This document shows positions 1-64,000 of a DNA stretch of 64,000 bases, in pieces. This DNA comes from an uncultured Oscillospiraceae bacterium. GTDB lineage: Bacteria; Bacillota; Clostridia; Oscillospirales; Oscillospiraceae. The stretch lies in contig CALWZP010000006.1 in the NCBI GenBank assembly GCA_944386055.1, positions 1 to 64,000 on the forward strand, given 5' to 3'. The position numbers and the translations under genes are program-made. The notes beneath the pieces are model-generated. The model had not been told where the DNA came from. It worked only from the letters and a program-made list of their open reading frames with translations, and made no database searches. Within the stretch, counting starts at the first letter, position 1. The number at the start of each line of letters is the position of its first letter.

Positions 1-390
1 ATGAAGCGCAAGCAGTTCCTCAAGGGCATGGAGCAGATCGCCCAGGAGGGCGCCATCCAGATCTTCAAGACCCCCTATTCCGGCATGGAGGAGGTCATCG
101 TGGGGGTGGTGGGCACCCTGCAGTTCGATGTGCTGGAGTACCGCCTGCGCAGCGAGTACAATGTGGAGCTGCACATGGAGGGGCTGCCCTTCGAATATCT
201 GCGCTGGATCCAGCGGGAGAGCGAGGAGCCCCTGAAGGAGGAGAACCTCACCCTCCCCAACGGGGCCATGCTGGTGGAGGACTACAAGGGGGGGCAGCTG
301 CTGTTGTTCAGCTCCCTGTGGGCCATCGGCTGGACGGAGGAGCACAACAAGGGCCTCCGCCTGCTGGAGTTCGGCGGCGCCACTTTCTAA
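1..390 (+). CDS. prfC: Peptide chain release factor 3, C-terminal fragment
   Basis: C-terminal part of RF3, the GTPase that recycles RF1/RF2 from the ribosome after termination. The segment with GVVGTLQFDVLEYRL and SEYNVELHME matches the RF3 C-terminal domain (compare the family's VGVLQFDV..RLKSEYNVE). The gene is cut by the left edge of the window: the GTPase and domain II are missing, and the first ATG at base 1 is almost certainly internal. The stop is followed 13 bp later by a strong hairpin terminator, so this is the end of its transcript. Confidence in the family is high; nothing can be said about the N-terminus. Confidence 0.88.
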   Translation: MKRKQFLKGMEQIAQEGAIQIFKTPYSGMEEVIVGVVGTLQFDVLEYRLRSEYNVELHMEGLPFEYLRWIQRESEEPLKEENLTLPNGAMLVEDYKGGQLLLFSSLWAIGWTEEHNKGLRLLEFGGATF

Positions 391-403
391 ACTGCATCCA
401 AAA

Positions 404-452
404 ACTGAGACCCGGAGCCGGGGGAGCTTTCCCCCAGGTTCCGGGTCTTTTC
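404..452 (+). terminator. Rho-independent terminator of prfC
   Basis: Inverted repeat GACCCGGAGCCGGGGGA / TCCCCCAGGTTCCGGGTC with a short loop, followed by TTTTCC. It lies between prfC and the convergent LysR gene. Confidence 0.85.
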
Positions 453-472
453 CTGTATGTTGTGGACAGCCT

Positions 473-1360
473 TTACTCTGTCTGAGCCATGTGGTCCCGG
501 ATATAACGCCAGAACGCCGTGGCACAGGGGGAAAGCTCCACCCCCCGCTTTTTGAACAGGTCCACTGTCCAGCGGAAATCGTCGTCCTCAAAGGGGATAG
601 CCACCGTGTCGGGGGTCTGCAGCGCAGCGGCCACTGTCTCCACCGACAGACCGGCGCACTTGTTCCGCCCCACCAGCCGATGGACCGCGATGACCTCCCC
701 CACACGGTAGAGCACCTTGGGTTCCACCTTGGCCCGGCGGCACAGCTCCAGAAAATGGTCTGCGCTCTTCAGCTTTTCGTCCACCAGCGCAATGGGAAGA
801 TCCTGCAGCAGCGCCGTGGGGATCACTGCCCGGCCAGCCAGGGGATGAGAGCGGTGGACCAGCAGCACCAGCCGCTTAGAAAAGAGAGGGTAACAGTCAA
901 ATTTTGCTCCGTCCAAGGGCTCCAGACCTAAGCCAACCTCCGCCTCGCCGTTTTCCACCACCAGGTCACAGGCCCGGTCGGTATACTCCCGGAGAAATAG
1001 CTTATAATTGGGGTAGGTATCCTGAAATCCTACAATGTAATCGGCGGCAAATTCTGAGACTACACCCTGTACTCCCGCTACATTGACGACGGAGTCCCGG
1101 GGGCTGTGGTCGCTGAAATAGTCCAGACATTTGGAGTACTCCCCGCAGATAATCTCCGCCCGGGCCAGCAGATAGTCCCCGGCAGGGGTAAGAATCAGCC
1201 CACGAGGGGTACGGGTGAACAGCTTGGTGGAGAACTCTGCCTCCAAGCGGGCGATGGCCATACTGATTCCCTGCTGGGAGATGTAGAGATTTTCAGCCGC
1301 CTTGGAGAAGCTCTTCAGTTGAGCCACCTCCATGAAATACTTCAACTGCTGGATGTTCAT
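473..1360 (-). CDS. LysR family transcriptional regulator
   Basis: 295-residue LysR-type regulator of usual family length. The N-terminal winged helix-turn-helix (residues about 1-60) contains the typical FSKAAENLYISQQGISMAI recognition region; the rest is a periplasmic-binding-protein-like effector domain. The ATG is preceded by GGGAGG at about 8 nt. It lies downstream of, and in the same orientation as, the alcohol dehydrogenase/symporter/reductase genes, but has its own promoter (1421-1449), so it is a candidate regulator of that cluster. The effector cannot be read from sequence. Confidence 0.9.
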   Translation of the reverse strand: MNIQQLKYFMEVAQLKSFSKAAENLYISQQGISMAIARLEAEFSTKLFTRTPRGLILTPAGDYLLARAEIICGEYSKCLDYFSDHSPRDSVVNVAGVQGVVSEFAADYIVGFQDTYPNYKLFLREYTDRACDLVVENGEAEVGLGLEPLDGAKFDCYPLFSKRLVLLVHRSHPLAGRAVIPTALLQDLPIALVDEKLKSADHFLELCRRAKVEPKVLYRVGEVIAVHRLVGRNKCAGLSVETVAAALQTPDTVAIPFEDDDFRWTVDLFKKRGVELSPCATAFWRYIRDHMAQTE

Positions 1361-1420
1361 TCGGCTGACCTCCCATCTTCGGTGCGTCCCTGTGCTGGGA
1401 AGAAATCATAAAGTATAACT

Positions 1421-1449
1421 ATTATATAATAATCGACTTCTTATTTCAA
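1421..1449 (-). promoter_or_regulatory. SigmaA-type promoter of the LysR gene
   Basis: On the minus strand, -35 TTGAAA (1444-1449), a 17-bp spacer and a perfect -10 TATAAT (1421-1426). It sits in an A/T-rich patch that contrasts with the GC-rich surroundings, about 60 bp upstream of the ATG. Confidence 0.75.
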
Positions 1450-1491
1450 GAAGCAATGGGGAAATTTCAAATGATGGGGTTACAGAAAGGG

Positions 1492-1521
1492 GCGGGGAGG
1501 GACCCGAAGGCCCCTCCCCGC
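1492..1521 (-). terminator. Hairpin downstream of the alcohol dehydrogenase
   Basis: GCGGGGAGGG paired with CCCTCCCCGC around a 10-nt loop, 20 bp after the alcohol dehydrogenase stop. The following minus-strand sequence is only modestly T-rich (CCCCTTTCTG), so termination may be partial. Confidence 0.5.
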
Positions 1522-1541
1522 AAACAGGGGGGACAGAAAAC

Positions 1542-2702
1542 TTACTGATAGTTGTCGTAGACCTTTTCGTACAGGTCGCGGACCATCTCGGCGGTGACAT
1601 CCACCGGGCAATTCAGCCGCAGACCCAGATCGATCTCCATGGTCATCTTATAGCAGTCGATGAAAGTTGCACGATCCAGCCCCATCTCCTTGGGACTCTT
1701 CAGTCCGCACTCCTTCATCAGCGCCCGGATGGCGGCGGCGGTTTTCTCGCCGATCTCCGCGTTGCTCTCACTGCCGGTGAAGGCGACTCCCATGGCCTCG
1801 CCCACCACTTTGACCTTGTCGGGAACCACAGTGGCGCACAGCTTCATCAGCTCGGGATTCACCCAGATGCAGTTCATGCCGTGGGGGGTGTGGAAGGAGG
1901 CGGAGATGCCGTCGGCCATGTTGTGGCCCAGGTGACAATCAGTGTCAGCGAAGGCGATGCCAGCCCAGTTGGCTGCCAGACACAGCTCATAACGGGCTTC
2001 CTTATTAGAGCCATCCTTTACCGCCACAGGCAGATTCTTAACGATCTTGCTGATGGCGGTCTGAGCCAGCAGTTCGCTGCGGGGGTTGCGTCCCTTGGCG
2101 GTGATGGCCTCGGCGGCGTGAGTAAAAGCATCCAGACCGGTGTTGGTGGTGACCGAAGGGGGAACCGTCAGGGTCAGCTCCGGATCCACGATGGCCAAGG
2201 CGCTGCGCATGAAGATAGAGGGCTTAGAATGCTCTGGCGTTTTGGTGATGACACACACCTGAGTGACCTCGCTGCCGGTGCCGGCAGTGGTGGGAACCAG
2301 AATCACGGGCACGGCGCAATCCAGGAAACTGGGAGGCGCGGTAAAATACTGCTGGATGGGGGGTTCGTGGTTTATCAGCAGGGATGCGGCTTTGGCGCAA
2401 TCCATGCTGGAGCCGCCGCCCACGCCCACAAAGCCGTCTACACCGGCCTCCTTGGCCATAGCGCCGCACTCGTTGACCAGTTCATCAGTGGGATCGGCGG
2501 TGATCTTATCAAAGACCACAAAGTCCACCCCGGCGGCCTTCAAACTGGCTTCAGCTCTGGGAATGATGCCGGCGGCCTTCACGCCGCTGTCATACACGCA
2601 CATGACCTTCTTGCAGCCCAGCTCCTTGACCTTCTCGCCCAGCTGGTCGATGGCTCCGTTGCCGAACAAGACAGGGACCAGCTGATTGTACTGGAAAGAC
2701 AT
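1542..2702 (-). CDS. Iron-containing alcohol dehydrogenase
   Basis: 386-residue group III (Fe-dependent) alcohol dehydrogenase, full length. It interconverts an alcohol and an aldehyde with NAD(P)(H) in the cytoplasm. Visible features: the nucleotide-binding GVGGGSSMDCAK motif (about residues 95-106), a metal-site segment GLDAFTHAAEAI giving Asp and His ligands, and a later His-rich segment GHNMADGISASFHTPHG giving the remaining ligands. AGGAGGT stands 9 nt before the ATG. It is the last gene of a minus-strand set with two micro-proteins, a sodium symporter and an enoate-reductase-like flavoenzyme, so an imported substrate may be both reduced and oxidised or reduced at an alcohol/aldehyde group. 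Substrate unknown. Confidence 0.92.
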   Translation of the reverse strand: MSFQYNQLVPVLFGNGAIDQLGEKVKELGCKKVMCVYDSGVKAAGIIPRAEASLKAAGVDFVVFDKITADPTDELVNECGAMAKEAGVDGFVGVGGGSSMDCAKAASLLINHEPPIQQYFTAPPSFLDCAVPVILVPTTAGTGSEVTQVCVITKTPEHSKPSIFMRSALAIVDPELTLTVPPSVTTNTGLDAFTHAAEAITAKGRNPRSELLAQTAISKIVKNLPVAVKDGSNKEARYELCLAANWAGIAFADTDCHLGHNMADGISASFHTPHGMNCIWVNPELMKLCATVVPDKVKVVGEAMGVAFTGSESNAEIGEKTAAAIRALMKECGLKSPKEMGLDRATFIDCYKMTMEIDLGLRLNCPVDVTAEMVRDLYEKVYDNYQ

Positions 2703-2752
2703 GATTCGATTACCTCCTGAAAATGATGTTGCTGATGATGAGTATGATGGAA

Positions 2753-2875
2753 TTATTCCTCGTCCTCGTCTTTATAGCCGTCTTTGTGGCTTCCGACCAG
2801 GGCGGTGACGATGAAGATGACCATGATCAAAAGCACAGAGCCCATCCAGATCATGTTGGTAGCGGTCAATGCCAT
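2753..2875 (-). CDS. Small single-pass membrane protein, symporter-associated (40 aa)
   Basis: A 40-residue ORF starting MALTATNMIWMGS, with one hydrophobic helix (about residues 9-27) and a charged C-terminal tail rich in Lys, Asp and Glu (KDGYKDEDEE). GGAGG stands 7 nt before the ATG, a full-strength ribosome binding site. It follows another micro-protein and the sodium:solute symporter, with 42 bp between the two micro-genes. Tiny accessory subunits are known beside some SSS and NSS transporters; a role in folding, stability or transport of the symporter is inferred from position and topology, not shown. Confidence 0.72.
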   Translation of the reverse strand: MALTATNMIWMGSVLLIMVIFIVTALVGSHKDGYKDEDEE

Positions 2876-2916
2876 AATGATAACCTCCTAATCAGATAGA
2901 TCCAAAATGATGGCGC

Positions 2917-3051
2917 TTATTCAAAGTCTTCCGGCTCGTGCCAGCAGAGCTTTCCGATGATCAGACCGAGCACGCCGATAAGCAGCGCCGCGATGACAGC
3001 TTTGATCAAAAAGGGATAGAGAAACGGCCAGTTGAACAACAGATCAAACAT
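2917..3051 (-). CDS. Small membrane protein, symporter-associated (44 aa)
   Basis: A 44-residue ORF beginning MFDLLFNWPFLYPFLIKAV. It has a long hydrophobic helix (about residues 15-33) and the tail CWHEPEDFE. AAGGAGG stands 6 nt before the ATG and the symporter stop lies only 12 bp upstream, so the two are almost certainly co-translated. Aromatic and proline-rich N-terminus, single membrane pass and acidic tail fit an accessory subunit of the adjacent SSS transporter. I cannot name a family with certainty. Confidence 0.72.
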   Translation of the reverse strand: MFDLLFNWPFLYPFLIKAVIAALLIGVLGLIIGKLCWHEPEDFE

Positions 3052-3063
3052 ATGAAACCCTCC

Positions 3064-4572
3064 TTATAGCTTGCCCTGGGCCCGCAACTCCGCGGCATAC
3101 TCCTTGGAGATGGCAGCAGACTTATTGGTCTTGTAGAGCTTGATCATACCAGGTTTGGCATTCTTGTCGGTGGCGGTGAGAATGATGCCGACCACGAAGG
3201 AGACGACCACCATACCCACCGAGTTGTTATTGCCGTCCAGATGCAGCAGCGTGGGCAGCGAGGTGAAGCTCCAGATCATGTTGGCGATGGCGGTGATGAT
3301 CAAGGTCCAGAACGCCGCACGGGAGGAGCGCTTCCAGAACATGCCGAACACGAACACCCAGAAGGCGGGCAGCAGCCAGGCGAACAGCCAGACGATGGCG
3401 CTGTCGATGGCGGGCAGGGTGGTGGACAGGGCGGTACCGCCCACGGCGAAGACGGTGACGGCCACACGCAGAGAGATAACCTTCTGCTTCTCGGTGGCAT
3501 CCTTCTTATAGAACTTGTAGACGATGTCGTCCAGGAAGATGGTGGCCAGAGCCAGGATCTGCACGGCGACGGTGGACAGCATGGCCGCAATGAAGGCGGC
3601 GAACAGGCAGGACACCAGCCAGCCGGGCAGGCTGTTGAGCAGCATGGTGAAGTTGGCCAGCGGGGGATTGCCGATGGCAGCATATTCGGGGATGGATTGA
3701 GCAGCCATGCCGAAGGCCAGCATGATGGCGCCGAACACCACATTGATGGGCACCGCGATCATCACCGACTTGCGGATGGCATCCACATTTTTGGCGGAGG
3801 CGGAGACCTGAGCGGCCTGCGGGCCGATGGGGCAGTAGAACAACTGAGCCAGAATGGTGCCGATGATGTAAGTCTGCCAGGTGTTGGGGTTGGCCAGGAT
3901 GCTCAGCTTCCAGTCCTCGCTGTTGCTGACGAAGAAGTTATTGACGCCTTCCCAGCCGGAGGGGAGGTTGGAGCCGATCATAAAAATGGCGATGATGGCC
4001 ACCACATACATGAAGATGGCGTTGATCACATTGACCCAGCCCACCTGCTTCATGCCGCCGAAGAGTACATACAGCAGGGAGAGAATGCCGCCCACCGCGC
4101 AGCCGAAGGCGATGTCCCAGCCGGTGATGGCGCCCAGCACGGTACCGACGCCCTGCAGTTCCAGCGTCAGGATGCCCCACACGGTGCCGGCGGCGATGCC
4201 CGCCATGATGACCGAGGTCTTGTGGTCAAACATCTTGGCGAACAGCTGGTTGATGGTGGTGAACCCGAATCTCCGGATCCAGGGACCGGTGAAGCAGAGC
4301 ATGATGATCAGCATGAAGCCGGAGGACAGTGCGTACCAGTAGGTACCCACGCCATAGCTCCAGCCGGCGCCCACCATGCCCATGATGTGGCCGCCGCCCA
4401 GACAGGTCAGTGCCTGAGTCGCGCCCACGGTGATGGCGGGCATCGAACGGTTTGCGGTGGTGAACTCCGCCGCATCCATCTTTTTCTTGCTGATCAGATT
4501 GAGGACCCAGCCGACGCCCACAATAATGATCAACTCGATGGCGATGGTTCCGATGAGAATGGGTAGATTCAT
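3064..4572 (-). CDS. Sodium:solute symporter (SSS family)
   Basis: 502-residue polytopic membrane protein of the SSS/PutP-like family, with about 13 hydrophobic segments. The family uses a sodium gradient to import small organic solutes; here the substrate is unknown. The second ATG at 4572 is preferred because AAGGAGG stands 8 nt upstream; the ATG two codons earlier is only 2 nt from it. It is followed immediately by two micro-proteins and the alcohol dehydrogenase and preceded by an enoate-reductase-like flavoenzyme, so the imported substrate is probably consumed by these enzymes. Confidence 0.9.
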   Translation of the reverse strand: MNLPILIGTIAIELIIIVGVGWVLNLISKKKMDAAEFTTANRSMPAITVGATQALTCLGGGHIMGMVGAGWSYGVGTYWYALSSGFMLIIMLCFTGPWIRRFGFTTINQLFAKMFDHKTSVIMAGIAAGTVWGILTLELQGVGTVLGAITGWDIAFGCAVGGILSLLYVLFGGMKQVGWVNVINAIFMYVVAIIAIFMIGSNLPSGWEGVNNFFVSNSEDWKLSILANPNTWQTYIIGTILAQLFYCPIGPQAAQVSASAKNVDAIRKSVMIAVPINVVFGAIMLAFGMAAQSIPEYAAIGNPPLANFTMLLNSLPGWLVSCLFAAFIAAMLSTVAVQILALATIFLDDIVYKFYKKDATEKQKVISLRVAVTVFAVGGTALSTTLPAIDSAIVWLFAWLLPAFWVFVFGMFWKRSSRAAFWTLIITAIANMIWSFTSLPTLLHLDGNNNSVGMVVVSFVVGIILTATDKNAKPGMIKLYKTNKSAAISKEYAAELRAQGKL

Positions 4573-4674
4573 TTGCATTTCCTCCTTGTCCTTTTTTGGG
4601 TGTTGCGTGTCCCCCCTGGGGACGGGGTTCCTTTCTCCTGTGCTGGGGCAGGGGACTTGCTGGAGCGAAAGGAC

Positions 4675-6621
4675 TCAGCGCAGCTGAGCGGCCTTCCGAT
4701 ATCCGGAGCGCACCGCACCGGCGATCCTGCCGACGCAGTCCGCGTCTCCGACAAAGAGGGTGTTGGGGAACGCGGCCAGCAGTTGGGCGTGAAGGCTCCG
4801 GTCGGCCTGGACGCCGATGGAGAGCACCACAGCCTGGGCGGGCAGCGTTTCCTCGGTCTGTTCCGTCAGATTCATCACCCGCACCAGTTCTGGGCCGATG
4901 GCCAGCAGCTGCCGGCCGGGGAACAGACGGGTCTGGTAACGCTTCAGACGGCGAAGGATGTCGTCCCGAACCTGGAAATAGAGGTCGGGACCCAGAGTGT
5001 CCTGCATTTCGATGACGGTAACCCGATTGCCCTGCTGGCAGAGCAGTTCAGCGGTCTCCAGGCCCATCAGGCCGGAGCCGGCCACCACGACGGTTTTGCC
5101 GGAGAGCTGTACCCGGTCTGTCAGGATATCCAGCGGAGAGTACACCGACTTTTGCTGCGCGCCCTGAATGGCCGTCGGAGGGGCGGGCAGCGAGCCGGTG
5201 GCCGCGATCACGGCATAGGGATCCTCCTGACGCAGCAGTTCCACCGTGGCGGTGGTGCCCAGGCGGAGATCCACCTGTAGCAGAGCCATCTGCCGGCGAT
5301 AGTAGTCCAATAACCAGTGGAGCTTGTCTTTCAAGGGAGGTCTGGCTGCCAGCCTCAGCTGACCGCCCAACTCTTCCTCCCGCTCAAACAGCACCGGGGC
5401 AAAGCCGCGCAGGGCCAGTACCCGGGCGGCCTCCAGCCCCGAAGGGCCGCCGCCGACCACCGCCACCTTCCGCCCCGCTCCGTCCCGGCGGAGGGGGCCA
5501 TATTCCAATTCGTGATGGGACACGGCGTTCAGAGCGCACTCTGCCCGACCGGCAAGGGTCAGATGTTCCCGGCAGTGGAGGCAGGAGACGCACCGCCGGA
5601 TCTGGTCGGCGCGATTCTCCCGGGCCTTTCGGCCCCAATCCGGATCGGCGATCTGTCCCCGGGCCACACCGACAAAGTCGGCGATGTCGTCCTGCAGGAT
5701 CTGCTCGGCCATCTCCGGATCCCGGATCACCGATACGGCGATCACCGGTACCGTTACTGCCCGCTTCACCGCCTCAGCCAGATACAGCCGCCAACCAGGC
5801 TGATAGGAGTAAGGCTCCCAAGCGGTGTTCTGGGTCTCATAGGTGCCGGAGGTGACGCTGATACCGTCCAGCCCAAAAGGGACCAGCCAGGGAAGAATGG
5901 AGAGAGAGTCGCCCAGGGTCAATCCCTGGTCGGGGACTTCGCTCAGTTCTAAAAATTCATCCGCGGACAGGCGCAGGATTACGGGGAAATCTGGCCCCAC
6001 CTGTCGGCGCACGGCGGTGATGACCTCCTGCAGGGCACGGCAGCGCCGCCGCCAGTCTCCGCCAAATTCGTCCGTGCGGGTGTTGGTATGAGGGCTTAAA
6101 AACTGCTGCAGCAGGCTGCCGTGGGCGGCGGAGAGCTCCACACCGTCGAAGCCAGCCTGAAGGGCCCGCCGTGCAGCGCCGGCATAGGCCTGCGCCAGAT
6201 CCAGAATCTCTGGTCCGCCGAGGGTCATGCACAGCGGCCGGGGATCGGACACACCGGAGACCAGAGGCGGCCGGCCGGTGTACTGGGCGCTGATGCGGCC
6301 GTCGGCGTGAGTCAACTGCAGGAAGATGCCGGTGCCGCAGGCGTGGACCTCTTCGCGCAGCCGAGACAATCCCGGGATCTGACAGTCGGAAAAGGCCGCC
6401 AACTGACGCACACCACCCCGTCCAGCGGGGGATACCATGGCGCCTTCCACCACGATCAGTCCGGCTCCGCCAGCGGCACGAGCCTGATAAAAGGCGACCA
6501 GCTCCGGCGTCACGGTGCCGTCCTTCCGGGCCAGACCGGTGCGGACAGCAGGCAGGACCAGCCGGTTTTTTACCGTAAAGCTTCCCAAACGCATAGGGGA
6601 AAACAGCAATTCATAGGACAC
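4675..6621 (-). CDS. Old-yellow-enzyme-type NADH:flavin oxidoreductase (FadH/BaiCD-like)
   Basis: 648-residue two-part flavoenzyme. An FMN-binding TIM barrel (about 1-335) begins YELLFSPMRLGSFTVKNR. An iron-sulfur segment has Cys344, Cys347, Cys350 and Cys362. A C-terminal FAD/NAD(P) domain starts at KVAVVGGGPSGLEAARVLAL. This is the layout of 2,4-dienoyl-CoA reductase, BaiCD/BaiH and trimethylamine dehydrogenase: NAD(P)H to FAD, to [4Fe-4S], to FMN, to an activated C=C. The GTG at 6621 is chosen because a purine-rich GGAGGAGAGGGGG precedes it and homology begins there; the frame stays open to an ATG at 6702 without a good site. Odd point: the usual HGY of the barrel reads His167-Gly168-Ser169, so the expected active-site tyrosine is absent. 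The substrate may therefore differ from dienoyl-CoAs. Confidence 0.85.
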   Translation of the reverse strand: MSYELLFSPMRLGSFTVKNRLVLPAVRTGLARKDGTVTPELVAFYQARAAGGAGLIVVEGAMVSPAGRGGVRQLAAFSDCQIPGLSRLREEVHACGTGIFLQLTHADGRISAQYTGRPPLVSGVSDPRPLCMTLGGPEILDLAQAYAGAARRALQAGFDGVELSAAHGSLLQQFLSPHTNTRTDEFGGDWRRRCRALQEVITAVRRQVGPDFPVILRLSADEFLELSEVPDQGLTLGDSLSILPWLVPFGLDGISVTSGTYETQNTAWEPYSYQPGWRLYLAEAVKRAVTVPVIAVSVIRDPEMAEQILQDDIADFVGVARGQIADPDWGRKARENRADQIRRCVSCLHCREHLTLAGRAECALNAVSHHELEYGPLRRDGAGRKVAVVGGGPSGLEAARVLALRGFAPVLFEREEELGGQLRLAARPPLKDKLHWLLDYYRRQMALLQVDLRLGTTATVELLRQEDPYAVIAATGSLPAPPTAIQGAQQKSVYSPLDILTDRVQLSGKTVVVAGSGLMGLETAELLCQQGNRVTVIEMQDTLGPDLYFQVRDDILRRLKRYQTRLFPGRQLLAIGPELVRVMNLTEQTEETLPAQAVVLSIGVQADRSLHAQLLAAFPNTLFVGDADCVGRIAGAVRSGYRKAAQLR

Positions 6622-6985
6622 CGGACAGCCCCCTCTCCTCCAACGGCAAGGCCATTTCTCCATGCATTTTAGCACGGCGTTCCCGGGAGAAAAAATAAAC
6701 ATATCGTTACAAGGGCTACAAGAAACTATTGTATTGCACAGTTTTAGTTATTAAATTCACAATGAAACTGTGTGATGTGCACATTTCCAGCTGTAAAGGC
6801 AATGGATAGACAACTTTTTTGGGGAAAAGGCGGACGCATCACACTTAATTGTGCGGCGGTGAACTTCTTGTTGCTTTTCTCTGTCGGCGCGGGAGCGATA
6901 TAATCCTAATACAACAGATGTCGCGCGCACAGCGAGGTTACCCGATGCGCCGGGCTGGAATATGATAAAGGAGGAACACAGAGCT
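6622..6985. other. Divergent control region between the reductase and aldehyde dehydrogenase
   Basis: No gene seen. This A/T-richer stretch separates two divergent transcription units. It contains an 8-bp inverted repeat CACAGTTT / AAACTGTG (6737-6744, 6765-6772), an adjacent perfect palindrome ATGTGCACAT (6775-6784), a CACACTTAATTGTG-like element near 6840, and a TATAAT (6899-6904) without a recognisable -35. This suggests activator-dependent transcription of the aldehyde dehydrogenase, plausibly by one of the flanking LysR proteins. Confidence 0.6.
6737..6784. promoter_or_regulatory. Candidate operator (inverted repeat plus palindrome)
   Basis: CACAGTTT and AAACTGTG arms 20 bp apart, followed 2 bp later by ATGTGCACAT. 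It lies between divergent genes of one metabolic island. The protein that binds is inferred (LysR type), not known. Confidence 0.45.
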
Positions 6986-8416
6986 ATGAACAAGAAGATG
7001 CTGATTAACGGGAAATTCGTCGATGCCTCTGACGGCGGCGTCCGAGAGTCCACCAATCCCCTGAACGGCCAGGTTTTGGGGACCTATCCCAGCGCCACCA
7101 AGGCGGATGTGGAGGCGGCCCTGGACGCGGCGCAGGAGGGCAAGAAAGTCTGGGCAGCCATGTCGGTAAATCAGCGGAATGCCATTCTGCTGAAAGCGGC
7201 GGATCTGTTTGAGCAGCACGCCGACGAACTGGCGGAGCTGCAGTGCCAGGAGATGGCCAAGCCTATCATGATGTGCAAAGGCGAAGTGGCCGAGGTGGCT
7301 CCCCTGTTCCGCTCCTGCGTGGCGGGCATTACCCACAATCACGGCGAGGTGTTCCCCAACAACGACGCGGCCGGCGCCCTGGGCGACCTGGCCGTCACCG
7401 TCACCGAGCCGCTGGGCGTGGTGGCCTGCATCGGACCCTTCAACTTCCCCATCTCCACCCTGACCTTCAAGACCGCTCCCGCCCTGACCATGGGCAACGC
7501 CATCATCATTAAGGCACCCTCCGATGTCTCCCTGACGGTGCTGCGCTATGCGGAGATCCTCAATGAGGCCGGCTTCCCGGACGGCGTGGTCCAGGCAGTG
7601 TCCGGTTCCGGCGCCACGGTGGGCGAGTGGCTCATCGACACCCCTAAGGTTAACGCCGTGGGTCTGACCGGCTCCACCGCGGTGGGCAGCCATCTGATGG
7701 AGGTCTCCGGAAAGTATTTCCACCGGGTGCTGCTGGAACTGGGCGGCAACGACGCGGTGATCATCACCGAGGATGCCGACCTGGAGAAAGCGGTGGGCGA
7801 GTCCATGTGCCGTCATGTGAACAACGGCCAGGTGTGCTGCACCACCAAACGCTTTTTGGTGCACAACTCCATCAAGGACAAGTATATTGAAATGCTGGCC
7901 GGTGCGGTGAGCAGCCTGAAGCTGGGCGACCCCATGGATCCGGCCAACAACATGGGGCCCCTGGTCAGCGAATCCGCTGCCAAGGGCGTGGAGGAGCAGA
8001 TCAACCACACCATTGCCCAGGGCGCCAAGCTGGTCTGCGGCGGCAAGCGGGACGGTGCATTCATCACCCCCACTGTGCTGGACTGCACCAAGGACATGGA
8101 TGTGGCCAAGGACCTGGAGATCTTTGGGCCGGTGTGGTCGGTGATCGGCTTTGACACCGAGGATGAGGCGGTGGAGATTGCCAACCAGTCCATCTATGGC
8201 CTGAACGGCGGCGTCATCGCCGGCAGCCTGGAGCGTGGCATCGCTCTGGCCAAGCGGATGGAGGCGGGTACTGTGGTGTGCAACGGGGCCAGCCTGTGGC
8301 GCCGGGATACCGCCCCCTTCGGCGGCTACAAGAGCAGCGGCATCGGCCGTGAGGGCGTGCTGGACCTGCTGAAAGAGTACTCTCAGCGCAAAACCCTGGT
8401 CATCAACGGACTGTAA
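6986..8416 (+). CDS. NAD(P)-dependent aldehyde dehydrogenase
   Basis: 476-residue ALDH superfamily enzyme oxidising an aldehyde to an acid in the cytoplasm. Visible features: the N-terminal INGKFVDASDGG region, the Rossmann segment VVACIGPFNFP, the general-base motif LELGGND and the catalytic cysteine in NNGQVCCTTKR (two adjacent Cys). The C-terminus KSSGIGREG is typical. The ATG at 6986 follows AAAGGAGG by 11 nt; an upstream in-frame ATG at 6962 overlaps the ribosome binding site and is rejected. It diverges from the alcohol dehydrogenase/symporter/reductase set and likely acts on the aldehyde made there. Exact substrate unknown (lactaldehyde- or semialdehyde-type are possible). Confidence 0.92.
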   Translation: MNKKMLINGKFVDASDGGVRESTNPLNGQVLGTYPSATKADVEAALDAAQEGKKVWAAMSVNQRNAILLKAADLFEQHADELAELQCQEMAKPIMMCKGEVAEVAPLFRSCVAGITHNHGEVFPNNDAAGALGDLAVTVTEPLGVVACIGPFNFPISTLTFKTAPALTMGNAIIIKAPSDVSLTVLRYAEILNEAGFPDGVVQAVSGSGATVGEWLIDTPKVNAVGLTGSTAVGSHLMEVSGKYFHRVLLELGGNDAVIITEDADLEKAVGESMCRHVNNGQVCCTTKRFLVHNSIKDKYIEMLAGAVSSLKLGDPMDPANNMGPLVSESAAKGVEEQINHTIAQGAKLVCGGKRDGAFITPTVLDCTKDMDVAKDLEIFGPVWSVIGFDTEDEAVEIANQSIYGLNGGVIAGSLERGIALAKRMEAGTVVCNGASLWRRDTAPFGGYKSSGIGREGVLDLLKEYSQRKTLVINGL

Positions 8417-8433
8417 GCCTCTGTTACCGGAGA

Positions 8434-8481
8434 GACAATAAAGGACGCCGGAGCCATTTGGCTCCGGCGTCCTTTATTGTC
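8434..8481. terminator. Bidirectional terminator
   Basis: Near-perfect 22-bp stem: GACAATAAAGGACGCCGGAG on the left arm and its complement on the right, around a short loop. A-rich and T-rich edges on both sides let it serve the convergent aldehyde dehydrogenase and LysR genes. Confidence 0.88.
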
Positions 8482-8529
8482 TGTATGGCTTGAAAAGTTT
8501 TTTAGATTTTCCAGAGGGGAGAAACGGCA

Positions 8530-9426
8530 TCAGAAAGGTGACGGCCGCCCATCGGGGCCAAGACAGTCGATGAGGAACTGCTGCAGGACCTTTCCCAGGG
8601 CGGAGCGGTACTTCTCCTTCTTGAAGCAGATCATCATCGTGCGGGAGAACTTGTTGTCCGTGATGGGGCACAGGTGGATGCCAGGATCCCGGCGGTAGGA
8701 CGGGGCGCAGCCCTCCGGGACAAAGCCGATCCCCATACCGGCGGAGATCATCTCCCGATGGATCTCCGGTGAGGTGACAAATCCCCGGGCGGTGAGATCG
8801 GGGTTCATGGCGGTGCACAGAGCGTAGCAGGGGCCGATGTGCTGCCCTGCGCTGCGGAGAAAAATCAGCGGCTCCTCCAAAAAATCCTTTGGAAGCACAG
8901 CAGCCCGCCGGGCCAGGGGGTGATGGGCCGGAACGGCCAGGAGGTACCGCTCGTCGCACAGCTTTTGGCCCAGGAACTTCCCGTATTTGGGAATATTGGG
9001 ATAGACCAGCATGTCAAAATCGGCGATGTCCAGGTGTTCGATGGTCTCGATGCTGCAGTGGAGAGAGTACTCCACCTCGGAGTGGAGCTGGGAAAATTGG
9101 GCCAGATAGCGCAGGATGAGCGGGTGTGCGCCGTAGATGCCGATGGCCAGTCGGTTGCCCGTCCCGCTGGCCAGCTCGTCCATCTCTTCCGTTGCGTCAT
9201 ACAGCTCCTGAAGCATCACCATGGCGGCATCCAGAAAGCGCTTGCCCGGCTCGTTGAGGGTAATTTTTCTGCCGTTGCGGGTGAACAAGGGAACATTCAG
9301 CTCCTCTTCCAGCTTGGAGATGCTTTTGGAGAGGGTGGGCTGAGACAGGTGCAGCAGCTCCGCAGCCCGGGTCATGTTCTGCACCTGCGCCACTGTGACG
9401 AAATAGCGGATCTGAGTGAGATTCAT
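8530..9426 (-). CDS. LysR family transcriptional regulator
   Basis: 298-residue LysR regulator: HTH with MTRAAELLHLSQPTLSKSIS (about residues 18-37) and a LysR substrate-binding domain. AAGGAGG precedes the ATG. It is transcribed divergently from the tungsten aldehyde oxidoreductase operon starting at 9733, the classical arrangement for a LysR activator, so that operon is the probable target. The inducer may be an aldehyde or its acid, which is inference. Confidence 0.92.
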   Translation of the reverse strand: MNLTQIRYFVTVAQVQNMTRAAELLHLSQPTLSKSISKLEEELNVPLFTRNGRKITLNEPGKRFLDAAMVMLQELYDATEEMDELASGTGNRLAIGIYGAHPLILRYLAQFSQLHSEVEYSLHCSIETIEHLDIADFDMLVYPNIPKYGKFLGQKLCDERYLLAVPAHHPLARRAAVLPKDFLEEPLIFLRSAGQHIGPCYALCTAMNPDLTARGFVTSPEIHREMISAGMGIGFVPEGCAPSYRRDPGIHLCPITDNKFSRTMMICFKKEKYRSALGKVLQQFLIDCLGPDGRPSPF

Positions 9427-9562
9427 CTCTGTTTCCTCCTTGGCAAGCCTTATTCCGAAGCGGCTATCAAAGCAAATAGAGAGTGGGGGAAAGCCCCATA
9501 AAACTCAACAGAAAAATAGTGAAATTGCAATAAGTTGTGCAGAATCTCCCGATTTTTACCCT

Positions 9563-9590
9563 TTGACTTTATTTTAACAAATCTTATGAA
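9563..9590 (+). promoter_or_regulatory. Promoter of the aldehyde oxidoreductase operon
   Basis: TTGACT, 16-bp spacer, TATGAA. It lies 140 bp upstream of the first gene in an A/T-rich stretch, leaving a leader of about 135 nt. Confidence 0.55.
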
Positions 9591-9696
9591 AAAAATCAAT
9601 CAGGAAAGAGGGCGAGAGGATTTACTTTTGCGCCCGGTACTCCTACACTCAAGGTGGATAGAAAAAACTGATGAACCAATTAAAAAAACTGATTGT

Positions 9697-9732
9697 AGGA
9701 GGTGAAACTCGGGCCGCGGGCCCGAGGCGATC
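9697..9732 (+). promoter_or_regulatory. Ribosome binding site with a hairpin between Shine-Dalgarno and ATG
   Basis: AGGAGG (9697-9702) is 30 nt from the ATG, too far for normal initiation. The gap holds a perfect 8-bp hairpin, CTCGGGCC-GCG-GGCCCGAG (9708-9726). If folded, the effective spacing is 5+6=11 nt. No other in-frame start lies nearer. The same architecture occurs before the second AOR gene at 57423. Confidence 0.7.
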
Positions 9733-10209
9733 ATGAAGCAACTGATGATCAAACCGGAAAAGTGCACCGGCTGCCGCACCTGTGAGCTGGTGTGCTCCTT
9801 CGGGCACTATGAACAGTTCAACCCGAAGATGTCCAATGTCACGGTGATGGAGTACGACGCGGCGGCCATCGCCATCCCCGTGATGTGTCTGCAGTGTGAA
9901 GAGGCCTGCTGCATGAAGGTCTGTCCTGTGAAGGCAATCACCCAGGATGAGCACGGGGCGCTGGTGATGAACTACGACCGCTGCATCGGCTGCAAGATGT
10001 GCATGAACGCATGTCCTCTGGGGAACATCAGCTTCAGCCCCCGTCTGCGCCGGGTGTTCAAGTGCGACCTGTGCGGAGGAGACCCGAAATGCGCCCGCTT
10101 CTGCCCCGGCGGGGCCATCACCTTCGTGGAGCCTGATGAGATGACCCAGCGCAAAAAGCTTGTGGCAGAGCAATTCAAGGATGTATTTGGGGAGGAGGCA
10201 GCACAATGA
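9733..10209 (+). CDS. Four-cluster ferredoxin subunit of tungsten aldehyde oxidoreductase (WorS/AorA-like)
   Basis: 158-residue iron-sulfur protein with four [4Fe-4S] motifs in the HybA/DmsB-like pattern. Cys groups: [11 protein letters not shown] near residue 11, [14 protein letters not shown] near 56, [12 protein letters not shown] near 90 and CDLCGG...CARFCP near 115. It would accept electrons from the adjacent AOR catalytic subunit and pass them to the Nuo-like module encoded downstream. The next gene starts 4 bp before its stop, showing translational coupling. First gene of a six-gene operon; its translation start is unusual (hairpin between Shine-Dalgarno and ATG). Confidence 0.88.
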
Positions 10210-12008
10210 ACAACGGGTATACGGGGCTTATCCTGCGGGTGAACCTGAAGAAGGGAACCATCGTGAAGGAGCCTCTGAATATGAAAAACGCCGGGGACTT
10301 TGTGGGTGCCCGGGGACTGGCCACCAAGTACTTCTGCGACGAGTGCGATCCCCAGTGTGATCCCCTGGGACCGGAAAACAATCTGGTTTTTATGACCGGA
10401 CCCCTCACGGGGACCTGTGCTCCCTCGGCGGGGCGGTACAATGCGGTGGCCAAATCTCCCCTGACGGGGACCATTGGCGCGGCCAACTCCGGCGGCCACT
10501 TCGGCCCGGAACTGAAGTTTGCCGGATATGACGGCATCATTTTCGAGGATGTGTCTGACCATCCGGTGTACCTGTACATCAACGACGACCAGGTGGAATT
10601 GCGGGATGCCGGGCACCTGTGGGGGAAGGATGTGTATGAGACCACCGATTTGCTCAACGCCGAGTGCGGGGAGAGCTTCCGGGTGGCCTGTATCGCCCCC
10701 GCCGGGGAGAACGGCTGCCTGTTCGCCGGCATCATGAACGACAAGCACCGGGCCGCCGGCCGGGGCGGCATGGGCGCGGTGATGGGCGTCAAAAAGCTGA
10801 AAGCAGTGGTGGTAAAGGGGACCGGTTCGGTGCGGGTAGCACGGCCCAAGGAATTTTTCCAGGACTGCGCCGACGCCAGGGATACCCTGAAGGCGCACCC
10901 GGTGACGGGGGCGGGGCTGTCCGCCTATGGGACGCAGATTCTGGTGAATATCATCAACGCCACGGGAGCCATGCCCAAGAACAACGGACGGGACGGCTCT
11001 GTCTTCGCCGACGCGGATGATATCTCCGGCGAGACGCTCACCGCCAAGTACCTGCTGCGCAACAAGGGCTGCTTTGGCTGTTCCATTGGCTGCGGCCGGG
11101 TCACCGACATCAAGGAAGGGGCATTCAAGTCCAGGGGAGAGGGGCCTGAGTACGAGGCGGGCTGGTCCTTCGGCGCCGACTGCGGAGTCAATGACCTGGC
11201 GGCGGTGTGTGACGCCAACTTCCTGTGCAACCAGTATGGCATCGACCCCATCACCATGGGGGCCACCATCGCCTGCGCCATGGAGCTGTATGAGATGGGA
11301 GCCCTCCCCGAGAGCGACATCGGCTTCCCGCTGCGCTTCGGCGATGCAGCGGCCATGGTGCGGTGCACGGAGATGACCTGCAAGGGAGAAGGGTTTGGAA
11401 AGATTCTGGCTCTTGGATCCTATCGTATGGCGGAGAAATACGGCCATCCGGAGCTGTCCATGACGGTGAAAAAACAGGAGATGCCCGCCTATGACGGCCG
11501 GGCGGTGCAGGGCATCGGCCTGGAGTATGCCACCTCCAACCGCGGCGGATGCCATGTCCGGGGCTATGTCATCAGCCCGGAGGTGCTGGGGATCCCAATG
11601 AAGACCGACCCCCTGGTCACCGAAGGGAAGGCGGGGCTGCTGAAGACCTTCCAGGACCTCACCGCCCTGGTGGACTCCGCGGGGATGTGCCTGTTCACCA
11701 CCTTCGGCATCGGCCTGCCGGAAGTGGCCGCTGCCTATCGGGACGCGGTGGGCAGTGATGAGAGCGACGAGGACATCCTGCTGAAGGGGGAGCGCATCTG
11801 GAACCTGGAGAAGCAGTTCAACATCGCCGCCGGGGTGGAAAAGGATACCCTGCCTCCCCGCCTGCTGCGGGAGGAGCTGCCCGAGGGTCCGGCCCAGGGC
11901 AAGGTGAACCAGCTGCACACCATGCTGCAGGAGTATTACCAGCTGCGGGGCTGGACCGGGGAGGGAATCCCAACCCCGGAGAAGCTGCAGGCGCTGAGCC
12001 TGAAGTGA
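10206..12008 (+). CDS. Aldehyde:ferredoxin oxidoreductase, tungsten catalytic subunit (WorL/AOR)
   Basis: 600-residue AOR-family enzyme, close to the P. furiosus AOR length. It oxidises aldehydes to carboxylates at a tungsto-bispyranopterin. The [4Fe-4S] ligands are all present: Cys289, Cys292, Cys296 (CFGCSIGC) and Cys495 in DSAGMCLF, nearly the same positions as in the archaeal enzyme. Pterin-binding regions such as [15 protein letters not shown] and [14 protein letters not shown] are recognisable. It overlaps the ferredoxin gene by 4 bp and is followed by a MoaD-like carrier and NuoE/F/G-like subunits. The whole set fits an NAD- and ferredoxin-linked, electron-bifurcating aldehyde oxidoreductase of the type described in gut bacteria. 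Tungsten rather than molybdenum is inferred from the family. Confidence 0.92.
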
Positions 12009-12016
12009 CATCCCGT

Positions 12017-12068
12017 CCTCCGGGCCGCCGGAGAGATGGAACATGCCGCGCCGGAGGCAGCCCGGAGG
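12017..12068 (+). repeat. Structured intergenic spacer in the aldehyde oxidoreductase operon
   Basis: Inverted repeat CCTCCGGGC (12017-12025) / GCCCGGAGG (12060-12068) in the 96-bp gap between the AOR and MoaD-like genes, the only sizeable gap of the operon. There is no T-tract, so an RNA stability or processing element is more likely than a terminator. Confidence 0.35.
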
Positions 12069-12104
12069 GCGGCCTCCGGCACCGGCACACGGGAGGGGAA
12101 AGCC

Positions 12105-12386
12105 ATGACAGTGAAGTTTTTTGCCTATCTCCGGGACTCGGGATACGCCGGATGCAAGGAACTGCAGATGCCGGCGCCCGACACAGTGCGGACGCTGGGG
12201 GAGCAGCTCTCACACCGCTTCGGCCCGAAATTTCGGGGGGAGTTCTTTTCGCCGGCGGGAGACCAGCTGGGGGAGCGGATCATCGTCATGGTCAACGGAC
12301 GCCGGGTCGAGTTTCTGGATGGGGCGGACACGCCCCTGAGGGAGACGGACACAGTGCAGATCTTCCCCGTGGTGGCGGGCGGCTGA
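12105..12386 (+). CDS. MoaD/ThiS-family sulfur carrier protein
   Basis: 93-residue ubiquitin-like protein ending VVAGG. The C-terminal Gly-Gly is the site where MoaD/ThiS proteins are adenylated and thiocarboxylated for sulfur transfer to the pterin. GGGAGGGG stands 6 nt before the ATG at 12105; the frame is open further upstream without a site. Its place beside the AOR gene suggests a dedicated role in making the tungstopterin dithiolene of this enzyme. A second, distinct copy accompanies the other AOR gene (55243-55542). Confidence 0.85.
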   Translation: MTVKFFAYLRDSGYAGCKELQMPAPDTVRTLGEQLSHRFGPKFRGEFFSPAGDQLGERIIVMVNGRRVEFLDGADTPLRETDTVQIFPVVAGG

Positions 12387-12414
12387 ACGATTTTTGGAAA
12401 GGCGGTGGACCGCA

Positions 12415-12888
12415 TTGCAGGCTGAGATGGACCAGATCCTGGAGATCCTTCACCGGTATCCCCCGGAGAAGCGCCACTCCCTGGCGATTTTGCAGGATCT
12501 GCAGCATCACTTCAATTACATCCCCCGGGAGGGGATGGAGGCTTTGGCGGAGTATCTGGGGTGCCCTCTGTCCTCCCTGTACTCCATGGCCACCTTCTAT
12601 CGCGCCCTGAGCCTGAAGCCCAAGGGCAGGCACATCATCAAGCTGTGCGACGGCACGGCGTGCCATATCCGGGGGTCGGTGAACCTGGCGGGGGGGATCA
12701 CCCGCCTGCTGGGGATCGGAGCGGGGGAGACCACGGAGGACGGGCTGTTCTCCCTGGAGCTGGTGAATTGCCTGGGCTCCTGCGCCCTGGCCCCGGTGAT
12801 GGTGGTGGATGAGACCTACTACGGCAAGGTCACCCTGGAGAAGCTGCCGGAAATTCTGGCACAGTACCGAGAGGGGGCGGCGGAATGA
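12415..12888 (+). CDS. NuoE-like [2Fe-2S] subunit
   Basis: 157-residue thioredoxin-fold NuoE homologue. The [2Fe-2S] ligands are visible as CDGTAC (CX4C) and CLGSC (CX3C). It would relay electrons within a NuoEF-type flavoprotein module to or from NAD. The TTG at 12415 is chosen because AGGCGGTGG stands 6 nt upstream; a TTG at 12394 and an ATG at 12427 in the same frame are alternatives. The stop overlaps the NuoF-like start by 4 bp. Such C subunits occur in NADH-dependent hydrogenases and in bifurcating BfuABC-type complexes. Confidence 0.85.
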   Translation: MQAEMDQILEILHRYPPEKRHSLAILQDLQHHFNYIPREGMEALAEYLGCPLSSLYSMATFYRALSLKPKGRHIIKLCDGTACHIRGSVNLAGGITRLLGIGAGETTEDGLFSLELVNCLGSCALAPVMVVDETYYGKVTLEKLPEILAQYREGAAE

Positions 12889-14684
12889 CACGGACCATTC
12901 TGGTGTGCTGCGGCACCGGCTGCCTGGCCAACGGCAGCCTGGAGGTGGCGGACGAGTTCCGGCGCCTGATCGAGGCACGGGGGGCGGACGCCCGGGTGGA
13001 GTGCCAGGTGAAGCGCACCGGGTGCAACGGCTTTTGTGAGAACGGGCCCATCGTGAAGATCCTTCCCGACGACATCATCTATTACAAGGTGCGCCGCCGG
13101 GATGTCCAGGAGATCATGGACAAGACGGTGGCGGAGGGACAGGCGGTGGAGCGCCTGCTGTACCGGGACGACGGAGGGCGGCCGGTGCTGCACCAGCACG
13201 AAAATCCATTCTATGCCCCCCAGCACAAGATCGCCCTGCGCAACATCGGGGCCATCGACCCCACCCGGGTGGAGGACTATCTGGAGGCCGGAGGATATCA
13301 GGCGCTGCGGATGGCGCTGGAAATGACCCCGGCGGAGATCATCGAACAGGTGAAGCGCTCCGGCCTGCGGGGCCGGGGCGGTGCGGGCTTCCCCACCTGG
13401 CGGAAGTGGCAGGCTGCGGCGGAGCAGGAAAATTTCCCCAAGTATGTGGCCTGCAACGGTGACGAGGGGGACCCGGGCGCGTTCATGGACCGCTCGGTGC
13501 TGGAGGGAGACCCCCATACCGTGCTGGAGGGGCTGGCCATCTGCGCCCTGGCCATCGGGGCGGAGGAGGGCTTCCTCTACATCCGGGACGAGTATGGGCT
13601 GGCGGTGCGCAACATCACCGCCGCCATCGCCGACGCGGAGCGCCACGGGATTTTGGGTGAGAATGTGCTGGGCAGCGGCCGGCGGCTGAAGCTGAGCGTG
13701 GTGCGGGGCGGCGGCGCCTTTGTCTGCGGGGAGGAGACCGCCCTGATCGCCTCCATCGAGGGTAGCTGCGGCGAGCCCCGGCCCCGGCCGCCCTTCCCGG
13801 CGGAGAGGGGACTGTTCGGCCAGCCCACCGTGCTGAACAATGTGGAGACCCTGGCCAACATCCCCGTGATCCTGAAGGACGGAGGGGACGCCTTCGCCGC
13901 GGTGGGGACCGAGGGGAGCAAGGGAACCAAGGTATTTGCCCTGGTGGGCAAGGTGAAGCGCACCGGCCTGGTGGAGATCCCCATGGGAGCCACCCTGCGC
14001 CATCTGATCTTCGACATCGGCGGCGGGATCCAGAATGACCGGCCCTTTAAGGCGGTGCAGACCGGCGGCCCCTCCGGCGGCTGTATCCCCGCCCATATGC
14101 TGGACCTGCCGGTGGACTTTGACACCCTGAAAAGCCATGGGGCGATGATGGGCTCGGGCGGCATGATCGTCATGGATGACCGCAGCTGCATGGTGGAGGT
14201 GGCCCGGTACTACATCAATTTCCTGGCGGAGGAGAGCTGCGGCAAGTGCACCCCATGCCGGGAGGGACTGCGGAAGATGCTGGAGATCCTCACCGATATC
14301 TGTGAGGGCAGGGGACAGGAGGGAGATATCGAACTGCTGGAGGAGCTGGGGCACACCCTGCAGGACAGCTGTCTGTGCGCCCTGGGAAAGACGGCGCCCA
14401 ACCCGGTGCTCACCACCATCCAGTATTTCCGGGAGGAGTATGAGGCCCACATCCGGGAGCACCGCTGTCCCGCGGGGGTGTGCGTGAAGCTCACCTCCTT
14501 CCGCATCGACGGGGCAAGGTGCCGGGGGTGCACCGCCTGTGCCCGGGCCTGTCCCACCGGGGCGATTTCCGGCGGGGTGAAGCAGCCCCATGTCATCGAC
14601 CCCGCAAAATGCATCTCCTGCGGCAGCTGCCGGGAGGCGTGCCGCTTTGATGCGGTGGAGACTGAGGGGAGGGAAGCGGTATGA
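12885..14684 (+). CDS. NuoF-like NADH-binding flavoprotein (bifurcation-type subunit)
   Basis: 599-residue protein with four parts. First, a thioredoxin-like [2Fe-2S] N-terminus (CCGTGC...CNGFC, residues about 8-50). Second, an NADH/FMN core with GRGGAGFPTWRKW and NGDEGDPGAFMD. Third, a NuoF [4Fe-4S] site, SCGKCTPCREG plus a later Cys in CLCALGKT. Fourth, a C-terminal 2[4Fe-4S] ferredoxin domain (CRGCTACARACP, CISCGSCREACR). This long NuoF type occurs in NADH-dependent [FeFe]-hydrogenases, NADH-linked formate dehydrogenases and bifurcating oxidoreductases. Odd detail: the usual GFPTG loop reads GFPTW (Trp172). It overlaps both neighbours by 4 bp, implying a stoichiometric complex. Confidence 0.9.
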   Translation: MTRTILVCCGTGCLANGSLEVADEFRRLIEARGADARVECQVKRTGCNGFCENGPIVKILPDDIIYYKVRRRDVQEIMDKTVAEGQAVERLLYRDDGGRPVLHQHENPFYAPQHKIALRNIGAIDPTRVEDYLEAGGYQALRMALEMTPAEIIEQVKRSGLRGRGGAGFPTWRKWQAAAEQENFPKYVACNGDEGDPGAFMDRSVLEGDPHTVLEGLAICALAIGAEEGFLYIRDEYGLAVRNITAAIADAERHGILGENVLGSGRRLKLSVVRGGGAFVCGEETALIASIEGSCGEPRPRPPFPAERGLFGQPTVLNNVETLANIPVILKDGGDAFAAVGTEGSKGTKVFALVGKVKRTGLVEIPMGATLRHLIFDIGGGIQNDRPFKAVQTGGPSGGCIPAHMLDLPVDFDTLKSHGAMMGSGGMIVMDDRSCMVEVARYYINFLAEESCGKCTPCREGLRKMLEILTDICEGRGQEGDIELLEELGHTLQDSCLCALGKTAPNPVLTTIQYFREEYEAHIREHRCPAGVCVKLTSFRIDGARCRGCTACARACPTGAISGGVKQPHVIDPAKCISCGSCREACRFDAVETEGREAV

Positions 14685-15421
14685 CCATCACCATCGACGG
14701 GAAGATCTGCAGCTGCGAGAAGGGGGAAAAGCTGCTGGCGGTGGCACGCCGCAACCGCATCCCCATCCCCACCCTGTGTCACCACGAAAGCCTGCCGGGA
14801 CAGGCCAGCTGCCGGGTGTGCATCGTGGAGGTGGTGCAGCAGGGGCGCAGCACGGTGACCTCCGCCTGTGTTTACCCCGTGGAGGAGGGCATCCAGGTGT
14901 ACACCAACAGCGACCGCATCCGGCGGGAGCGGGGGATGATCCTGGCCCTGCTGCATAAGCGGGCGCCGGACAGCAGGCTCATCGCCGATATGTGCCGGAT
15001 CTACGGCGCCCCCGAGCTGAACCGGGTGTCGGTGTCCCTGCCGGGGAAGTGCATCCTGTGCGGTCTGTGTGTCCGGGCGTGCGCGGAGCTGAGCGTGGGG
15101 GCTATCTCCACGGTGAATCGCGGCGTCACCAAGGAGATCGCCACCCCCTATCACGAGCCCAGCGCGGTGTGCGTGGGCTGCGGCAGCTGTGCCAGCGTGT
15201 GTCCCACCGGGGCCATCGAGGTCACCGAGACGGCGGACACCCGCACCATCTGGGATAAGACCTTCCCGCTGGTGCGGTGCGCCCGCTGCGGCGCGCCCAT
15301 CGGCACCCGGGAGGAGCTGGACCACGCCGCCCGCAAGGCGGGGGTGGAGCGGGAGACTCTGTGTGAGCACTGCCGCCGGCGGAGCATGACCGATGTGCTG
15401 GCCGCCGCATACGGCGACTGA
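14681..15421 (+). CDS. NuoG-like iron-sulfur subunit
   Basis: 246-residue protein resembling the N-terminal part of NuoG/HydA. It has a plant-type [2Fe-2S] domain (Cys in CHHESLPGQASCRVC and SACV, residues about 33-66) and two [4Fe-4S] sites, CILCGLCVRAC and CVGCGSCASVCP. A C-terminal four-cysteine segment (CARCGAP... CEHC) may bind zinc or another cluster. It probably links ferredoxin to the NuoEF-like flavoprotein and the AOR ferredoxin subunit. Last gene of the operon, followed by a terminator. Confidence 0.86.
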   Translation: MTITIDGKICSCEKGEKLLAVARRNRIPIPTLCHHESLPGQASCRVCIVEVVQQGRSTVTSACVYPVEEGIQVYTNSDRIRRERGMILALLHKRAPDSRLIADMCRIYGAPELNRVSVSLPGKCILCGLCVRACAELSVGAISTVNRGVTKEIATPYHEPSAVCVGCGSCASVCPTGAIEVTETADTRTIWDKTFPLVRCARCGAPIGTREELDHAARKAGVERETLCEHCRRRSMTDVLAAAYGD

Positions 15422-15434
15422 CGGCGAAAAAACG

Positions 15435-15477
15435 AAAAAGCCCGCCTCGGGACCATCTGGTCTCGGGGCGGGCTTTT
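15435..15477 (+). terminator. Terminator of the aldehyde oxidoreductase operon
   Basis: AAAAGCCCGCC..GGACC stem with a 4-nt loop and two mismatches, ending GGGCGGGCTTTT. A-tracts on the other side could also serve the convergent DAK2 gene. Confidence 0.85.
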
Positions 15478-15496
15478 GCCTGAGAAGAGGGGTCGA

Positions 15497-17188
15497 TCAC
15501 TCTGCGGCGATCATGTAATAGTAGACGGGCTGACCGCCGGCGATGAGGGAGATCTCCGCATGGGGGCAGGCGGAGGTGAACAGGTCCAGGGCGTGCTGCG
15601 CCTGGTCCTCATTCACCTGATCGCCGTAGTAGATGGTGATGAATTCTGCCTCCTGCTGGGGGGCATCTTGAGCCAGCTGGTTCAGCAGGACATCCAGATC
15701 GGCGTCGGTGCCGAACAGCTGCCCTTCGCTCAGCGCCAGATAGTCCCCCTCCCGGATGGCCACCCCGCCGAAATCGGAGTTGCGGGCGGCATAGGTCACC
15801 TCGGAGGTGTGCACCCCGGACAGCGCCTGGGTCATGGACTGGGTGTTCTCTTCCACCGAGGCATCAGGATCCCAGCACAGCATGGCGGAGATGCCCTGGG
15901 GAACCGTACGGGAGGGAAGGACGATGACCTGCTTGCCCTCTACCAGGGAGATGCACTGCTCCGCCGCCATAATGATATTTTTGTTGTTGGGCAGGACATA
16001 GACCACCCGGGCGGGGGTGCGCTGGATCTCCCGGAGGATGTCTTCGGTGGAGGGGTTCATGGTCTGGCCACCCCCCACCACGCCGTCGGCGCCCAGCTCA
16101 CGGAACAGGGCGGCAAGCCCGTCCCCGGCGCATACGGCCACAAAGCCGTACTCCTTCTCCGGCTGGGCAGGTGCGGCGGGCGCCGCTTCTTCAGCGGCCT
16201 GCTTTTCCAGGGCCGCCTCCGCCATGTCCAGGTCGTCAGTGGACTGGGGGGTGCGGCCGGCGGCCATGTCCTCATACTGGGTGCGCATATTCTCGATCTT
16301 GGCCAGCTCCAGGGTGCCGTGCTTCTGCGCCTCGGTGAGGGCGGCGCCGGGGATGTCGGTGTGGACATGGACCTTGAAGGCGTCGTCGTCCTCGCCGATG
16401 ACCAGGCTGTCGCCGATGCTGTTGAGATAGGCGCGGAAGGCGTCCAGATCGGTGCGGGGGGATTTGCGGACGATGAACACCGTGTCGAAGGTGAAGGTGA
16501 TCTCCTCGTCGGTGAGGGCAGCGAAGTCCGCCTTGTCCTGGGCGGCCTCCCCCTCGACCGCCTCGGGGGCGGGGATGCCCCGCAGCTCGTCCAGCATCCC
16601 CTGGAGAATGATGAGAAAGCCCTTGCCGCCGGCATCCACCACCCCGGCCTTGGCCAGCACAGGGTTTTGATGGATGGTCTCATCCAGGGCGACATGCCCC
16701 TCGGAGATGGCGGCTTCCAGCACCGCCTCCAGGCAGCTGTCCTCCCGGGCGGCGGCCGCGGCCTTGGCGGCGGCGACCCGGGAGACGGTGAGGATGGTGC
16801 CCTCCGCGGGCTTCATCACCGCCTTGTAGGCGGCGGCCACGCCGTAGTCCAGGGCGATGGCGAAATCCCGGCCGTCAATAGTGTCCTTGTCCTTCACCGC
16901 CTTGCCGAAGCCGCGGAACAAAAGGGAGAGGATGACCCCGGAGTTGCCCCGGGCACCCCGAAGCAGGGCGCTGGCGGCGATGGAAGCCGTCTCCCCCACG
17001 GTGGAGGGGGCCTTCTTCTTCAGTTCGGGCACGGCGGCGCCGATGGTGAGGCTCATATTGGTGCCGGTGTCCCCGTCGGGCACCGGAAAGACATTCAAAT
17101 CGTTGACGGCCTGCTTCTCCGCGGCGATGGAGGCGGCCCCGTGGACGATCATCCGGCAGAATTGTGCGCCGTCGATGGTAGCGTTCAT
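15497..17188 (-). CDS. DAK2 domain protein (YloV/FakA-like)
   Basis: 563-residue protein with an N-terminal DhaL/DAK2 nucleotide-binding domain containing NVFPVPDGDTGTNMSLT, a linker rich in Ala/Glu near residue 340, and a C-terminal domain typical of YloV/FakA. In FakA the family phosphorylates fatty acids delivered by FakB (DegV) proteins; no fakB is seen here. It lies 45 bp downstream of the Asp23/Gls24 gene, the usual Firmicute pairing. Full length; start supported by the family N-terminus MNATIDG. Confidence 0.88.
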   Translation of the reverse strand: MNATIDGAQFCRMIVHGAASIAAEKQAVNDLNVFPVPDGDTGTNMSLTIGAAVPELKKKAPSTVGETASIAASALLRGARGNSGVILSLLFRGFGKAVKDKDTIDGRDFAIALDYGVAAAYKAVMKPAEGTILTVSRVAAAKAAAAAREDSCLEAVLEAAISEGHVALDETIHQNPVLAKAGVVDAGGKGFLIILQGMLDELRGIPAPEAVEGEAAQDKADFAALTDEEITFTFDTVFIVRKSPRTDLDAFRAYLNSIGDSLVIGEDDDAFKVHVHTDIPGAALTEAQKHGTLELAKIENMRTQYEDMAAGRTPQSTDDLDMAEAALEKQAAEEAAPAAPAQPEKEYGFVAVCAGDGLAALFRELGADGVVGGGQTMNPSTEDILREIQRTPARVVYVLPNNKNIIMAAEQCISLVEGKQVIVLPSRTVPQGISAMLCWDPDASVEENTQSMTQALSGVHTSEVTYAARNSDFGGVAIREGDYLALSEGQLFGTDADLDVLLNQLAQDAPQQEAEFITIYYGDQVNEDQAQHALDLFTSACPHAEISLIAGGQPVYYYMIAAE

Positions 17189-17233
17189 ATAAGCAAAATC
17201 CTTTCTGTGTTAAGGTTGGACGCAGACACGGCC

Positions 17234-17581
17234 TCAGATCAGCATGGAGTCCACAAAGACATCCACCGCGCTGACCTCGGTCCCGGTGTTCTTGCTGACC
17301 ACATAACGGACTTCACTCATGATGGAGCGGCATACGGCCATCAGGTTGACCCCGTTTTCCACGATGATGTGCAGCTCAATGGAGATGGTACCGTCCTCGT
17401 TCCGATAGACCTTGACTCCCTTGGACATGGATTCCCGCCGCAGCAGGTGGACCAGACCATCGGTCTTGGAGCGCAGCGCCATCCCCTTGACGCCGTAACA
17501 GTTGGTGGCGGCGATCCCGGCGATGTTGGTGAATACATCGGTGCTGATGTTGATCTCACCCTTGTCGGATTGCAGCTTCAT
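17234..17581 (-). CDS. Asp23/Gls24 family envelope stress protein
   Basis: 115-residue Asp23/Gls24 (YloU-like) protein of usual length. Characteristic segments are GEINISTDVFTNIAGIAATNCYG and the C-terminal VDVFVDSMLI. The ATG at 17581 follows a GGAAAGGAAGG site; upstream in-frame codons lack one. It forms an operon with the DAK2 gene. The molecular role of this family in non-pathogens is unclear. Confidence 0.88.
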   Translation of the reverse strand: MKLQSDKGEINISTDVFTNIAGIAATNCYGVKGMALRSKTDGLVHLLRRESMSKGVKVYRNEDGTISIELHIIVENGVNLMAVCRSIMSEVRYVVSKNTGTEVSAVDVFVDSMLI

Positions 17582-17666
17582 GATGGTGACCTTCCTTTCC
17601 GCTGGACGGCGGGGAATGCGCCCGGCGTCCAGAGAGAATTGCAAGCGCGAATTTCATTGTCCATCT

Positions 17667-17695
17667 ATTGTATACTGTTTTCCCCCAAAAAACAA
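17667..17695 (-). promoter_or_regulatory. Promoter of the Asp23-DAK2 operon
   Basis: Minus-strand TTGTTT, 17-bp spacer, TACAAT, about 85 bp upstream of the Asp23 ATG. Confidence 0.6.
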
Positions 17696-17756
17696 GGGAA
17701 AAAGCGACAAAAGAGCCGGAGAACGGGCGGATATTTGATCGCCAAGGGAAAAGAAC

Positions 17757-17791
17757 GCTCCGCGCCCTCCCATATCGGGAGGGCGCGGAGC
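17757..17791 (-). terminator. Terminator of the cytidylate kinase-like gene
   Basis: 15-bp perfect stem GCTCCGCGCCCTCCC / GGGAGGGCGCGGAGC with a 5-nt loop. On the minus strand it is followed by GTTCTTTTCCC. Confidence 0.85.
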
Positions 17792-17820
17792 AGAGTACAG
17801 GAGACAGGAGGAAAGAAGGC

Positions 17821-18459
17821 TCAAAGGGTCTGGGCCTTGGCCTGGAAGATCTGACCCAGAAGCTGGGCGGAGCCGTCGACGCCCAGCAGGCTGCACCGGA
17901 GGACCAGGTCATAGTTGCCCATGTCACCCCAGGTTTTTCCGGTGAAGAACGCGTAGTAGTCCCGGCGGCGCTTGTCGGTCTTCCGGACGAGCTTCGCGGC
18001 GGAGGGCTCGTCAATCTGGAAGTGCTCCATGACGCGCCGGACCCGGATGACCGGGTCGTCGATGATAAAAATGCTGATGCGGTCAGGGCAGTCCTGCAGA
18101 TAATGGTCGGCACACCGCCCCAGGAAGATGCAGCTGCCCTTCCCGGCCAGATCGTGAAAGAGTTTGTTCTGGATCTGGGCCATGCGCCGGTCCAGGGGGA
18201 GGGTGTCCACGGCCAGAGAGGTGACCGCGATGTGGAGGCTGGCCTGGGCGCTGCTGAGCATGGACAGCTCCCGGGCGGAGGCGCTGCCCTGGCTCTCATC
18301 GAAGTAGCGGAAGACCTCCGCCTCCAGATCGGTCTTGCTGTGCTTGACCGCGTCCAGAACCAGCTGGTCGTCGCAGAGGGTGTAGCCCAGCAGCTCCGCG
18401 GCCTTTTCCGCGATGCGCTTTCCGCCGCAGCCGTATTCTCCGCCGATGGTGATGATCAT
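17821..18459 (-). CDS. Cytidylate kinase-like family protein (copy 1)
   Basis: 212-residue P-loop protein of the cytidylate kinase-like family common in Clostridia. The N-terminus MIITIGGEYGCGGKRIAEKA carries the modified P-loop, and FLGRCADHYL and GNYDLVL are family landmarks. The ATG at 18459 has AAAGGAGG 8 nt upstream; the frame is open far upstream but GC-rich frames stay open by chance here. The biological substrate of the family is not established. A paralogue lies at 20548-21168. Confidence 0.85.
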   Translation of the reverse strand: MIITIGGEYGCGGKRIAEKAAELLGYTLCDDQLVLDAVKHSKTDLEAEVFRYFDESQGSASARELSMLSSAQASLHIAVTSLAVDTLPLDRRMAQIQNKLFHDLAGKGSCIFLGRCADHYLQDCPDRISIFIIDDPVIRVRRVMEHFQIDEPSAAKLVRKTDKRRRDYYAFFTGKTWGDMGNYDLVLRCSLLGVDGSAQLLGQIFQAKAQTL

Positions 18460-18733
18460 GTGGATCTCCTCCTTTGAATTGATGGATGGGGATGGGCGAA
18501 ACACAAGGAGCGGCCCGTTTGGCAAGGCAAACAGACCGCTCCGAAGGGATCCGGGGCGGAGGCTGTTTCCTTCTCGACAGGGAAGGTCGGGGCATTTCTG
18601 CCCCGGCCCCGTGCCCGGGAGGGGGGTCACCCCCGGACAGGCCGCGGCGGCATGGGCAGTGCCTTTAGCCGGCGCGGCGCGGAAACGGGCTTTTCTGTTG
18701 TGATGCGGCGGGGGAGGCCCGCCGTATGGCCTC

Positions 18734-18763
18734 ATGATAGCAGAGTGTGCGGCGGGAAGTCTA
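18734..18763 (-). promoter_or_regulatory. Promoter of cytidylate kinase-like copy 1
   Basis: Minus-strand TAGACT, 18-bp spacer, TATCAT. Confidence 0.55.
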
Positions 18764-18798
18764 TTGGATGGCCAACAATCCGGGGAAAAATGAAAAAA

Positions 18799-18832
18799 CG
18801 CCCCGCCCTCCCGCTTGTGGGAGGACGGGGCG
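18799..18832 (-). terminator. Terminator of galU
   Basis: CGCCCCGTCCTCCC..GGGAGGGCGGGGCG hairpin followed on the minus strand by TTTTTTCATTTTT. Confidence 0.88.
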
Positions 18833-18843
18833 CGAAAAGAAAG

Positions 18844-19713
18844 TTACAGGGACTTTGCCTTGGACCGGATGAACTGGGCCAGCCAGTCCCCGGTCTGGGG
18901 GTGGTCCAGGGCGAAGTCGATGGTGGCCTCCAGAAAGCCCCGGAGGTTGCCGGTATCATACCGGCGGCCCTCAAAGTCCACCGCCACCATGGGAGCGGTA
19001 TGACACAGCTTCTGCAGTCCGTCGGTGAGCTGGATCTCCCCGCCGTAGCCGGGGGTGAGGTTCTCCAGAATGTCGAAGATCTGGGGGGTGAGGACATAGC
19101 GGCCCAGGATGGCGTAGTTGGACAGCATCTGCTCGGGCGTGGGCTTCTCGTTCATGTCGGACACCCGGAACACCCGGCCCTCCAGGGGGGTGACCTTCAC
19201 CGAGGAGTATTTGGAGATGGCCTCGGTGGCCACATACTGCACCCCCACGGCGGAGGCGCTGTATGTCTCGGCGGCGTCGATGAGCTGGCGGGTGACGGGC
19301 ACCTGGGCCTTCATGATGTCATCCCCCAGCAGCACGGCGAAGGGCTCGTCCCCCACAAAGCGCTTGGCGCGCCAGATGGCGTGGCCCAGCCCCTTGGTCT
19401 CCTTCTGACGGACATAGAAGATGTTGGCCAGGTCGGCGGCCCGGCGCACCTCGAACAGCTCCTTCTCCTTCCCCGCCTGGTTCAGGCGCGTCTCCAGCTC
19501 GGGGTAGTAGTCGAAGTAGTCGTCCATGGCGGACTTGGCGCGGTTGGTGACGATGAGGATGTCCTCAATGCCGGCGGCCACCGCCTCCTCGATGATGTAC
19601 TGGATCACCGGCTTGTCCACCAGGGGGAGCATCTCCTTGGGGACGGTCTTGGTGGCGGGAAGCATCCGGGTGCCCAGCCCGGCGGCGGGGATGACGGCTT
19701 TTCTGACCTTCAT
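18844..19713 (-). CDS. galU: UTP-glucose-1-phosphate uridylyltransferase
   Basis: 289-residue GalU, making UDP-glucose from UTP and glucose-1-phosphate for cell-envelope and exopolysaccharide synthesis. The N-terminus KAVIPAAGLGTRMLPATK is the nucleotide-binding motif, with KPVIQYIIEEAVAAG and GLGHAIWRAK further in. Length is typical. The ATG at 19713 follows GGAGG by 7 nt. The reading frame continues upstream through the queT region only because of high G+C. Confidence 0.95.
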   Translation of the reverse strand: MKVRKAVIPAAGLGTRMLPATKTVPKEMLPLVDKPVIQYIIEEAVAAGIEDILIVTNRAKSAMDDYFDYYPELETRLNQAGKEKELFEVRRAADLANIFYVRQKETKGLGHAIWRAKRFVGDEPFAVLLGDDIMKAQVPVTRQLIDAAETYSASAVGVQYVATEAISKYSSVKVTPLEGRVFRVSDMNEKPTPEQMLSNYAILGRYVLTPQIFDILENLTPGYGGEIQLTDGLQKLCHTAPMVAVDFEGRRYDTGNLRGFLEATIDFALDHPQTGDWLAQFIRSKAKSL

Positions 19714-19736
19714 GGAAAGGCCTCCTTTTTCTGAAG

Positions 19737-20252
19737 TTAAAGCCGCGCCAGCCTCTGTTCGGGGATCATGGCGCGCAGTGCGGTGATCCGGGGCAGCGCC
19801 GAGATGAGAACGGAGCCCAGGACATAGCAGGCGATCAGCTCCCCCAGACCAACGGTGAGCGCGTTGAACCCATAGGCCGCGGGAAAGGCGGCGGTGAAGC
19901 CGGTCTCGAACCAGGCGATCTCCGCGCCCACGATGGCGGCGTTGCACAGCACGGGAGGAAGGGGAGCCAGCCACCGGTTGGGCATCCGCTGGGTCATCAG
20001 ACAGGCCAGCAGGGTGGCGGCGGTGCCGCACAGGATGTCCAGGGGATAGGGGGAGAACAGATTGGCGATGAAGCATCCCACCACCAGGCCCGGGGTGGCC
20101 CCGGGGAAGAAAAAGGGCAGGACGGTGAGCGCCTCCGCCAGGCGGCACTGGACGGGGCCGAACTGGGGGATGGGGAGCGCCACGGTCAGCGCGGCGTAGA
20201 CGGCGGCCAGCACGGCCGCAAAGGTGAGATCGCGGGTGGTGAATCTGTGCAT
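19737..20252 (-). CDS. queT: QueT-type ECF transporter S-component
   Basis: 171-residue, highly hydrophobic protein with about five to six membrane helices. The segment MHRFTTRDLTFAAVLAAVYAA and the motif QFGPVQCRLAEAL are typical of QueT, the substrate-binding subunit of an energy-coupling-factor transporter for queuosine precursors. The energising EcfA/T proteins must be encoded elsewhere. GGAGG stands 8 nt before the ATG. A strong promoter lies 142 bp upstream, leaving a structured leader of about 135 nt that could hold a preQ1 sensor. Confidence 0.82.
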   Translation of the reverse strand: MHRFTTRDLTFAAVLAAVYAALTVALPIPQFGPVQCRLAEALTVLPFFFPGATPGLVVGCFIANLFSPYPLDILCGTAATLLACLMTQRMPNRWLAPLPPVLCNAAIVGAEIAWFETGFTAAFPAAYGFNALTVGLGELIACYVLGSVLISALPRITALRAMIPEQRLARL

Positions 20253-20387
20253 GGGGAAAACCTCCATTTTGATATTTAGAGTACGGGCGCCTCCGTACAG
20301 CGGCGGAAGTCCCTTCCCCGGGAGCTGGCGCAGGGCGCCCCCGGGCGGCAATCGTTCCGCCGGTTGGACCGGGTGTGGAAACCGGTC
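20253..20387 (-). ncRNA. Structured 5' leader of queT, candidate preQ1-sensing element
   Basis: Between the transcription start predicted from the promoter at 20394-20422 and the ATG, the minus strand can form GACCGG / CCGGTC near its 5' end, GC-rich pairings in the middle, and GTACGG-AGGCGC-CCGTAC (plus-strand 20280-20297) just upstream of GGAGG. queT genes are often controlled by preQ1 riboswitches, including a class III found in Oscillospiraceae-like bacteria. I cannot confirm the consensus by eye. Confidence 0.35.
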
Positions 20388-20393
20388 GCAGGT

Positions 20394-20422
20394 ATTGTAC
20401 CACGGCAGCCCCCGGCTGTAAA
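20394..20422 (-). promoter_or_regulatory. Promoter of queT
   Basis: Minus-strand TTTACA, 17-bp spacer, TACAAT; near-consensus sigmaA. It is divergent from the promoter at 20468-20496. Confidence 0.75.
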
Positions 20423-20467
20423 GCGAGGATTTTCCGCGGTACCGCAAAATTCCGGGGAAAGGACCGC

Positions 20468-20496
20468 TTGCCCGCAGGGGCGGAGGGAGGTATAAT
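20468..20496 (+). promoter_or_regulatory. Promoter of cytidylate kinase-like copy 2
   Basis: TTGCCC, 17-bp spacer, TATAAT, 51 bp upstream of the start codon. Confidence 0.72.
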
Positions 20497-20547
20497 GGAC
20501 CTGCATGAATACGACAGGCGGTCAGGCCTGAGAAGGAGGCAGAGGAT

Positions 20548-21168
20548 ATGAAAAAGCGAGTGGTGACCATCAGCCGGGAGTTCGGCAGCGGAGGGCGCAC
20601 GGTGGGAAAACTGGTGGCCCAGCGGCTGGGTTGGACCTGCTACGACAAGGAGCTGGTGCTGGAGATCGCCCGGCGCAGCGGGTTTGACCTGTCCTTCATC
20701 CAGGAGCACGGGGAGTACGCCTTCTCCCGGAACAGCTTTCTGTTTGACCTGTCCGCCCATGGCTCCGCCGCCGGGACCCTGTCGGTGTACGACCAATTGT
20801 ACATCGCCCAGCACAACATCATCGCCGAGCTGGCACAGGAGGGGAACTGCGTCATCGTGGGGCGGTGCGCCGACTATATCCTGAAGGACCGGGAGGACTG
20901 CCTCCACGCCTTTGTCCACGCCCCGGTGCCCTTCCGGGCGGACCGCATCGTCCGGCTGTACGGTGAGAGCGCCGACGCGCCGGAGAAGCGGCTGAAGGAC
21001 AAGGACAGCCGGCGCAAGACCTATTACAGGCACTACACCGGCCGGCCCTGGGGCGTGATGCAGAACTACCACATCTGCCTGGACAGCAGCGTGGTGGGGG
21101 TGGAGACCTGCGCCCGGATGATCGCCGAAGCGGCGGCGGGAGAGGGAGAGCCGGCGCAGGGCGGTTGA
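20548..21168 (+). CDS. Cytidylate kinase-like family protein (copy 2)
   Basis: 206-residue paralogue of the protein at 17821-18459. It shares the P-loop pattern SREFGSGGRTVGKLVAQRLG, the central NCVIVGRCADYIL and the GVMQNYHICLDSS region. Full family length. The ribosome binding site GAAGGAGG precedes the ATG. It is monocistronic: the next gene has its own promoter, whose -35 overlaps this stop codon. Function of the family unknown; a nucleoside or nucleotide kinase role is inferred from the fold. Confidence 0.87.
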   Translation: MKKRVVTISREFGSGGRTVGKLVAQRLGWTCYDKELVLEIARRSGFDLSFIQEHGEYAFSRNSFLFDLSAHGSAAGTLSVYDQLYIAQHNIIAELAQEGNCVIVGRCADYILKDREDCLHAFVHAPVPFRADRIVRLYGESADAPEKRLKDKDSRRKTYYRHYTGRPWGVMQNYHICLDSSVVGVETCARMIAEAAAGEGEPAQGG

Positions 21169-21192
21169 CATTCCGGAAAACCGTGCTATAAT
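21165..21192 (+). promoter_or_regulatory. Promoter of the DUF134-NifX gene
   Basis: Consensus TTGACA, 16-bp spacer, consensus TATAAT, 35 bp before the ATG. The -35 overlaps the stop codon of the preceding gene. Confidence 0.8.
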
Positions 21193-21226
21193 TATTGACA
21201 TATTCTAAAAACGGAGGGACGGCGGC

Positions 21227-22030
21227 ATGGCGCGGCCCAGAAAATGCAGGCGGATCTGCCACCTGCCCCCGGCGCGGGAATTCCGGCCGGAGGGGGAGGC
21301 GGAGGGTGAGGTGACCCTCACGCTGGACGAGGTGGAATGCCTGCGGCTGCTGGATGTGGAGGGGCTGACCCAGGAGCAGTGCGCGGCCCAGATGGAGGTG
21401 GCCAGGGCCACGGCGGCGCTGATCTGCGCCGCCGCCCGGGCCAAGGTGGCCGATGCACTGGTCCATGGCAGGATCATCCGCATCCAGGGGGGCGAGGTGG
21501 CTCTGTGCCGCCGCATGGGACGCTGCTGCGGCCGGTGCGGCGGAGAGGACTGTCCCCGCTGCCGGAACCGGGTCTGCGGACAGCGGCCGTTCCCGCCGGA
21601 AGGGAAAGGAAGCAAAGACATGAAGATCGCGGTGACTTATGAGGACGGACAGGTGTTCCAGCATTTCGGACACACCTCCCAGTTCAAGCTGTACACGGTG
21701 GAGGACGGCCGGGTGACGGAGAGCCGGGTGGTGGACACCGCCGGAGAGGGCCATGGGGCGCTGGCGGCGTTCCTGGTCCGCCACGGGGCGGACACCCTGA
21801 TCTGCGGCGGCATCGGCGGCGGCGCCCGGAACGCCTTGGCCCAGGCGGGCATCCGCCTGTACGGCGGGGTAAGCGGCAGCGCCGACGGCGCGGTGGAGGC
21901 CCTGCTGGCGGGAAGCCTGAACTACAACCCCGATGAGGCTTGCACACAGCACCAGGGAGAGGCGAACCACCAGTGTGCCCACCATCATGGAGAGGGACAT
22001 GAGGGCTGCCATTCGGGAAGCTGCACCTGA
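21227..22030 (+). CDS. DUF134 HTH protein fused to a NifX/NifB-type cofactor-binding domain
   Basis: 267-residue two-domain protein. Residues 1-about 110 are a DUF134 helix-turn-helix domain (MARPRKCRRICHLPP, LTLDEVECLRLLD, LTQEQCAAQM) ending in a Cys-rich knuckle (CCGRCGGEDCPRCRNRVCG). Residues about 132-235 form a dinitrogenase iron-molybdenum cofactor-type domain (MKIAVTYEDGQVFQHFGH, LICGGIGGGARNAL). The C-terminal tail is rich in His and Cys and probably binds metal. No nif genes are present; NifX-like domains also bind metal clusters in non-fixing anaerobes. A metal- or cluster-responsive regulator is a reasonable inference. Confidence 0.85.
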   Translation: MARPRKCRRICHLPPAREFRPEGEAEGEVTLTLDEVECLRLLDVEGLTQEQCAAQMEVARATAALICAAARAKVADALVHGRIIRIQGGEVALCRRMGRCCGRCGGEDCPRCRNRVCGQRPFPPEGKGSKDMKIAVTYEDGQVFQHFGHTSQFKLYTVEDGRVTESRVVDTAGEGHGALAAFLVRHGADTLICGGIGGGARNALAQAGIRLYGGVSGSADGAVEALLAGSLNYNPDEACTQHQGEANHQCAHHHGEGHEGCHSGSCT

Positions 22031-22051
22031 ACACTTGAAAAAATAAAGAAG

Positions 22052-22082
22052 CGGCGGGCCGTCCACTTCGGACGGTCCGCCG
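22052..22082. terminator. Terminator between the NifX-type gene and ilvE
   Basis: CGGCGGGCCGTCC / GGACGGTCCGCCG with a 4-5-nt loop. The minus-strand downstream run CTTCTTTATTTTTTC makes it a good ilvE terminator; it may act in both directions. Confidence 0.82.
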
Positions 22083-22107
22083 TGTCTGTCTGTGCGTATG
22101 GACGAGG

Positions 22108-23172
22108 TCAGGGCAGCTTGACCACCCAGCCGTGGGGATCGGGAAGGGTGCCCCACTGGATGCCGGTGAGGGTGTCGTACAGCTTCTGGGTCGTCTCGCC
22201 GATGGCTCCGCCGTTGACGATGACCTTCCGGTCGCCCCAGGCCAGCTCGCCGATGGGGGAGACCACCGCGGCGGTGCCGGAGCCCCAGGCCTCCTCCAGC
22301 CGGCCGCTTTCGGCGGCGTCGAACAGCTCCTCGGCGGTGATGCGGCGCTCCTCCACGGGGACGCCCCAGTCCCGCAGCAGCTCCAGGCAGCTCTTCCGGG
22401 TGATGCCGGGGAGGACGGAGCCCTCCAGGGCGGGGGTGACCACCCTGCCGTCGATCTTGAAGAGGACATTCATGGCGCCCACTTCCTCGATGTACTTGCG
22501 GTACACGCCGTCCAGCCAGAGCACCTGGGAATAGCCCTGCTCCTCCGCCCGCTCGCCGGCGCGGATGGAGGCGGCGTAGTTGCCGCCGCACTTGGTGTAG
22601 CCGGTGCCGCCGCGGACGGCGCGGACATCCTCGTTCTCGATGTAGATCTTCACGGGATTGATGCCCTCGGGGTAGTAGGAGCCCACCGGGCAGGTGATGA
22701 TGCAGAAGAGATAGTCATGGGCGGCGTGGACACCCAGAGAGGGGGTGGTGGCGATGATGAAGGGGCGGATGTACAGAGAGGTGCCCTTCTGGTCGGGGAC
22801 CCAGTCCGCCTCCAGCTCCACCAGCTGCTCCACTGCGGAGACAAAGGTCTCTTCGGGGATCTGGGGAATGCACATCCGCTCGCAGGAGGAGTTGATGCGC
22901 CGGGCGTTCTCGATGGGGCGGAACAGCTGCACTCCCCCCTGGGGATTGCGATAGGCCTTCAGGCCCTCGAATACCTCCTGGGCGTAGTGGAACACCATGG
23001 CGGAGGGCTCCAGCTGGAAGGGGCCGTAGGGGACGATGCGTCCGTCATGCCAGCCCTGGCCGGCGGTGTAATCCATGAGGAACATGTGGTCGGTGAAGGT
23101 CTTGCCGAAAATCAGGGTGCTGGGATCGGGCTTTGGCTTGAGAACCGCGGCGCGGGTGACAGGGAATTTCAT
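22108..23172 (-). CDS. ilvE: Branched-chain amino acid aminotransferase
   Basis: 354-residue class IV PLP aminotransferase, last step of Val, Leu and Ile synthesis or first step of their breakdown. Features: YAQEVFEGLKAYR, the PLP-lysine segment GGTGYTKCGGNYAAS and EVGAMNVLFK. Family length matches. The ATG at 23172 has GAGGAGG 9 nt upstream; the open frame before it is chance. Own promoter at 23243-23271. Confidence 0.94.
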   Translation of the reverse strand: MKFPVTRAAVLKPKPDPSTLIFGKTFTDHMFLMDYTAGQGWHDGRIVPYGPFQLEPSAMVFHYAQEVFEGLKAYRNPQGGVQLFRPIENARRINSSCERMCIPQIPEETFVSAVEQLVELEADWVPDQKGTSLYIRPFIIATTPSLGVHAAHDYLFCIITCPVGSYYPEGINPVKIYIENEDVRAVRGGTGYTKCGGNYAASIRAGERAEEQGYSQVLWLDGVYRKYIEEVGAMNVLFKIDGRVVTPALEGSVLPGITRKSCLELLRDWGVPVEERRITAEELFDAAESGRLEEAWGSGTAAVVSPIGELAWGDRKVIVNGGAIGETTQKLYDTLTGIQWGTLPDPHGWVVKLP

Positions 23173-23242
23173 GACAGCTTGCCTCCTCGGACTGCCCGGT
23201 CCGGCCGGGCGGCCCCGTTTGTAAATTGGGGTATGATGATTT

Positions 23243-23271
23243 ATTATAGCAACCTCCATTTTTCCGCGCAA
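23243..23271 (-). promoter_or_regulatory. Promoter of ilvE
   Basis: Minus-strand TTGCGC, 17-bp spacer, TATAAT. Confidence 0.7.
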
Positions 23272-23380
23272 TAGCTTTTCCCGGACAGAATGCACAAAAA
23301 TGGGAGGAGAAGGGTGAAAAAAACGGGCGGGACACCGTCCGGACAGGGCTGGAAAGGGGGGAAAACAGAACAAGGCGCAC

Positions 23381-23409
23381 TTGTATTTGACGCGGGTATT
23401 TGCTATAAT
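23381..23409 (+). promoter_or_regulatory. Promoter of gdpP-rplI-dnaB
   Basis: TTGTAT, 17-bp spacer, TATAAT, 71 bp before the gdpP start. Confidence 0.72.
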
Positions 23410-23479
23410 ATAACATCACGCATCATCAGGTTTTGCCCGGGCGGTCCCAAGGGCCTCCCTGTGGAAAGGAGCGGCGCAG

Positions 23480-25471
23480 TTGAACCGAAAAATCTCCCGG
23501 CTGATGCAGCCCAAGCTCCAGCTGTACTTCGTGGCGCTGGTGGTCTTCGCGGTGGCGTCCGCCTTCTTCAATCTTTATCTGGGGCTGGCGGAGGGCGTGG
23601 TGGCCCTGGTGCTGTACCTCTATTTCCGCAGCAACGACCACAAGCGGCGGAAAGAGGTGCTGCGCTATCTGGACAGTGTCAACGGCAATGTGGACGCCGC
23701 CGCCCGGGACTCCATGACCAACGCGCCGCTGCCCATGGTGATCTTCCGCCCTGAGAGCGGGGAGGTGGTGTGGAGCAACGACCGCTTCCTGAAGATGCTG
23801 GGCAGCGAGGAGGCCCTGTTCGACACCCGGCTGGATCAGGCGGTGCCCCAATTTGACGCCCGGTGGCTGATGGAGGGGAAGAACCAGTGCCCCACCGAGG
23901 TGACGGTGGGGGGCCGGCGGTATGTGGTGTACGGCAGCCTGGCCCGGGTGGAGGGCCGGGGCGGCGGCTTTCTGGCCACCACCTACTGGATGGATGTCAC
24001 CGACTACTCGGTGGCCCGGGACAGGTTCCAGCAGACCCGGCCGGTGGTGGCCATCGTGATGCTGGACAACTATGAGGAGCTGATGAAAAATCTGCCCGAG
24101 GCGTCCCGCTCCGCCCTGCGCAGCCAGCTGGATGTGAAGCTCACCGAGTGGGTGACCCCCACGGGGGGAATGCTGTGCCGCTATGACCGGGACCGGTACC
24201 TGTTCGTGTTTGAGGAGCAGTTCCTGGCGGGCTTCGTGGAGAAGAAATTCGACATCCTGGACGCGGTGCACAAGATCCCCAACCCCGGCGGCCTGCAGCC
24301 CACCGTCTCCATCGGCATGGGCAAGGACGCGGACAGCTTCCAGGAGCTGTTCCAGTATGCCAGCCTGTCCATCGAGATGGCCCTGTCCCGGGGGGGCGAT
24401 CAGGCGGTGATCAAAAACCGCTTCGACTTTGAGTTCTACGGCGGCCGGGCCAAGGAGACCGAGAAGCGCACCAAGGTGAAGAGCCGGGTGATGGCCAACG
24501 CCCTGAGCGAGCTGGTGGCCGACTCCAGCCGAGTGTTCGTCATGGGACACAAGTACCCCGACCTGGACGCCTTCGGCGCGGCGGTGGGGGTGTGCGCCCT
24601 GGCCCGGAAGCGGGGGGTGCGCGCGGCCATCGTGGCCGCGCCGGAGCCCAACCCCGCCTCCCCCATGTACGCCAGGATGCGGCAGCTGCCCGAGTATGAA
24701 AACTGCTTCATCGAGGCCCAGGAGGCCATGGTGGAGGCGGACAGCCGCACCCTGCTGGTGGTGGTGGACACCAACCGGCCGGAACAGGTGGAGTCCGAGG
24801 CGCTGCTGGAGAGCTGCAACCGGGTGGCGGTGATCGACCACCACCGCCGGGCGGCCACCTACATCGCCAATGCCGCCCTGAACTTCCACGAGCCCTACGC
24901 CTCCTCCGCCAGCGAGCTGGTCACCGAGCTGCTGCAGTATATCGTGGAGCCCAGCGACCTTCTGCGCACCGAGGCGGAGGCCCTGCTGGCCGGGGTGGTG
25001 CTGGACACCAAAAACTTCACCATGCGCACCGGCGCCCGCACCTTCGAGGCGGCGGCCTTCCTCCGCCGCTGCGGCGCGGACACCGCCGAGGTGAAAAAGC
25101 TGTTCCAGAACGATCTGGACGGCACTATCTCCCGATACGATATCATCCGCAACGCCAGAATGTACCGCAACAACATCGCCGTGGCCAAGGTGGACCATAC
25201 GGTGGGGCGGGTGACGGCGGCCCAGGCGGCAGACGAACTGCTGAATATCTCGGGGATCGACAGCTCCTTTGTCCTGTTCCCCGACGGGGAGCGGGTGATC
25301 GTCTCCGCCCGGTCCATGGGGGACACCAATGTGCAGGTGATCCTGGAGAAGCTGGGCGGCGGAGGAAACGCCGCGACAGCGGGGGCGCAGATCCCCGGCA
25401 TGACGGTGGACGAGGCCACCAAGGCGCTGCTGCGGGCCATCGACCAGTATTTCGAGGACGAGGCGCAGTGA
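23480..25471 (+). CDS. gdpP: Cyclic-di-AMP phosphodiesterase, DHH family (GdpP-like)
   Basis: 663-residue membrane protein. Order: two N-terminal membrane helices (about 15-55), a PAS-like segment, a degenerate GGDEF domain (about 170-310), and DHH/DHHA1 phosphoesterase domains (about 335-655). The last carry GHKYPDLDAFGAA, VVVDTNRP and VIDHHRR, whose Asp and His residues bind the metals. GdpP proteins hydrolyse c-di-AMP. The TTG start at 23480 follows GGAAAGGAG. It heads the conserved Firmicute order gdpP-rplI-dnaB. Confidence 0.9.
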   Translation: MNRKISRLMQPKLQLYFVALVVFAVASAFFNLYLGLAEGVVALVLYLYFRSNDHKRRKEVLRYLDSVNGNVDAAARDSMTNAPLPMVIFRPESGEVVWSNDRFLKMLGSEEALFDTRLDQAVPQFDARWLMEGKNQCPTEVTVGGRRYVVYGSLARVEGRGGGFLATTYWMDVTDYSVARDRFQQTRPVVAIVMLDNYEELMKNLPEASRSALRSQLDVKLTEWVTPTGGMLCRYDRDRYLFVFEEQFLAGFVEKKFDILDAVHKIPNPGGLQPTVSIGMGKDADSFQELFQYASLSIEMALSRGGDQAVIKNRFDFEFYGGRAKETEKRTKVKSRVMANALSELVADSSRVFVMGHKYPDLDAFGAAVGVCALARKRGVRAAIVAAPEPNPASPMYARMRQLPEYENCFIEAQEAMVEADSRTLLVVVDTNRPEQVESEALLESCNRVAVIDHHRRAATYIANAALNFHEPYASSASELVTELLQYIVEPSDLLRTEAEALLAGVVLDTKNFTMRTGARTFEAAAFLRRCGADTAEVKKLFQNDLDGTISRYDIIRNARMYRNNIAVAKVDHTVGRVTAAQAADELLNISGIDSSFVLFPDGERVIVSARSMGDTNVQVILEKLGGGGNAATAGAQIPGMTVDEATKALLRAIDQYFEDEAQ

Positions 25472-25565
25472 AGCAACGGCAATCAGAATGAGGACGGGGG
25501 ACGCCATGCGCTTCCGCGGCGCGGTTCCGGACTGCCGCCCCCAACAAGAGAAAGGATGAAACACG

Positions 25566-26015
25566 ATGAAAGTGATCTTGCAGCAGGATGTGAAGGGCCA
25601 GGGAAAGAAGGGCCAGCTGGTGGAGGTGTCCGACGGATACGCCCGCAACTTCCTCCTGCCCAAAAAGCTGGCCGTGCCCGCCACGGCGGAGAATGTGAAC
25701 ACCATGAAGCAGCAGGAGAAGGCCCGCCTGGCCCAGCAGGCCGCCGAGAAGGCGGAGGCGGAGGAGACGGCCCGGAAGCTGAAGGATCTGACGGTGACCA
25801 TCGCCGCCAAGGCGGGAGACGGCGGACGGCTGTTCGGCGCGGTGACCGCCAAGGAGATCTCCGAGGCCCTCGCCGCCCAGCACGGGCTGGCCATCGCCAA
25901 GGCGAAAATCGTCCTGGACGAGCCCATCAAGAGCTGCGGCGGTTATCAGCTGAAGGTGAAGCTGGGCTATGAGGTCGTCGGGACGCTGAAGGTCCAGGTG
26001 AACGAGGCGCAGTGA
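25566..26015 (+). CDS. rplI: 50S ribosomal protein L9
   Basis: 149-residue L9, exact family length. The N-terminal signature MKVILQQDVKGQGKKGQLVEV and YARNFLLPKKLA are diagnostic; a long connecting helix and the C-terminal domain follow. GAAAGGATGAAACACG precedes the ATG. Between gdpP and dnaB, as in many Firmicutes. Confidence 0.97.
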   Translation: MKVILQQDVKGQGKKGQLVEVSDGYARNFLLPKKLAVPATAENVNTMKQQEKARLAQQAAEKAEAEETARKLKDLTVTIAAKAGDGGRLFGAVTAKEISEALAAQHGLAIAKAKIVLDEPIKSCGGYQLKVKLGYEVVGTLKVQVNEAQ

Positions 26016-26112
26016 GAGCAGACAGGAGATAGACGGCGGGAGACGGGGGCGCCCCCTCTCACGGACATCTCCTGTTTTGCAGCTTCTATTCCAACGAAAG
26101 GGCGGTGGTTCC

Positions 26113-27468
26113 ATGGCACTGGAAGAGGATGAACTGCGGGCGCGGCAGATGCCCCACTCGGTGGAGGCGGAGCAGGCGGTGCTGGGGTCCATGCTCATCG
26201 ACTCCCGCTGCGTGCCCGAGGTGATCGAGCGGCTGCGGGGGGAGGACTTCTATCTGCGGCAGAACCGGGAGATCTTTGAGACCATCTACTCCATGTTCAA
26301 CTTCTCCATGACCATCGATCCGGTCACGGTGCTGGAGCAGATGCGGCAGAATGGGGTATACGATGAGAATACCTCGGGCAACTACATCCTCCAGCTGATG
26401 GACACCACCCCCACCGCCGCCAATGTGGGGGAATATGTGGACATCGTCCGGGACAAGGCGCTGCTGCGGCGCATCGGCGACCTGGCGGGGGAGATGACCT
26501 CCATGGTGATGGAGGGGGGCTCCAGCGCCCAGAGCGTGATGGAGATGGCGGAGAGGAAGATCTTCTCCATCCGGCAGGGCCGGGCGGCCCAGGGGCTGGA
26601 GCACATCTCCAGCGTCATCCTCAGCGTGTACCAGCGGCTGGGGGAGCTGGCGGCCAGCGAGTCCGCCATCCCGGGGCTGTCCACCGGACTGGGGGATGTG
26701 GACGCGGCCATCTCGGGGCTGAACAACTCCGATCTGATCCTGCTGGCCGCCCGGCCGGGCATGGGCAAGACCTCCATGGCGCTGAACATCCTGCTCCACG
26801 CGGGAAAGTACTCGGGGAAGAGCGTGGTGTTCTTCTCCCTGGAGATGAGCCGGGAGCAGCTGGCCATGCGGCTGATCTCCAACGAGTCCTTCGTGGACAA
26901 CAAAAAGCTGGTCACCGGCCGGCTCAACGAGGAGGACTGGGTGAAGATCGCCGCCGCCGCCGCCGCCCTGAACCAGACCCAGATCCTCATCGACGACAAC
27001 CCCAGCCTGACGGTGGCGGACATGAACGCCAAGTGCCGCCGGGTGGACAACCTGGGGCTGGTGGTCATCGATTACCTCCAGCTGATGCAGTCCGCCGGCG
27101 GGCGGCAGTACGCCGGGGAGAACCGGCAGCAGGCGGTGAGCGACATCTCCCGGGCCCTGAAGATCATGGCCAAGGAGCTGAATGTGCCGGTGCTGTGCCT
27201 CAGCCAGCTCTCCCGGGCCAATGAGAGCCGCTCCAACAAGCGGCCCATGCTCTCCGACCTGAGAGAGTCGGGGGCCATTGAGCAGGACGCGGACATCGTC
27301 ATGTTCCTCTACCGGGAGGACTACTACGACGAGAACTCGGAGAACCACAACCTGGCCGAGTGCATCATCGCCAAGAACCGCCACGGGGAGACCCGGACGG
27401 TGGAGCTGCAGTGGCTGCCCGAGTACACCACCTTCTCGGGCATCGACCGGCGGCATGAGGAGTACTGA
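26113..27468 (+). CDS. dnaB: Replicative DNA helicase
   Basis: 451-residue DnaB. The N-terminal domain begins with MPHSVEAEQAVLGSMLID. The C-terminal RecA-like motor has Walker A ARPGMGKTS, Walker B LVVIDYLQLM and the SQLSRANESR motif. The ATG at 26113 follows a GGGCGGTGG site; an upstream in-frame ATG at 26077 has none. No intein or insertion is visible. It is followed closely by tilS. Confidence 0.96.
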   Translation: MALEEDELRARQMPHSVEAEQAVLGSMLIDSRCVPEVIERLRGEDFYLRQNREIFETIYSMFNFSMTIDPVTVLEQMRQNGVYDENTSGNYILQLMDTTPTAANVGEYVDIVRDKALLRRIGDLAGEMTSMVMEGGSSAQSVMEMAERKIFSIRQGRAAQGLEHISSVILSVYQRLGELAASESAIPGLSTGLGDVDAAISGLNNSDLILLAARPGMGKTSMALNILLHAGKYSGKSVVFFSLEMSREQLAMRLISNESFVDNKKLVTGRLNEEDWVKIAAAAAALNQTQILIDDNPSLTVADMNAKCRRVDNLGLVVIDYLQLMQSAGGRQYAGENRQQAVSDISRALKIMAKELNVPVLCLSQLSRANESRSNKRPMLSDLRESGAIEQDADIVMFLYREDYYDENSENHNLAECIIAKNRHGETRTVELQWLPEYTTFSGIDRRHEEY

Positions 27469-27511
27469 GGGCGGAGCGTGAAGATAGGAGACAGGAGAAA
27501 CGGGAGGGCGC

Positions 27512-28954
27512 ATGGGGGAGTTTTCCCAGCTGAATGAGATGCTCGCGGCGTACGACATGATCCCGGCGGGGAGCACGGTGGTGTGCGCCGTGTCCGGCGG
27601 GGCGGACTCGGTCTACCTGCTGCACCGGCTGTGGCTGCTGCGGACCATGCTGGACTTCCGGCTGGCGGCCGCCCACTTTGACCACGGCCTGCGGGGGGAG
27701 GAGTCCCGGCGGGACGCGGAGTTTGTCCGGGACTTCGTGGCCCGGTACTGCGGTGCGCAGCAATGTGTCCTTCGGGATGGGACGGAGGTGGAGCTGCCCC
27801 CCGTGGAGCTCATCGTGGGCCGGGGGGATGTGGCCGCCGAGGCCAGAGCCCGGGGGCGGGGCATCGAGGAGACCGCCCGGGAGCTGCGCTACGCCTTTCT
27901 GGAGGAGACGGCGGACCGGGTGGGGGCAGAGCGCATCGCCACCGCCCACACCGCGGACGACGATCTGGAGACCCTCCTGCTCCACCTGCTGCGGGGGACG
28001 GGGCTGCGGGGCCTGACGGGCATCCCGCCCCGGCGGGGGCGGCTGATCCGCCCCATGCTCACCACCACCCGGGAGACGGTGGAGGAATACCTGCGGCGGT
28101 ACGGTCTGCCCCATGTGGAGGACAGCTCCAACACTGACGAGCGCTTCCTGCGCAACCGGCTGCGCCGGCAGGTGGTCCCCCTGCTGAAGGAGTTTTCTCC
28201 CGGGGTGACGGCGCGTATCCCGGACACCGTGGCCCGGCTGCGGGCGGATGAGGCGCTGCTGGAGGAGCTGGCCCAGCCCCTGTGCCGGCAGGCACGGGAG
28301 GAGGGGGAGGACCTGGTGCTCCCCGCAGCGGCCCTGGCCGAAGCGCCGGAACCTCTGGCGGTCCGGGCGGTGCGGCAGCTCATCGCCCGGCTGAGAGGGG
28401 GCGCGGCGGGCCTCACCGCCGCCCACCTGGAGGCGGTGCTCGCCCTGTGCCGGGGGAACGATCCCTCCGCCCAGGTGAGCCTGCCCGGGGGGCTGCTGGC
28501 CTGGCGGGAGTATGACCGGCTGGTGCTGGGCCCCGACGCACCTCCGCCACGGGTGGTTCCCCGGACGGTGACGCCCCCCTGCGTGCTGAAGCTGGAGGGG
28601 GGCTGGACCCTCCGCTGCGAGTGCGGGCCGGTTCCGCATGCGGGGGAGGAAAGCGACGAGTTTTTCCGCTTTGACTGTGCTAAGATAGAGGGGGCGCTAC
28701 GGGTGCGCCCCCGGGAGACCGGGGACGAGCTGGCCCTGCCGGGGCGGCCGCGGCGCAGCCTGAAGAAGCTGTTTATCGACCGGCGGGTGCCCCGCCGCCT
28801 GCGGGAGAGCGTCCCGGTGCTGGCAGACGGGGCTGGGGTGCTGGCTGTGGGCGGCATCGGGGCGGACTGCCGCCGGGCGGCCCTGCCGGGTCAGCCGGCG
28901 CTGTGGGTCCGCTTTGAGAACAAGACCGGGAAGAGAGAGAAAGAGAGGGAATGA
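27512..28954 (+). CDS. tilS: tRNA(Ile)-lysidine synthase
   Basis: 480-residue TilS, which converts the wobble C of the tRNA reading AUA into lysidine. The PP-loop VVCAVSGGADSVYLL (about 24-38) is intact, followed by the TilS substrate-binding domain and a C-terminal domain with RPRETGDELALPGR. GGGAGG precedes the ATG. The hpt start overlaps its stop by 4 bp, the common tilS-hpt-ftsH order. Confidence 0.93.
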   Translation: MGEFSQLNEMLAAYDMIPAGSTVVCAVSGGADSVYLLHRLWLLRTMLDFRLAAAHFDHGLRGEESRRDAEFVRDFVARYCGAQQCVLRDGTEVELPPVELIVGRGDVAAEARARGRGIEETARELRYAFLEETADRVGAERIATAHTADDDLETLLLHLLRGTGLRGLTGIPPRRGRLIRPMLTTTRETVEEYLRRYGLPHVEDSSNTDERFLRNRLRRQVVPLLKEFSPGVTARIPDTVARLRADEALLEELAQPLCRQAREEGEDLVLPAAALAEAPEPLAVRAVRQLIARLRGGAAGLTAAHLEAVLALCRGNDPSAQVSLPGGLLAWREYDRLVLGPDAPPPRVVPRTVTPPCVLKLEGGWTLRCECGPVPHAGEESDEFFRFDCAKIEGALRVRPRETGDELALPGRPRRSLKKLFIDRRVPRRLRESVPVLADGAGVLAVGGIGADCRRAALPGQPALWVRFENKTGKREKERE

Positions 28955-29502
28955 CAATGCATAAGGATGTACAGGAGATCCTGTTCACCGAGGAGCAGCT
29001 GAAGGCCCGGGTGGCCCAGCTGGCGGAGCAGATCAACCGGGACTATGAGGGGAAGGAGCTGATGCTGATCAGCGTGCTGCGGGGCTCCTTCATCTTCATG
29101 GCAGACCTGGTGCGGCAGATCACCGTGCCGTGCAAGGTGGATTTCATGGCGGTGTCCTCCTATGGCAAGGGGACGGTGAGCAGCGGCCAGGTGCAGATCA
29201 CCAAGGACCTGTCGGAGGACATCACCGGCCAGCATCTGCTGGTGGTGGAGGACATTCTGGACTCGGGAAACACCCTGAGCTATCTGCTGGAGATCCTGTG
29301 GGCGCGCCGGCCCGCGTCCATCCGGCTGTGCACCCTGCTGGACAAGCCGGAGCGCCGGGTGAAGCCGGTGAAGCTGGACTACGCCGGGTTCTCCATCCCC
29401 GACGCCTTCGTGGTGGGATATGGCCTGGATTATGACGAGCACTACCGCAATCTCCCGTACATCGGCGTGCTGCGCCCCTCCGTCTACGGCGGGGAGGAGT
29501 GA
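28951..29502 (+). CDS. hpt: Hypoxanthine phosphoribosyltransferase
   Basis: 183-residue purine salvage enzyme making IMP/GMP from hypoxanthine or guanine and PRPP. The PRPP-binding motif LLVVEDILDSGNTLSYL is clear, and ISVLRGSFIFMADLVR is the family N-terminal motif. The ATG at 28951 overlaps the tilS stop; an ATG at 28957 is also possible. Confidence 0.95.
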   Translation: MTMHKDVQEILFTEEQLKARVAQLAEQINRDYEGKELMLISVLRGSFIFMADLVRQITVPCKVDFMAVSSYGKGTVSSGQVQITKDLSEDITGQHLLVVEDILDSGNTLSYLLEILWARRPASIRLCTLLDKPERRVKPVKLDYAGFSIPDAFVVGYGLDYDEHYRNLPYIGVLRPSVYGGEE

Positions 29503-29570
29503 CCGCCGGGCGGCCCCGCCGTCCTCCGCGGCCGGCGGGGAGCATTTTACCCGGAAAGGGCGGATGAGCC

Positions 29571-31454
29571 ATGAAAAAATTTACGATCCGCGACCTGATC
29601 TTCGTGGTGCTGGTGTTCCTGGTGCTGTTCACCGCCACCAGTGCCCTGCAGATGATGGACCGGGAGGACGACCCCAGCTATGCCCAGATCCGCCAGCTCT
29701 TCGAGCAGGAGAAGGTGCGCTATTTCGAGGTGCGGGACGACAACACCCTGGTGCTGGAGCTGCGGGACCCCGAGGAGACGGTGAGCTACCGCCTGGCCAG
29801 CTTCCAGGTGTTTTACGACGACCTGCACGAGCTGATCGACCAGCAGTGGACGGCGAGGATCATCGAGGACTATGACTATCCCCCGGGATTCGTCGCCCCG
29901 TGGTGGCTGTCCTATCTGCCCTATCTGCTGATCTTCGTGTGCTTTGGCTTTTTGATGTATTTCATGTTCGTGCGGCAGGCGGGGGGCGGCGGCTCCGCCG
30001 ACCGCAGCGCCAGCCGTTTCGGCCGGGCCCGGACCAAGAGCCTGGCGGACCAGGGGAAGAAGGTCACCTTCGACGATGTGGCCGGCGCCGACGAGGAGAA
30101 GGAGGAGCTGCAGGAGATCGTGGAGTTCCTCCGGGATCCCCAGCGGTTCACCGCCCTGGGGGCCCGCATCCCCAAGGGGGTGCTGCTGGTGGGCCCGCCG
30201 GGCACCGGCAAGACCCTCATCGCCAAGGCGGTGGCCGGGGAGGCGGGGGTCCATTTCCTGTCCATCTCCGGCTCTGACTTCGTGGAGCTGTATGTGGGCG
30301 TGGGCGCCAGCCGGGTGCGGGACCTGTTCGACCAGGCAAAGAAGGAGGCTCCCGCCATCGTGTTCATCGACGAGATCGACGCCGTGGGCCGCCAGCGGGG
30401 CACCGGCCTGGGCGGCGGCCACGACGAGCGGGAGCAGACCCTGAACCAGCTGCTGGTGGAGATGGATGGCTTCGGCAGCAACGAGGGGGTGGTGGTCATG
30501 GCGGCCACCAACCGGCAGGACATCCTGGACCCCGCTCTGCTGCGCCCCGGCCGGTTCGACCGGCAGATCTATGTGGGCCTGCCCGACATCAAGGGGCGGG
30601 AGGCCATCCTGAAGGTCCATGCCAAGGATAAGCCGCTGGCGGAGGATGTCTCCCTGCGGGAGGTGGCCCGGGGCACCGGCGGCTTCACCGGCGCGGACCT
30701 GGAGAACCTGATGAACGAGGCGGCCCTGCTGGCCGCCCGTGCGGGCCGCCCCTTCATCAATATGACCGACCTGCACGAGGCCATGCTGAAGGTGGTGGCG
30801 GGGCCGGAGAAGCGCAGCCGGGTGGTCACCGAGCAGGCCCGGCGGCTCACCGCCTATCACGAGGCGGGCCACGCCGTGGTGATCCACGAGCTGCCCACCC
30901 AGGACCCGGTACACCAGATCACCATCATCCCCCGGGGACCCGCAGGGGGAATGACCATCTCCCTGCCCCAGGAGGACAAGAGCTACCGCTCCCGCACCGA
31001 GCTGCAGGAGAGCATCGCCGCCTGCCTGGGCGGCCGGGTGGCAGAGCAGATGGTGCTGGGGGACATCTCCACCGGCGCGTCCAACGATCTGCAGCGGGCC
31101 ACCAACATCGCCCGGGCCATGGTCACCAAGTACGGCATGAGCGACAGGCTGGGTACTGTGGTGTTTGACAGCGGCAGCGACGAGATCTTCATCGGCCGGT
31201 CCATGGCCCAGGCCAAGCCCTACTCTGAGGAGGTGGCCGGGGAGATCGACCAGGAGGTGCGGGCCATCATCGACGCCGCCTATGCCCGGTGCCAGGACAT
31301 CCTCACCGCCCGGCGGGCGCAGCTGGAGCAGGTGGCCCAGTACCTGCTGGAGCACGAGACCATGGAGGCCGCGGACTTCCAGGCGGCGTTCGGCGAGGAG
31401 CCCGACGGGCAGGGGCCGGAGGCGTTGCCGGAGAACAGGCCGGCGGAAACTTAA
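29571..31454 (+). CDS. ftsH: ATP-dependent zinc metalloprotease FtsH
   Basis: 627-residue membrane-anchored AAA+ protease for quality control of membrane and regulatory proteins. Two membrane helices (about 7-25 and 108-128) flank an extracytoplasmic domain. The AAA domain has [19 protein letters not shown] and the SRH region [20 protein letters not shown]. The protease active site is HEAGH. Full length. Last gene of the tilS-hpt-ftsH group. Confidence 0.97.
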
Positions 31455-31474
31455 AAGAGGAGACAGATAAGAGC

Positions 31475-32407
31475 ATGGAACGCATCCACATCAAGGGGGA
31501 CACCTGGTACCTGGACGCCCCCAGAGCCTCCATCCCGTTTTACAAGCTGGGGGACGGCGAGGTGGTGCTGCTGGACAGCGGCAGCGAGGAGGACGGGGAC
31601 ATCGTGGGCCACTTCCGGGAGCACGGGGAGCGGGTGGCCGCGGTGCTGAACACCCACGGACACCTGGACCATGTCCACAACAATGTGCCCCTGCGGGAGG
31701 CCTTCGGCGCGGAGATCCATATGCCCAAGCTGGAGGCGGCCATGCAGGAGAGCCTGCTGGGGCTGAAGGCGGAGTACAACCCCATCAACTACCGCATCAT
31801 CCAGCAGGTGTTTGCCCACTCCCTGTTCTCCGCCGACCATCTCATCGGGGTGGACCAGGAGGCGGTCACCGTGGGCGGCGCGGTGTTCCGCATCATCCAG
31901 ACGCCGGGGCACTCAGTGTCCCATGTCTCCTTCGTCACCCCGGACAATGTGTGCTACGCCGGGGATGTGTTCTCCTCCCCCGATCTGCTGTCCAAGGCGC
32001 GGATCCTGTACACCTTCTGCTATGCCGAGGACCTGAAGAGCAAGAAAAAGCTGGCCCGGGAGTCCTGCGACTGCTTCATCACCGCCCACCGGGGGGCGTT
32101 CGCCGACGGGAGGGAGCTGGCCCGGGAGAACATCCGCTATCTCTATGAGCGGGTGGAGCTGATGCTGAAGTACCTGGACCGGCCCATGAGCCGGGAGGAG
32201 ATCTACCGGGCGCTGTTCATCGGGCTGGGCCTCCACGGCGGCTCCCCCTGGAAGGAGAGCAACACCCTGAACATGCTGGGGGCGCTGATCGAGTTCCTTC
32301 AGACCACCCGGCGGGTGACCACCGAGTGCCGGGACGGGGTATTCATTTATACCAAGGTTCCCGGAGCGGAGGCGTGGGACATAGAGTCCGAATTATCGGA
32401 CTTATAA
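31475..32407 (+). CDS. MBL-fold metallo-hydrolase
   Basis: 310-residue metallo-beta-lactamase-fold enzyme. Metal-binding motif THGHLDH (HxHxDH) lies near residue 64, followed by TPGHSVSHVSF, YAGDVFSS (Asp ligand) and a final His in ITAHRGAF. A helical C-terminal region (about 215-310) resembles thiolesterase/hydrolase members. The ATG at 31475 has AGAGGAGA upstream; the open frame before it overlaps ftsH and is spurious. Substrate unknown. Confidence 0.87.
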   Translation: MERIHIKGDTWYLDAPRASIPFYKLGDGEVVLLDSGSEEDGDIVGHFREHGERVAAVLNTHGHLDHVHNNVPLREAFGAEIHMPKLEAAMQESLLGLKAEYNPINYRIIQQVFAHSLFSADHLIGVDQEAVTVGGAVFRIIQTPGHSVSHVSFVTPDNVCYAGDVFSSPDLLSKARILYTFCYAEDLKSKKKLARESCDCFITAHRGAFADGRELARENIRYLYERVELMLKYLDRPMSREEIYRALFIGLGLHGGSPWKESNTLNMLGALIEFLQTTRRVTTECRDGVFIYTKVPGAEAWDIESELSDL

Positions 32408-32448
32408 ACTGCTATCCTTTTCTCATCAAGAGGAAAGGAGACGCAGTT

Positions 32449-32568
32449 ATGAACTACGACATCATCTGGGTCAACGGGCATGTGGAGGTCTATGACAGCC
32501 AGGGCGCCTTCTGCTTCTCCGCGGACACCCGCCGGGAGGCCATGGAGGAGCTGGCGGAGACCGCCTGA
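32449..32568 (+). CDS. Hypothetical small protein (39 aa)
   Basis: 39-residue ORF starting MNYDIIWVNGHVEVYD and ending MEELAETA, with AAAGGAG 8 nt before the ATG. Predicted soluble: a beta-rich first half and an amphipathic helical end, with one Cys. It lies 41 bp after the metallo-hydrolase and before a strong terminator, so it is probably the last cistron of that transcript. I recognise no family. The good ribosome binding site and terminator position argue that it is real. Confidence 0.6.
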   Translation: MNYDIIWVNGHVEVYDSQGAFCFSADTRREAMEELAETA

Positions 32569-32612
32569 GCGCCTCGGACAGGCGCGGGGACAAAAACAGA
32601 GGAAAAAATGAA

Positions 32613-32655
32613 GCGCGCCGGCCCCATCTCGGGGCCGGCGCGCCTATGCTTTTTT
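32613..32655 (+). terminator. Terminator after the 39-aa gene
   Basis: GCGCGCCGGCCCC / GGGGCCGGCGCGC stem with a 5-nt loop, then CTATGCTTTTTTC. Confidence 0.88.
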
Positions 32656-32664
32656 CGGCTGAGC

Positions 32665-34173
32665 TCAAGGACCGGCGTCCGATATGCCGGCGTTCTCCGG
32701 CGCCTGCTGCGCGCCGGCGGGAGATTCCTCCCGCCGCCAGGGACGGGTGAGCAGCCAGGACAGCCCCCATCCGGCCAGAATGGCGATGGCGGGCATGAGG
32801 AAATAGCGGTAGCGGGACTGCACCTCGATGAGCAGATGGACGGCAAAGTAGCCGCAGAAGATCAGCACCGGCAGCAGGGAGGAGGGCACCGGACGGCGGG
32901 AGACCAGCCGCCGCGCCAGGGCGCACAAGGCCAGGGCGAAGAGGAGGAGGTAGCCCCCCTTGTCCCAATAGCACAGCAGATTCACCCCCTGTCCCACCGT
33001 GAGGGGGCCTATGAGAGGGGCGGAGTGGTCCAGATGGCCGAAGCCCCAGAACATGTATTCGTTGTCCGCCCACATCAGCTGGCACTTGTCCCACATCAGC
33101 CTGGCCAGGCGGACCGGGCCCACTGACAGGCGCTCCTTCACCGCCTCCCGCATGGCCTGGTCCGCCTCCTCCCCTTGGAGGAGGTAGAGCTGGTCGTAGT
33201 CCTCCTGGTTCCAGGCCCCCGAGGACTCCTCGTTGAAGCCCAGGACGAACTTCCACATGGGCTGGTTGTTGGTCAGGCCGTAGGGGTTGGCGCCGCTCCA
33301 CACCACCGCGGCGGACAGCAGGGCCCCCACCAGGAGGTAGCTCACCGCCAGGGCCGCGGGCCTGGCCAGGGCGGTGAGGATGGCGCGGCCCTCCCGCCGG
33401 AAGCGCAGAGCCAGCCAGATCAGGCAGCACAGCACCGCGGCCAGCAGGGGGATGACCCCGATGGGGCGGATGGCGTTGCCCAGGGCGAAGAGCACCCCTG
33501 CCAGCGCCGCCCGGGGGAGGGTAGGGCGTTCGCCCTCCTTTCCCCCCAGGAACACCCAGACCCCCAGGTAGAGGAGGAAGACAGACAGATGCTGGTTGGT
33601 GAGCACCGCCGCCAGGAACAGCGGGGCGGGGTAGAGCAGGTAGAGCACCCCAGCGGCTAGGGCGGCCCTCCCCCGGGGGAACAGCCGCTGGGCAATGGCC
33701 CACACCAGCACGGCAGAACCCGCCATATACAGGGCGTTGAGCACCTGGAGGGCCAGATATCCCTCCCCGAACAGGCGGATGACAGCGCTCTCATACACCA
33801 CGAAGGCGGTCTGATAGGCCCAGTTGTAGAAGTAGCAGGTGTCCAGGTACAAATAGTCGTGGCTGCCCTGGGCCAGCTGGCAGGCGGCGGTGTACATGGT
33901 CTGGAAGTCCTGTACCGGCTGTGCCCCCACCAGCAGGATCACCGCCAGGGCGCAGAAAAAGCGCACCAGGAAGATGGCCCAGGGGATCCAGCGGCCCTGG
34001 GGGAGAAAGCGGATCAGCAGCACCGCCGCGGCGGCGGTGACCGCCAGGGAGAGCAGGGAGGACCACTGCCCCCGCTGGCCCAGGAAGAGCAGGTTCTGCA
34101 GGACGATGAGGGCGCAGAAGGCCACGGCGCACAGGGTGCACAGCCGGTCCAGCACGGCTCCGGTCTTGGGCAT
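32665..34173 (-). CDS. Multi-pass membrane glycosyltransferase-like protein (ArnT/PMT fold)
   Basis: 502-residue membrane protein with about 11-13 hydrophobic helices. A periplasm-facing acidic segment with QDFQTMYTAACQLAQG follows the second or third helix, and QSRYRYFLMPAIAILAG lies near the end, both usual in GT-C glycosyltransferases of the ArnT/PMT/GT39-83 type that use lipid-linked sugars. AAAGGAGG stands 7 nt before the ATG at 34173. It lies 29 bp after the PLP enzyme gene and is probably cotranscribed. Donor and acceptor unknown. Confidence 0.75.
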   Translation of the reverse strand: MPKTGAVLDRLCTLCAVAFCALIVLQNLLFLGQRGQWSSLLSLAVTAAAAVLLIRFLPQGRWIPWAIFLVRFFCALAVILLVGAQPVQDFQTMYTAACQLAQGSHDYLYLDTCYFYNWAYQTAFVVYESAVIRLFGEGYLALQVLNALYMAGSAVLVWAIAQRLFPRGRAALAAGVLYLLYPAPLFLAAVLTNQHLSVFLLYLGVWVFLGGKEGERPTLPRAALAGVLFALGNAIRPIGVIPLLAAVLCCLIWLALRFRREGRAILTALARPAALAVSYLLVGALLSAAVVWSGANPYGLTNNQPMWKFVLGFNEESSGAWNQEDYDQLYLLQGEEADQAMREAVKERLSVGPVRLARLMWDKCQLMWADNEYMFWGFGHLDHSAPLIGPLTVGQGVNLLCYWDKGGYLLLFALALCALARRLVSRRPVPSSLLPVLIFCGYFAVHLLIEVQSRYRYFLMPAIAILAGWGLSWLLTRPWRREESPAGAQQAPENAGISDAGP

Positions 34174-34202
34174 GGAAAAACCTCCTTTGCAGGGGGAGGG
34201 GA

Positions 34203-35549
34203 TCAGCCCTCCTCCACCACGCTGACGGTGTCCAGGTCGTAGGCGGCGAAAAGCCGCAGCACCTCCGGGGTGATCTCCTCGCCGCTGACGGCGATGGGGA
34301 CGGCGGGGGGGCAGGAGACGGTGAGATCGGCGCATACCCGCCCCAGCGCCTGGGCGGCGGGGACGCGTTCGCTGCGGGCGAAGGCCCCATGCCGGATGGT
34401 CATCCGCCGCCGGGGCGCGGGGAGGCGGGGGAGGGACAGCTCCGGCAGCGGAGCGCGGGGGGACAGGTCCAGATCAGCCCACCAGGCGAGCTTGCGCACC
34501 TCCGGCAGGTTTTCCGGCGTGACCATGAGCACCACGGCGTCCAGGTCGGCAAACTCGCACTCGATGTCCGCCTGCCGCAGCAGGCCGGCCAGCTCGGTGC
34601 CGGTATATCCCCGGCGGCAGCCGGACAGAACGATCTTCAGCGGGTCAGAGGGGAGCACCTGCCACCCGGCCCGGGAGAGCTGCTCCCGCAGCTGCTCCAC
34701 CTGGGGGAGGAAAGCGGCCAGGCGGCCTGGATAGTCCTCACTGAGATAGCGGTTGCACAGGTCCAGGGACTGGAGGATGAGATAGGAAGGGCTGGAGGAG
34801 CCGAACAGGGCCATGGCGGATTTGGCCCACCGGCCCACCTGCGCCTCCGCTTCACGGCTGAGGTGGAGATAGGCCCCTCCGGTGAGCACCGGCAGGGTCT
34901 TGTGGGCGGAGTCGCAGCACATGGCGGCCCCCAGGTCCATAGGGTGCCGGGAGGGGGAGAGAAATTTCAGGTAGGCCCCGTGGGCGTTGTCCACCAGCAG
35001 GGGGACGCCGTGCGCCCGGCACACCGCCGCGATGGCGGCCAGGTCGGGGCTGCCGCCCAGATAGTCGGGGGCGGTGAGGTACACCGCGAAGGGGCGCTCG
35101 TGCCGGATGGCGCCGTCCACCTGTTCCGGAGAGACGGGGCAGGAGCACAGGGAGCGCCGGTCCCCCTCCGGCATCAGCCAGGCCACATCCAGGTCCAGCA
35201 GGGCGCAGGCGGAGACGAAGGCGCGGTGGACATTCCGGGCGGCCAGAAGCCGCGCCCGCCCCTCCCGGGGGCCGTAGCCCAGCAGCGCCAGGCGCAGCAT
35301 GGCCCGGATGCACTGGGAGGAGCCCTCAGTGGAGTAGAGGGTGCGCCCCGCCCCGAAGAGGGCGGCGGCGTTCGCCTCGCTGCGGGCGATGATCCCCTCC
35401 GGGTGATACAGGTCGTCCGCCCCCTCGATCTCGGTGATGTCCAGAGGCTCGCAGCCCAGAAGGGGGACGCCCTTGTGCCCCGGCATGTGCAGGCGCAGGG
35501 TCCCGGAGTGGCGGTAGGCCTGGACGAAGTCGCAGATGGGAGTGTCCAA
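34203..35549 (-). CDS. Orn/Lys/Arg decarboxylase-fold PLP enzyme
   Basis: 448-residue fold-type I PLP enzyme of the Orn/Lys/Arg decarboxylase group (YaaO/SpeA-like). The N-terminal LHMPGHKG motif is diagnostic. The cofactor-binding lysine is in CDSAHKTLPVLTGGA, with LLVDNAHGAY providing the ring-stacking and Asp residues. The TTG at 35549 is chosen because GAGGAG stands 10 nt upstream and homology begins right after; the frame is open upstream inside scfB. It starts 2 bp after the scfB stop. Arginine or lysine decarboxylation is the likely reaction, but substrate cannot be fixed by eye. Confidence 0.83.
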   Translation of the reverse strand: MDTPICDFVQAYRHSGTLRLHMPGHKGVPLLGCEPLDITEIEGADDLYHPEGIIARSEANAAALFGAGRTLYSTEGSSQCIRAMLRLALLGYGPREGRARLLAARNVHRAFVSACALLDLDVAWLMPEGDRRSLCSCPVSPEQVDGAIRHERPFAVYLTAPDYLGGSPDLAAIAAVCRAHGVPLLVDNAHGAYLKFLSPSRHPMDLGAAMCCDSAHKTLPVLTGGAYLHLSREAEAQVGRWAKSAMALFGSSSPSYLILQSLDLCNRYLSEDYPGRLAAFLPQVEQLREQLSRAGWQVLPSDPLKIVLSGCRRGYTGTELAGLLRQADIECEFADLDAVVLMVTPENLPEVRKLAWWADLDLSPRAPLPELSLPRLPAPRRRMTIRHGAFARSERVPAAQALGRVCADLTVSCPPAVPIAVSGEEITPEVLRLFAAYDLDTVSVVEEG

Positions 35550-35551
35550 GG

Positions 35552-36928
35552 TCAGCGCTCCTCGCTCCGGGCCACCTGCATCATGATGGCGCACTCCATG
35601 CGCTTGCGGAACAGGCGGCAGCCCTGTTCGTAGATGCCCCGGATGGACCCCGAGGCGTGGTAGGCGTTGGCGGGACATCCCCCGGAGCAGTACAGCTTGG
35701 CCCAGCAGTCCTGGCACTCCGGCCGGGCGTAGGCGTTGCACAGCTTGAAGTCATCCCGCACCGCCGTATTGGTGACCCCGTCCCACACATTGCCCAGGAG
35801 ATAGGCCGGGTCATTGACGAACTGGTGGCAGGGGTACAGGTCCCCCCAGGGGGTGACCGCCATGTACTCGGTGCCGCTGCCGCAGCCCGAGATGCGTTTG
35901 TAGATGCAGGGGCCGTGGGTCAGGTCCACCATGTAGTGGTAGAAGGTGAAGCCGCGGCCCTCCTTCTCCCGGCGGAGCATCTCCCTGGCCAGCAGCTCGT
36001 ACTGCGCAAACAGCACGGGCATGTCCTCCTCAGTGAGAGCGCAGGGGTCGTCGGGAGCGCACACCACCGGCTCCATGGACAGCTGGGTGAAGCCCAGGTC
36101 CGCCATGTGGAGGATATCGTTGGTGAAGTCGGTGTTATAGTGGGTGAAGGTCCCCCGGATGTAGTAGTCCCGATCGCCCCGGGCCCTGGCGAATTTCTGG
36201 AACTTGGGGACGATGACATCGTAGCTGCCATGACCGGCGTAGTCCTTCCGGAAACGGTCGTGGACCTCCCGCCGGCCGTCCAGGCTCATGACCACATTGT
36301 GCATCTCCCGGTTGGCAAAGTCGATGACCTCGTCATCCACCAGCACCCCGTTGGTGGTGAGGGTGAAGCGGAAATGCTTGTGGTGCTCCGCCTCCAGGCT
36401 CCGGGCGTAGGAGACGATGTCCTTCACCACCTGCCAGTTCATCAGGGGCTCCCCCCCGAAGAAGTCCACCTCCAGGTTGGTGCGCTCTCCCGAGTGGGCC
36501 ACCAGAAAGTCGATGGCCTGCTTACCCACCTCGAGGGACATCAGCGCCCGATCCCCGTGGAACTTCCCCTGGCTGGCGAAGCAGTAGGAGCAGTTGAGGT
36601 TGCAGGTGTGGGCCACATGGAGGCACAGGGCCTTCACCACCGTGCTGCGGGCCTTGAAGTCAAAGGCCAGGGGCTGAAAGGTGTCCGGGGTGTAGAGCTT
36701 CCCGGCGTCCTTCAGTGCCTGGACATCGTCCAGGCACTGCTCCAGCTCCTCCCGGGTGACATCGCTCCGGCCGCTGTATTTCTCCAGCATGGCGGCGATG
36801 ATCTCCTCCCTGCTGTAGTCGGGAAAGAGGGCGATGATGTCGTATGCCACCTCGTCCACCGAGTGGACGGCGCCGCTGCAGGTGTCCAGAACGATGTGAT
36901 AGCCGTTGAGTTCATATTGATGTACCAT
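35552..36928 (-). CDS. scfB: SCIFF peptide radical SAM maturase (SPASM)
   Basis: 458-residue radical SAM enzyme that forms Cys-to-Thr thioether cross-links in the SCIFF peptide. The SAM cluster motif is Cys109, Cys113, Cys116 (CNLNCSYC). A SPASM domain at the C-terminus carries many Cys (CGSGTEYMAVTPWGDLYPC, CQDCWAKLYCSGGCPAN). The N-terminal part (1-90) is the RiPP recognition region. The ATG at 36928 has GGGGGT upstream; an ATG 12 nt earlier has no site. It follows scfA with a terminator-like hairpin between them. Confidence 0.94.
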   Translation of the reverse strand: MVHQYELNGYHIVLDTCSGAVHSVDEVAYDIIALFPDYSREEIIAAMLEKYSGRSDVTREELEQCLDDVQALKDAGKLYTPDTFQPLAFDFKARSTVVKALCLHVAHTCNLNCSYCFASQGKFHGDRALMSLEVGKQAIDFLVAHSGERTNLEVDFFGGEPLMNWQVVKDIVSYARSLEAEHHKHFRFTLTTNGVLVDDEVIDFANREMHNVVMSLDGRREVHDRFRKDYAGHGSYDVIVPKFQKFARARGDRDYYIRGTFTHYNTDFTNDILHMADLGFTQLSMEPVVCAPDDPCALTEEDMPVLFAQYELLAREMLRREKEGRGFTFYHYMVDLTHGPCIYKRISGCGSGTEYMAVTPWGDLYPCHQFVNDPAYLLGNVWDGVTNTAVRDDFKLCNAYARPECQDCWAKLYCSGGCPANAYHASGSIRGIYEQGCRLFRKRMECAIMMQVARSEER

Positions 36929-36940
36929 GGTTACCCCCAT

Positions 36941-36981
36941 AAAAAAGGGGCTTTCGCATAAACATGATGCGCAAGCCCCTT
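36941..36981 (-). terminator. Intra-operon terminator/attenuator between scfA and scfB
   Basis: On the minus strand AAGGGGCTT (36981-36973) pairs with AAGCCCCTT (36953-36945). An inner GCGCAT/ATGCG pairing sits inside the loop, and TTTTTT (36946-36941) follows directly. It lies 48 bp after the scfA stop and 13 bp before the scfB ATG. It would allow abundant precursor peptide and little maturase from one promoter. Confidence 0.82.
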
Positions 36982-37028
36982 GTCTGAGTTGCAGATTTTG
37001 CCAGGGCAGCTTCCGCCGCCGGGAGAGA

Positions 37029-37178
37029 TCACTCCTGGGTCTGGTTCTCGCACTGCTGATTGACCACGCCGCAGGAAGTCTTGCAGGCGGACTGGCAGGA
37101 AGTCTGGCACTCGCCGCAGCCGCCGGTGACGACAGTCTGGTTGAGATCGCGGGTCTCGATGGTCTTGATTCGATTCAT
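37029..37178 (-). CDS. scfA: SCIFF ribosomal peptide precursor (six cysteines in forty-five)
   Basis: 49-residue peptide with exactly six cysteines (21, 24, 28, 32, 36, 43) and the conserved core CQSACKTSC followed by CEN. The leader RIKTIETRDLN resembles other SCIFF leaders. AGGAGG stands 7 nt before the ATG. It has its own promoter (37236-37264) and its maturase downstream. SCIFF is nearly universal in Clostridia; its function is not known. Confidence 0.95.
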   Translation of the reverse strand: MNRIKTIETRDLNQTVVTGGCGECQTSCQSACKTSCGVVNQQCENQTQE

Positions 37179-37235
37179 AACGATACCTCCTGAAAATTGA
37201 GACGGCCCGAAACCGGGCGGTCATATAGTCAAGTC

Positions 37236-37264
37236 ATTATACCCCATGGCGGGAGAATAATCAA
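37236..37264 (-). promoter_or_regulatory. Promoter of scfA
   Basis: Minus-strand TTGATT, 17-bp spacer, TATAAT, 58 bp upstream of the ATG. Confidence 0.75.
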
Positions 37265-37299
37265 GCGTTTGGCGCGGATTTCTTCCTGCTCTGGCGCGG

Positions 37300-37956
37300 T
37301 CATCCCGCCAGAGCGGACAGGGCCGCCCGGTCGGTCAGGCGCACCGTCCCCCGGGAGAGGGACACCATCCCCTCCGACTGGAAGTACTTCAGCATCCGGG
37401 TGACCACCTCCCGGGCAGAGCCCAGGTGGCGGGCGATGCGCTCGTGAGTGATGGAGAGATCGTCGGTGCCCTGGATGGCGCTCTCCTCCAGGAGGAAGGC
37501 GGCCAGACGGCTGTCGAACCGGCGGAAGAGGATCTGGTCCAGCAGCCACATCACCTCGGAGAAGCGGCCGGAGAGGAGCTGGTTGGTGAAGTTGGCAAGG
37601 GGGGCGGAGCGCTCCATCAGCTGCTGATACACCATCGGGGGGACGACCCACAGCAGAGAGTCCTCCTCCGCCTCCACATGGATGTCAAAGGACAGCTGGG
37701 AGAACATGCACGCCCCGGAGAACAGGCAGATGTCCCGGGAGAACAGGCGGTAGAGGGTGACCTCCTTCCCCTCGTCGGAGAGGATGAAGGCCCGCAGCTG
37801 TCCGGCGCGGACCAGAAACAGTCCCACGCAGTCGGCGCTGCCGCTGTGGAGCAGAGTGCCCCTGGAGACCGTGCGGGAGGCAGCGGAGGCGGAAATCAGC
37901 TCCCGCTGCTGCGGGGCGAGCTGATCCCAGACAGGGAAAAACTGGTCGATGGTCAT
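37300..37956 (-). CDS. Crp/Fnr family transcriptional regulator
   Basis: 218-residue regulator: N-terminal cyclic-nucleotide-binding-type beta-roll (about 20-130), a dimer helix and a C-terminal winged HTH with ITHERIARHLGSAREVVTRMLKYF. No four-cysteine Fnr cluster motif is present, so direct oxygen sensing like E. coli Fnr is unlikely. The start matches family length. Own promoter at 38010-38038; neighbours do not reveal the target. Confidence 0.9.
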   Translation of the reverse strand: MTIDQFFPVWDQLAPQQRELISASAASRTVSRGTLLHSGSADCVGLFLVRAGQLRAFILSDEGKEVTLYRLFSRDICLFSGACMFSQLSFDIHVEAEEDSLLWVVPPMVYQQLMERSAPLANFTNQLLSGRFSEVMWLLDQILFRRFDSRLAAFLLEESAIQGTDDLSITHERIARHLGSAREVVTRMLKYFQSEGMVSLSRGTVRLTDRAALSALAG

Positions 37957-38009
37957 GGAGCGGTCTCCTTTCCCGGCGTGATGCCCGCAATATAGAGCGG
38001 CCTGTGGGT

Positions 38010-38038
38010 ATTATAACAGAGACCGTGTCAAAATGCAA
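38010..38038 (-). promoter_or_regulatory. Promoter of the Crp/Fnr gene
   Basis: Minus-strand TTGCAT, 17-bp spacer, TATAAT. A second TTGACA lies inside the spacer. Confidence 0.68.
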
Positions 38039-38164
38039 AAATCTTCGTCAGGGTGACCTTGTCACAGTAGAAAGGGAGAAGATGAGGTAAAGTAAAGACA
38101 ACGGAAACGCCGGAGAAAAATTTTCGTTCCAGCGGACCTTTGGCGCGATACCGGACGAGATTTG

Positions 38165-38173
38165 TGATATAAT
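38165..38173 (+). promoter_or_regulatory. Extended -10 promoter of trxA
   Basis: TGATATAAT: TATAAT at 38168-38173 with a TGn extension. No good -35 at the right distance. 62 bp before the trxA ATG. Confidence 0.6.
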
Positions 38174-38235
38174 AGAAAAGCCAAAGCGCGGTGCTCCGCG
38201 GGAGGCCGCCGCGACAGAAGAAAGGAGCGACAGAT

Positions 38236-38544
38236 ATGTCTGCCATGACCATCAACAGCATCAATTTTGAGACCGAGGTTCTCCAGTCCGACCGCCCGGT
38301 GCTGGTGGATTTCTGGGCCAGCTGGTGCGGCCCCTGCCGTATGGTGGCCCCCATTGTGGAGGAGATCGCCCAGGAGCACCCCGAGTTCAAGGTGGGCAAG
38401 GTGAATGTGGATGAGGAGCCCCAGCTGGCCAGTCAGTTCGGGATCATGAGCATTCCCACCCTGCTGGTATTCAAGGACGGAAAGCTGGCCAAGCAGATGG
38501 TGGGCGCCCGCCCCAAGGCCGATATTGTGGCCATGATGGAATAA
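38236..38544 (+). CDS. trxA: Thioredoxin
   Basis: 102-residue thioredoxin reducing protein disulfides. The redox motif WCGPC (Cys31, Cys34) and the cis-proline loop [15 protein letters not shown] are intact. AAAGGAG precedes the ATG at 38236. Monocistronic, with its own promoter and terminator. Confidence 0.95.
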
Positions 38545-38560
38545 GAATGCGGATATGAAC

Positions 38561-38593
38561 GCCGCCCGCCCGGAGTATCTCCGGGCGGGCGGC
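38561..38593. terminator. Terminator between trxA and the MATE gene
   Basis: Perfect GCCGCCCGCCCGGAG-type stem with a 3-4-nt loop. T-tracts are weak on both sides; the convergent position supports the role. Confidence 0.7.
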
Positions 38594-38609
38594 GCTTCGT
38601 CTTTGCCAG

Positions 38610-39953
38610 TCACGAGACTTCCCGGCAGAAGGGGGTGGCCCGGCGGTAGATGAACAGGGAGACGGCGGCGGAGAGCACCTCGGTGATCCAAAAGGCGTGC
38701 CAGACCCCGTCGGGGCCCAGGGGCCGGCTGAGCAGCCAGGCGATGGGCAGGATGAACACGGTGTACCGGCACAGGGCGATGACCAGGGAGGCGGTGCCCT
38801 TCCCCAGCCCCTCCAGGGCGCCGGAGGCGGTGACGGACACCCCGGAGATGAGGAAGCCCAGCGAGATGATGCGCAGGGCCCGGGCACCCTGGGCCACGGT
38901 ATCCGGGTTGTCGGTGAACAGCCCCAGCAGCCGGCCGGGGATGGCCAGGGAGAGCACGGTGCCCGCCAGCATCACGCCCAGGATCAGCAGCAGGGAGGTG
39001 CGGAAGATGCTCCGTACCCGGCGGTACTCCCCGGCGCCGTAGTTGTAGCCCATGAGGGGGCGGATGCCCTGGACGATGCCGTTGGCAGTGAGGTAGAGGA
39101 AGGTCTGCAGCTTGTAATACGCCCCCAGGATGAGGACATAGGACTGGGAAAAGGCGGCCAGGATGCCGTTGAGGCAGGAGATGAGCAGGGAGGGGAGGGC
39201 CAGATTCAGCGCGGCGGGGACGCCCACCCCATACATACGGCGCAGCAGCTCACCCTCTGGCCGCAGGCCCCGGAAGGGCAGGGCCATGGGCAGCCCGCCG
39301 GTCCGCCAGACGACGAGGTAGAGCGCCAGGGTGAGGGTCTGCCCCAGACCGGTGGCCACGGCGGCCCCCTCGATGCCCCAGGCGGGGAAGGGGCCGATGC
39401 CGAAGATGAGCAAGGGGTCCAGCACGATGTTGGCCACACAGCCGGCCAGCATGCACAGCATGGTCACCGTCATCTTCCCCACCGCCTGAAAGATCTTCTC
39501 AAAGGCCAGGGACAGGCCGATGGGAATGCAGAAGAGAAACACGATGTTGGAGTAGCGCAGTCCCAGGCTGAGGACGGCCTCTGAATCGGTGAACAGGGAC
39601 AAAAACCAGGGCATGCACACCAGACAGCCGATCATGAGGACCAGACCGTGGAGGGCGTTGAACAGGATGCCCAGACTGGCGGCCCGGCCCGCCCGGCCGG
39701 GCTGCTCCGCCCCCAGGAAAAAGGCGATCACTGCGTTCATCCCGATGCCGAAGCCGATGGTGACGGCGTTGACCAGGTTCTGAACCGGGTAGACCAGGGA
39801 GAGGGCGGTCATGGCGTCCTCGCTGATCTGGGCCACGAAATAGCTGTCCACGATGTTGTACAGCGAGTTGACCAGCATGGACAAGGTCATGGGCAGCGCC
39901 ATAGTGAGCACCAGAGGGAGGATGGGGCGCTGCTTCATCTGGATCTGATCCAT
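38610..39953 (-). CDS. MATE family efflux transporter
   Basis: 447-residue polytopic protein with 12 predicted helices and the MATE fold. The N-terminus LPLVLTMALPMTLSMLVNSLYNIVDSYF is characteristic. It exports drugs or metabolites using sodium or protons. AAAGGAG stands 7 nt before the ATG. A consensus promoter and a terminator hairpin precede the gene within the leader, suggesting transcription attenuation. Confidence 0.92.
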   Translation of the reverse strand: MDQIQMKQRPILPLVLTMALPMTLSMLVNSLYNIVDSYFVAQISEDAMTALSLVYPVQNLVNAVTIGFGIGMNAVIAFFLGAEQPGRAGRAASLGILFNALHGLVLMIGCLVCMPWFLSLFTDSEAVLSLGLRYSNIVFLFCIPIGLSLAFEKIFQAVGKMTVTMLCMLAGCVANIVLDPLLIFGIGPFPAWGIEGAAVATGLGQTLTLALYLVVWRTGGLPMALPFRGLRPEGELLRRMYGVGVPAALNLALPSLLISCLNGILAAFSQSYVLILGAYYKLQTFLYLTANGIVQGIRPLMGYNYGAGEYRRVRSIFRTSLLLILGVMLAGTVLSLAIPGRLLGLFTDNPDTVAQGARALRIISLGFLISGVSVTASGALEGLGKGTASLVIALCRYTVFILPIAWLLSRPLGPDGVWHAFWITEVLSAAVSLFIYRRATPFCREVS

Positions 39954-39991
39954 AGGGAGGACTCCTTTGCGGTAAGAATGAGGAAGGACAC

Positions 39992-40031
39992 AAAAAAACG
40001 CCGCGGGACCGATTGAGGCGGTCCCGTGGCG
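39992..40031 (-). terminator. Attenuator-like terminator in the MATE leader
   Basis: Minus-strand CGCCACGGGACCG / CGGTCCCGCGGCG stem around a 7-nt loop, followed by TTTTTTTG. It lies about 50 nt after the predicted transcription start and about 40 nt before the MATE ATG, i.e. between promoter and gene. Confidence 0.72.
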
Positions 40032-40086
40032 AAAAAAAGCGGAGCTTTGAAAAATCCACGCAGCCGGTGGGCTGTTTTATGGCACT

Positions 40087-40115
40087 ATGATACCGCTGGC
40101 GGAGGAAAATGTCAA
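40087..40115 (-). promoter_or_regulatory. Promoter of the MATE gene
   Basis: Minus-strand TTGACA, 17-bp spacer, TATCAT; near consensus. Confidence 0.8.
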
Positions 40116-40291
40116 CCCCGCTGCGGAAGGGGAGGCCTTCAGAGAATATGCTCCGTCGTGTTATCCGGGAAAAGGCGGGAACAAGAGCACAGCTTGACAA
40201 ACACAAGACTATCCGAAATGTAATTTTCGACAATTATAGTCCTAAAAGTATTCGAGCGAAGCAAGTAAGGACAGGACTTATGCCCCCGCCG

Positions 40292-40957
40292 TCACACCCA
40301 CACAAAATGTTCTTTCCCGGCGCCCAGTTCGAAATGATATTTGGCAATGCCCAGGTCGATCTTTGCATAGAACCCCATGCCAGCTTTTGCAGATACTCTG
40401 TCTTCCGTCAGCGTGAACATGAATTTCTGCTGATTCATTGCCGTGGGCGCCAGCAGAGCGGCCTCCACACCGTTCCGGAACCAGTCAGGCGGCGTCCCGT
40501 CAGTCCTGGACACCGCATCGGCGGGTTTGGACTTGTGGGGAACGCCCGGATGCTCGCCGTACCCCACGGCAATGACAATGCACAGCTTTTCTCCGCTGTC
40601 AATGGTGAAGGCGGTCCGGACCTTGCGGTAAGTCATGGCCACCCAGCAGGTGTTCAGCCCCAGCTGCTGCGCTTTCAATACCAGCCGTTCCCCATAGTAG
40701 CCGCACATCTCGTCCAGCATGCCGTCCTTCCGGCCGATCATGGCGATGTAGCTGGTGACGCCGCGGAATTTTCCATAGCGCGCCATAAAGCCGTCGAAGG
40801 CCCTGGGCTCGTTGGTCACAAGCTGGATGTGCAGTCCGCTTTCCCGGTTGCACGCACCGATCTCCGCCTGCAGGGCGGCAATCACCTCTGTGCTCAGCGG
40901 CTTGTTCTGATACTGGCGCACGCTGTGGCGCGCCCGCATGGCTTCCATTTGATCCAT
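40292..40957 (-). CDS. Nitroreductase family protein
   Basis: 221-residue FMN-dependent nitroreductase-fold enzyme. The N-terminal MRARHSVRQYQNKPLS is the family FMN/phosphate motif. The middle has GLNTCWVAMTYRK and the end shows APTAMNQQKFMF. GGGAGG stands 7 nt before the ATG at 40957. It follows an ArsR regulator by 16 bp, so both are probably one operon and the enzyme is induced by whatever the regulator senses. Substrate unknown. Confidence 0.88.
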   Translation of the reverse strand: MDQMEAMRARHSVRQYQNKPLSTEVIAALQAEIGACNRESGLHIQLVTNEPRAFDGFMARYGKFRGVTSYIAMIGRKDGMLDEMCGYYGERLVLKAQQLGLNTCWVAMTYRKVRTAFTIDSGEKLCIVIAVGYGEHPGVPHKSKPADAVSRTDGTPPDWFRNGVEAALLAPTAMNQQKFMFTLTEDRVSAKAGMGFYAKIDLGIAKYHFELGAGKEHFVWV

Positions 40958-40973
40958 ATCGAGTTCCTCCCTG

Positions 40974-41336
40974 TCAGCGGCCGTTTCCGCTCCGGTCCGG
41001 CAATTGCTCCATGATGACTTTCGCGTGGGTGAGCATTTGGAGCAGCTGGTCCATCGCCTGCGCATCTGCGTCGAAATAGTAGTAGTTTTTTGTGCCCTCT
41101 CTGCGTACCTTTAAAAGGCCCGCGTCCTTGAGAATCTGGATGTGGTGGGACACAGCGGGACGGGAGAGATGGGTCTTTTCTGTGATGGCTCCGACCCGGA
41201 CGCCGCCGCATTCGTTCATCCGCATCATCTCCAGGATCAGGTGCTGCCGGTTCTCGTCGCCCAGGGCCAGCAGGATCCGGCGGCAGCGCTCGAATTCCTC
41301 CGCCAGGCCGGCGATCTCTCTCTGGTGGTCAGACAT
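40974..41336 (-). CDS. ArsR family transcriptional regulator
   Basis: 120-residue winged-HTH repressor. DENRQHLILEMMR, LSRPAVSHHIQILKDAGLL and REGTKNYYYF are the ArsR fold landmarks. No CxC metal-binding motif of the ArsR/CadC kind is seen in the recognition helix, so the signal may not be arsenite. Extended -10 TGGTATAAT lies about 35 bp upstream on the minus strand (41371-41376). Cotranscribed with the nitroreductase. Confidence 0.88.
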   Translation of the reverse strand: MSDHQREIAGLAEEFERCRRILLALGDENRQHLILEMMRMNECGGVRVGAITEKTHLSRPAVSHHIQILKDAGLLKVRREGTKNYYYFDADAQAMDQLLQMLTHAKVIMEQLPDRSGNGR

Positions 41337-41429
41337 GGCCGCACCTCCATTTGGTTTATCAGCTTAAACTATTATACCATTCAATTTTTTCGACGCCACA
41401 TTGGGAAAGAAAATCGAGACGATTGAACG

Positions 41430-41474
41430 CACCCCGCCCATCAGACCATACCAAGAGGTCTGATGGGCGGGGTG
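41430..41474. terminator. Strong hairpin between the hydrogenase fusion and arsR
   Basis: Perfect inverted repeat of about 18 bp (CACCCCGCCCATCAGACC and complement). No T-run on either side, so terminator function is inferred from position beyond the end of the minus-strand fusion gene and upstream of the arsR promoter. Confidence 0.5.
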
Positions 41475-41562
41475 CGGATGTGTATCTCAACAGGGACCGG
41501 CTCCGCCGGCATCCGATTTTGACAGCGGCTTGGTGGGATGCGGCGGATCTGCGCGTGTTTCC

Positions 41563-44500
41563 TCAGCGGGCGCTGAAGTTTCGGTGGAGCAGCTCATGCT
41601 CCCGGCCGCGGATCAGGGTGCTCCACAGCACCTGCATGGATTCATTTTCCTGAGAGCTTCTCACCGGACTGGCCTCGTCCGCCTGGTACAGCCCCTGGCT
41701 GCGCTGGTCCCGGTTCTGATAGCGGATGTACTCGTCGGTGGGCTGTCCGCCGCCCATGACACAGCCGCCGGGGCAGGCCATGACCTCGATCAGGTCCAGC
41801 TCCTCCTCCCCGGACTGGACACGGCGGAGCAGCTCCGCCGCATTGCCCAGGCCGCTGACCACCGCGACGCGTACCGTCCGGTCCCCGGCCTGGATGGCGG
41901 CGCGCTTGATGCCCGCCGGCCCCCGGACGCCGGCATCCCGGATCCACTGGATGTCCTGATACCCCAGCTTGGGGCCCAGATAGCGCAGCACCGCCTCGGT
42001 CACGCCTCCGGTGGCGCCGAAGATGGTTCCGCCGCCGGAGCCGCCGGAGAAGGGGGCGTCCGCCTGGGCGGGGGTGCAGTGCTCCATGGTCAGTCCGGCG
42101 TCCGTCAGCATGTCCAGGAGCTCCGAGGTGGTCAGGGAGCAGGTCACATCCTGAACCCCTTCGGTGGTGGACTCGGGGCGCAGGATCTCCGCCTTTTTGG
42201 CGGTACACGGCATGATAGACACCACCGCCAGCTTCTTCCCGCAGCGGTGCTCCGGCTGACGGTACCAGGCCTGAATCACAGCGCCCAGCATCTGCTGGGG
42301 GGAGCGGCAGGTGGAGATGTTGGGGGCGAATTGCGGCCAGTTCTCCTCGCAGTATTTCACCCATGCCGGACAGCAGCTGGTGAGCAGGGGCAGCGGCCCC
42401 CCGGCGGCCAGCCGCTCCAGGAACTCGTTGGCCTCCTCCACCACGGTCAGGTCCGCGCTGTACACCGTGTCGTATACCTTGTCAAAGCCCAGGGCCTTCA
42501 GCGCGCCGATCAGCCGGGGCATGGAGTTTTTGCCCTTGGGGAAGCCGAGACAGCCGCCCACCCCCACCCGGACGGAGGGCGCCACCTGGGCCACCACCAG
42601 GGTGTCGGGGTCCGCGATGGCCTCCCGCACCCGGTCCACATCGGTCTTGATCCGCAGCGCCCCGGTGGGGCAGGCCGCGTGACACTGGCCGCAGCCCACG
42701 CAGCGGGAGTCCTTCAGGGTGCCTGCCGCCGCCATGACACGGGTGACCCCGTCCACGGTGCGGATCTCCAGGGCGCCGATCCCCTGGACCCCGGCGCAGC
42801 GGCGGACGCATTCTCCGCACAGGATACACTTCTCCGGGTCGATGACCACGCAGTCGGAGCTGCGGTCGGCGGGCAGCTCCAGATACAGGTCGGAGTTGTA
42901 ATAGCGCTCCTCGATATGGCAGTCGCGGTTCTTATAGATGTTGCACAGCAGACACCGTAGCTGGTAGGAGCCCATATAGCTGTCGCAGCCGTTGTCGCTG
43001 CTGGTGAGGATGTTGGCGTTGGATTCGGTCCAGCCGTAGTCCGGCGCGCCCGCCTCCGGATACCACCAGCCGAAGTCGCAGTTGATGACCCTGGGGTCCA
43101 TATCCGGCTCCAGCTTTGCCTTCTGGGTGATGCGGCCCCGGAAGGTGCGGATATAGACCCAGTCGCCCTCCTGGATCCCGTTGGCCGCGGCGGTGTCCGG
43201 GTGCATGCGTACCAGGGGGAAGGGATACTGGCGGCGCAGGGAGCGGATCTGCCGGTTGTTGGTGATGAAATACTGCATCCGCCGCCCGCCAGTGGTGAGA
43301 ATATAGGGGAACTCCCGGCTCAGATCGGGCCGGCTGACCGGGGTCACCGGCGGCTCCACCCAGCTGGGGAGGGGATCTCCGCCAACCGCCTCCATCTCCT
43401 TGGAAAAGAACTCAAACTTCCCGGTGGGGGTGGGGAAGCCGCCCCGGAGCTTGTAGTTGTAGTACCGGCGCTGGGGGACATAGTAGCCCTTTTCCTTCAG
43501 CTGATCGAAGGTCACCCCCTCCAGTTCGGGGAAGCTGCCGGCCATCTCGGCGATCTGCATGTCCAGAAGCTCCTTCTGGCTGTCCGCGCCGTAGCTGAGT
43601 CCCATCCGCTTCAGGATCTCGATGAAGACCTCCTCGTCCGGCCGGCATTCTCCCACCTGCGCCACCTTCTGCTGGCAGAGGATGGCGTGCTCGCTGAACT
43701 CCGGCATACAGAACACGCAGTCCAGCTCGGGCCACATGGCGGCGGGGAGAACGATGTCCGCCAGCTCCGCGGTGGGGGTCATGAAGAAGTCCATATAGGT
43801 GAAGAACTCGATGTCGTTCAGACACTCGTACACCCGTTTGCTGTCCGGCAGGGAGACGATGGAGTTGTTGGCGAAGGACAGCATGGCCCGGACCTTCAGC
43901 GGCCGTTCCGTCCGGATGGTGTCCAGAACCTGGTGGGGGTGGGCATAGGGCTTCAGCGCACGGTAGGGGTAGTAGTTGATGAGGTTGGGATCGGGCGCCC
44001 GGGGGTCCCGCTTGGTGGGGACGATGTGCTTGCTCTCCACAAAGCCGCCGGGCACATCGTAATTGCCGGTGATGGCGGGAATCATATAGATGGCGCGGCA
44101 GGTCTGGGTGGCGTTGAAGCTCTGCTCAAAGGCGCAGCCCCACTCCAGCCCCATGGGCTTTACCGTCGCCATCATCCGGGCCGCCTGGACGATCTGCTCC
44201 CTGGGGACCCAGGTGATCTGGGAGACCCGGTCCAGGTCATACTCCGCGCAGCGCTGCTTCAGCGCCTCAAAGCCATAGGTCCAGTTGTCCACGAACTCGT
44301 GGTCGTACAGGTCCTCCTGGATGATCACATTCAGGATCCCCAGGGCCAGGGCCCCGTCGGTGCCCGGCCGCAGCCGAAGCCACAGGTCCGCGTGGGCCGC
44401 CAGCTCGGTCTTCTGCGGGTCGATGACGATGAATTTGCTCCCGTGGCGGGCACACCGCTTGGGGTGCCACTGCAGTTCGCCGTCCGCGCCGCTGACGGTG

Positions 44501-45027
44501 GGATTGGCGCCCCACGCCACGATGCAGCGAGGCATCTGCTCGCCGTAATAGTCCACGCAGGAATAGGTGCCGGAGGTGGAAAACCCGGCGTTTTTCCTGG
44601 GGCCCAGGCAGATCAGAGCGCCCGCGGAGGTGATGTTGGGCGTCCCCAGCGCCTGGGTGAAGCGCCACAGATAGGGCACCAGGTGGCGGCCGGTGCCGGT
44701 GATGGCGGAGATGCAGGCGGGACCGTAGTCCCGGCGCAGCTGGGTCAGTTTATCGGCGATGGTGTCCAGCGCCTCGTCCCAGGTGATGCGCTCCCACTTC
44801 CCGCTGCCCCGGGGGCCGATCCGGCGCATGGGATATTTCAGACGGTCGGGGTGATACATTTGCTCGATGATGGTCATCCCTTTTTCGCAGGCATGCCCCT
44901 GATTCAGCGGTGCGTCCGGGTCGGGGCGCACCTTGACCACTTTGCCGTCCTCCACCGTGAGGATATGGATGCAGCCGCCGTGGCACCCACGGCATGCCGC
45001 GCGAAACTCTCCGGCTTTCAGTTCCAT
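41563..45027 (-). CDS. Molybdopterin oxidoreductase-[FeFe] hydrogenase fusion protein
   Basis: 1154-residue single polypeptide. Residues 1-about 690 are a Mo/W-bisPGD oxidoreductase: N-terminal [4Fe-4S] Cys12, Cys15, Cys19, Cys47, and probable metal ligand Cys140 in ALICLGPR. Residues 725-800 hold two [4Fe-4S] sites (CILCGEC from 734, CVGCGQC from 776). Residues 800-1154 are an [FeFe]-hydrogenase catalytic domain with all three H-cluster motifs: TSCCPAW (883-889), MPCTAKKAE (939-947) and MACPGGCVMGGGQP (1083-1096). The protein could couple oxidation or reduction of an organic or inorganic substrate to H2 turnover in one chain. The residue after Cys140 is Leu, not the His that follows Cys/Sec in formate dehydrogenases, so formate is doubtful. 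The ATG at 45027 follows AGGAG by 9 nt. A LysR gene diverges upstream. No frameshift is visible at the junction. Confidence 0.88.
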   Translation of the reverse strand: MELKAGEFRAACRGCHGGCIHILTVEDGKVVKVRPDPDAPLNQGHACEKGMTIIEQMYHPDRLKYPMRRIGPRGSGKWERITWDEALDTIADKLTQLRRDYGPACISAITGTGRHLVPYLWRFTQALGTPNITSAGALICLGPRKNAGFSTSGTYSCVDYYGEQMPRCIVAWGANPTVSGADGELQWHPKRCARHGSKFIVIDPQKTELAAHADLWLRLRPGTDGALALGILNVIIQEDLYDHEFVDNWTYGFEALKQRCAEYDLDRVSQITWVPREQIVQAARMMATVKPMGLEWGCAFEQSFNATQTCRAIYMIPAITGNYDVPGGFVESKHIVPTKRDPRAPDPNLINYYPYRALKPYAHPHQVLDTIRTERPLKVRAMLSFANNSIVSLPDSKRVYECLNDIEFFTYMDFFMTPTAELADIVLPAAMWPELDCVFCMPEFSEHAILCQQKVAQVGECRPDEEVFIEILKRMGLSYGADSQKELLDMQIAEMAGSFPELEGVTFDQLKEKGYYVPQRRYYNYKLRGGFPTPTGKFEFFSKEMEAVGGDPLPSWVEPPVTPVSRPDLSREFPYILTTGGRRMQYFITNNRQIRSLRRQYPFPLVRMHPDTAAANGIQEGDWVYIRTFRGRITQKAKLEPDMDPRVINCDFGWWYPEAGAPDYGWTESNANILTSSDNGCDSYMGSYQLRCLLCNIYKNRDCHIEERYYNSDLYLELPADRSSDCVVIDPEKCILCGECVRRCAGVQGIGALEIRTVDGVTRVMAAAGTLKDSRCVGCGQCHAACPTGALRIKTDVDRVREAIADPDTLVVAQVAPSVRVGVGGCLGFPKGKNSMPRLIGALKALGFDKVYDTVYSADLTVVEEANEFLERLAAGGPLPLLTSCCPAWVKYCEENWPQFAPNISTCRSPQQMLGAVIQAWYRQPEHRCGKKLAVVSIMPCTAKKAEILRPESTTEGVQDVTCSLTTSELLDMLTDAGLTMEHCTPAQADAPFSGGSGGGTIFGATGGVTEAVLRYLGPKLGYQDIQWIRDAGVRGPAGIKRAAIQAGDRTVRVAVVSGLGNAAELLRRVQSGEEELDLIEVMACPGGCVMGGGQPTDEYIRYQNRDQRSQGLYQADEASPVRSSQENESMQVLWSTLIRGREHELLHRNFSAR

Positions 45028-45079
45028 ATGCGATCCACTCCTGTCCAAGCCATGCTTGCTTTTTTCTGTCGCCTCCAGT

Positions 45080-45098
45080 ATAATCAATCAAAGATTAT
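45080..45098. promoter_or_regulatory. Candidate LysR operator
   Basis: ATAATC-N7-GATTAT, a LysR-type (T-N11-A) inverted repeat, centred in the 113-bp gap between the fusion gene and its divergent LysR gene. A second small palindrome TCGATTTTATCGA follows at 45108-45120. The minus-strand TATAAT overlaps the repeat. Confidence 0.6.
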
Positions 45099-45140
45099 AG
45101 GTAAAGTCGATTTTATCGATGGAGGAGATAGATCTGGTCT

Positions 45141-46082
45141 ATGGATGAACGGAGCTTTTCCACAAATTTGGAATATTACAAGAGCTTTTACTATGTGGTC
45201 AAATATGGAACCATCACGGCGGCCGCGGACTGCCTGTGTCTGACGCAGCCCACCGTCACCAGCGCCATCCAGAAGCTGGAGGAGCAGCTGGGCTGCACGC
45301 TGTTTCTGCGGACCAAGCGTGGGATGACCCTCACGGCGGAGGGAAAGATCCTGTGGGACCGGGTGGAGCCCGCCTGTCAGCTGCTTTTGTCTGCGGAGCG
45401 GGAGCTGGCCGCGGCCCAGAAGCTGGACGGAGGCAATCTGAGCATCGCCTCCACCGAGATGAGCTTCCGCACCTATGTGCTGCCCGCCATGGAGCGCTTC
45501 ACCCGGGATCACCCCAATGTGAAGGTGCGCTTCCGCAACGCGCCCCTGTCCGACAAAATCCTGGATATGATCCGCAACGGGGAAATTGACCTGGCCATCC
45601 TCCACGCCCCCTTCCAGGCCGGAGAACATCTGCAGACCAGGCTGATCGGCACCATTGAGGAGTGCTTTGTGGCGGGGCCGAAATACGCCTTTCTGGCGGA
45701 TGCGCCCCGCCCGGTGCCGGAGCTCCTGCAATATCCGTTTGTGTCCGTCCCCGAGGGCTCGTCTACCAAGCAGTATGTCAGCGGCATTTTTCAGCGGTAT
45801 GGCCTGGACTATGAGCCGGAGATGGAGGTCACCACCAGCGAACTGGTCATCCAGGCGGTGAAGCACAACCTGGGCCTGGCCATGCTCCCCTGGCAGCGGA
45901 TCCGGAAGGATGTGGACCGGGGCGAGCTGTTCCGCATCGACATCGGCGGCCCGCCCATGGAGCGAAAGGCCTACCTCATCACCCACGGGGAAATTCCGCT
46001 GGGACCGGCCGCCCGGGCCTTTGTGGACCAATACCTGCCCGCCCCGCCGGAGCGGGAGGAGAAAGCGGCCCCAAAGGGATAA
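45141..46082 (+). CDS. LysR family transcriptional regulator
   Basis: 313-residue LysR regulator: HTH with ITAAADCLCLTQPTVTSAIQKLEEQLG (about 25-51, read in two halves) and an effector-binding domain. It is transcribed divergently from the molybdopterin-hydrogenase fusion, with a LysR-type palindrome between them, so it is the probable switch of that gene. A GGAGGAGATAGATCTGGTCT region precedes the ATG at 45141. Ligand unknown; it would reveal the enzyme's substrate. Confidence 0.9.
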   Translation: MDERSFSTNLEYYKSFYYVVKYGTITAAADCLCLTQPTVTSAIQKLEEQLGCTLFLRTKRGMTLTAEGKILWDRVEPACQLLLSAERELAAAQKLDGGNLSIASTEMSFRTYVLPAMERFTRDHPNVKVRFRNAPLSDKILDMIRNGEIDLAILHAPFQAGEHLQTRLIGTIEECFVAGPKYAFLADAPRPVPELLQYPFVSVPEGSSTKQYVSGIFQRYGLDYEPEMEVTTSELVIQAVKHNLGLAMLPWQRIRKDVDRGELFRIDIGGPPMERKAYLITHGEIPLGPAARAFVDQYLPAPPEREEKAAPKG

Positions 46083-46243
46083 AAGCGCGGCCGGTGCGGC
46101 CCGCATCCGGCTTTGAGGAGCGGCATTCGCCTGGGGAAGACAGACGCGGTTTCCAGAGGAACCCAGTTCAGATCTGCATATCCCACCATTTCCTGCGGAT
46201 ACTATCTTTTGTTTCCAAGAATCTACCGTGGGAGGAATTATCT

Positions 46244-46786
46244 ATGAAAGCCACTGGAATCGTGCGCCGCATCGACGATCTGGGGCGCGTTGTCATCCCC
46301 AAGGAGATCCGCCGCACCATGCGTATCCGTGACGGCGACCCGCTGGAGATCTTCACAGACAAAGAGGGCGGCGTGATCTTTAAAAAGTATTCCCTGCTGG
46401 GCGGGCTGGCGGACTTCGCCGGCCAGATGTGCGAGACCATGAGCAAGACCACCGGGCAGATCACGGTGATCACGGACCGGGACAGCTGCATCGCCGCGGC
46501 GGGCCTGCCCCGGCGGGAGCTGGCGGACAAGCGCATCTCCTCTGAACTGGAGGGGGTGATGGAGGGCCGGCAGATCTACCAGCACGCCGCCGGCGGCGCC
46601 TTTCTCCCCGTGGCGTCGGACAGCGACAAATATGTCATCGGGACGGCGGCCCCCATCCTCAGCGAGGGGGATGTGATGGGATGTGTGCTGTTTGTGGGCA
46701 CCAAGGAGGGACTGGAGACCAGCGAGGTGGACTATAAGCTGGCACAGACGGTATCCGGCTTTCTGGGCCGGCACATGGAGAGCTGA
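46244..46786 (+). CDS. spoVT: Stage V sporulation protein T
   Basis: 180-residue regulator: N-terminal AbrB-type swapped-hairpin DNA-binding domain (MKATGIVRRIDDLGRVVIPKE) and a C-terminal GAF-like domain (about 55-178). In sporulating Firmicutes SpoVT controls late forespore genes. The ATG at 46244 has GGGAGG 8 nt upstream. Its presence supports a spore-forming host. Confidence 0.93.
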   Translation: MKATGIVRRIDDLGRVVIPKEIRRTMRIRDGDPLEIFTDKEGGVIFKKYSLLGGLADFAGQMCETMSKTTGQITVITDRDSCIAAAGLPRRELADKRISSELEGVMEGRQIYQHAAGGAFLPVASDSDKYVIGTAAPILSEGDVMGCVLFVGTKEGLETSEVDYKLAQTVSGFLGRHMES

Positions 46787-46800
46787 ACAGACGGGGACAC

Positions 46801-46828
46801 AGGCGCCGCGGCAGAGGCCGCGGCGCCT
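46801..46828 (+). terminator. Terminator of spoVT
   Basis: Perfect 12-bp stem AGGCGCCGCGGC / GCCGCGGCGCCT with an AGAG loop. T-run weak. Confidence 0.65.
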
Positions 46829-46846
46829 GCGCTGTATATCCCTTGA

Positions 46847-46875
46847 TTGACAAGGGGCGCCCGGAGCGGTAAGAT
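46847..46875 (+). promoter_or_regulatory. Promoter of the sirtuin gene
   Basis: TTGACA, 17-bp spacer, TAAGAT, 30 bp before the ATG. Confidence 0.72.
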
Positions 46876-46905
46876 AGAGACATCAACGACCGGGGAGGGA
46901 CCGCC

Positions 46906-47634
46906 ATGGAGACGGCGCAGGAGACCTTGCAGAGATGGATCGACGAAAGCAGCAACATCGTGTTCTTTGGGGGCGCGGGGGTATCCACTGAGAGCGGGAT
47001 CCCCGATTTCCGCAGCGTGGACGGGCTGTACAACCAGCAGTACAAGTATCCGCCGGAGACCATCCTCAGCCACGATTTTTTTGAGGAGCAGCCGGAGGAG
47101 TTTTTCCGCTTCTACCGGGCGAAGATGCTCTGCCTGGACGCAAAGCCCAACGCCGCCCACGAGAAGCTGGCCCAGCTGGAACGGGCGGGGAAGCTGCGGG
47201 CGGTGATCACCCAGAACATCGACGGGCTGCACCAGGCGGCGGGGAGCCGAAGAGTGCTGGAGCTGCACGGCACCGTCCACCAGAACGACTGCCAGAAGTG
47301 TGGCCGGACCTTTTCCGCCCAGGACATCCTCCACAGCGCCGGGGTGCCCCGCTGCCCCTGCGGGGGGATCATCAAGCCCCGGGTGGTGCTCTACGGCGAG
47401 GCGCTGGACCAGATGGTGCTGGCCGAGTCGGTGGACGCTATCTGTCAGGCGGAGATGCTCATCATCGGGGGCACCTCCCTGGCGGTGTATCCCGCGGCGG
47501 GGCTGATCGATTACTACCGGGGGAAGAAGCTGGTGCTTATCAACAAGAGCCGTACCCCCTATGACGACCAGGCCGACCTGATCATCCAGGCGCCCATCGG
47601 CCAGGTGCTGGGCGCCATTCAGGTGAAAGAGTGA
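46906..47634 (+). CDS. cobB: NAD-dependent protein deacylase (sirtuin)
   Basis: 242-residue SIR2-family enzyme removing acyl groups from lysines using NAD. Features: [31 protein letters not shown], the catalytic His in LELHGTVH, and a zinc knuckle CQKC...CPCG. Length is typical. GGGAGGG precedes the ATG. Monocistronic, with its own promoter and terminator. Confidence 0.94.
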
Positions 47635-47648
47635 GACAGACAGAAGAC

Positions 47649-47684
47649 AGGGAGCGCCCGCGGCCACGGCCGCGGGCGCTCCCT
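47649..47684 (+). terminator. Terminator of the sirtuin gene
   Basis: AGGGAGCGCCCGCGGCC / complement stem with a 3-nt loop, followed by GTTCTTTTAT. Confidence 0.85.
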
Positions 47685-47707
47685 GTTCTTTTATGGGAGG
47701 GGCCGGC

Positions 47708-49036
47708 TCAGGCGAACCAGCCGCCGCTGTGCTCCCGGGCCTCCAGCACCTCCAGCGCAGAGACCAGCATCTGGGCGGCGTCTCCCCGGGTGACCGTCTC
47801 CTCCAGGACCAGGGCGCCGGCGGCGTCGGTGTCCAGGACCCCGACGGTCTCCAGGTTCACCGCCGACTGATAGGCCCAGGTGGGGGCGCTGCCGCTGTCG
47901 GCATAGGCCGCAGTCTCCACGGAAACATCGGACACCTTTAGGGCGCGGTCAAGGATGACCGCGGCCTCCGCCCGGGTGATGGAGGCGTCGGGCTGGAAGA
48001 CCACATCTCCCTCCGGGGTGAGCTGGCCGCCCACCAGTCCCGTCTGAAGAGCGGAGGCGGCGTACCCCTTGGCCCAGGTGGGGATGGTATCGTCGTCGGC
48101 GAAGCCGGTGAGAGATACATCCTCCAGGGGCTCATCGCCGGTGACACCCATCACCAGGGAGAGAAATTCCGCCCGGCTGACCTGGCTGTCCGGCTGGAAG
48201 AAATATTGCCCGCCCAGCTGCTGCCCCACGAACAGCCCCTCCTCCGCAAGCCGCAGGGCCGCGTTGTAGGCGGGGTGGCCGTCCATGTCGGCGTAGGTGA
48301 CGGCGGTGTCCGGCTTCTGGATGCGCAGGGTCACCTGGGCCTCGGGGGAGGTGTTGCCCACCTCGTCCACTGCCACATAGGTGAAGGAGTCCTTGCCGGT
48401 CTTCCCCTCGTAGGGGGTGTAGACGAAGGTGCCGGTGCCGTCCTCACTGAGGGTCACTGAGCCCCGGGCGGGCTTATCCACCAGGCGGAAGGTGAGCAGG
48501 TCCCCGTCGGGGTCCATGGCGTCAAATTCACCGGTGTAGGCCACATCCCGGTAGGTGGTGAAGGTGAGATTCTCAGCGATGGGCGCCAGGTTCTCCTCGG
48601 CGAGCAGATACAGGTCCACCGCCACCGTTTCCCCGGCGGTGCCGTCGGAGAACAGGGGGGAGAAGGTGAACATGGCGTGGCCCTCGCCGCCGGCGTCGGC
48701 GGCCAGAAAGCGCAGCCCGGAGATGGCGCTCATGGCGATGGAGTCTCCCACGCTCAGCGGGGTGTTGCCCATGGCCAGGGTGCCGGCGGTCTCGTCGGGC
48801 AGCTGCGCGATCACAATGGAATCCAGGGTCACCTTGCTGCCGGTGGAGAGAACGAAGTCCTCCTGGGAAAAGGAGATGGGCTGGGCGGACAGGCCGTTTT
48901 TGGAAAAGGCCGCCACGGTGGGAGTCTCTTCACTGCCGCTGCCGCCCCAGCCGAACAGGGCGGCGCCGGGGGTGGCAAACACGATGGCCAGGGCCAGCGT
49001 CAGGGTAAGCGCGGTGAGGGAACGATACTGTTTCAA
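47708..49036 (-). CDS. Secreted protein with cadherin-like and S-layer homology domains
   Basis: 442-residue exported protein. A signal peptide (MKQYRSLTALTLTLALAIVFA) leads into a cohesin/cadherin-like region. Residues about 165-260 look like an Ig/cadherin-type repeat (DPDGDLLTFRLVDKP, GTGTFVYTPYEG, DSFTYVAVDEVG). Three SLH repeats follow (about 265-430; FQPDSQVSRAEFLSLVM, FQPDASITRAEAAVILD, VTRGDAAQMLVS), anchoring it to cell-wall polymer. The TTG at 49036 is the start: AGGAGG lies 8 nt upstream and the signal peptide begins there. Role structural or adhesive, inferred. Confidence 0.84.
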   Translation of the reverse strand: MKQYRSLTALTLTLALAIVFATPGAALFGWGGSGSEETPTVAAFSKNGLSAQPISFSQEDFVLSTGSKVTLDSIVIAQLPDETAGTLAMGNTPLSVGDSIAMSAISGLRFLAADAGGEGHAMFTFSPLFSDGTAGETVAVDLYLLAEENLAPIAENLTFTTYRDVAYTGEFDAMDPDGDLLTFRLVDKPARGSVTLSEDGTGTFVYTPYEGKTGKDSFTYVAVDEVGNTSPEAQVTLRIQKPDTAVTYADMDGHPAYNAALRLAEEGLFVGQQLGGQYFFQPDSQVSRAEFLSLVMGVTGDEPLEDVSLTGFADDDTIPTWAKGYAASALQTGLVGGQLTPEGDVVFQPDASITRAEAAVILDRALKVSDVSVETAAYADSGSAPTWAYQSAVNLETVGVLDTDAAGALVLEETVTRGDAAQMLVSALEVLEAREHSGGWFA

Positions 49037-49095
49037 GGCGGATTCCTCCTCTGTCATTGGTTGCAGCGGTAGTATCTGCCCAAAGGGGAAAAATA

Positions 49096-49120
49096 TGCGG
49101 GACGGCATCGCCGTCCCGCA
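49096..49120 (-). terminator. Terminator of the FtsW/RodA-family gene
   Basis: TGCGGGACGGC / GCCGTCCCGCA with a 3-nt loop; minus-strand follow-on ATATTTTTCCCC. Confidence 0.8.
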
Positions 49121-49146
49121 TTCATTAAAAGACAGAGAGAACAAAG

Positions 49147-50334
49147 TCAGGGAGATGAGGCAGAGGCAGTGCCGTGCTTTAGCCAGCTGGGAAGCTCCCT
49201 GGCGTGGATGCCCGAGACCAGTCCCACCGCCAGGTACATGGTGAGGATGGAGGAGCCGCCGTAGCTGAAGAAGGGGAGGGTGATGCCGATCACCGGGGCC
49301 ACATACAGGCACATGCCCACATTCAGCGCGGTCTGGGCCAGCAGCATGGTGCCCACCCCCACCGCCACCAGGAGGGAGAAGCCGTCCCCCGCCCGCAGGC
49401 CCACCCAGAAGCAGCGCAGGATGATGGCGGTGAGCAGCAGCAGCACGGCGCAGCAGCCCACCAGCCCCAGCTCCTCGCCGCAGACGGCGAAGATGAAGTC
49501 GGTGTGCCGGGCGGGGAGGGAGCCGCTGGCGGCGCTCTGGGTCTGGGTCCCGTTGAGATAGCCCTGGCCGGTGAGCTGCCCCGAGCCGATGGCCAGCAGG
49601 GAGCGGCTCTGATGCCAGCCGATGTCCAGAGGGTCCAGGTCGTGGTCGAACAGCACCCGGAAGCGCATGATGCGGTAGTCGGTCCACAGAGAGGTGTTGG
49701 GGAGCACGAAGTTCCACAGCAATACCGCCGCGGCGATGAGCCCCCCGCCCACTGTGAGGAACCACCATTTGCTCACCCGGCCGGCCCAGGTCATGCCGAC
49801 AAAGATCAGACAGTAGATGGTCACCATGCCCAGATCGCCCGAGACCAGGAAGATCAGCGCCCCCATGAACAGCACATGCCCGGCCAGAAAAGCCACGGAG
49901 GAAAGGGAGCTGACGCCCTGGCGGCTCTCCTGCAGCCAGATGAGCTGCTTGGCCAGCAGAAGGATGAACACCAGCTTGACAAACTCGGCGGGCTGGACAT
50001 TGAACGGGACGCCGGGAATGGACAGCCAGCTGCGGTTGCCGGTGTCGTCGGCCACCCCCAGAGGGGTGCGCAGCAACAGGATGAACACCACCGACAGGCC
50101 GAAGAGCCACTTCCACTTGGTCATGATGAGGTTCAGATCCAGGTGGGTGAGGATGAAGTAGCAGACGATCCCCAAAAAGGCGCCGGCCAGCTGGGTGATG
50201 AAGGCACGGTGGAGGCCGGTGTCATACCGGGTGGCGGAGAAGATCAGCGCCGCGCCGAACAGGGTGGCGATGAGACACAGCGCCAGCAGCACCAGATCCG
50301 CTTTTTTGATGAGATCCCAAAGGTTGGAACGCAC
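49147..50334 (-). CDS. FtsW/RodA/SpoVE family peptidoglycan polymerase
   Basis: 395-residue SEDS protein with about ten membrane helices, a lipid II glycosyltransferase of cell-wall elongation or division. Family segments: NVQPAEFVKLVFIL, HTDFIFAVCGEELGLVG and GITLPFFSYGGSS. The GTG at 50334 is chosen because GGAGG stands about 11 nt upstream; an ATG 30 codons earlier lacks a site. It is not beside mur/mre genes, so a RodA-like assignment is only a guess. The frame from the neighbouring S-layer gene is separate. Confidence 0.88.
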   Translation of the reverse strand: MRSNLWDLIKKADLVLLALCLIATLFGAALIFSATRYDTGLHRAFITQLAGAFLGIVCYFILTHLDLNLIMTKWKWLFGLSVVFILLLRTPLGVADDTGNRSWLSIPGVPFNVQPAEFVKLVFILLLAKQLIWLQESRQGVSSLSSVAFLAGHVLFMGALIFLVSGDLGMVTIYCLIFVGMTWAGRVSKWWFLTVGGGLIAAAVLLWNFVLPNTSLWTDYRIMRFRVLFDHDLDPLDIGWHQSRSLLAIGSGQLTGQGYLNGTQTQSAASGSLPARHTDFIFAVCGEELGLVGCCAVLLLLTAIILRCFWVGLRAGDGFSLLVAVGVGTMLLAQTALNVGMCLYVAPVIGITLPFFSYGGSSILTMYLAVGLVSGIHARELPSWLKHGTASASSP

Positions 50335-50451
50335 CGGCTCTGCCACCTCCGTTCGGACAGGATGAAACAGCAGTATTTTATCACAAAGAGCAGGAAAGGA
50401 AAACAAATTTTCCGTGAATTTCAAAATGATGTGGAGTTTCTGCCCGCCAAG

Positions 50452-50460
50452 TGGTACAAT
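50452..50460 (+). promoter_or_regulatory. Extended -10 promoter of tsaE-tsaB-upp
   Basis: TGGTACAAT, -10 TACAAT with a TGn extension, 35 bp before the tsaE start. Confidence 0.5.
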
Positions 50461-50495
50461 AGTGCAGCAAACGGCGTGAAAAGGAGGTGGGAGCG

Positions 50496-50921
50496 GTGGA
50501 ATTTGTCAGCGAAAGTGAGGCCGAGACCGAGGCGCTGGGCGCCCGCCTGGCCCGGGTGCTGAAGCCCGGCGCGGTGGTGGCCTTCACCGGCGACCTGGGG
50601 GCGGGAAAGACCGCCTTCACCCGGGGGCTGGCCCGGGGGCTGGGCGTCCCGGGGCGGGTGACCTCCCCCACCTTCACCATCGTGGACGAGCACGAGGGGG
50701 GGCGGCTGCCCCTGTTCCACTTCGACCTGTACCGTCTGAGCGGGCCGGAGGAGCTTTACGATATCGGGTGGGAGGACTATCTCGCCCGGGGCGGCGTGTG
50801 CGCCGTGGAGTGGAGCGAGCACATGGGCCAGGCCCTGGAGCCGGACGCGGTCCGGGTAGACATTTGCCGGGGAGACCATGAGGGGCAGCGCCGCATCACC
50901 ATCGAGGGGGTGTCCCTTTGA
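50496..50921 (+). CDS. tsaE: tRNA t6A37 synthesis ATPase TsaE
   Basis: 141-residue P-loop ATPase of the TsaBDE complex that makes N6-threonylcarbamoyladenosine in tRNA. Walker A GDLGAGKTAF (about 32-41), then TSPTFTIVDEH and HFDLYRL. The GTG at 50496 has AAGGAGG 8 nt upstream; a GTG 9 nt earlier lies inside that site. Overlaps tsaB by 4 bp. Confidence 0.93.
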   Translation: MEFVSESEAETEALGARLARVLKPGAVVAFTGDLGAGKTAFTRGLARGLGVPGRVTSPTFTIVDEHEGGRLPLFHFDLYRLSGPEELYDIGWEDYLARGGVCAVEWSEHMGQALEPDAVRVDICRGDHEGQRRITIEGVSL

Positions 50922-51649
50922 AGATCTTAGCATTGGAGTCCTCGGCGGTGGCGGCCTCCGCCGCCCTGTGCGAGGACGAGCGGCTCATCGCCCAGACCTT
51001 TCAGCACAGCGGCCTGACCCACAGCCGCACCCTGCTCCCCATGGCGGCAGAGCTGCTGGAGCGCTGCGGTACTCCCCTGGGGGAGGTGGACCTCATCGCC
51101 GTGGCGGCGGGGCCGGGGTCTTTCACCGGGCTGCGCATCGGGGTGTCCACCGCCAAGGGGCTCGCCTGGCCGGAGGATAAGCCCTGCGCCGGGGTATCCA
51201 CCCTGGAGGCCATGGCCTGGTCCCTGGTCCACACGGGGCTGACCATCGTGCCGGTGATGGACGCCCGCCGGGGGCAGGTGTACAACGCCCTGTTCGACAG
51301 CGACGGGGAGGGACTGCAACGCCTCTCTCCCGACCGGGCCATCGGGGCGGAGAAGCTGGCAGAGGAGCTGGCGGCGCTGAAGAAACCCATGGTCCTGGTG
51401 GGGGACGGCGCGCAGCTGTGCCTGCCCCTGTTCCGGGAGCGGGGACTGCCGGTGCGCCTGGCACCCCCCCACCTTTTGATGCAGAGCGCCTGGGGCGTGG
51501 CCCGTGGCGCTTTGGAGCTGGCCCGGCGGGGCGAGCTCACCGACGCGGCCGGCCTGGTCCCGGAGTACCACCGCCTGTCCCAGGCGGAGCGGGAGCGGCT
51601 GGCCAGAGAACAACAAGAACAAGGAAGAGAGGGAACCCCACATGAGTGA
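50918..51649 (+). CDS. tsaB: tRNA t6A37 threonylcarbamoyltransferase subunit TsaB
   Basis: 243-residue TsaB, the non-catalytic ASKHA-fold partner of TsaD. N-terminal [15 protein letters not shown] and [21 protein letters not shown] are diagnostic. The TTG start overlaps the tsaE stop. The upp start overlaps its end by 8 bp. A RimI-like domain is not fused. Confidence 0.94.
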
Positions 51650-52277
51650 GAACAAGGTACACATTCTGGACCACCCCCTGCTGCAGCACAAGCTGACCAT
51701 CCTGCGGGACGAGCGCACCGGCGTGAAGGAATTCCGGGAGATCGTGGCGGAGATCGCCACCCTGGAGTGCTATGAGGCCACCCGGGACCTGCCCCTGAAG
51801 GAGATCGAGGTGAAGACCCCGGTGGCCACCGGGACCTTCAAGACCCTGGCGGGAAAGAAGCTGGCCATCGTGCCCATCCTCCGGGCGGGCCTGGGGATGG
51901 TGGACGGCATCCTGAGCCTGATCCCCTCCGCCAAGGTGGGGCACATCGGCCTGTACCGGGATCCGGAGACCCTGGCCCCGGTGGAGTACTACTGCAAAAT
52001 GCCCTCTGACATCGCCGAGCGGGATGTCATCGTGCTGGACCCCATGCTGGCCACCGGCGGCTCCGCCGTGGCGGCCATCCAGTTTTTGAAGAACTACGAG
52101 TGCAGGAGCATCAAGCTCATGAACATCCTGGCCGCGCCGGAGGGGATCCGGGCGGTGCAGGAGGCCCACCCTGATGTGGACATCTATGTGGCCGGAGTGG
52201 ACGAGAAGCTCAACGACCACGGGTATATCGTCCCCGGCCTGGGGGACGCGGGGGACCGGATCTTCGGCACGAAGTGA
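51642..52277 (+). CDS. upp: Uracil phosphoribosyltransferase
   Basis: 211-residue Upp converting uracil and PRPP to UMP. PRPP-binding motif [15 protein letters not shown]-terminal [16 protein letters not shown] and C-terminal [10 protein letters not shown] are all typical. The ATG at 51642 lies inside the end of tsaB, so expression is coupled. Confidence 0.96.
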
Positions 52278-52290
52278 CGGCCCACCCGGG

Positions 52291-52323
52291 GGCGCCGGAC
52301 CTGGCATGGGTCCGGCGCCTTTT
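52291..52323 (+). terminator. Terminator of tsaE-tsaB-upp
   Basis: GGCGCCGGACC / GGTCCGGCGCC around a 7-nt loop, then TTTT. Confidence 0.85.
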
Positions 52324-52364
52324 GGCAGGGCGAAAGGGTCCGCAAAACCGAGAGGAGGCGCAGG

Positions 52365-53870
52365 ATGGACAGAGAATATGACGCGGTGGTCATCGGCGGG
52401 GGACTGCTGGGCTGCTTTGCGGCCCGGGCGCTGTGCCGGCGGAAGCTGCGGGTGGCCCTGGTGGAACAGCGGGAGGATGTGTGCACCGGCATCAGCCGGG
52501 CCAACACCGCCATCGTCTATGCCGGGTATGACACCAAGCCGGGGACGCTGAAGACCCGGCTGTCGGTACAGGCCAACCGGGAGTTCGGCACCCTGTGCGG
52601 TCAGCTGGGTGTGCGGTTTCACCGGTGCGGCTCCCTGATGGTGGCTTTCGGGCCCCGGGGGCGGGAGAGCCTGACACGCAAGCTGGAGCAGGGGCGGATC
52701 AACGGCGTGGAGGGGCTGCGCCTGCTGCCCCGGGAGGAGGTGCTGGCGCTGGAGCCCGAGCCCGCCCTGTCCCCGGATGTGGAGGCGGCGCTGTGGTGCC
52801 CTCAGGTGGGGACGGTGGACCCCTGGGAACTGTGCCTGGCGGCGGCGGAGAATGCCGTGGACAACGGGGCGGAGCTGCTGCTGAATACCCGGGTCACCGG
52901 CCTGCGCCGGGAAGGGGAGGGCTATGCAGTGGAGACCGACCGGGGGTCCATCCGCTGCCGGGGGCTGGTGAACTGCACCGGCATCCGGGCGGACCAGATG
53001 GCGGAGCTGATTCACCGGCCCACCATCCGCATCGTGCCCACCAAAGGGGACTACTATGTTCTGGACACCGGGGCGGGGAAGAAGCTGCGCCATGTGATCT
53101 TCCACGAGCCGGAGGAGAAGGGCAAGGGGCTGACCATGGTGCCCACGGTGGACGGCAATGTGCTGCTGGGTCCCTCAGAGGAGGAGGCGGAGGACCGGGA
53201 GGACACCGCCACCCAGCGGGAGGGGCTGGAGTTCCTGCGTCGCCTGGCGGCCCGAGTGGCCCCGGGCATCCCTCTGGAGGAGACCATCCGCACCTTTGCC
53301 GCCATCCGCCCCAACCCCTATGAGGCGCTGGTGAACGGGGAGACGGGGGAGGTGACCCTCTCCCGGAAGAGCATCGGAGAGTTTATGGTGACCCAGGTGG
53401 AGGAGTGCCCCGGTATGGTGAGCATGATCGGGGTCAAGACGCCGGGGCTGACCTGCGCCGCCCTGCTGGGAGAGCACGCCGCCGGGCTGCTGCAGCCCTG
53501 GCTGGGGGATCCGCCGCCCAATCCGGAGTTCTGTCCCACGCGGCGGCGGCCGGTATACACCGCGGAACTGCCGCCGGAGGAGCTGGCCGCCCTGGTGAGA
53601 CAGGACCCCGCCTATGGCCGGGTGGTGTGCCGCTGCCGCATGGTCACCGAGGGGGAGGTGCGGGACGCGCTTCGGCGCACGCCGGGGGCGGTGACTCTGG
53701 ACGGGGTGAAATACCGCACCGGAGCGGGGATGGGCCGCTGCCAGGGCGGCGTATGTACCGAGCGGATCCTGGAGATCATGGCCCGGGAACTGGGGGCTTC
53801 CCCGGCGGAGATCGCCAAGGGACGGCGGGGCTCCTGGCTGGTAAAGGAGGGCGGAGATGGACCGGTATGA
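52365..53870 (+). CDS. FAD-dependent oxidoreductase with BFD-like [2Fe-2S] domain (anaerobic GlpA type)
   Basis: 501-residue flavoprotein. The N-terminal FAD fold DAVVIGGGLLGCFAARAL is followed by a DAO-type catalytic domain and a C-terminal BFD-like [2Fe-2S] domain (about 405-460; CRCRM then CQGGVC). This layout matches the clostridial glycerol-3-phosphate dehydrogenase/GlpA-like group. GAGAGGAGG precedes the ATG. The next gene overlaps by 14 bp and encodes the partner flavoprotein, so they probably form one complex. No glpK or glpF nearby; substrate assignment is provisional. Confidence 0.85.
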   Translation: MDREYDAVVIGGGLLGCFAARALCRRKLRVALVEQREDVCTGISRANTAIVYAGYDTKPGTLKTRLSVQANREFGTLCGQLGVRFHRCGSLMVAFGPRGRESLTRKLEQGRINGVEGLRLLPREEVLALEPEPALSPDVEAALWCPQVGTVDPWELCLAAAENAVDNGAELLLNTRVTGLRREGEGYAVETDRGSIRCRGLVNCTGIRADQMAELIHRPTIRIVPTKGDYYVLDTGAGKKLRHVIFHEPEEKGKGLTMVPTVDGNVLLGPSEEEAEDREDTATQREGLEFLRRLAARVAPGIPLEETIRTFAAIRPNPYEALVNGETGEVTLSRKSIGEFMVTQVEECPGMVSMIGVKTPGLTCAALLGEHAAGLLQPWLGDPPPNPEFCPTRRRPVYTAELPPEELAALVRQDPAYGRVVCRCRMVTEGEVRDALRRTPGAVTLDGVKYRTGAGMGRCQGGVCTERILEIMARELGASPAEIAKGRRGSWLVKEGGDGPV

Positions 53871-55158
53871 CCTGATCGTGGTGGGGGGCGGCCCCGCGGG
53901 AATGGCGGCGGCGCTGGCCGCCTGGGAGAGCGGCTGCCGCCGGGTGCTGCTGGCGGAGCGGCAGGAGCGCCTGGGGGGCGTGCTGCCCCAGTGCGTCCAC
54001 ACAGGCTTTGGACTGCTGGAGTACGGGGAGGAGTTCACCGGGCCGGAGTACGCCGCCCGGCAGATCGCACGGCTGTCCGCCACGGGGGTGGAGGTGCGCA
54101 CCGACACCACGGTGACCGCCATCGACCCTGACCGTACCGTGACCCTGCTGAGCCCTGACGGCCTGCGCCGGTGCCGGGGAGAGGCGGTGCTGCTGGCCTC
54201 CGGCGCCCGGGAGCGGGCCATCGGCTCCCTCCCTGTCACCGGCACCCGGCCGGCGGGGGTGTTCACCGCCGGGCAGGCGCAGCGGCTGATGAACCTGAAG
54301 GGGCTGTTCCCCGGGGAGCGGGCGGTGATTCTGGGCTCGGGGGACATCGGGATGATCGTGGCCAGGCGGCTTGCCCTGGAGGGGCGGCAGGTGCTGGGAG
54401 TTGCGGAGCTGGCGTCCCACGGCGGCGGGCTGTACCGCAACCGGCTGCAGTGCCTGGAGGAGTTCGGCATCCCCCTGTGGCTGAACACCACGGTGAGCCG
54501 TATCCACGGCCGGGACCGGCTGGAGGGGGTGACCCTCCGGAGAGCGGACGGGGCGGAGCGGGAGGTGGCCTGCGACACCCTGATCACCTCGGTGGGACTG
54601 ATCCCGGAGCGGGAGCTGCTGGAGCCCTTCCGGGACGGGGCGCTGCCTCCCTGGCTGCAGGTGTGCGGCAACGCCCGGCGGATCTATGACCTGGTGGACC
54701 GGGCGGCGGACCAGGCCGCCGGCCTGGCCCGGGAGACCGTGCGCTGCCTGGGGACGGAGCAGGCCCCCGTCCAGCCCCCGGAGGATCCGGGGGAGGCCCC
54801 GCAGCCCGGAGAGGAGGGGCTGGTATGTCTGGTGTGCCCCAGGGGCTGCGTACTCCGGCGCGGACCGGGAGACGGCGTGACAGGGGCGGGCTGCTCCCGG
54901 GGAGAGGAGTTCTTCCGCCGGGAGCTGGTGGAGCGCCGCCGGGTACTCACCGCGGTGGTCACTGCAGGAGGAGGCATTCGGGTGCCGCTGCGCACCACTG
55001 CGCCCATTCCGAGAGAGCGATTTCCAGAGGTGCTCGCGGCGCTGCGCCGCTGCCCGGTGGAGCTGCCGGTGGCGGCGGGGCAGACGGTGCTGCGGGACCC
55101 GGGAGACTGGGGCAGCGATGTGGTGGCCCAGTGCCGCTGCGGCCCGTCCGGGACATAG
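53857..55158 (+). CDS. NAD(P)/FAD oxidoreductase fused to DUF1667
   Basis: 433-residue protein: FAD/NAD(P) pyridine-nucleotide-disulfide-type reductase (about 1-300; LIVVGGGPAGMAAALAAW, VILGSGDIGMIVARRL) joined to a C-terminal DUF1667 domain (about 320-430). DUF1667 has four cysteines in CLVCPRGC...GAGC, probably binding a cluster or metal. In many Clostridia these are two separate genes of the glycerol-3-phosphate dehydrogenase operon; here they are one. GGAGGGCGGAG directly precedes the ATG, and the gene overlaps its upstream partner. Confidence 0.86.
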   Translation: MDRYDLIVVGGGPAGMAAALAAWESGCRRVLLAERQERLGGVLPQCVHTGFGLLEYGEEFTGPEYAARQIARLSATGVEVRTDTTVTAIDPDRTVTLLSPDGLRRCRGEAVLLASGARERAIGSLPVTGTRPAGVFTAGQAQRLMNLKGLFPGERAVILGSGDIGMIVARRLALEGRQVLGVAELASHGGGLYRNRLQCLEEFGIPLWLNTTVSRIHGRDRLEGVTLRRADGAEREVACDTLITSVGLIPERELLEPFRDGALPPWLQVCGNARRIYDLVDRAADQAAGLARETVRCLGTEQAPVQPPEDPGEAPQPGEEGLVCLVCPRGCVLRRGPGDGVTGAGCSRGEEFFRRELVERRRVLTAVVTAGGGIRVPLRTTAPIPRERFPEVLAALRRCPVELPVAAGQTVLRDPGDWGSDVVAQCRCGPSGT

Positions 55159-55170
55159 AAGAAACGAAAA

Positions 55171-55208
55171 CGGCGGGGCCCTGAAGCTGATGCTTCAGGG
55201 CCCCGCCG
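55171..55208. terminator. Terminator between convergent operons
   Basis: CGGCGGGGCCCTGAAGC / complement, 17-bp perfect stem with a 4-nt loop. It separates the flavoprotein operon from the second AOR operon. Confidence 0.8.
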
Positions 55209-55242
55209 CCATTTGAAAGGAGAAACCAGTGAGAGCGAACGG

Positions 55243-55542
55243 TCAGCCGCCCGCATAGGGGAGAAAGACCAGCACCTCGCAGCCGTCGGCCAGAGGGGTA
55301 TCTCCCCGGTCGGGCCGGTCGTATACGGTGGAATCGATGGAAAAGAGCAGTCCGCCCAACACCGCCTCCATCCCCTCGGCCGCCAGCCGGCGGGCAAAGG
55401 ATGGGTATTTGGAGGACAGCTGTTCCATGGCACCGTACAGGGTGAGCCCCGGGGTGAAGGGGAGCTCTGCCTTCAGGGTCCTGCTGTCCTGGGACATCCG
55501 AAGGATGTCGGGCAGGGGGGACATGATTTTGAATCGGATCAC
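55243..55542 (-). CDS. MoaD/ThiS-family sulfur carrier protein (second copy)
   Basis: 99-residue beta-grasp protein ending LPYAGG, the C-terminal Gly-Gly needed for thiocarboxylation. GTG start at 55542 with GGGGAGG 8 nt upstream. It is the last gene after the second AOR-family gene, mirroring the AOR-MoaD pairing at 10206-12386, and is likely devoted to that enzyme's pterin cofactor. It is clearly different in sequence from the first copy. Confidence 0.82.
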   Translation of the reverse strand: MIRFKIMSPLPDILRMSQDSRTLKAELPFTPGLTLYGAMEQLSSKYPSFARRLAAEGMEAVLGGLLFSIDSTVYDRPDRGDTPLADGCEVLVFLPYAGG

Positions 55543-55569
55543 GGATAAGACCTCCCCACGGACAGAGCC

Positions 55570-57423
55570 TCAGTCCTTCCAGAGGTCCGGAATGACATAC
55601 TCCAGTCCCAGTTTTTTCAGCGTCTCGGGCAGGGGCTTGCTGGTGGCCACATCCCAGCCGTTGCGCTTGTAGAAATTCTCGAACACATCCAGATCCCACA
55701 GCTTGGTGACAACCCCGGCGGTGGGGCCGTCCACCGGAGGCTGAGAGAACCGGGGGGAGACGGCGAGCTCCCGCTCCTTGGTCAGGCCGGCCCGGATGTT
55801 ATAGGCCCGGGCCAGAGACTTCACCCGCTCGCCCACGGTGAGCATTTCCTCGTTGTCCATGTCCCAGCCTGTGACCAGATTGATGAACTGGACCACGGGG
55901 CCCATCTTCCCTGCGGAGTAGAAGAAGCAGCTGCCATACACATCCATCAGCAGCCACTTGGTGTTGTTCCCGCCAAGATACCAGCCGATCTGGGCGAAGT
56001 TGGTGGGGTCCAGCGGCTCATTGTTGCCTACCTCGGGGTCGGGCCCGGCAAAGCCGCCGAAGGAGCCCGTCTCGGACAGAGTCAGATTGTAGTAGGCCAT
56101 GGGGGTCATACGCTCGTCCACCACATTGGGGGCGATGCCGCGGCCGGAGTAGACGCCGAAGTTCAGCGCCTCGCCGCCGATCATCTCGCAGATGTGCTTG
56201 ACGCCGCCGTACAGCTTTGCGCCAAAGCCCCTGCGGTGGGCGATGTCCTTGAGCAGCTGGTCCACGGCCTCGGTATTGCCCCAGGTCAGTTCCAGCCCGC
56301 CGGTGTCCTCCAGGGTGAGCAGTCCCTTCTCAAAGCACTCGATGACCAGGGAGATGACGAAGCTCATCTCCTTGCCGTCGAAGCCCAAATCCTCGCAGAT
56401 ATAACACAGACGGATGCCCTCGCCCATGTCGTCGTTGCCCATGTTGGTGGTGAAGCCGGCCAGGGGTTCAAACTCCGGTTCCTCCGCCACAAAGCCCTTG
56501 GCCTTGCCCTTCTTGATCTTGACCACGCCGGTGTGCGCCCACGGGCAGCCCCAGCAGGTGGTGCGGGTCTTGTCCGCCCACTCCTCCCGGTTTTCCATGG
56601 AGAACTGCTCGTAGTCATAGACATTGGTGGAATAGTTTTTGGTGGGAACGCCTGCCCGGGGGGGCAGATTGTCGAAATAACCCAGGGTGCCCACCCGCTT
56701 GACCATGTTGCCCAGGCCGCTGGCGGCTGCGGCCTCCAGAGCGTCCTTTCGGGCCTGGACAAAGTCGTCCGCCCAGGTGTCCACCGAGTTGTGCTCGGTG
56801 GAGATGATGATGGCCTTCAGCTTTTTGGAGCCCATCACCGCACCGGGGCCGTTGGTGGCCACTACATGGCCGTGGTCACACTCGATGCTGGCGTAGTGGA
56901 CCAGGTTCTCGCCGGCGGGGCCGATGCAGGCGGTGCTCTGATACTTGCCGCCGATCTCCGCCTCCAGCTCATCCTGAAGCTGCCAGGTGCCCATGCCCAG
57001 GTACTTTCCGGCGGGACGCAGCTCGATGCCGTCGTCCCGGATGACCAGAATGCTCCATTCCGGGGCCACATCCTCGATGATGATGGTCTCATAGCCCACA
57101 TGGCGCATCCGGGCACCGAAGTAGCCATTGGACTGGGCGGAGGTCATCAGGTCGGTGAGGGGGCCCAGGGTGGACACATGGACAATGCCGCTGCCGGGAT
57201 ATTTGGTGCCGTTGAGGGGCGCGGCCTGAAAAATGAGTTTGTTTTCCGGGTCAAAAGGCTTGACGGTTTCGGGGGGGACCTCGTCATAAAGAAGCTTGAT
57301 CCCGATGCCGTAGCCGCCCACGAATTTGCGGGTGGTCTCGGCATCGAGAACAGATTTGGTGATCTCTCCGGTACGGAGATTGATGCGGACCATGCGGTTC
57401 ACATAGGGAACACCGGATGCCAT
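55570..57423 (-). CDS. AOR-family tungsten oxidoreductase with an atypical cluster ligand
   Basis: 617-residue aldehyde ferredoxin oxidoreductase-family enzyme. Family segments: PGSGIVHVSTLGPLTDLMTS, VVATNGPGAVMGSKKLKAI, SMENREEWADKTRTTCWGC. The [4Fe-4S] ligands are Cys290, Cys293 and Cys499, but the third position is His297 (CWGCPWAH), where the family has Cys. Both AORs of the window were compared; the first has four Cys. No ferredoxin subunit is in the operon, so free ferredoxin may be the partner. Cotranscribed with an SDR, an MFS carrier and a MoaD-like protein. The start is uncertain: ATG 57423 (hairpin-bridged ribosome binding site) or ATG 57441 in the hairpin loop. Confidence 0.87.
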   Translation of the reverse strand: MASGVPYVNRMVRINLRTGEITKSVLDAETTRKFVGGYGIGIKLLYDEVPPETVKPFDPENKLIFQAAPLNGTKYPGSGIVHVSTLGPLTDLMTSAQSNGYFGARMRHVGYETIIIEDVAPEWSILVIRDDGIELRPAGKYLGMGTWQLQDELEAEIGGKYQSTACIGPAGENLVHYASIECDHGHVVATNGPGAVMGSKKLKAIIISTEHNSVDTWADDFVQARKDALEAAAASGLGNMVKRVGTLGYFDNLPPRAGVPTKNYSTNVYDYEQFSMENREEWADKTRTTCWGCPWAHTGVVKIKKGKAKGFVAEEPEFEPLAGFTTNMGNDDMGEGIRLCYICEDLGFDGKEMSFVISLVIECFEKGLLTLEDTGGLELTWGNTEAVDQLLKDIAHRRGFGAKLYGGVKHICEMIGGEALNFGVYSGRGIAPNVVDERMTPMAYYNLTLSETGSFGGFAGPDPEVGNNEPLDPTNFAQIGWYLGGNNTKWLLMDVYGSCFFYSAGKMGPVVQFINLVTGWDMDNEEMLTVGERVKSLARAYNIRAGLTKERELAVSPRFSQPPVDGPTAGVVTKLWDLDVFENFYKRNGWDVATSKPLPETLKKLGLEYVIPDLWKD

Positions 57424-57430
57424 AGTGCAG

Positions 57431-57463
57431 GAAGTCCGCATGGCGCGGACTTCTCCCTCCTTT
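57431..57463 (-). promoter_or_regulatory. Ribosome binding site with a hairpin before the AOR start
   Basis: Minus strand: AAAGGAGG (57463-57456), GA, then a perfect 9-bp hairpin GAAGTCCGC-GCCAT-GCGGACTTC (57453-57431), then 7 nt to the ATG at 57423. Linear distance is 32 nt; bypassing the hairpin leaves 9. The loop holds another in-frame ATG (57441) at 15 nt. It parallels the first AOR operon (9697-9732). Confidence 0.65.
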
Positions 57464-57484
57464 CGGGGAAAGATGGAAGATCCT

Positions 57485-57513
57485 CCCCACTGGCCGCGGC
57501 GCGGCCAGTGGGG
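57485..57513 (-). terminator. Hairpin between the SDR and AOR genes
   Basis: Perfect 13-bp stem CCCCACTGGCCGC / GCGGCCAGTGGGG with a 3-nt loop in the 123-bp gap. No long T-run follows (ATCTTCCATCTTTCC), so partial termination or mRNA stabilisation of the AOR-MoaD part is possible. Confidence 0.5.
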
Positions 57514-57546
57514 GGACTTGTCAAAATACCGGACGGAAGAGGCAGG

Positions 57547-58392
57547 TCACAGGGTGACCAGCTTGAACTCCCGGGTGGGATTGGTGTACTCGTTGATGGC
57601 GTTCTGGCCATAGTCGATGTAGATGTGCTGGCCGCTCATATAGCTGGCCATGTCGCTGTTGGCAAAGATGATGGGGCCGGCCATCTCGGAGGGCTGGGCA
57701 TAGCGGGTCTCCTTCTGGCCCTGCATGGCCTTGGCGTCCAGCAGGGAGGCCCACTGGTCGGTGAGCTGGGTCTGGGTGGAGCCCGGGCAGATGATGTTGA
57801 TGCGGATGCCGCGGTCGGCAAAGAAAGCGGTCATCTTCTTCACATACCAGGTCATGGCGCGCTTGGACAGGAAATAGCCCTGCAGCCCCGCCATCTTTCC
57901 AAAGTCCTTTTTCTCCACACGGGCGGCCATCTCATTCAGTACCTGCATGGTGGCCTCATAGCCCTGCGCCTCCACCAGCGGGGTGAGCTCCTCCCGGGTC
58001 TCCAGCCAGCCGGTGCCGCCCAGAGAGCCCATCAGGGCGATGGCCCCGCCGTCCTGCATGCGCTGGGTGAGATAGTCGGCGATGATGTACTTGTGACCCA
58101 CAAAATTGATGGCCACGGTGGTCTTGAAATCGGTTTTGACGCCGGAGACACCGGCAATACCGAAGAAACGGTCAATGTGGTCAGGAAGCTGCGTGAACGC
58201 CTCGTCAATGGACGCTTTGTCGCCCAGGTTGACCTTGATGCTCTTTTCCACGGGAAGGGTGATCTCCGCAATGTCCATGGCATATACCTTGGCCCCCAGG
58301 TCCAGCAGCATCTCACAGGTGGCCTTGCCCATGCCGGATGCGGCGCCGGTGACCACACAGGTTTTTCCCTGATAGCCCAGATAGTCTTTCAT
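57547..58392 (-). CDS. Short-chain dehydrogenase/reductase
   Basis: 281-residue SDR using NAD(P)(H). The nucleotide motif TGAASGMGKATCEM is N-terminal; the catalytic Tyr-X3-Lys is in GYFLSKRAMTWY; a Ser lies in ALMGSLGGTGW, and INIICPGSTQTQL follows. AAAAGGAGG precedes the ATG. Insertion between the Ser and Tyr makes it somewhat longer than classic 250-residue SDRs. Between an MFS carrier and an AOR-family enzyme, it probably oxidises an alcohol or reduces a ketone of the imported compound. Steroid-type substrates are possible but unproven. Confidence 0.87.
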   Translation of the reverse strand: MKDYLGYQGKTCVVTGAASGMGKATCEMLLDLGAKVYAMDIAEITLPVEKSIKVNLGDKASIDEAFTQLPDHIDRFFGIAGVSGVKTDFKTTVAINFVGHKYIIADYLTQRMQDGGAIALMGSLGGTGWLETREELTPLVEAQGYEATMQVLNEMAARVEKKDFGKMAGLQGYFLSKRAMTWYVKKMTAFFADRGIRINIICPGSTQTQLTDQWASLLDAKAMQGQKETRYAQPSEMAGPIIFANSDMASYMSGQHIYIDYGQNAINEYTNPTREFKLVTL

Positions 58393-58462
58393 AACAGATA
58401 AACCTCCTTTTAATTTTTCAACTGAAACAAATCACTGGAAGTGAATTTGAAAAGGGCGGAAC

Positions 58463-59725
58463 TTAGACCCACAGCTTGCGGGCGCGGTTATAGGCGATGA
58501 GGTTGAGCACCAGCGCCAGCACCATGCCGCCGGCGGCCACCGCGATGATGGTGTTATAAGTACCGGTGGTATCCAGAATGGCGGCGTAGATGGGGGCGGC
58601 CACCGAACTGACCAGCACGCCCACTGTGGCGGCCCAGCCGTAGATCTTGCCGTATTCCTTGTTGCCCATACTGCCGCGGATGAGCATGGGAGGAACCAGC
58701 TGCAGGGAACCGGCGGACATGCCGACCAGGAACGCGCCGATGAACACGGGCATCACGGCACCGTGAGAGGTGACCAGAGTGAACACGGCCACCAGCACCA
58801 GAATGACGGCGGCACCCAGCGTGGCCAGACCGCCCAGACGGTCGTTCACAAAGCCCAGCAGGATCTTGCCCACCACCAGGCCGATCATCATCAGAGAAGC
58901 CACGCGGGAGGCCTGGTCAATGGGGAAGCCCACACTGGTGGCGTAGTTGGTGATGTGGATCTGGAAGGAGCCATAGAAGTAGATGAGCATAATAGACAGA
59001 ATGATGAGATAGAAGAAAGGAGAGCGCAGGGCGTCCTTGGCGGTCAGCCCCTTATGGTCCTCCTCGCTGATGGCGGCGGTGTCCTGCCCGGGCTTATAGC
59101 CATAGGGGAGCAGCCCCTTGTCCTCGGGACGGGTGCGCAGCAGAAGGAGAGCGGCCAGGATGGAGATGACGCCGCCGATGGCGCCGGTGATCATGATGGC
59201 GGTGGTCCAGGAGAAGTTGGCGATCAGTTCGCCCACGATGGGGGCGAAGATAGCGCCGCCCAGGCCGGAGCAGGACATGGCGATGCCGGCGGCCAGGCCC
59301 ATGGAGGCGTGGAACCAGTTGTTCATCACGATGGGGATAAGCATGTAGCAGATGAAGGACAGGCCGATGCCGTTGACAACGGCGCCCACATACCAGCCGG
59401 CCACGCTGTTCATCAGACCGATGAGGATGGCGCCGCCGCCGCACAGAAGAGCGGCCAGAGCCACGGTGATGCGCACATCGTATTTCTTAAATACAAAGGC
59501 GGCCACCGGCTGGAACAGCGCCATGACCAGGGTGCGGATGGTGTCGTACACGGAGATGGCGGTCCTGGAGGTGCCTAAGGCCTCGGCAGCGGGGGTCATG
59601 TAGACTCCGATGCTGCCGCCCGACATGATTCCCATGGTGCCCAGCATGATCAGGCAGCAGCCGATCATGACGACCCAGGCGTAGTGAAACCGGGATTGAG
59701 TGCCGATGGTGTTGTTGGTTGACAT
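58463..59725 (-). CDS. MFS transporter (OFA-like)
   Basis: 420-residue major facilitator with 12 helices, similar to the oxalate/formate antiporter-like subgroup (N-terminus FHYAWVVMIGCCLIMLG). It begins the minus-strand operon with the SDR, AOR and MoaD-like genes, so it probably imports or exports their substrate or product (an acid or small organic anion). GGAGG stands 12 nt before the ATG. It is a divergently oriented paralogue of the transporter at 60036-61307. Confidence 0.88.
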   Translation of the reverse strand: MSTNNTIGTQSRFHYAWVVMIGCCLIMLGTMGIMSGGSIGVYMTPAAEALGTSRTAISVYDTIRTLVMALFQPVAAFVFKKYDVRITVALAALLCGGGAILIGLMNSVAGWYVGAVVNGIGLSFICYMLIPIVMNNWFHASMGLAAGIAMSCSGLGGAIFAPIVGELIANFSWTTAIMITGAIGGVISILAALLLLRTRPEDKGLLPYGYKPGQDTAAISEEDHKGLTAKDALRSPFFYLIILSIMLIYFYGSFQIHITNYATSVGFPIDQASRVASLMMIGLVVGKILLGFVNDRLGGLATLGAAVILVLVAVFTLVTSHGAVMPVFIGAFLVGMSAGSLQLVPPMLIRGSMGNKEYGKIYGWAATVGVLVSSVAAPIYAAILDTTGTYNTIIAVAAGGMVLALVLNLIAYNRARKLWV

Positions 59726-59809
59726 GATGTTTAGAACCCTCCTGTCTCAAAATATTTTGCAGCAAAAACACACAGGGGAGCGCGGGACAGACGGCTTTGC
59801 TGTACCGCT

Positions 59810-59838
59810 ATCATACCATGGAAGAGAGGGGCGGGTAA
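59810..59838 (-). promoter_or_regulatory. Promoter of MFS-SDR-AOR-MoaD operon
   Basis: Minus-strand TTACCC, 17-bp spacer, TATGAT with TGG extension. The operator lies 31 bp upstream of the -35. Confidence 0.5.
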
Positions 59839-59869
59839 CTACGCGAAAGGGTGATTCTGACAGAAAAGA

Positions 59870-59906
59870 AAAAGTAGTATTTCTCACCGTATGAGATACG
59901 ACTTTT
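59870..59906. promoter_or_regulatory. Operator palindrome, probable LuxR-type regulator site
   Basis: Imperfect inverted repeat: left arm AAAAGTAGTATTTCTCA, right arm TGAGATACGACTTTT. The right half-site (AGATACGACTTTT, ending 59906) is exactly 29 bp before the plus-strand -10 TATAAT at 59936. A matching half-site stands at the same 29-bp distance before the -10 at 63886. Confidence 0.72.
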
Positions 59907-59935
59907 AGGTGGTGGAAAAACAGAAAAAACTTTTG

Positions 59936-59941
59936 TATAAT
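59936..59941 (+). promoter_or_regulatory. -10 element of the second MFS gene
   Basis: TATAAT with no acceptable -35 at 16-18 bp, suggesting an activator-dependent promoter. About 95 bp before the ATG. Confidence 0.6.
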
Positions 59942-60035
59942 AAGTGAAACATATGGGTTTGTGATGTAACATAAATGAAATCAATAGGAGTGGGATACGG
60001 AAAAAGGGTAGTTTTTGAGAGAGGGGGAGCTGAAC

Positions 60036-61307
60036 ATGGGGAAGACTATGACCAAGCGGGGCAGACTCCACTATGGCTGGCTGGTGATGGTGGCCTGCGG
60101 GCTGATCCAGCTGGGAGACATCGGGATCTTTTCCAACTGCGGCGGCGTGTTTATTCAGCCGGTCTGCGACGAACTGGGCTTTGCCCGGGCGGATTTTCAG
60201 CTGTATATGTCCATCATTACCCTGACCATGGCGGTGACCATGCCGCTGGCACAGAGGGTCCTGGCGCGGGCCAATCTGCGTGTGCTGGTGTCCGGGGCCA
60301 TCGCACTGGAGTGCGTGGCGTTCGGCATGATGTCCCAATATCATTCGGTGTATGGCTGGTATCTGTCTGGCCTGGTGCTGGGACTGGGGCATGCCTACCT
60401 CACCTATCTGCTGCTCCCCTTTGTGCTGAACAACTGGTTTAAGGTGCGCTACGGCCTGGCCCTGGGACTGGCGTGCTGCTGTTCCACGCTGGGAGGAGCT
60501 ATCTTCTCCCCCATCACGGGATTTCTGATTCAGAACTTCGGCTGGCGCAACACCTATATCATCCTGGCGGTGTGCGCCTTTATCATCGCCTTCCCCAGCG
60601 CCGCCATTGTGCTGCGCAGGGCTCCGGAGGAGAAGGGACTCAAGCCCTATGGCGAGGGGGAGGAGCCGGGAGAGCATGATGAGGAGACCGTCATCCCCAG
60701 CGACCGGGGCTTTACCCTGGGTCAGGCGCTGCGCTCCCCGCTGTTCTGGTGCTGCGGTGTGTTCGTCATCGGATTGGCGCTGACCTGCGACTTCCTCAAT
60801 TACATCTCCTCCATGGCCCACACCCTGGGCTTCCCGGTGAGCACCGGCGCCATGATACAGAGCCTGGTGCTCTGGGCGGCGGTGCTGGGTGACCCCATCT
60901 CAGGCTCCCTGCGGGACCGGTTTGGAGCGGGTACCGCCATCGGGACGCTGATGAGCCTGGGGATCCTGGGACTTCTGATCATCCGCCTGTCTGGCGGAAT
61001 GGCGGTGCTGGTCTGTCTTGGCGCATTCCTGTTCGGGTTGGGGTTCTCCCTGCTGAACATGGCACCGCCCCTGCTGGTGAAGCAGGTGGTGGGGGAACGG
61101 GAGTACGGCCGCATTTACAGCTATATCGCCAGCCTGCTCACCCTGGCCAGCGCGTCCGCCGCCTTTATCTATGGAAAGATCTATGATGTGCATCAGTCCT
61201 ACGACTGGGCGCTGATCTTCGCCATTGTCAGCCTGTCGGTGTCGGTGCTGATCAGCCTGTATATCCAGCGCAAGACCAAAAATCTGTGGACCGCCCCGGC
61301 GGAGTGA
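60036..61307 (+). CDS. MFS transporter (OFA-like), second copy
   Basis: 423-residue 12-helix carrier, related to the one at 58463-59725 (RLHYGWLVMVACGLIQLG at the N-terminus, central charged loop near residue 205). The ATG at 60036 follows GAGGGGGAG; a TTG seven codons earlier is weaker. It is divergent from the AOR operon and followed 44 bp later by the LuxR-type regulator, with which it may be cotranscribed. One carrier may import substrate and the other export product; this is inference. Confidence 0.87.
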   Translation: MGKTMTKRGRLHYGWLVMVACGLIQLGDIGIFSNCGGVFIQPVCDELGFARADFQLYMSIITLTMAVTMPLAQRVLARANLRVLVSGAIALECVAFGMMSQYHSVYGWYLSGLVLGLGHAYLTYLLLPFVLNNWFKVRYGLALGLACCCSTLGGAIFSPITGFLIQNFGWRNTYIILAVCAFIIAFPSAAIVLRRAPEEKGLKPYGEGEEPGEHDEETVIPSDRGFTLGQALRSPLFWCCGVFVIGLALTCDFLNYISSMAHTLGFPVSTGAMIQSLVLWAAVLGDPISGSLRDRFGAGTAIGTLMSLGILGLLIIRLSGGMAVLVCLGAFLFGLGFSLLNMAPPLLVKQVVGEREYGRIYSYIASLLTLASASAAFIYGKIYDVHQSYDWALIFAIVSLSVSVLISLYIQRKTKNLWTAPAE

Positions 61308-61351
61308 CGCGGCGGAGCGGCCCGACCGCATCGGAGAGGAGGGAATGAGCG

Positions 61352-63829
61352 GTGGGAACAGAGCAGCTCAGGCCCAAGATCCTGAACAGAGCGCGCATCG
61401 ATGAGATGCTGGGCGAAGTGGACCGCTATCCACTGCTGGTGGTGTCTGCTCCCATGGGCTATGGGAAGAGCACCGCGGTTCGCAGCTTCTTGGAGAGAAG
61501 AGAGCTGAACTACCTGTGGATCGGCATGAGCTACGCCATCGAGACAGGTGCCAGCAGCTTTTTCTGGCACCTGCTGGTGAAGCATCTGGCCAAGCACCGG
61601 CCGGAGCTGGCCGGCAGCCTGGCGCAGAAGGGATTCCCCACCGACAGCATCGGCATCTTCAATGTGGTGGAGGAGCTGCGCGCCGCGGGGTGGGAGCAGG
61701 AGACCGTGCTGGTGGTGGACGACTATCAGTTCGTGGAAAACACCCAGATCAACAGCTTCCTCGCCCGCCTGGCCGCGGCGGAGATCCCGGGGCTGCACCT
61801 GGTGGTCATCAGCCGGAAGATGCCCGACCTGCCCCTGGTGGAGTTCAAGATGAAGGGCCTCTGCTATGTGATCAAGACGGCAGACCTGGCCTTTACGGAG
61901 GAGGAGGTCAACGCCTATCTGGACGAGATCGGCTTTGCGGGAGAGGAATCGGTGCGCCGGGAGCTCATTGACAACGCCAACGGATGGATCACCTCGGTTT
62001 ACCTCCTGGCCAACAACTGGGCCAACGGCTTCCACTTCGCCCCCATCTACAGCATGCTCAAACACTCCATGTTCGAGCAGCTGGACCAGCCCACCCGGGA
62101 GCTGCTGCTTCGCCTTTCGGTGTTCGACATCTTCACGGTGGAGCAGGCCGCTTTTGTCCTGCAGCAGCCCGATGTGGGGGCGGTGCTGGAAAAGCTGTAC
62201 CTCAGCAACGCATTCGTCACCACCATCGGGGACGAGCGGTTCTGCATCCACCAGATCTTCCGCAACTTCCTGCGCAAGGAGTGTGCCTATCACAATGTGG
62301 ACCTGCGGGAGTTTTACCGCAGGGACGGGGCGTGGTATTACCAAAAAGGGAACTATGTGCTGGCCTATCAGAACTGGCTGAGCGCCGGGGCATATGACGA
62401 CATCCTCTCCTCTCTGGAGGGGGCGCAGAACACCAGGATTCCTCCGGCGGAGAAGAGCCTGATGTTCCAGGTGTTCGGCTATGTGGACAGCGAGGAGTAC
62501 TGCCGCTATCCCCTGGCCACTCTGAAGTATGTCACCCATCTGGCGGTGGGCGGGCTAAAGGGGCCGGCGGCCAAGATCCTGGCACAGCTGCAGAGCTACT
62601 ATGACACCCATACCAATCCGGAGTATGACACCCGCCGCCTGCAGGGGGAATTCCATGTGGCCCAGGCCATGCTCTGCCTGGATGACATCGAACGGATCGA
62701 GCAGGAGCTGCGCCAGGCCAGAGAGGCGGTGGGGGAGAGCGGCTCCCTGCTGTACAATGGGGAGACCCGGCCTCCCTGCTGCACGCCGGAGTTCAGTTAT
62801 GCCTTCTTCAGCCGGCAGGGCGCTTACGGAGACACGGTGTCCCGGCTGAGCGCCGCCCTCCGGGACGGGGTGTTCCTCACCGGCTCGGGGGCGGGATGTC
62901 CCGAGCTGATCCAGGCGGAGTACGCACTGGAGACGGGGGACTTCGAGCGGGTGGAGGATCTGGCGCGGCAGTCGCTGGCCACGGCGGAGGAGCACAGCCA
63001 GCAGTGGGTGGCGGTGGCGGCGCAGTTCGCCCTGGCCCGGCTGTACATATTGCGCCGGCGGATGGAAGAGGCGCAGGAGATCCTGGACGGCTTTTTCTAT
63101 CTGGAGAACCAGGCCATTGACCCCGGACTGTTCAACCAGATCCAGGCCAGCATCGGATATCTGTACGGCGTGCTGGGGGAGGTGGAGAACATCCCGGCCC
63201 CCTTCTGCGAGGGGGACCTGTCCCGCTATCACGCCCGTGGGATGGAGAGCGCCTTCGCCTATCTGGTGTGTGAGAAGGCGTTTCTGCTGGAGGAGGAATA
63301 CGAGGAGCTGGACCGGCGGGCCAACTATTTCAGAGAGCAGTACAGCAGCTTCCGCAGCCAGCTGGGGCTGATCCACCACCATATCATCCTGGCGGTGGCA
63401 AGATTCCACCTGTACGGCCCGGAGCGGGGACTGGCGGAGCTGGAGCGCGCCATGGAGCTGGCCCGGCCGGACGGGGTGATCCTGCCCTTCATTGAGAACG
63501 CGGGACAGCTGCGCCCCCTGCTCGCTCCCCAGGTGCAGAACAGAGAGCCGGAGTTCTGGTCCAAGGTGCTGGCCTATGTGGACGCGGCGGAGCAGCCGCA
63601 GCAGCACGCGGTGGGCCGCTGCGGCCTGCTGTCCGCACGGGAGGCGGAGATCATGTACCTGATGGAGAAGGGCAAGCGGCAGAAGGAGATCGCCCAGCTG
63701 CTGTTCATCTCCCCCAATACGGTGAAAAAACACATGGAGAATATCTACCGCAAGCTGAATGTGAACAACAAGACCCTGGCTCTGAAGGAATTCCAGAAGC
63801 TCAAGCGGCCGGAGCGTGCAGGGGAGTAG
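61352..63829 (+). CDS. LuxR family regulator with MalT-like ATPase module
   Basis: 825-residue large ATP-binding LuxR-type (LAL/MalT-like) activator. N-terminal P-loop SAPMGYGKST (32-41), Walker B-like VLVVDDYQF and an arginine-rich NTPase region. A long helical, TPR-like middle (about 330-740) follows. The C-terminal LuxR HTH (about 755-815) has LSAREAEIMYLMEKGKRQKEIAQ and SPNTVKKHMENIYRKL, each part of the domain. GTG start at 61352 with GGAGGG 9 nt upstream. MalT-type proteins need ATP and an inducer to activate promoters from sites just upstream of -35. Two such matching sites flank this gene. Confidence 0.9.
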   Translation: MGTEQLRPKILNRARIDEMLGEVDRYPLLVVSAPMGYGKSTAVRSFLERRELNYLWIGMSYAIETGASSFFWHLLVKHLAKHRPELAGSLAQKGFPTDSIGIFNVVEELRAAGWEQETVLVVDDYQFVENTQINSFLARLAAAEIPGLHLVVISRKMPDLPLVEFKMKGLCYVIKTADLAFTEEEVNAYLDEIGFAGEESVRRELIDNANGWITSVYLLANNWANGFHFAPIYSMLKHSMFEQLDQPTRELLLRLSVFDIFTVEQAAFVLQQPDVGAVLEKLYLSNAFVTTIGDERFCIHQIFRNFLRKECAYHNVDLREFYRRDGAWYYQKGNYVLAYQNWLSAGAYDDILSSLEGAQNTRIPPAEKSLMFQVFGYVDSEEYCRYPLATLKYVTHLAVGGLKGPAAKILAQLQSYYDTHTNPEYDTRRLQGEFHVAQAMLCLDDIERIEQELRQAREAVGESGSLLYNGETRPPCCTPEFSYAFFSRQGAYGDTVSRLSAALRDGVFLTGSGAGCPELIQAEYALETGDFERVEDLARQSLATAEEHSQQWVAVAAQFALARLYILRRRMEEAQEILDGFFYLENQAIDPGLFNQIQASIGYLYGVLGEVENIPAPFCEGDLSRYHARGMESAFAYLVCEKAFLLEEEYEELDRRANYFREQYSSFRSQLGLIHHHIILAVARFHLYGPERGLAELERAMELARPDGVILPFIENAGQLRPLLAPQVQNREPEFWSKVLAYVDAAEQPQQHAVGRCGLLSAREAEIMYLMEKGKRQKEIAQLLFISPNTVKKHMENIYRKLNVNNKTLALKEFQKLKRPERAGE

Positions 63830-63843
63830 TCCCACGGAGCAGA

Positions 63844-63856
63844 AGATACTACTTTT
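63844..63856. promoter_or_regulatory. Second operator half-site of the LuxR-type regulator
   Basis: AGATACTACTTTT; reverse complement AAAAGTAGTATCT matches both arms of the palindrome at 59870-59906. It ends 29 bp before the -10 at 63886, the same spacing as upstream of the MFS gene. Confidence 0.7.
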
Positions 63857-63862
63857 TCCGAA

Positions 63863-63891
63863 TTGACCCGAAGGGGCAAAGCCTGTATAGT
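63863..63891 (+). promoter_or_regulatory. Promoter of the last, truncated gene
   Basis: TTGACC, 17-bp spacer, TATAGT; the operator half-site ends 6 bp before the -35. Confidence 0.7.
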
Positions 63892-63985
63892 GGGGACACA
63901 GACATTCCCCGGAGGAAGCGGGAGCGGAACATCGCGCCCCGATCCGGCGGGATGAAGACCATGACAGAGAAGAGGGGAGTACATT

Positions 63986-64000
63986 ATGGCATATCGGATC
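63986..64000 (+). CDS. Start of a gene cut by the window edge
   Basis: Only five codons (MAYRI) are inside the window. GAGGGGAG stands 6-7 nt before the ATG, and a clear promoter and operator lie upstream. MAYRI or MAYKI is a common opening of small clostridial 2[4Fe-4S] ferredoxins, and a ferredoxin would fit the AOR enzyme that lacks one, but five residues cannot prove it. An in-frame or alternative start at an ATG further upstream cannot be excluded. Confidence 0.45.

Follow-up and report, generated by a model that had tools for sequence, protein, structure and literature searches.

The window analyzed here, a stretch of 64,000 nucleotides from an uncultured Oscillospiraceae bacterium, harbors at 41,563–45,027 a single gene in which a Mo/W oxidoreductase is fused to an [FeFe] hydrogenase. 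A sequence-only reading had placed an uninterrupted frame of 1,154 residues at these coordinates without stating a strand. Both the coordinates and the frame are correct, no stop lying between the two ends given below, and the strand is minus; on the plus strand, the corresponding frame at 41,563–45,027 is not open. The gene and its flanking features, in the direction of its transcription, are as follows.

45141–46082, plus strand: divergent LysR-type regulator (Pfam LysR)
45077–45105, minus strand: candidate promoter between the fusion and LysR genes, TTTACC-17-TATACT (identified by consensus match only)
45038–45042, minus strand: ribosome-binding site AGGAG, 10 nt 5′ of the ATG (from sequence)
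41563–45027, minus strand: fusion gene, Mo/W oxidoreductase–2×[4Fe-4S]–[FeFe] hydrogenase, 1,154 residues (ATG 45027, stop 41563)
44851–45003, minus strand: Molybdop_Fe4S4 domain, residues 9–59, with CRGCHGGC motif (Pfam PF04879, E 7.8e-15)
43609–44844, minus strand: Molybdopterin oxidoreductase domain, residues 62–473 (Pfam PF00384, E 9.2e-40)
44608–44610, minus strand: predicted Mo/W ligand Cys140, with Leu141 as the next residue (alignment to FdhF and HDCR FdhF)
42994–43302, minus strand: Molydop_binding domain, residues 576–678 (Pfam PF01568, E 5e-19)
42853–42930, minus strand: junction, residues about 700–725 (continuous frame; homolog alignment)
42652–42849, minus strand: two ferredoxin-like [4Fe-4S] sites, residues 727–792 (Pfam Fer4_10 and others; ligands invariant)
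41749–42597, minus strand: [FeFe] hydrogenase H-domain, residues 811–1093 (Pfam PF02906, E 3.5e-81)
42361–42381, minus strand: H-cluster motif 1, TSCCPAW, residues 883–889 (translation and five-fusion alignment)
42187–42213, minus strand: H-cluster motif 2, MPCTAKKAE, residues 939–947 (translation and five-fusion alignment)
41740–41781, minus strand: H-cluster motif 3, MACPGGCVMGGGQP, residues 1083–1096 (translation and five-fusion alignment)
41566–41715, minus strand: Fe_hyd_SSU C-terminal domain, residues 1105–1154 (Pfam PF02256, E 2.7e-7)
41429–41475, minus strand: perfect 19-bp hairpin 3′ of the stop, a predicted transcription terminator (−46.6 kcal/mol, z −9.1)

The fusion gene appears to be monocistronic. 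In four other genomes, that from Synergistaceae among them, an ortholog of the LysR-type protein (52–75% identical) adjoins the fusion, and the protein is probably an effector-responsive regulator of the fusion gene.

Pfam and NCBIfam models match every domain of the fusion, in order. Residues 1–700 constitute a complete Mo/W subunit of the DMSO-reductase family; in an alignment of five fusions the [4Fe-4S] ligands C12, C15, C19 and C47 are invariant, as are C140 and L141, which align with Sec140-His141 of FdhF and the Cys-His pair of HDCR FdhF. In the hydrogenase half, TSCCPAW and MPCTAKK do not vary among the same five proteins, nor do the cysteines of MACPGGC; every cluster ligand and every cysteine of the H-cluster motifs is conserved without exception, and the CpI-type proton path (C885, E865, E868, R872 and S905) is both present and invariant. 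This half scores 419.4 bits with TIGR02512 (group A [FeFe] hydrogenase), above the cut-off of 405.95, and the host encodes the HydG maturase (904 bits at G000:C1:33651-35060). Two further cysteines, C695 and C703, at or shortly ahead of the junction, are also invariant in the five fusions; an extra linker [4Fe-4S] cluster resembling the His-ligated cluster of CpI was rejected, these two cysteines forming an incomplete ligand set. The sequence-only reading thus holds for the chain as a whole, a single polypeptide in which the Mo/W oxidoreductase and the [FeFe] hydrogenase are both complete, and for its details: the cluster cysteines 12/15/19/47, Cys140, the two ferredoxin clusters starting at 734 and 776 (cysteines 734/737/740/744 and 776/779/782/786), and the three H-cluster motifs all occur in the translation where it had put them, and the serine it had noted after NI is Ser905.

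A search for the same architecture, which that reading had proposed as a check, revealed intact fusions in six further genomes (five Oscillospiraceae-type, one Synergistaceae; 48–84% identical), so that, host included, fusions with continuous frames occur in seven genomes from two phyla. The public genomes compared were mostly metagenome-assembled. Because uninterrupted fusions are present in six other genomes, the fusion is not an assembly error, and a stop and start hidden near residue 700, which had been named as a possible refutation, is excluded by the junction being read through in six independent genomes. In trees, the hydrogenase halves of the fusions form one clade and the Mo halves of fused and unfused proteins are intermixed; for the Mo halves, monophyly of the fused proteins was rejected (AU p 2.9e-5 for six, 1e-39 for all seven). 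This pattern is best read as one old fusion followed by repeated loss of the hydrogenase half, and such loss would imply that H2 is dispensable for the Mo chemistry in some hosts. A literature search, for which subscription journals were mostly outside reach, found no description of a fused Mo–[FeFe] protein, nor are molybdenum or fusion mentioned in a review on the diversity of [FeFe] hydrogenases.

The Mo half is closest to acetylene hydratase and to dehydroxylase-like homologs from Gordonibacter (about 35–37% identical). The acetylene hydratase of Pelobacter acetylenicus (PDB 2e7z) is matched by sequence with E 2e-96 and is the closest solved structure. Within the family, the catechol dehydroxylases of gut actinobacteria branch beside acetylene hydratase (PMC7028382) and, by the criterion of that study, the Mo half lies nearer to acetylene hydratase and the enzymes of Gordonibacter and Eggerthella than to other families of bis-MGD enzymes. 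The Mo tree included the Gordonibacter homologs, with no named characterized dehydroxylase among its members, and 35–37% identity is too low for a substrate to be transferred from these homologs. PgtL is a distant relative (E 9e-11), and the metal ligand of PgtL and RhL is Ser (PMC10100899), in place of which the fusion has Cys140. A plain member of the pyrogallol transhydroxylase family was rejected, given the Cys ligand, the N-terminal cluster and the presence of PgtL/PgtS elsewhere in the host; since the host already has this transhydroxylase, the role of the fusion must differ.

The fusion recurs rarely in other gut bacteria, and these carry phloroglucinol-breakdown genes. In genome G461 its neighbors are merR and the ring-opening gene dpgC, the latter at a distance of about 1.7 kb. 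Unfused homologs, 60–75% identical, sit inside gene clusters (PGR/DPGC/TfD/TAL-like; L013 and L017) that read as phloroglucinol-type by comparison with PMC10470551. Homologs of DPGC and TAL are present in all five fusion genomes checked, and the divergent fusion genome G446, which is 80% complete, gave no DPGC match; the five-genome check and the searches for PgtL and PGR used concatenated-protein queries, with matches assigned by query range. Among 400 genomes of the family, DPGC was detected in 17 of the 23 carriers of the Mo family versus 53 of the 377 others (Fisher P 1e-9), as counted with a query that is a chimera of two homologs (N-terminus from L040, of Oscillospiraceae, and the rest from L013); the association persists at genus level (P 2.5e-4). 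The host itself has PgtL/PgtS with TAL, a thiolase and a CoA transferase, and its DPGC/TfD genes adjoin genes apparently for molybdate uptake and Moco biosynthesis. Whether the fusion might stand in for a missing phloroglucinol reductase was also considered, but the host encodes several SDRs, and the closest of them matches the PGR candidate of L013 at 45% identity; as this does not discriminate, the idea was dropped. Taken together, the gene contexts and counts suggest that the Mo family tracks phloroglucinol catabolism.

The AlphaFold model of the fusion (pLDDT 90.9, pTM 0.89) can be superimposed with CpI (Z 54, 2.2 Å over 446 residues), HydA2 (Z 43.5) and acetylene hydratase (PDB 2e7z; Z 40.5, 2.4 Å over 675 residues). 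Structural alignments with CpI begin at model residue 43–44, a hint that the N-terminal cluster domain may be placed where CpI keeps its accessory clusters. Electron wiring between both active sites, with fixed stoichiometry, is plausible.

The fusion is best explained as a cytoplasmic single-chain enzyme whose substrate, direction and electron path we infer as follows. With nearly even confidence, it is proposed to dehydroxylate polyhydroxybenzenes, or to move hydroxyl groups on them, in a reaction coupled to H2 and probably consuming it. Working coupling to H2 is likely, a phenolic substrate is somewhat favored, and the reductive direction is an evenly balanced call. H2 would be split at the H-cluster, and the electrons would pass through the two ferredoxin-type clusters and the N-terminal [4Fe-4S] cluster to the Mo/W site, where a polyphenol (for example 1,2,3,5-tetrahydroxybenzene, pyrogallol or a catechol) would lose a hydroxyl group as water, reductive dehydroxylation being the most likely reaction; the dehydroxylated product may then feed or tidy the phloroglucinol pathway. 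Slightly more tentative is the proposal that intestinal Oscillospiraceae and Synergistaceae possess in this protein a one-chain hydrogen:polyphenol oxidoreductase that would use H2 directly, with neither ferredoxin nor NAD(P)H, for the dehydroxylation of polyhydroxybenzenes of plant origin. Related chemistry has been described: 21-dehydroxylation by Eggerthella is H2-driven, with a gene cluster that includes a molybdopterin oxidoreductase (PMC11835702), and the breakdown of phloroglucinol and catechin is an H2 sink (PMC5633678, PMC12203004).

Coupling in the reverse direction, in which the Mo/W site would hydroxylate a phenol (such as phloroglucinol or resorcinol) with water and the electrons would leave as H2, is unlikely. 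Group A [FeFe] enzymes do run in both directions, and the reaction could supply the 1,2,3,5-tetrahydroxybenzene co-substrate for pyrogallol transhydroxylase, PgtL/PgtS homologs being carried by the fusion hosts; however, phenol hydroxylation with H2 release is mostly uphill at gut H2 pressure. A resorcinol hydroxylase of the DMSO-reductase family has been described, but in the hydroxylases known, RhL and PgtL, Ser binds the metal, and these enzymes fall in a different subfamily (PMC10100899); the fusion, by contrast, carries Cys140 and clusters with acetylene hydratase and dehydroxylase-like proteins. Somewhat less probable again is a non-redox Mo/W half (hydroxyl transfer, hydration or isomerization), with the hydrogenase as a built-in, H2-powered activator that keeps the Mo/W and Fe-S centers reduced. 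The nearest solved homolog, acetylene hydratase, catalyzes a reaction without net redox, and close unfused homologs work without a hydrogenase; in G005 and G007 the unfused enzyme, found with phloroglucinol-type genes and no PgtL match in either genome, could form phloroglucinol via hydroxyl transfer. Yet the full catalytic machinery and strictly conserved proton path seem more than an activator would require, and Asp13 of acetylene hydratase is replaced in the fusion by His16. A single-chain formate enzyme, making formate from H2 + CO2 or acting as a formate hydrogenlyase, would share its cofactors with HDCR, and the PDB matches include HDCR FdhF and E. coli FdhF, but it is highly improbable and was rejected: the formate dehydrogenase Cys/Sec-His pair is absent (Leu141 for His141), the Mo half scores 312.7 bits with TIGR01591 (formate dehydrogenase family), far under its cut-off of 666.25, and both kinship and gene context speak for polyphenol (phloroglucinol) chemistry, so that the comparison with formate systems in the sequence-only reading was misleading. 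Least credible of all is an assembly or annotation artifact, or two halves that exist separately in the cell: although the genomes compared are mostly metagenome-assembled and unfused homologs exist, continuous frames recur in seven genomes of two phyla at 48–84% identity, the two halves diverge in step, and the predicted fold is compact (pTM 0.89).

Should the H2-consuming oxidoreductase be borne out, it would give polyphenol breakdown a direct enzymatic route to consume H2, in competition with methanogenesis. With H2 as reductant, gut H2 and polyphenol chemistry would be joined in one molecule, and both the lowering of H2 and methane by phloroglucinol or catechin (PMC5633678, PMC12203004) and H2-driven dehydroxylation by molybdoenzymes in gut bacteria (PMC11835702) would become testable at the enzyme level. 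Being self-contained, the fusion could be handy as an H2-driven biocatalyst, and the recurrent loss of its hydrogenase half would serve as a natural experiment on the acquisition and shedding of electron modules by redox enzymes.

Among known systems, group A [FeFe] hydrogenases (CpI, and HydA of HydABC) match the C-terminal 430 residues in motifs, the two F-clusters, proton path and fold, but where they have N-terminal accessory domains the fusion has a whole molybdoenzyme. Acetylene hydratase shares the fold and the bis-MGD domain of the Mo half, with its Cys ligand aligned to Cys140, but lacks the fused hydrogenase and phenolic gene context, and its Asp13 (following the second cluster Cys, CxxCD), which we take to be catalytic, corresponds to His16 (CRGCH). 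The catechol dehydroxylases of Eggerthella and Gordonibacter (Cldh, Dadh and Hcdh) appear to share the family branch of the Mo half, beside acetylene hydratase, and a CHxGC motif is common to the fusion and the 35–37% identical Gordonibacter homologs; unlike the fusion, no catechol dehydroxylase has been described with a hydrogenase domain. PgtL/PgtS (pyrogallol–phloroglucinol transhydroxylase; PDB 4v4c) is likewise a Mo enzyme for polyhydroxybenzenes, and is encoded in the same host genome, but has a Ser ligand, no N-terminal cluster and a separate Fe-S subunit, in contrast to Cys140 and the N-terminal cluster of the fusion. No HycB-like subunit is encoded among the neighbors of the fusion gene, which is followed by a terminator. 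HDCR (FdhF-HycB3/4-HydA2) and formate hydrogenlyase also wire a Mo/W bis-MGD enzyme via Fe-S clusters to a hydrogenase, but do so with several subunits, the difference that the sequence-only reading had rightly drawn for HDCR (PMC8924675), whereas the fusion is one polypeptide with a Mo half that is not a formate dehydrogenase.

The fusion, a single chain of 1154 residues, is preceded by an AGGAG site 10 nt ahead of its ATG and by a divergent LysR regulator gene whose start lies ~113 bases away. At ~90 bases 3' of the fusion's stop begins a hairpin with a perfect 19-bp stem (-46.6 kcal/mol, z -9.1). All residues named in the sequence-only reading were found, and GC and third-position GC are similar in the two halves (0.64/0.88 and 0.69/0.89).

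Features of the fusion (domains from Pfam, by residue of the fusion)
Window 41563-45027, minus strand: fusion open frame (from sequence)
Residues 9-59: Molybdop_Fe4S4
Residues 62-473: Molybdopterin
Residues 576-678: Molydop_binding
Residues 727-792: two Fer4 sites
Residues 811-1093: Fe_hyd_lg_C
Residues 1105-1154: Fe_hyd_SSU

A MATE transporter gene (window 38610-39953, minus strand) lies close to the fusion; MATE-like genes also occur downstream of the fusion or unfused relative at the homologous loci L009 and L014.

Comparative sequence evidence shows that the fusion is no artefact. Its reading as one uninterrupted chain is borne out by full-length fusions in further genomes: four came from a scan of genome contigs (L009, 83% identical; L012, 79%; L010, 73%; L011, 72%) and two from surveys of related genomes (L057, 70%; L059, a divergent one, 48%). 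L010 derives from a Synergistaceae MAG, the others from Oscillospiraceae or the window's own family. The fusion is nevertheless rare (2/394 order-sample genomes, 6/400 family-sample genomes and 1/183 in the Synergistes-order sample), and in about fifteen relatives the Mo half occurs without a hydrogenase. One protein, L060, carries the Mo half and just two ferredoxin sites, without an H-domain; this natural intermediate (G504:C19, 1471-3921, minus strand, 817 residues) is followed by an unrelated gene. In a Synergistaceae relative (L016, genome G008), the C-terminal end of the Mo protein resembles a linker remnant; no group A [FeFe] hydrogenase was found in that genome at E 1e-60.

In the hydrogenase-half tree, all fused proteins (7/7) fall in one clade (SH-aLRT 96), L059 forming a long branch. 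In the Mo-half tree, fused and unfused proteins are intermixed, and a single group of fused Mo halves (the six core ones) was rejected (AU p 2.9e-5). A single fusion followed by several hydrogenase losses would explain both trees; repeated transfer of the hydrogenase half would be less simple. The fusion comes with a LysR orthologue (52-75%) in the window, L009, L012, L057 and L010, so gene and regulator have moved or been kept together across phyla.

By sequence and fold, the C-terminal half is assigned to the group A [FeFe] hydrogenases: it scores above the TIGR02512 cut-off, matches the clostridial CpI structure (Z 54, 2.2 Å over 446 residues), and has every motif and the CpI-type proton-path residues invariant. 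The host genome encodes HydG and a second, separate HydA. For the N-terminal half, the nearest proteins are acetylene hydratase (sequence match E 2e-96; structure match Z 40.5 over 675 residues) and dehydroxylase-type proteins from Gordonibacter (35-37%). This half lies far under the formate dehydrogenase cut-off; whereas formate dehydrogenases have His after the metal ligand, here the Cys ligand is followed by Leu, and His16 replaces the catalytic Asp13 of acetylene hydratase. No Tat-type signal was found in the fusion sequence, which should therefore be cytoplasmic.

At 10206-15421 (plus strand) the window also encodes a tungsten oxidoreductase of the AFOR family and, after it, a NuoE/F-like flavoprotein and a NuoG-like 2Fe-2S/4Fe-4S protein; together they presumably resemble a Wor/Bfu-type aldehyde oxidoreductase that is NAD-linked and perhaps electron-bifurcating. 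A second AFOR-family gene (55570-57441, minus strand) neighbours an SDR gene (57547-58392), with no detectable likeness to PGR candidates, and an MFS transporter gene (58463-59725). At 21227-22030 (plus strand), a NifX-like FeMo-co binding domain is joined to DUF134.

Clusters around unfused close homologues read like the Clostridium scatologenes phloroglucinol pathway (PMC10470551). L013 has, in order, 3HCDH (TfD-like), BKACE (TAL-like), SDR (PGR-like), thiolase, CoA transferase, cyclase (DPGC-like), transporter and Mo enzyme; L017 combines a corrinoid protein and URO-D-type methyltransferase with Mo enzyme, SDR, 3HCDH and cyclase. Homologues of the ring-opening DPGC (64-82%) and of TAL occur in 5/5 first-found fusion genomes. 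In the host, a modC-like ABC transporter gene adjoins DPGC and TfD, with moaA/mobB/moeA-like genes farther along, and thiolase, TAL and CoA transferase genes lie behind a PgtL/PgtS pair matching the pyrogallol hydroxytransferase of known structure (E 4.5e-208 and 2.6e-45). Genome G461 has dpgC, merR, fusion and lysR in that order, with ~1.7 kb between dpgC and fusion (L123, G461:C3, 9-7119); this MerR is 46% identical to that adjoining dpgC in the host. Among 400 family genomes, DPGC is present in 17/23 Mo-family carriers versus 53/377 others (Fisher P 1e-9), and in 11/15 genera with the Mo family versus 21/91 without (P 2.5e-4), a count that corrects for relatedness just in part. Elsewhere (L132, G523:C113, 495-10028), an unfused relative lies amid cyclase-like, small and xanthine-dehydrogenase-like Mo hydroxylase genes, by eye another ring-degradation-like cluster.

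Because its nearest characterised redox relatives strip phenolic hydroxyls and the genes around its relatives break down polyhydroxybenzenes, the fusion is best read as an H2-coupled enzyme that dehydroxylates phenols or moves their hydroxyl groups. The AlphaFold model has a confident single arrangement (pLDDT 90.9, pTM 0.89), and the chain would run from substrate site through one [4Fe-4S] and then two [4Fe-4S] clusters to the H-cluster, with H2 as electron donor to the Mo/W site. H2 in the role of donor agrees with the finding that 21-dehydroxylation in Eggerthella depends on H2 (PMC11835702) and with phloroglucinol and catechin acting as an H2 sink (PMC5633678, PMC12203004). Exact substrate, direction and inter-domain electron transfer are what we infer. 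Repeated hydrogenase loss shows that the Mo half can use another partner or work without net electrons, and so keeps alive a second reading, in which the Mo half transfers no net electrons and the hydrogenase half merely keeps its centres reduced.

In the literature searched, no report was found of a molybdopterin subunit joined in one protein to an [FeFe] hydrogenase. Hydrogenases wired to Mo/W enzymes are already known from hydrogen-dependent CO2 reductase and formate hydrogenlyase, and the fusion would follow the same principle; new are the one-chain architecture and the probable substrate class.
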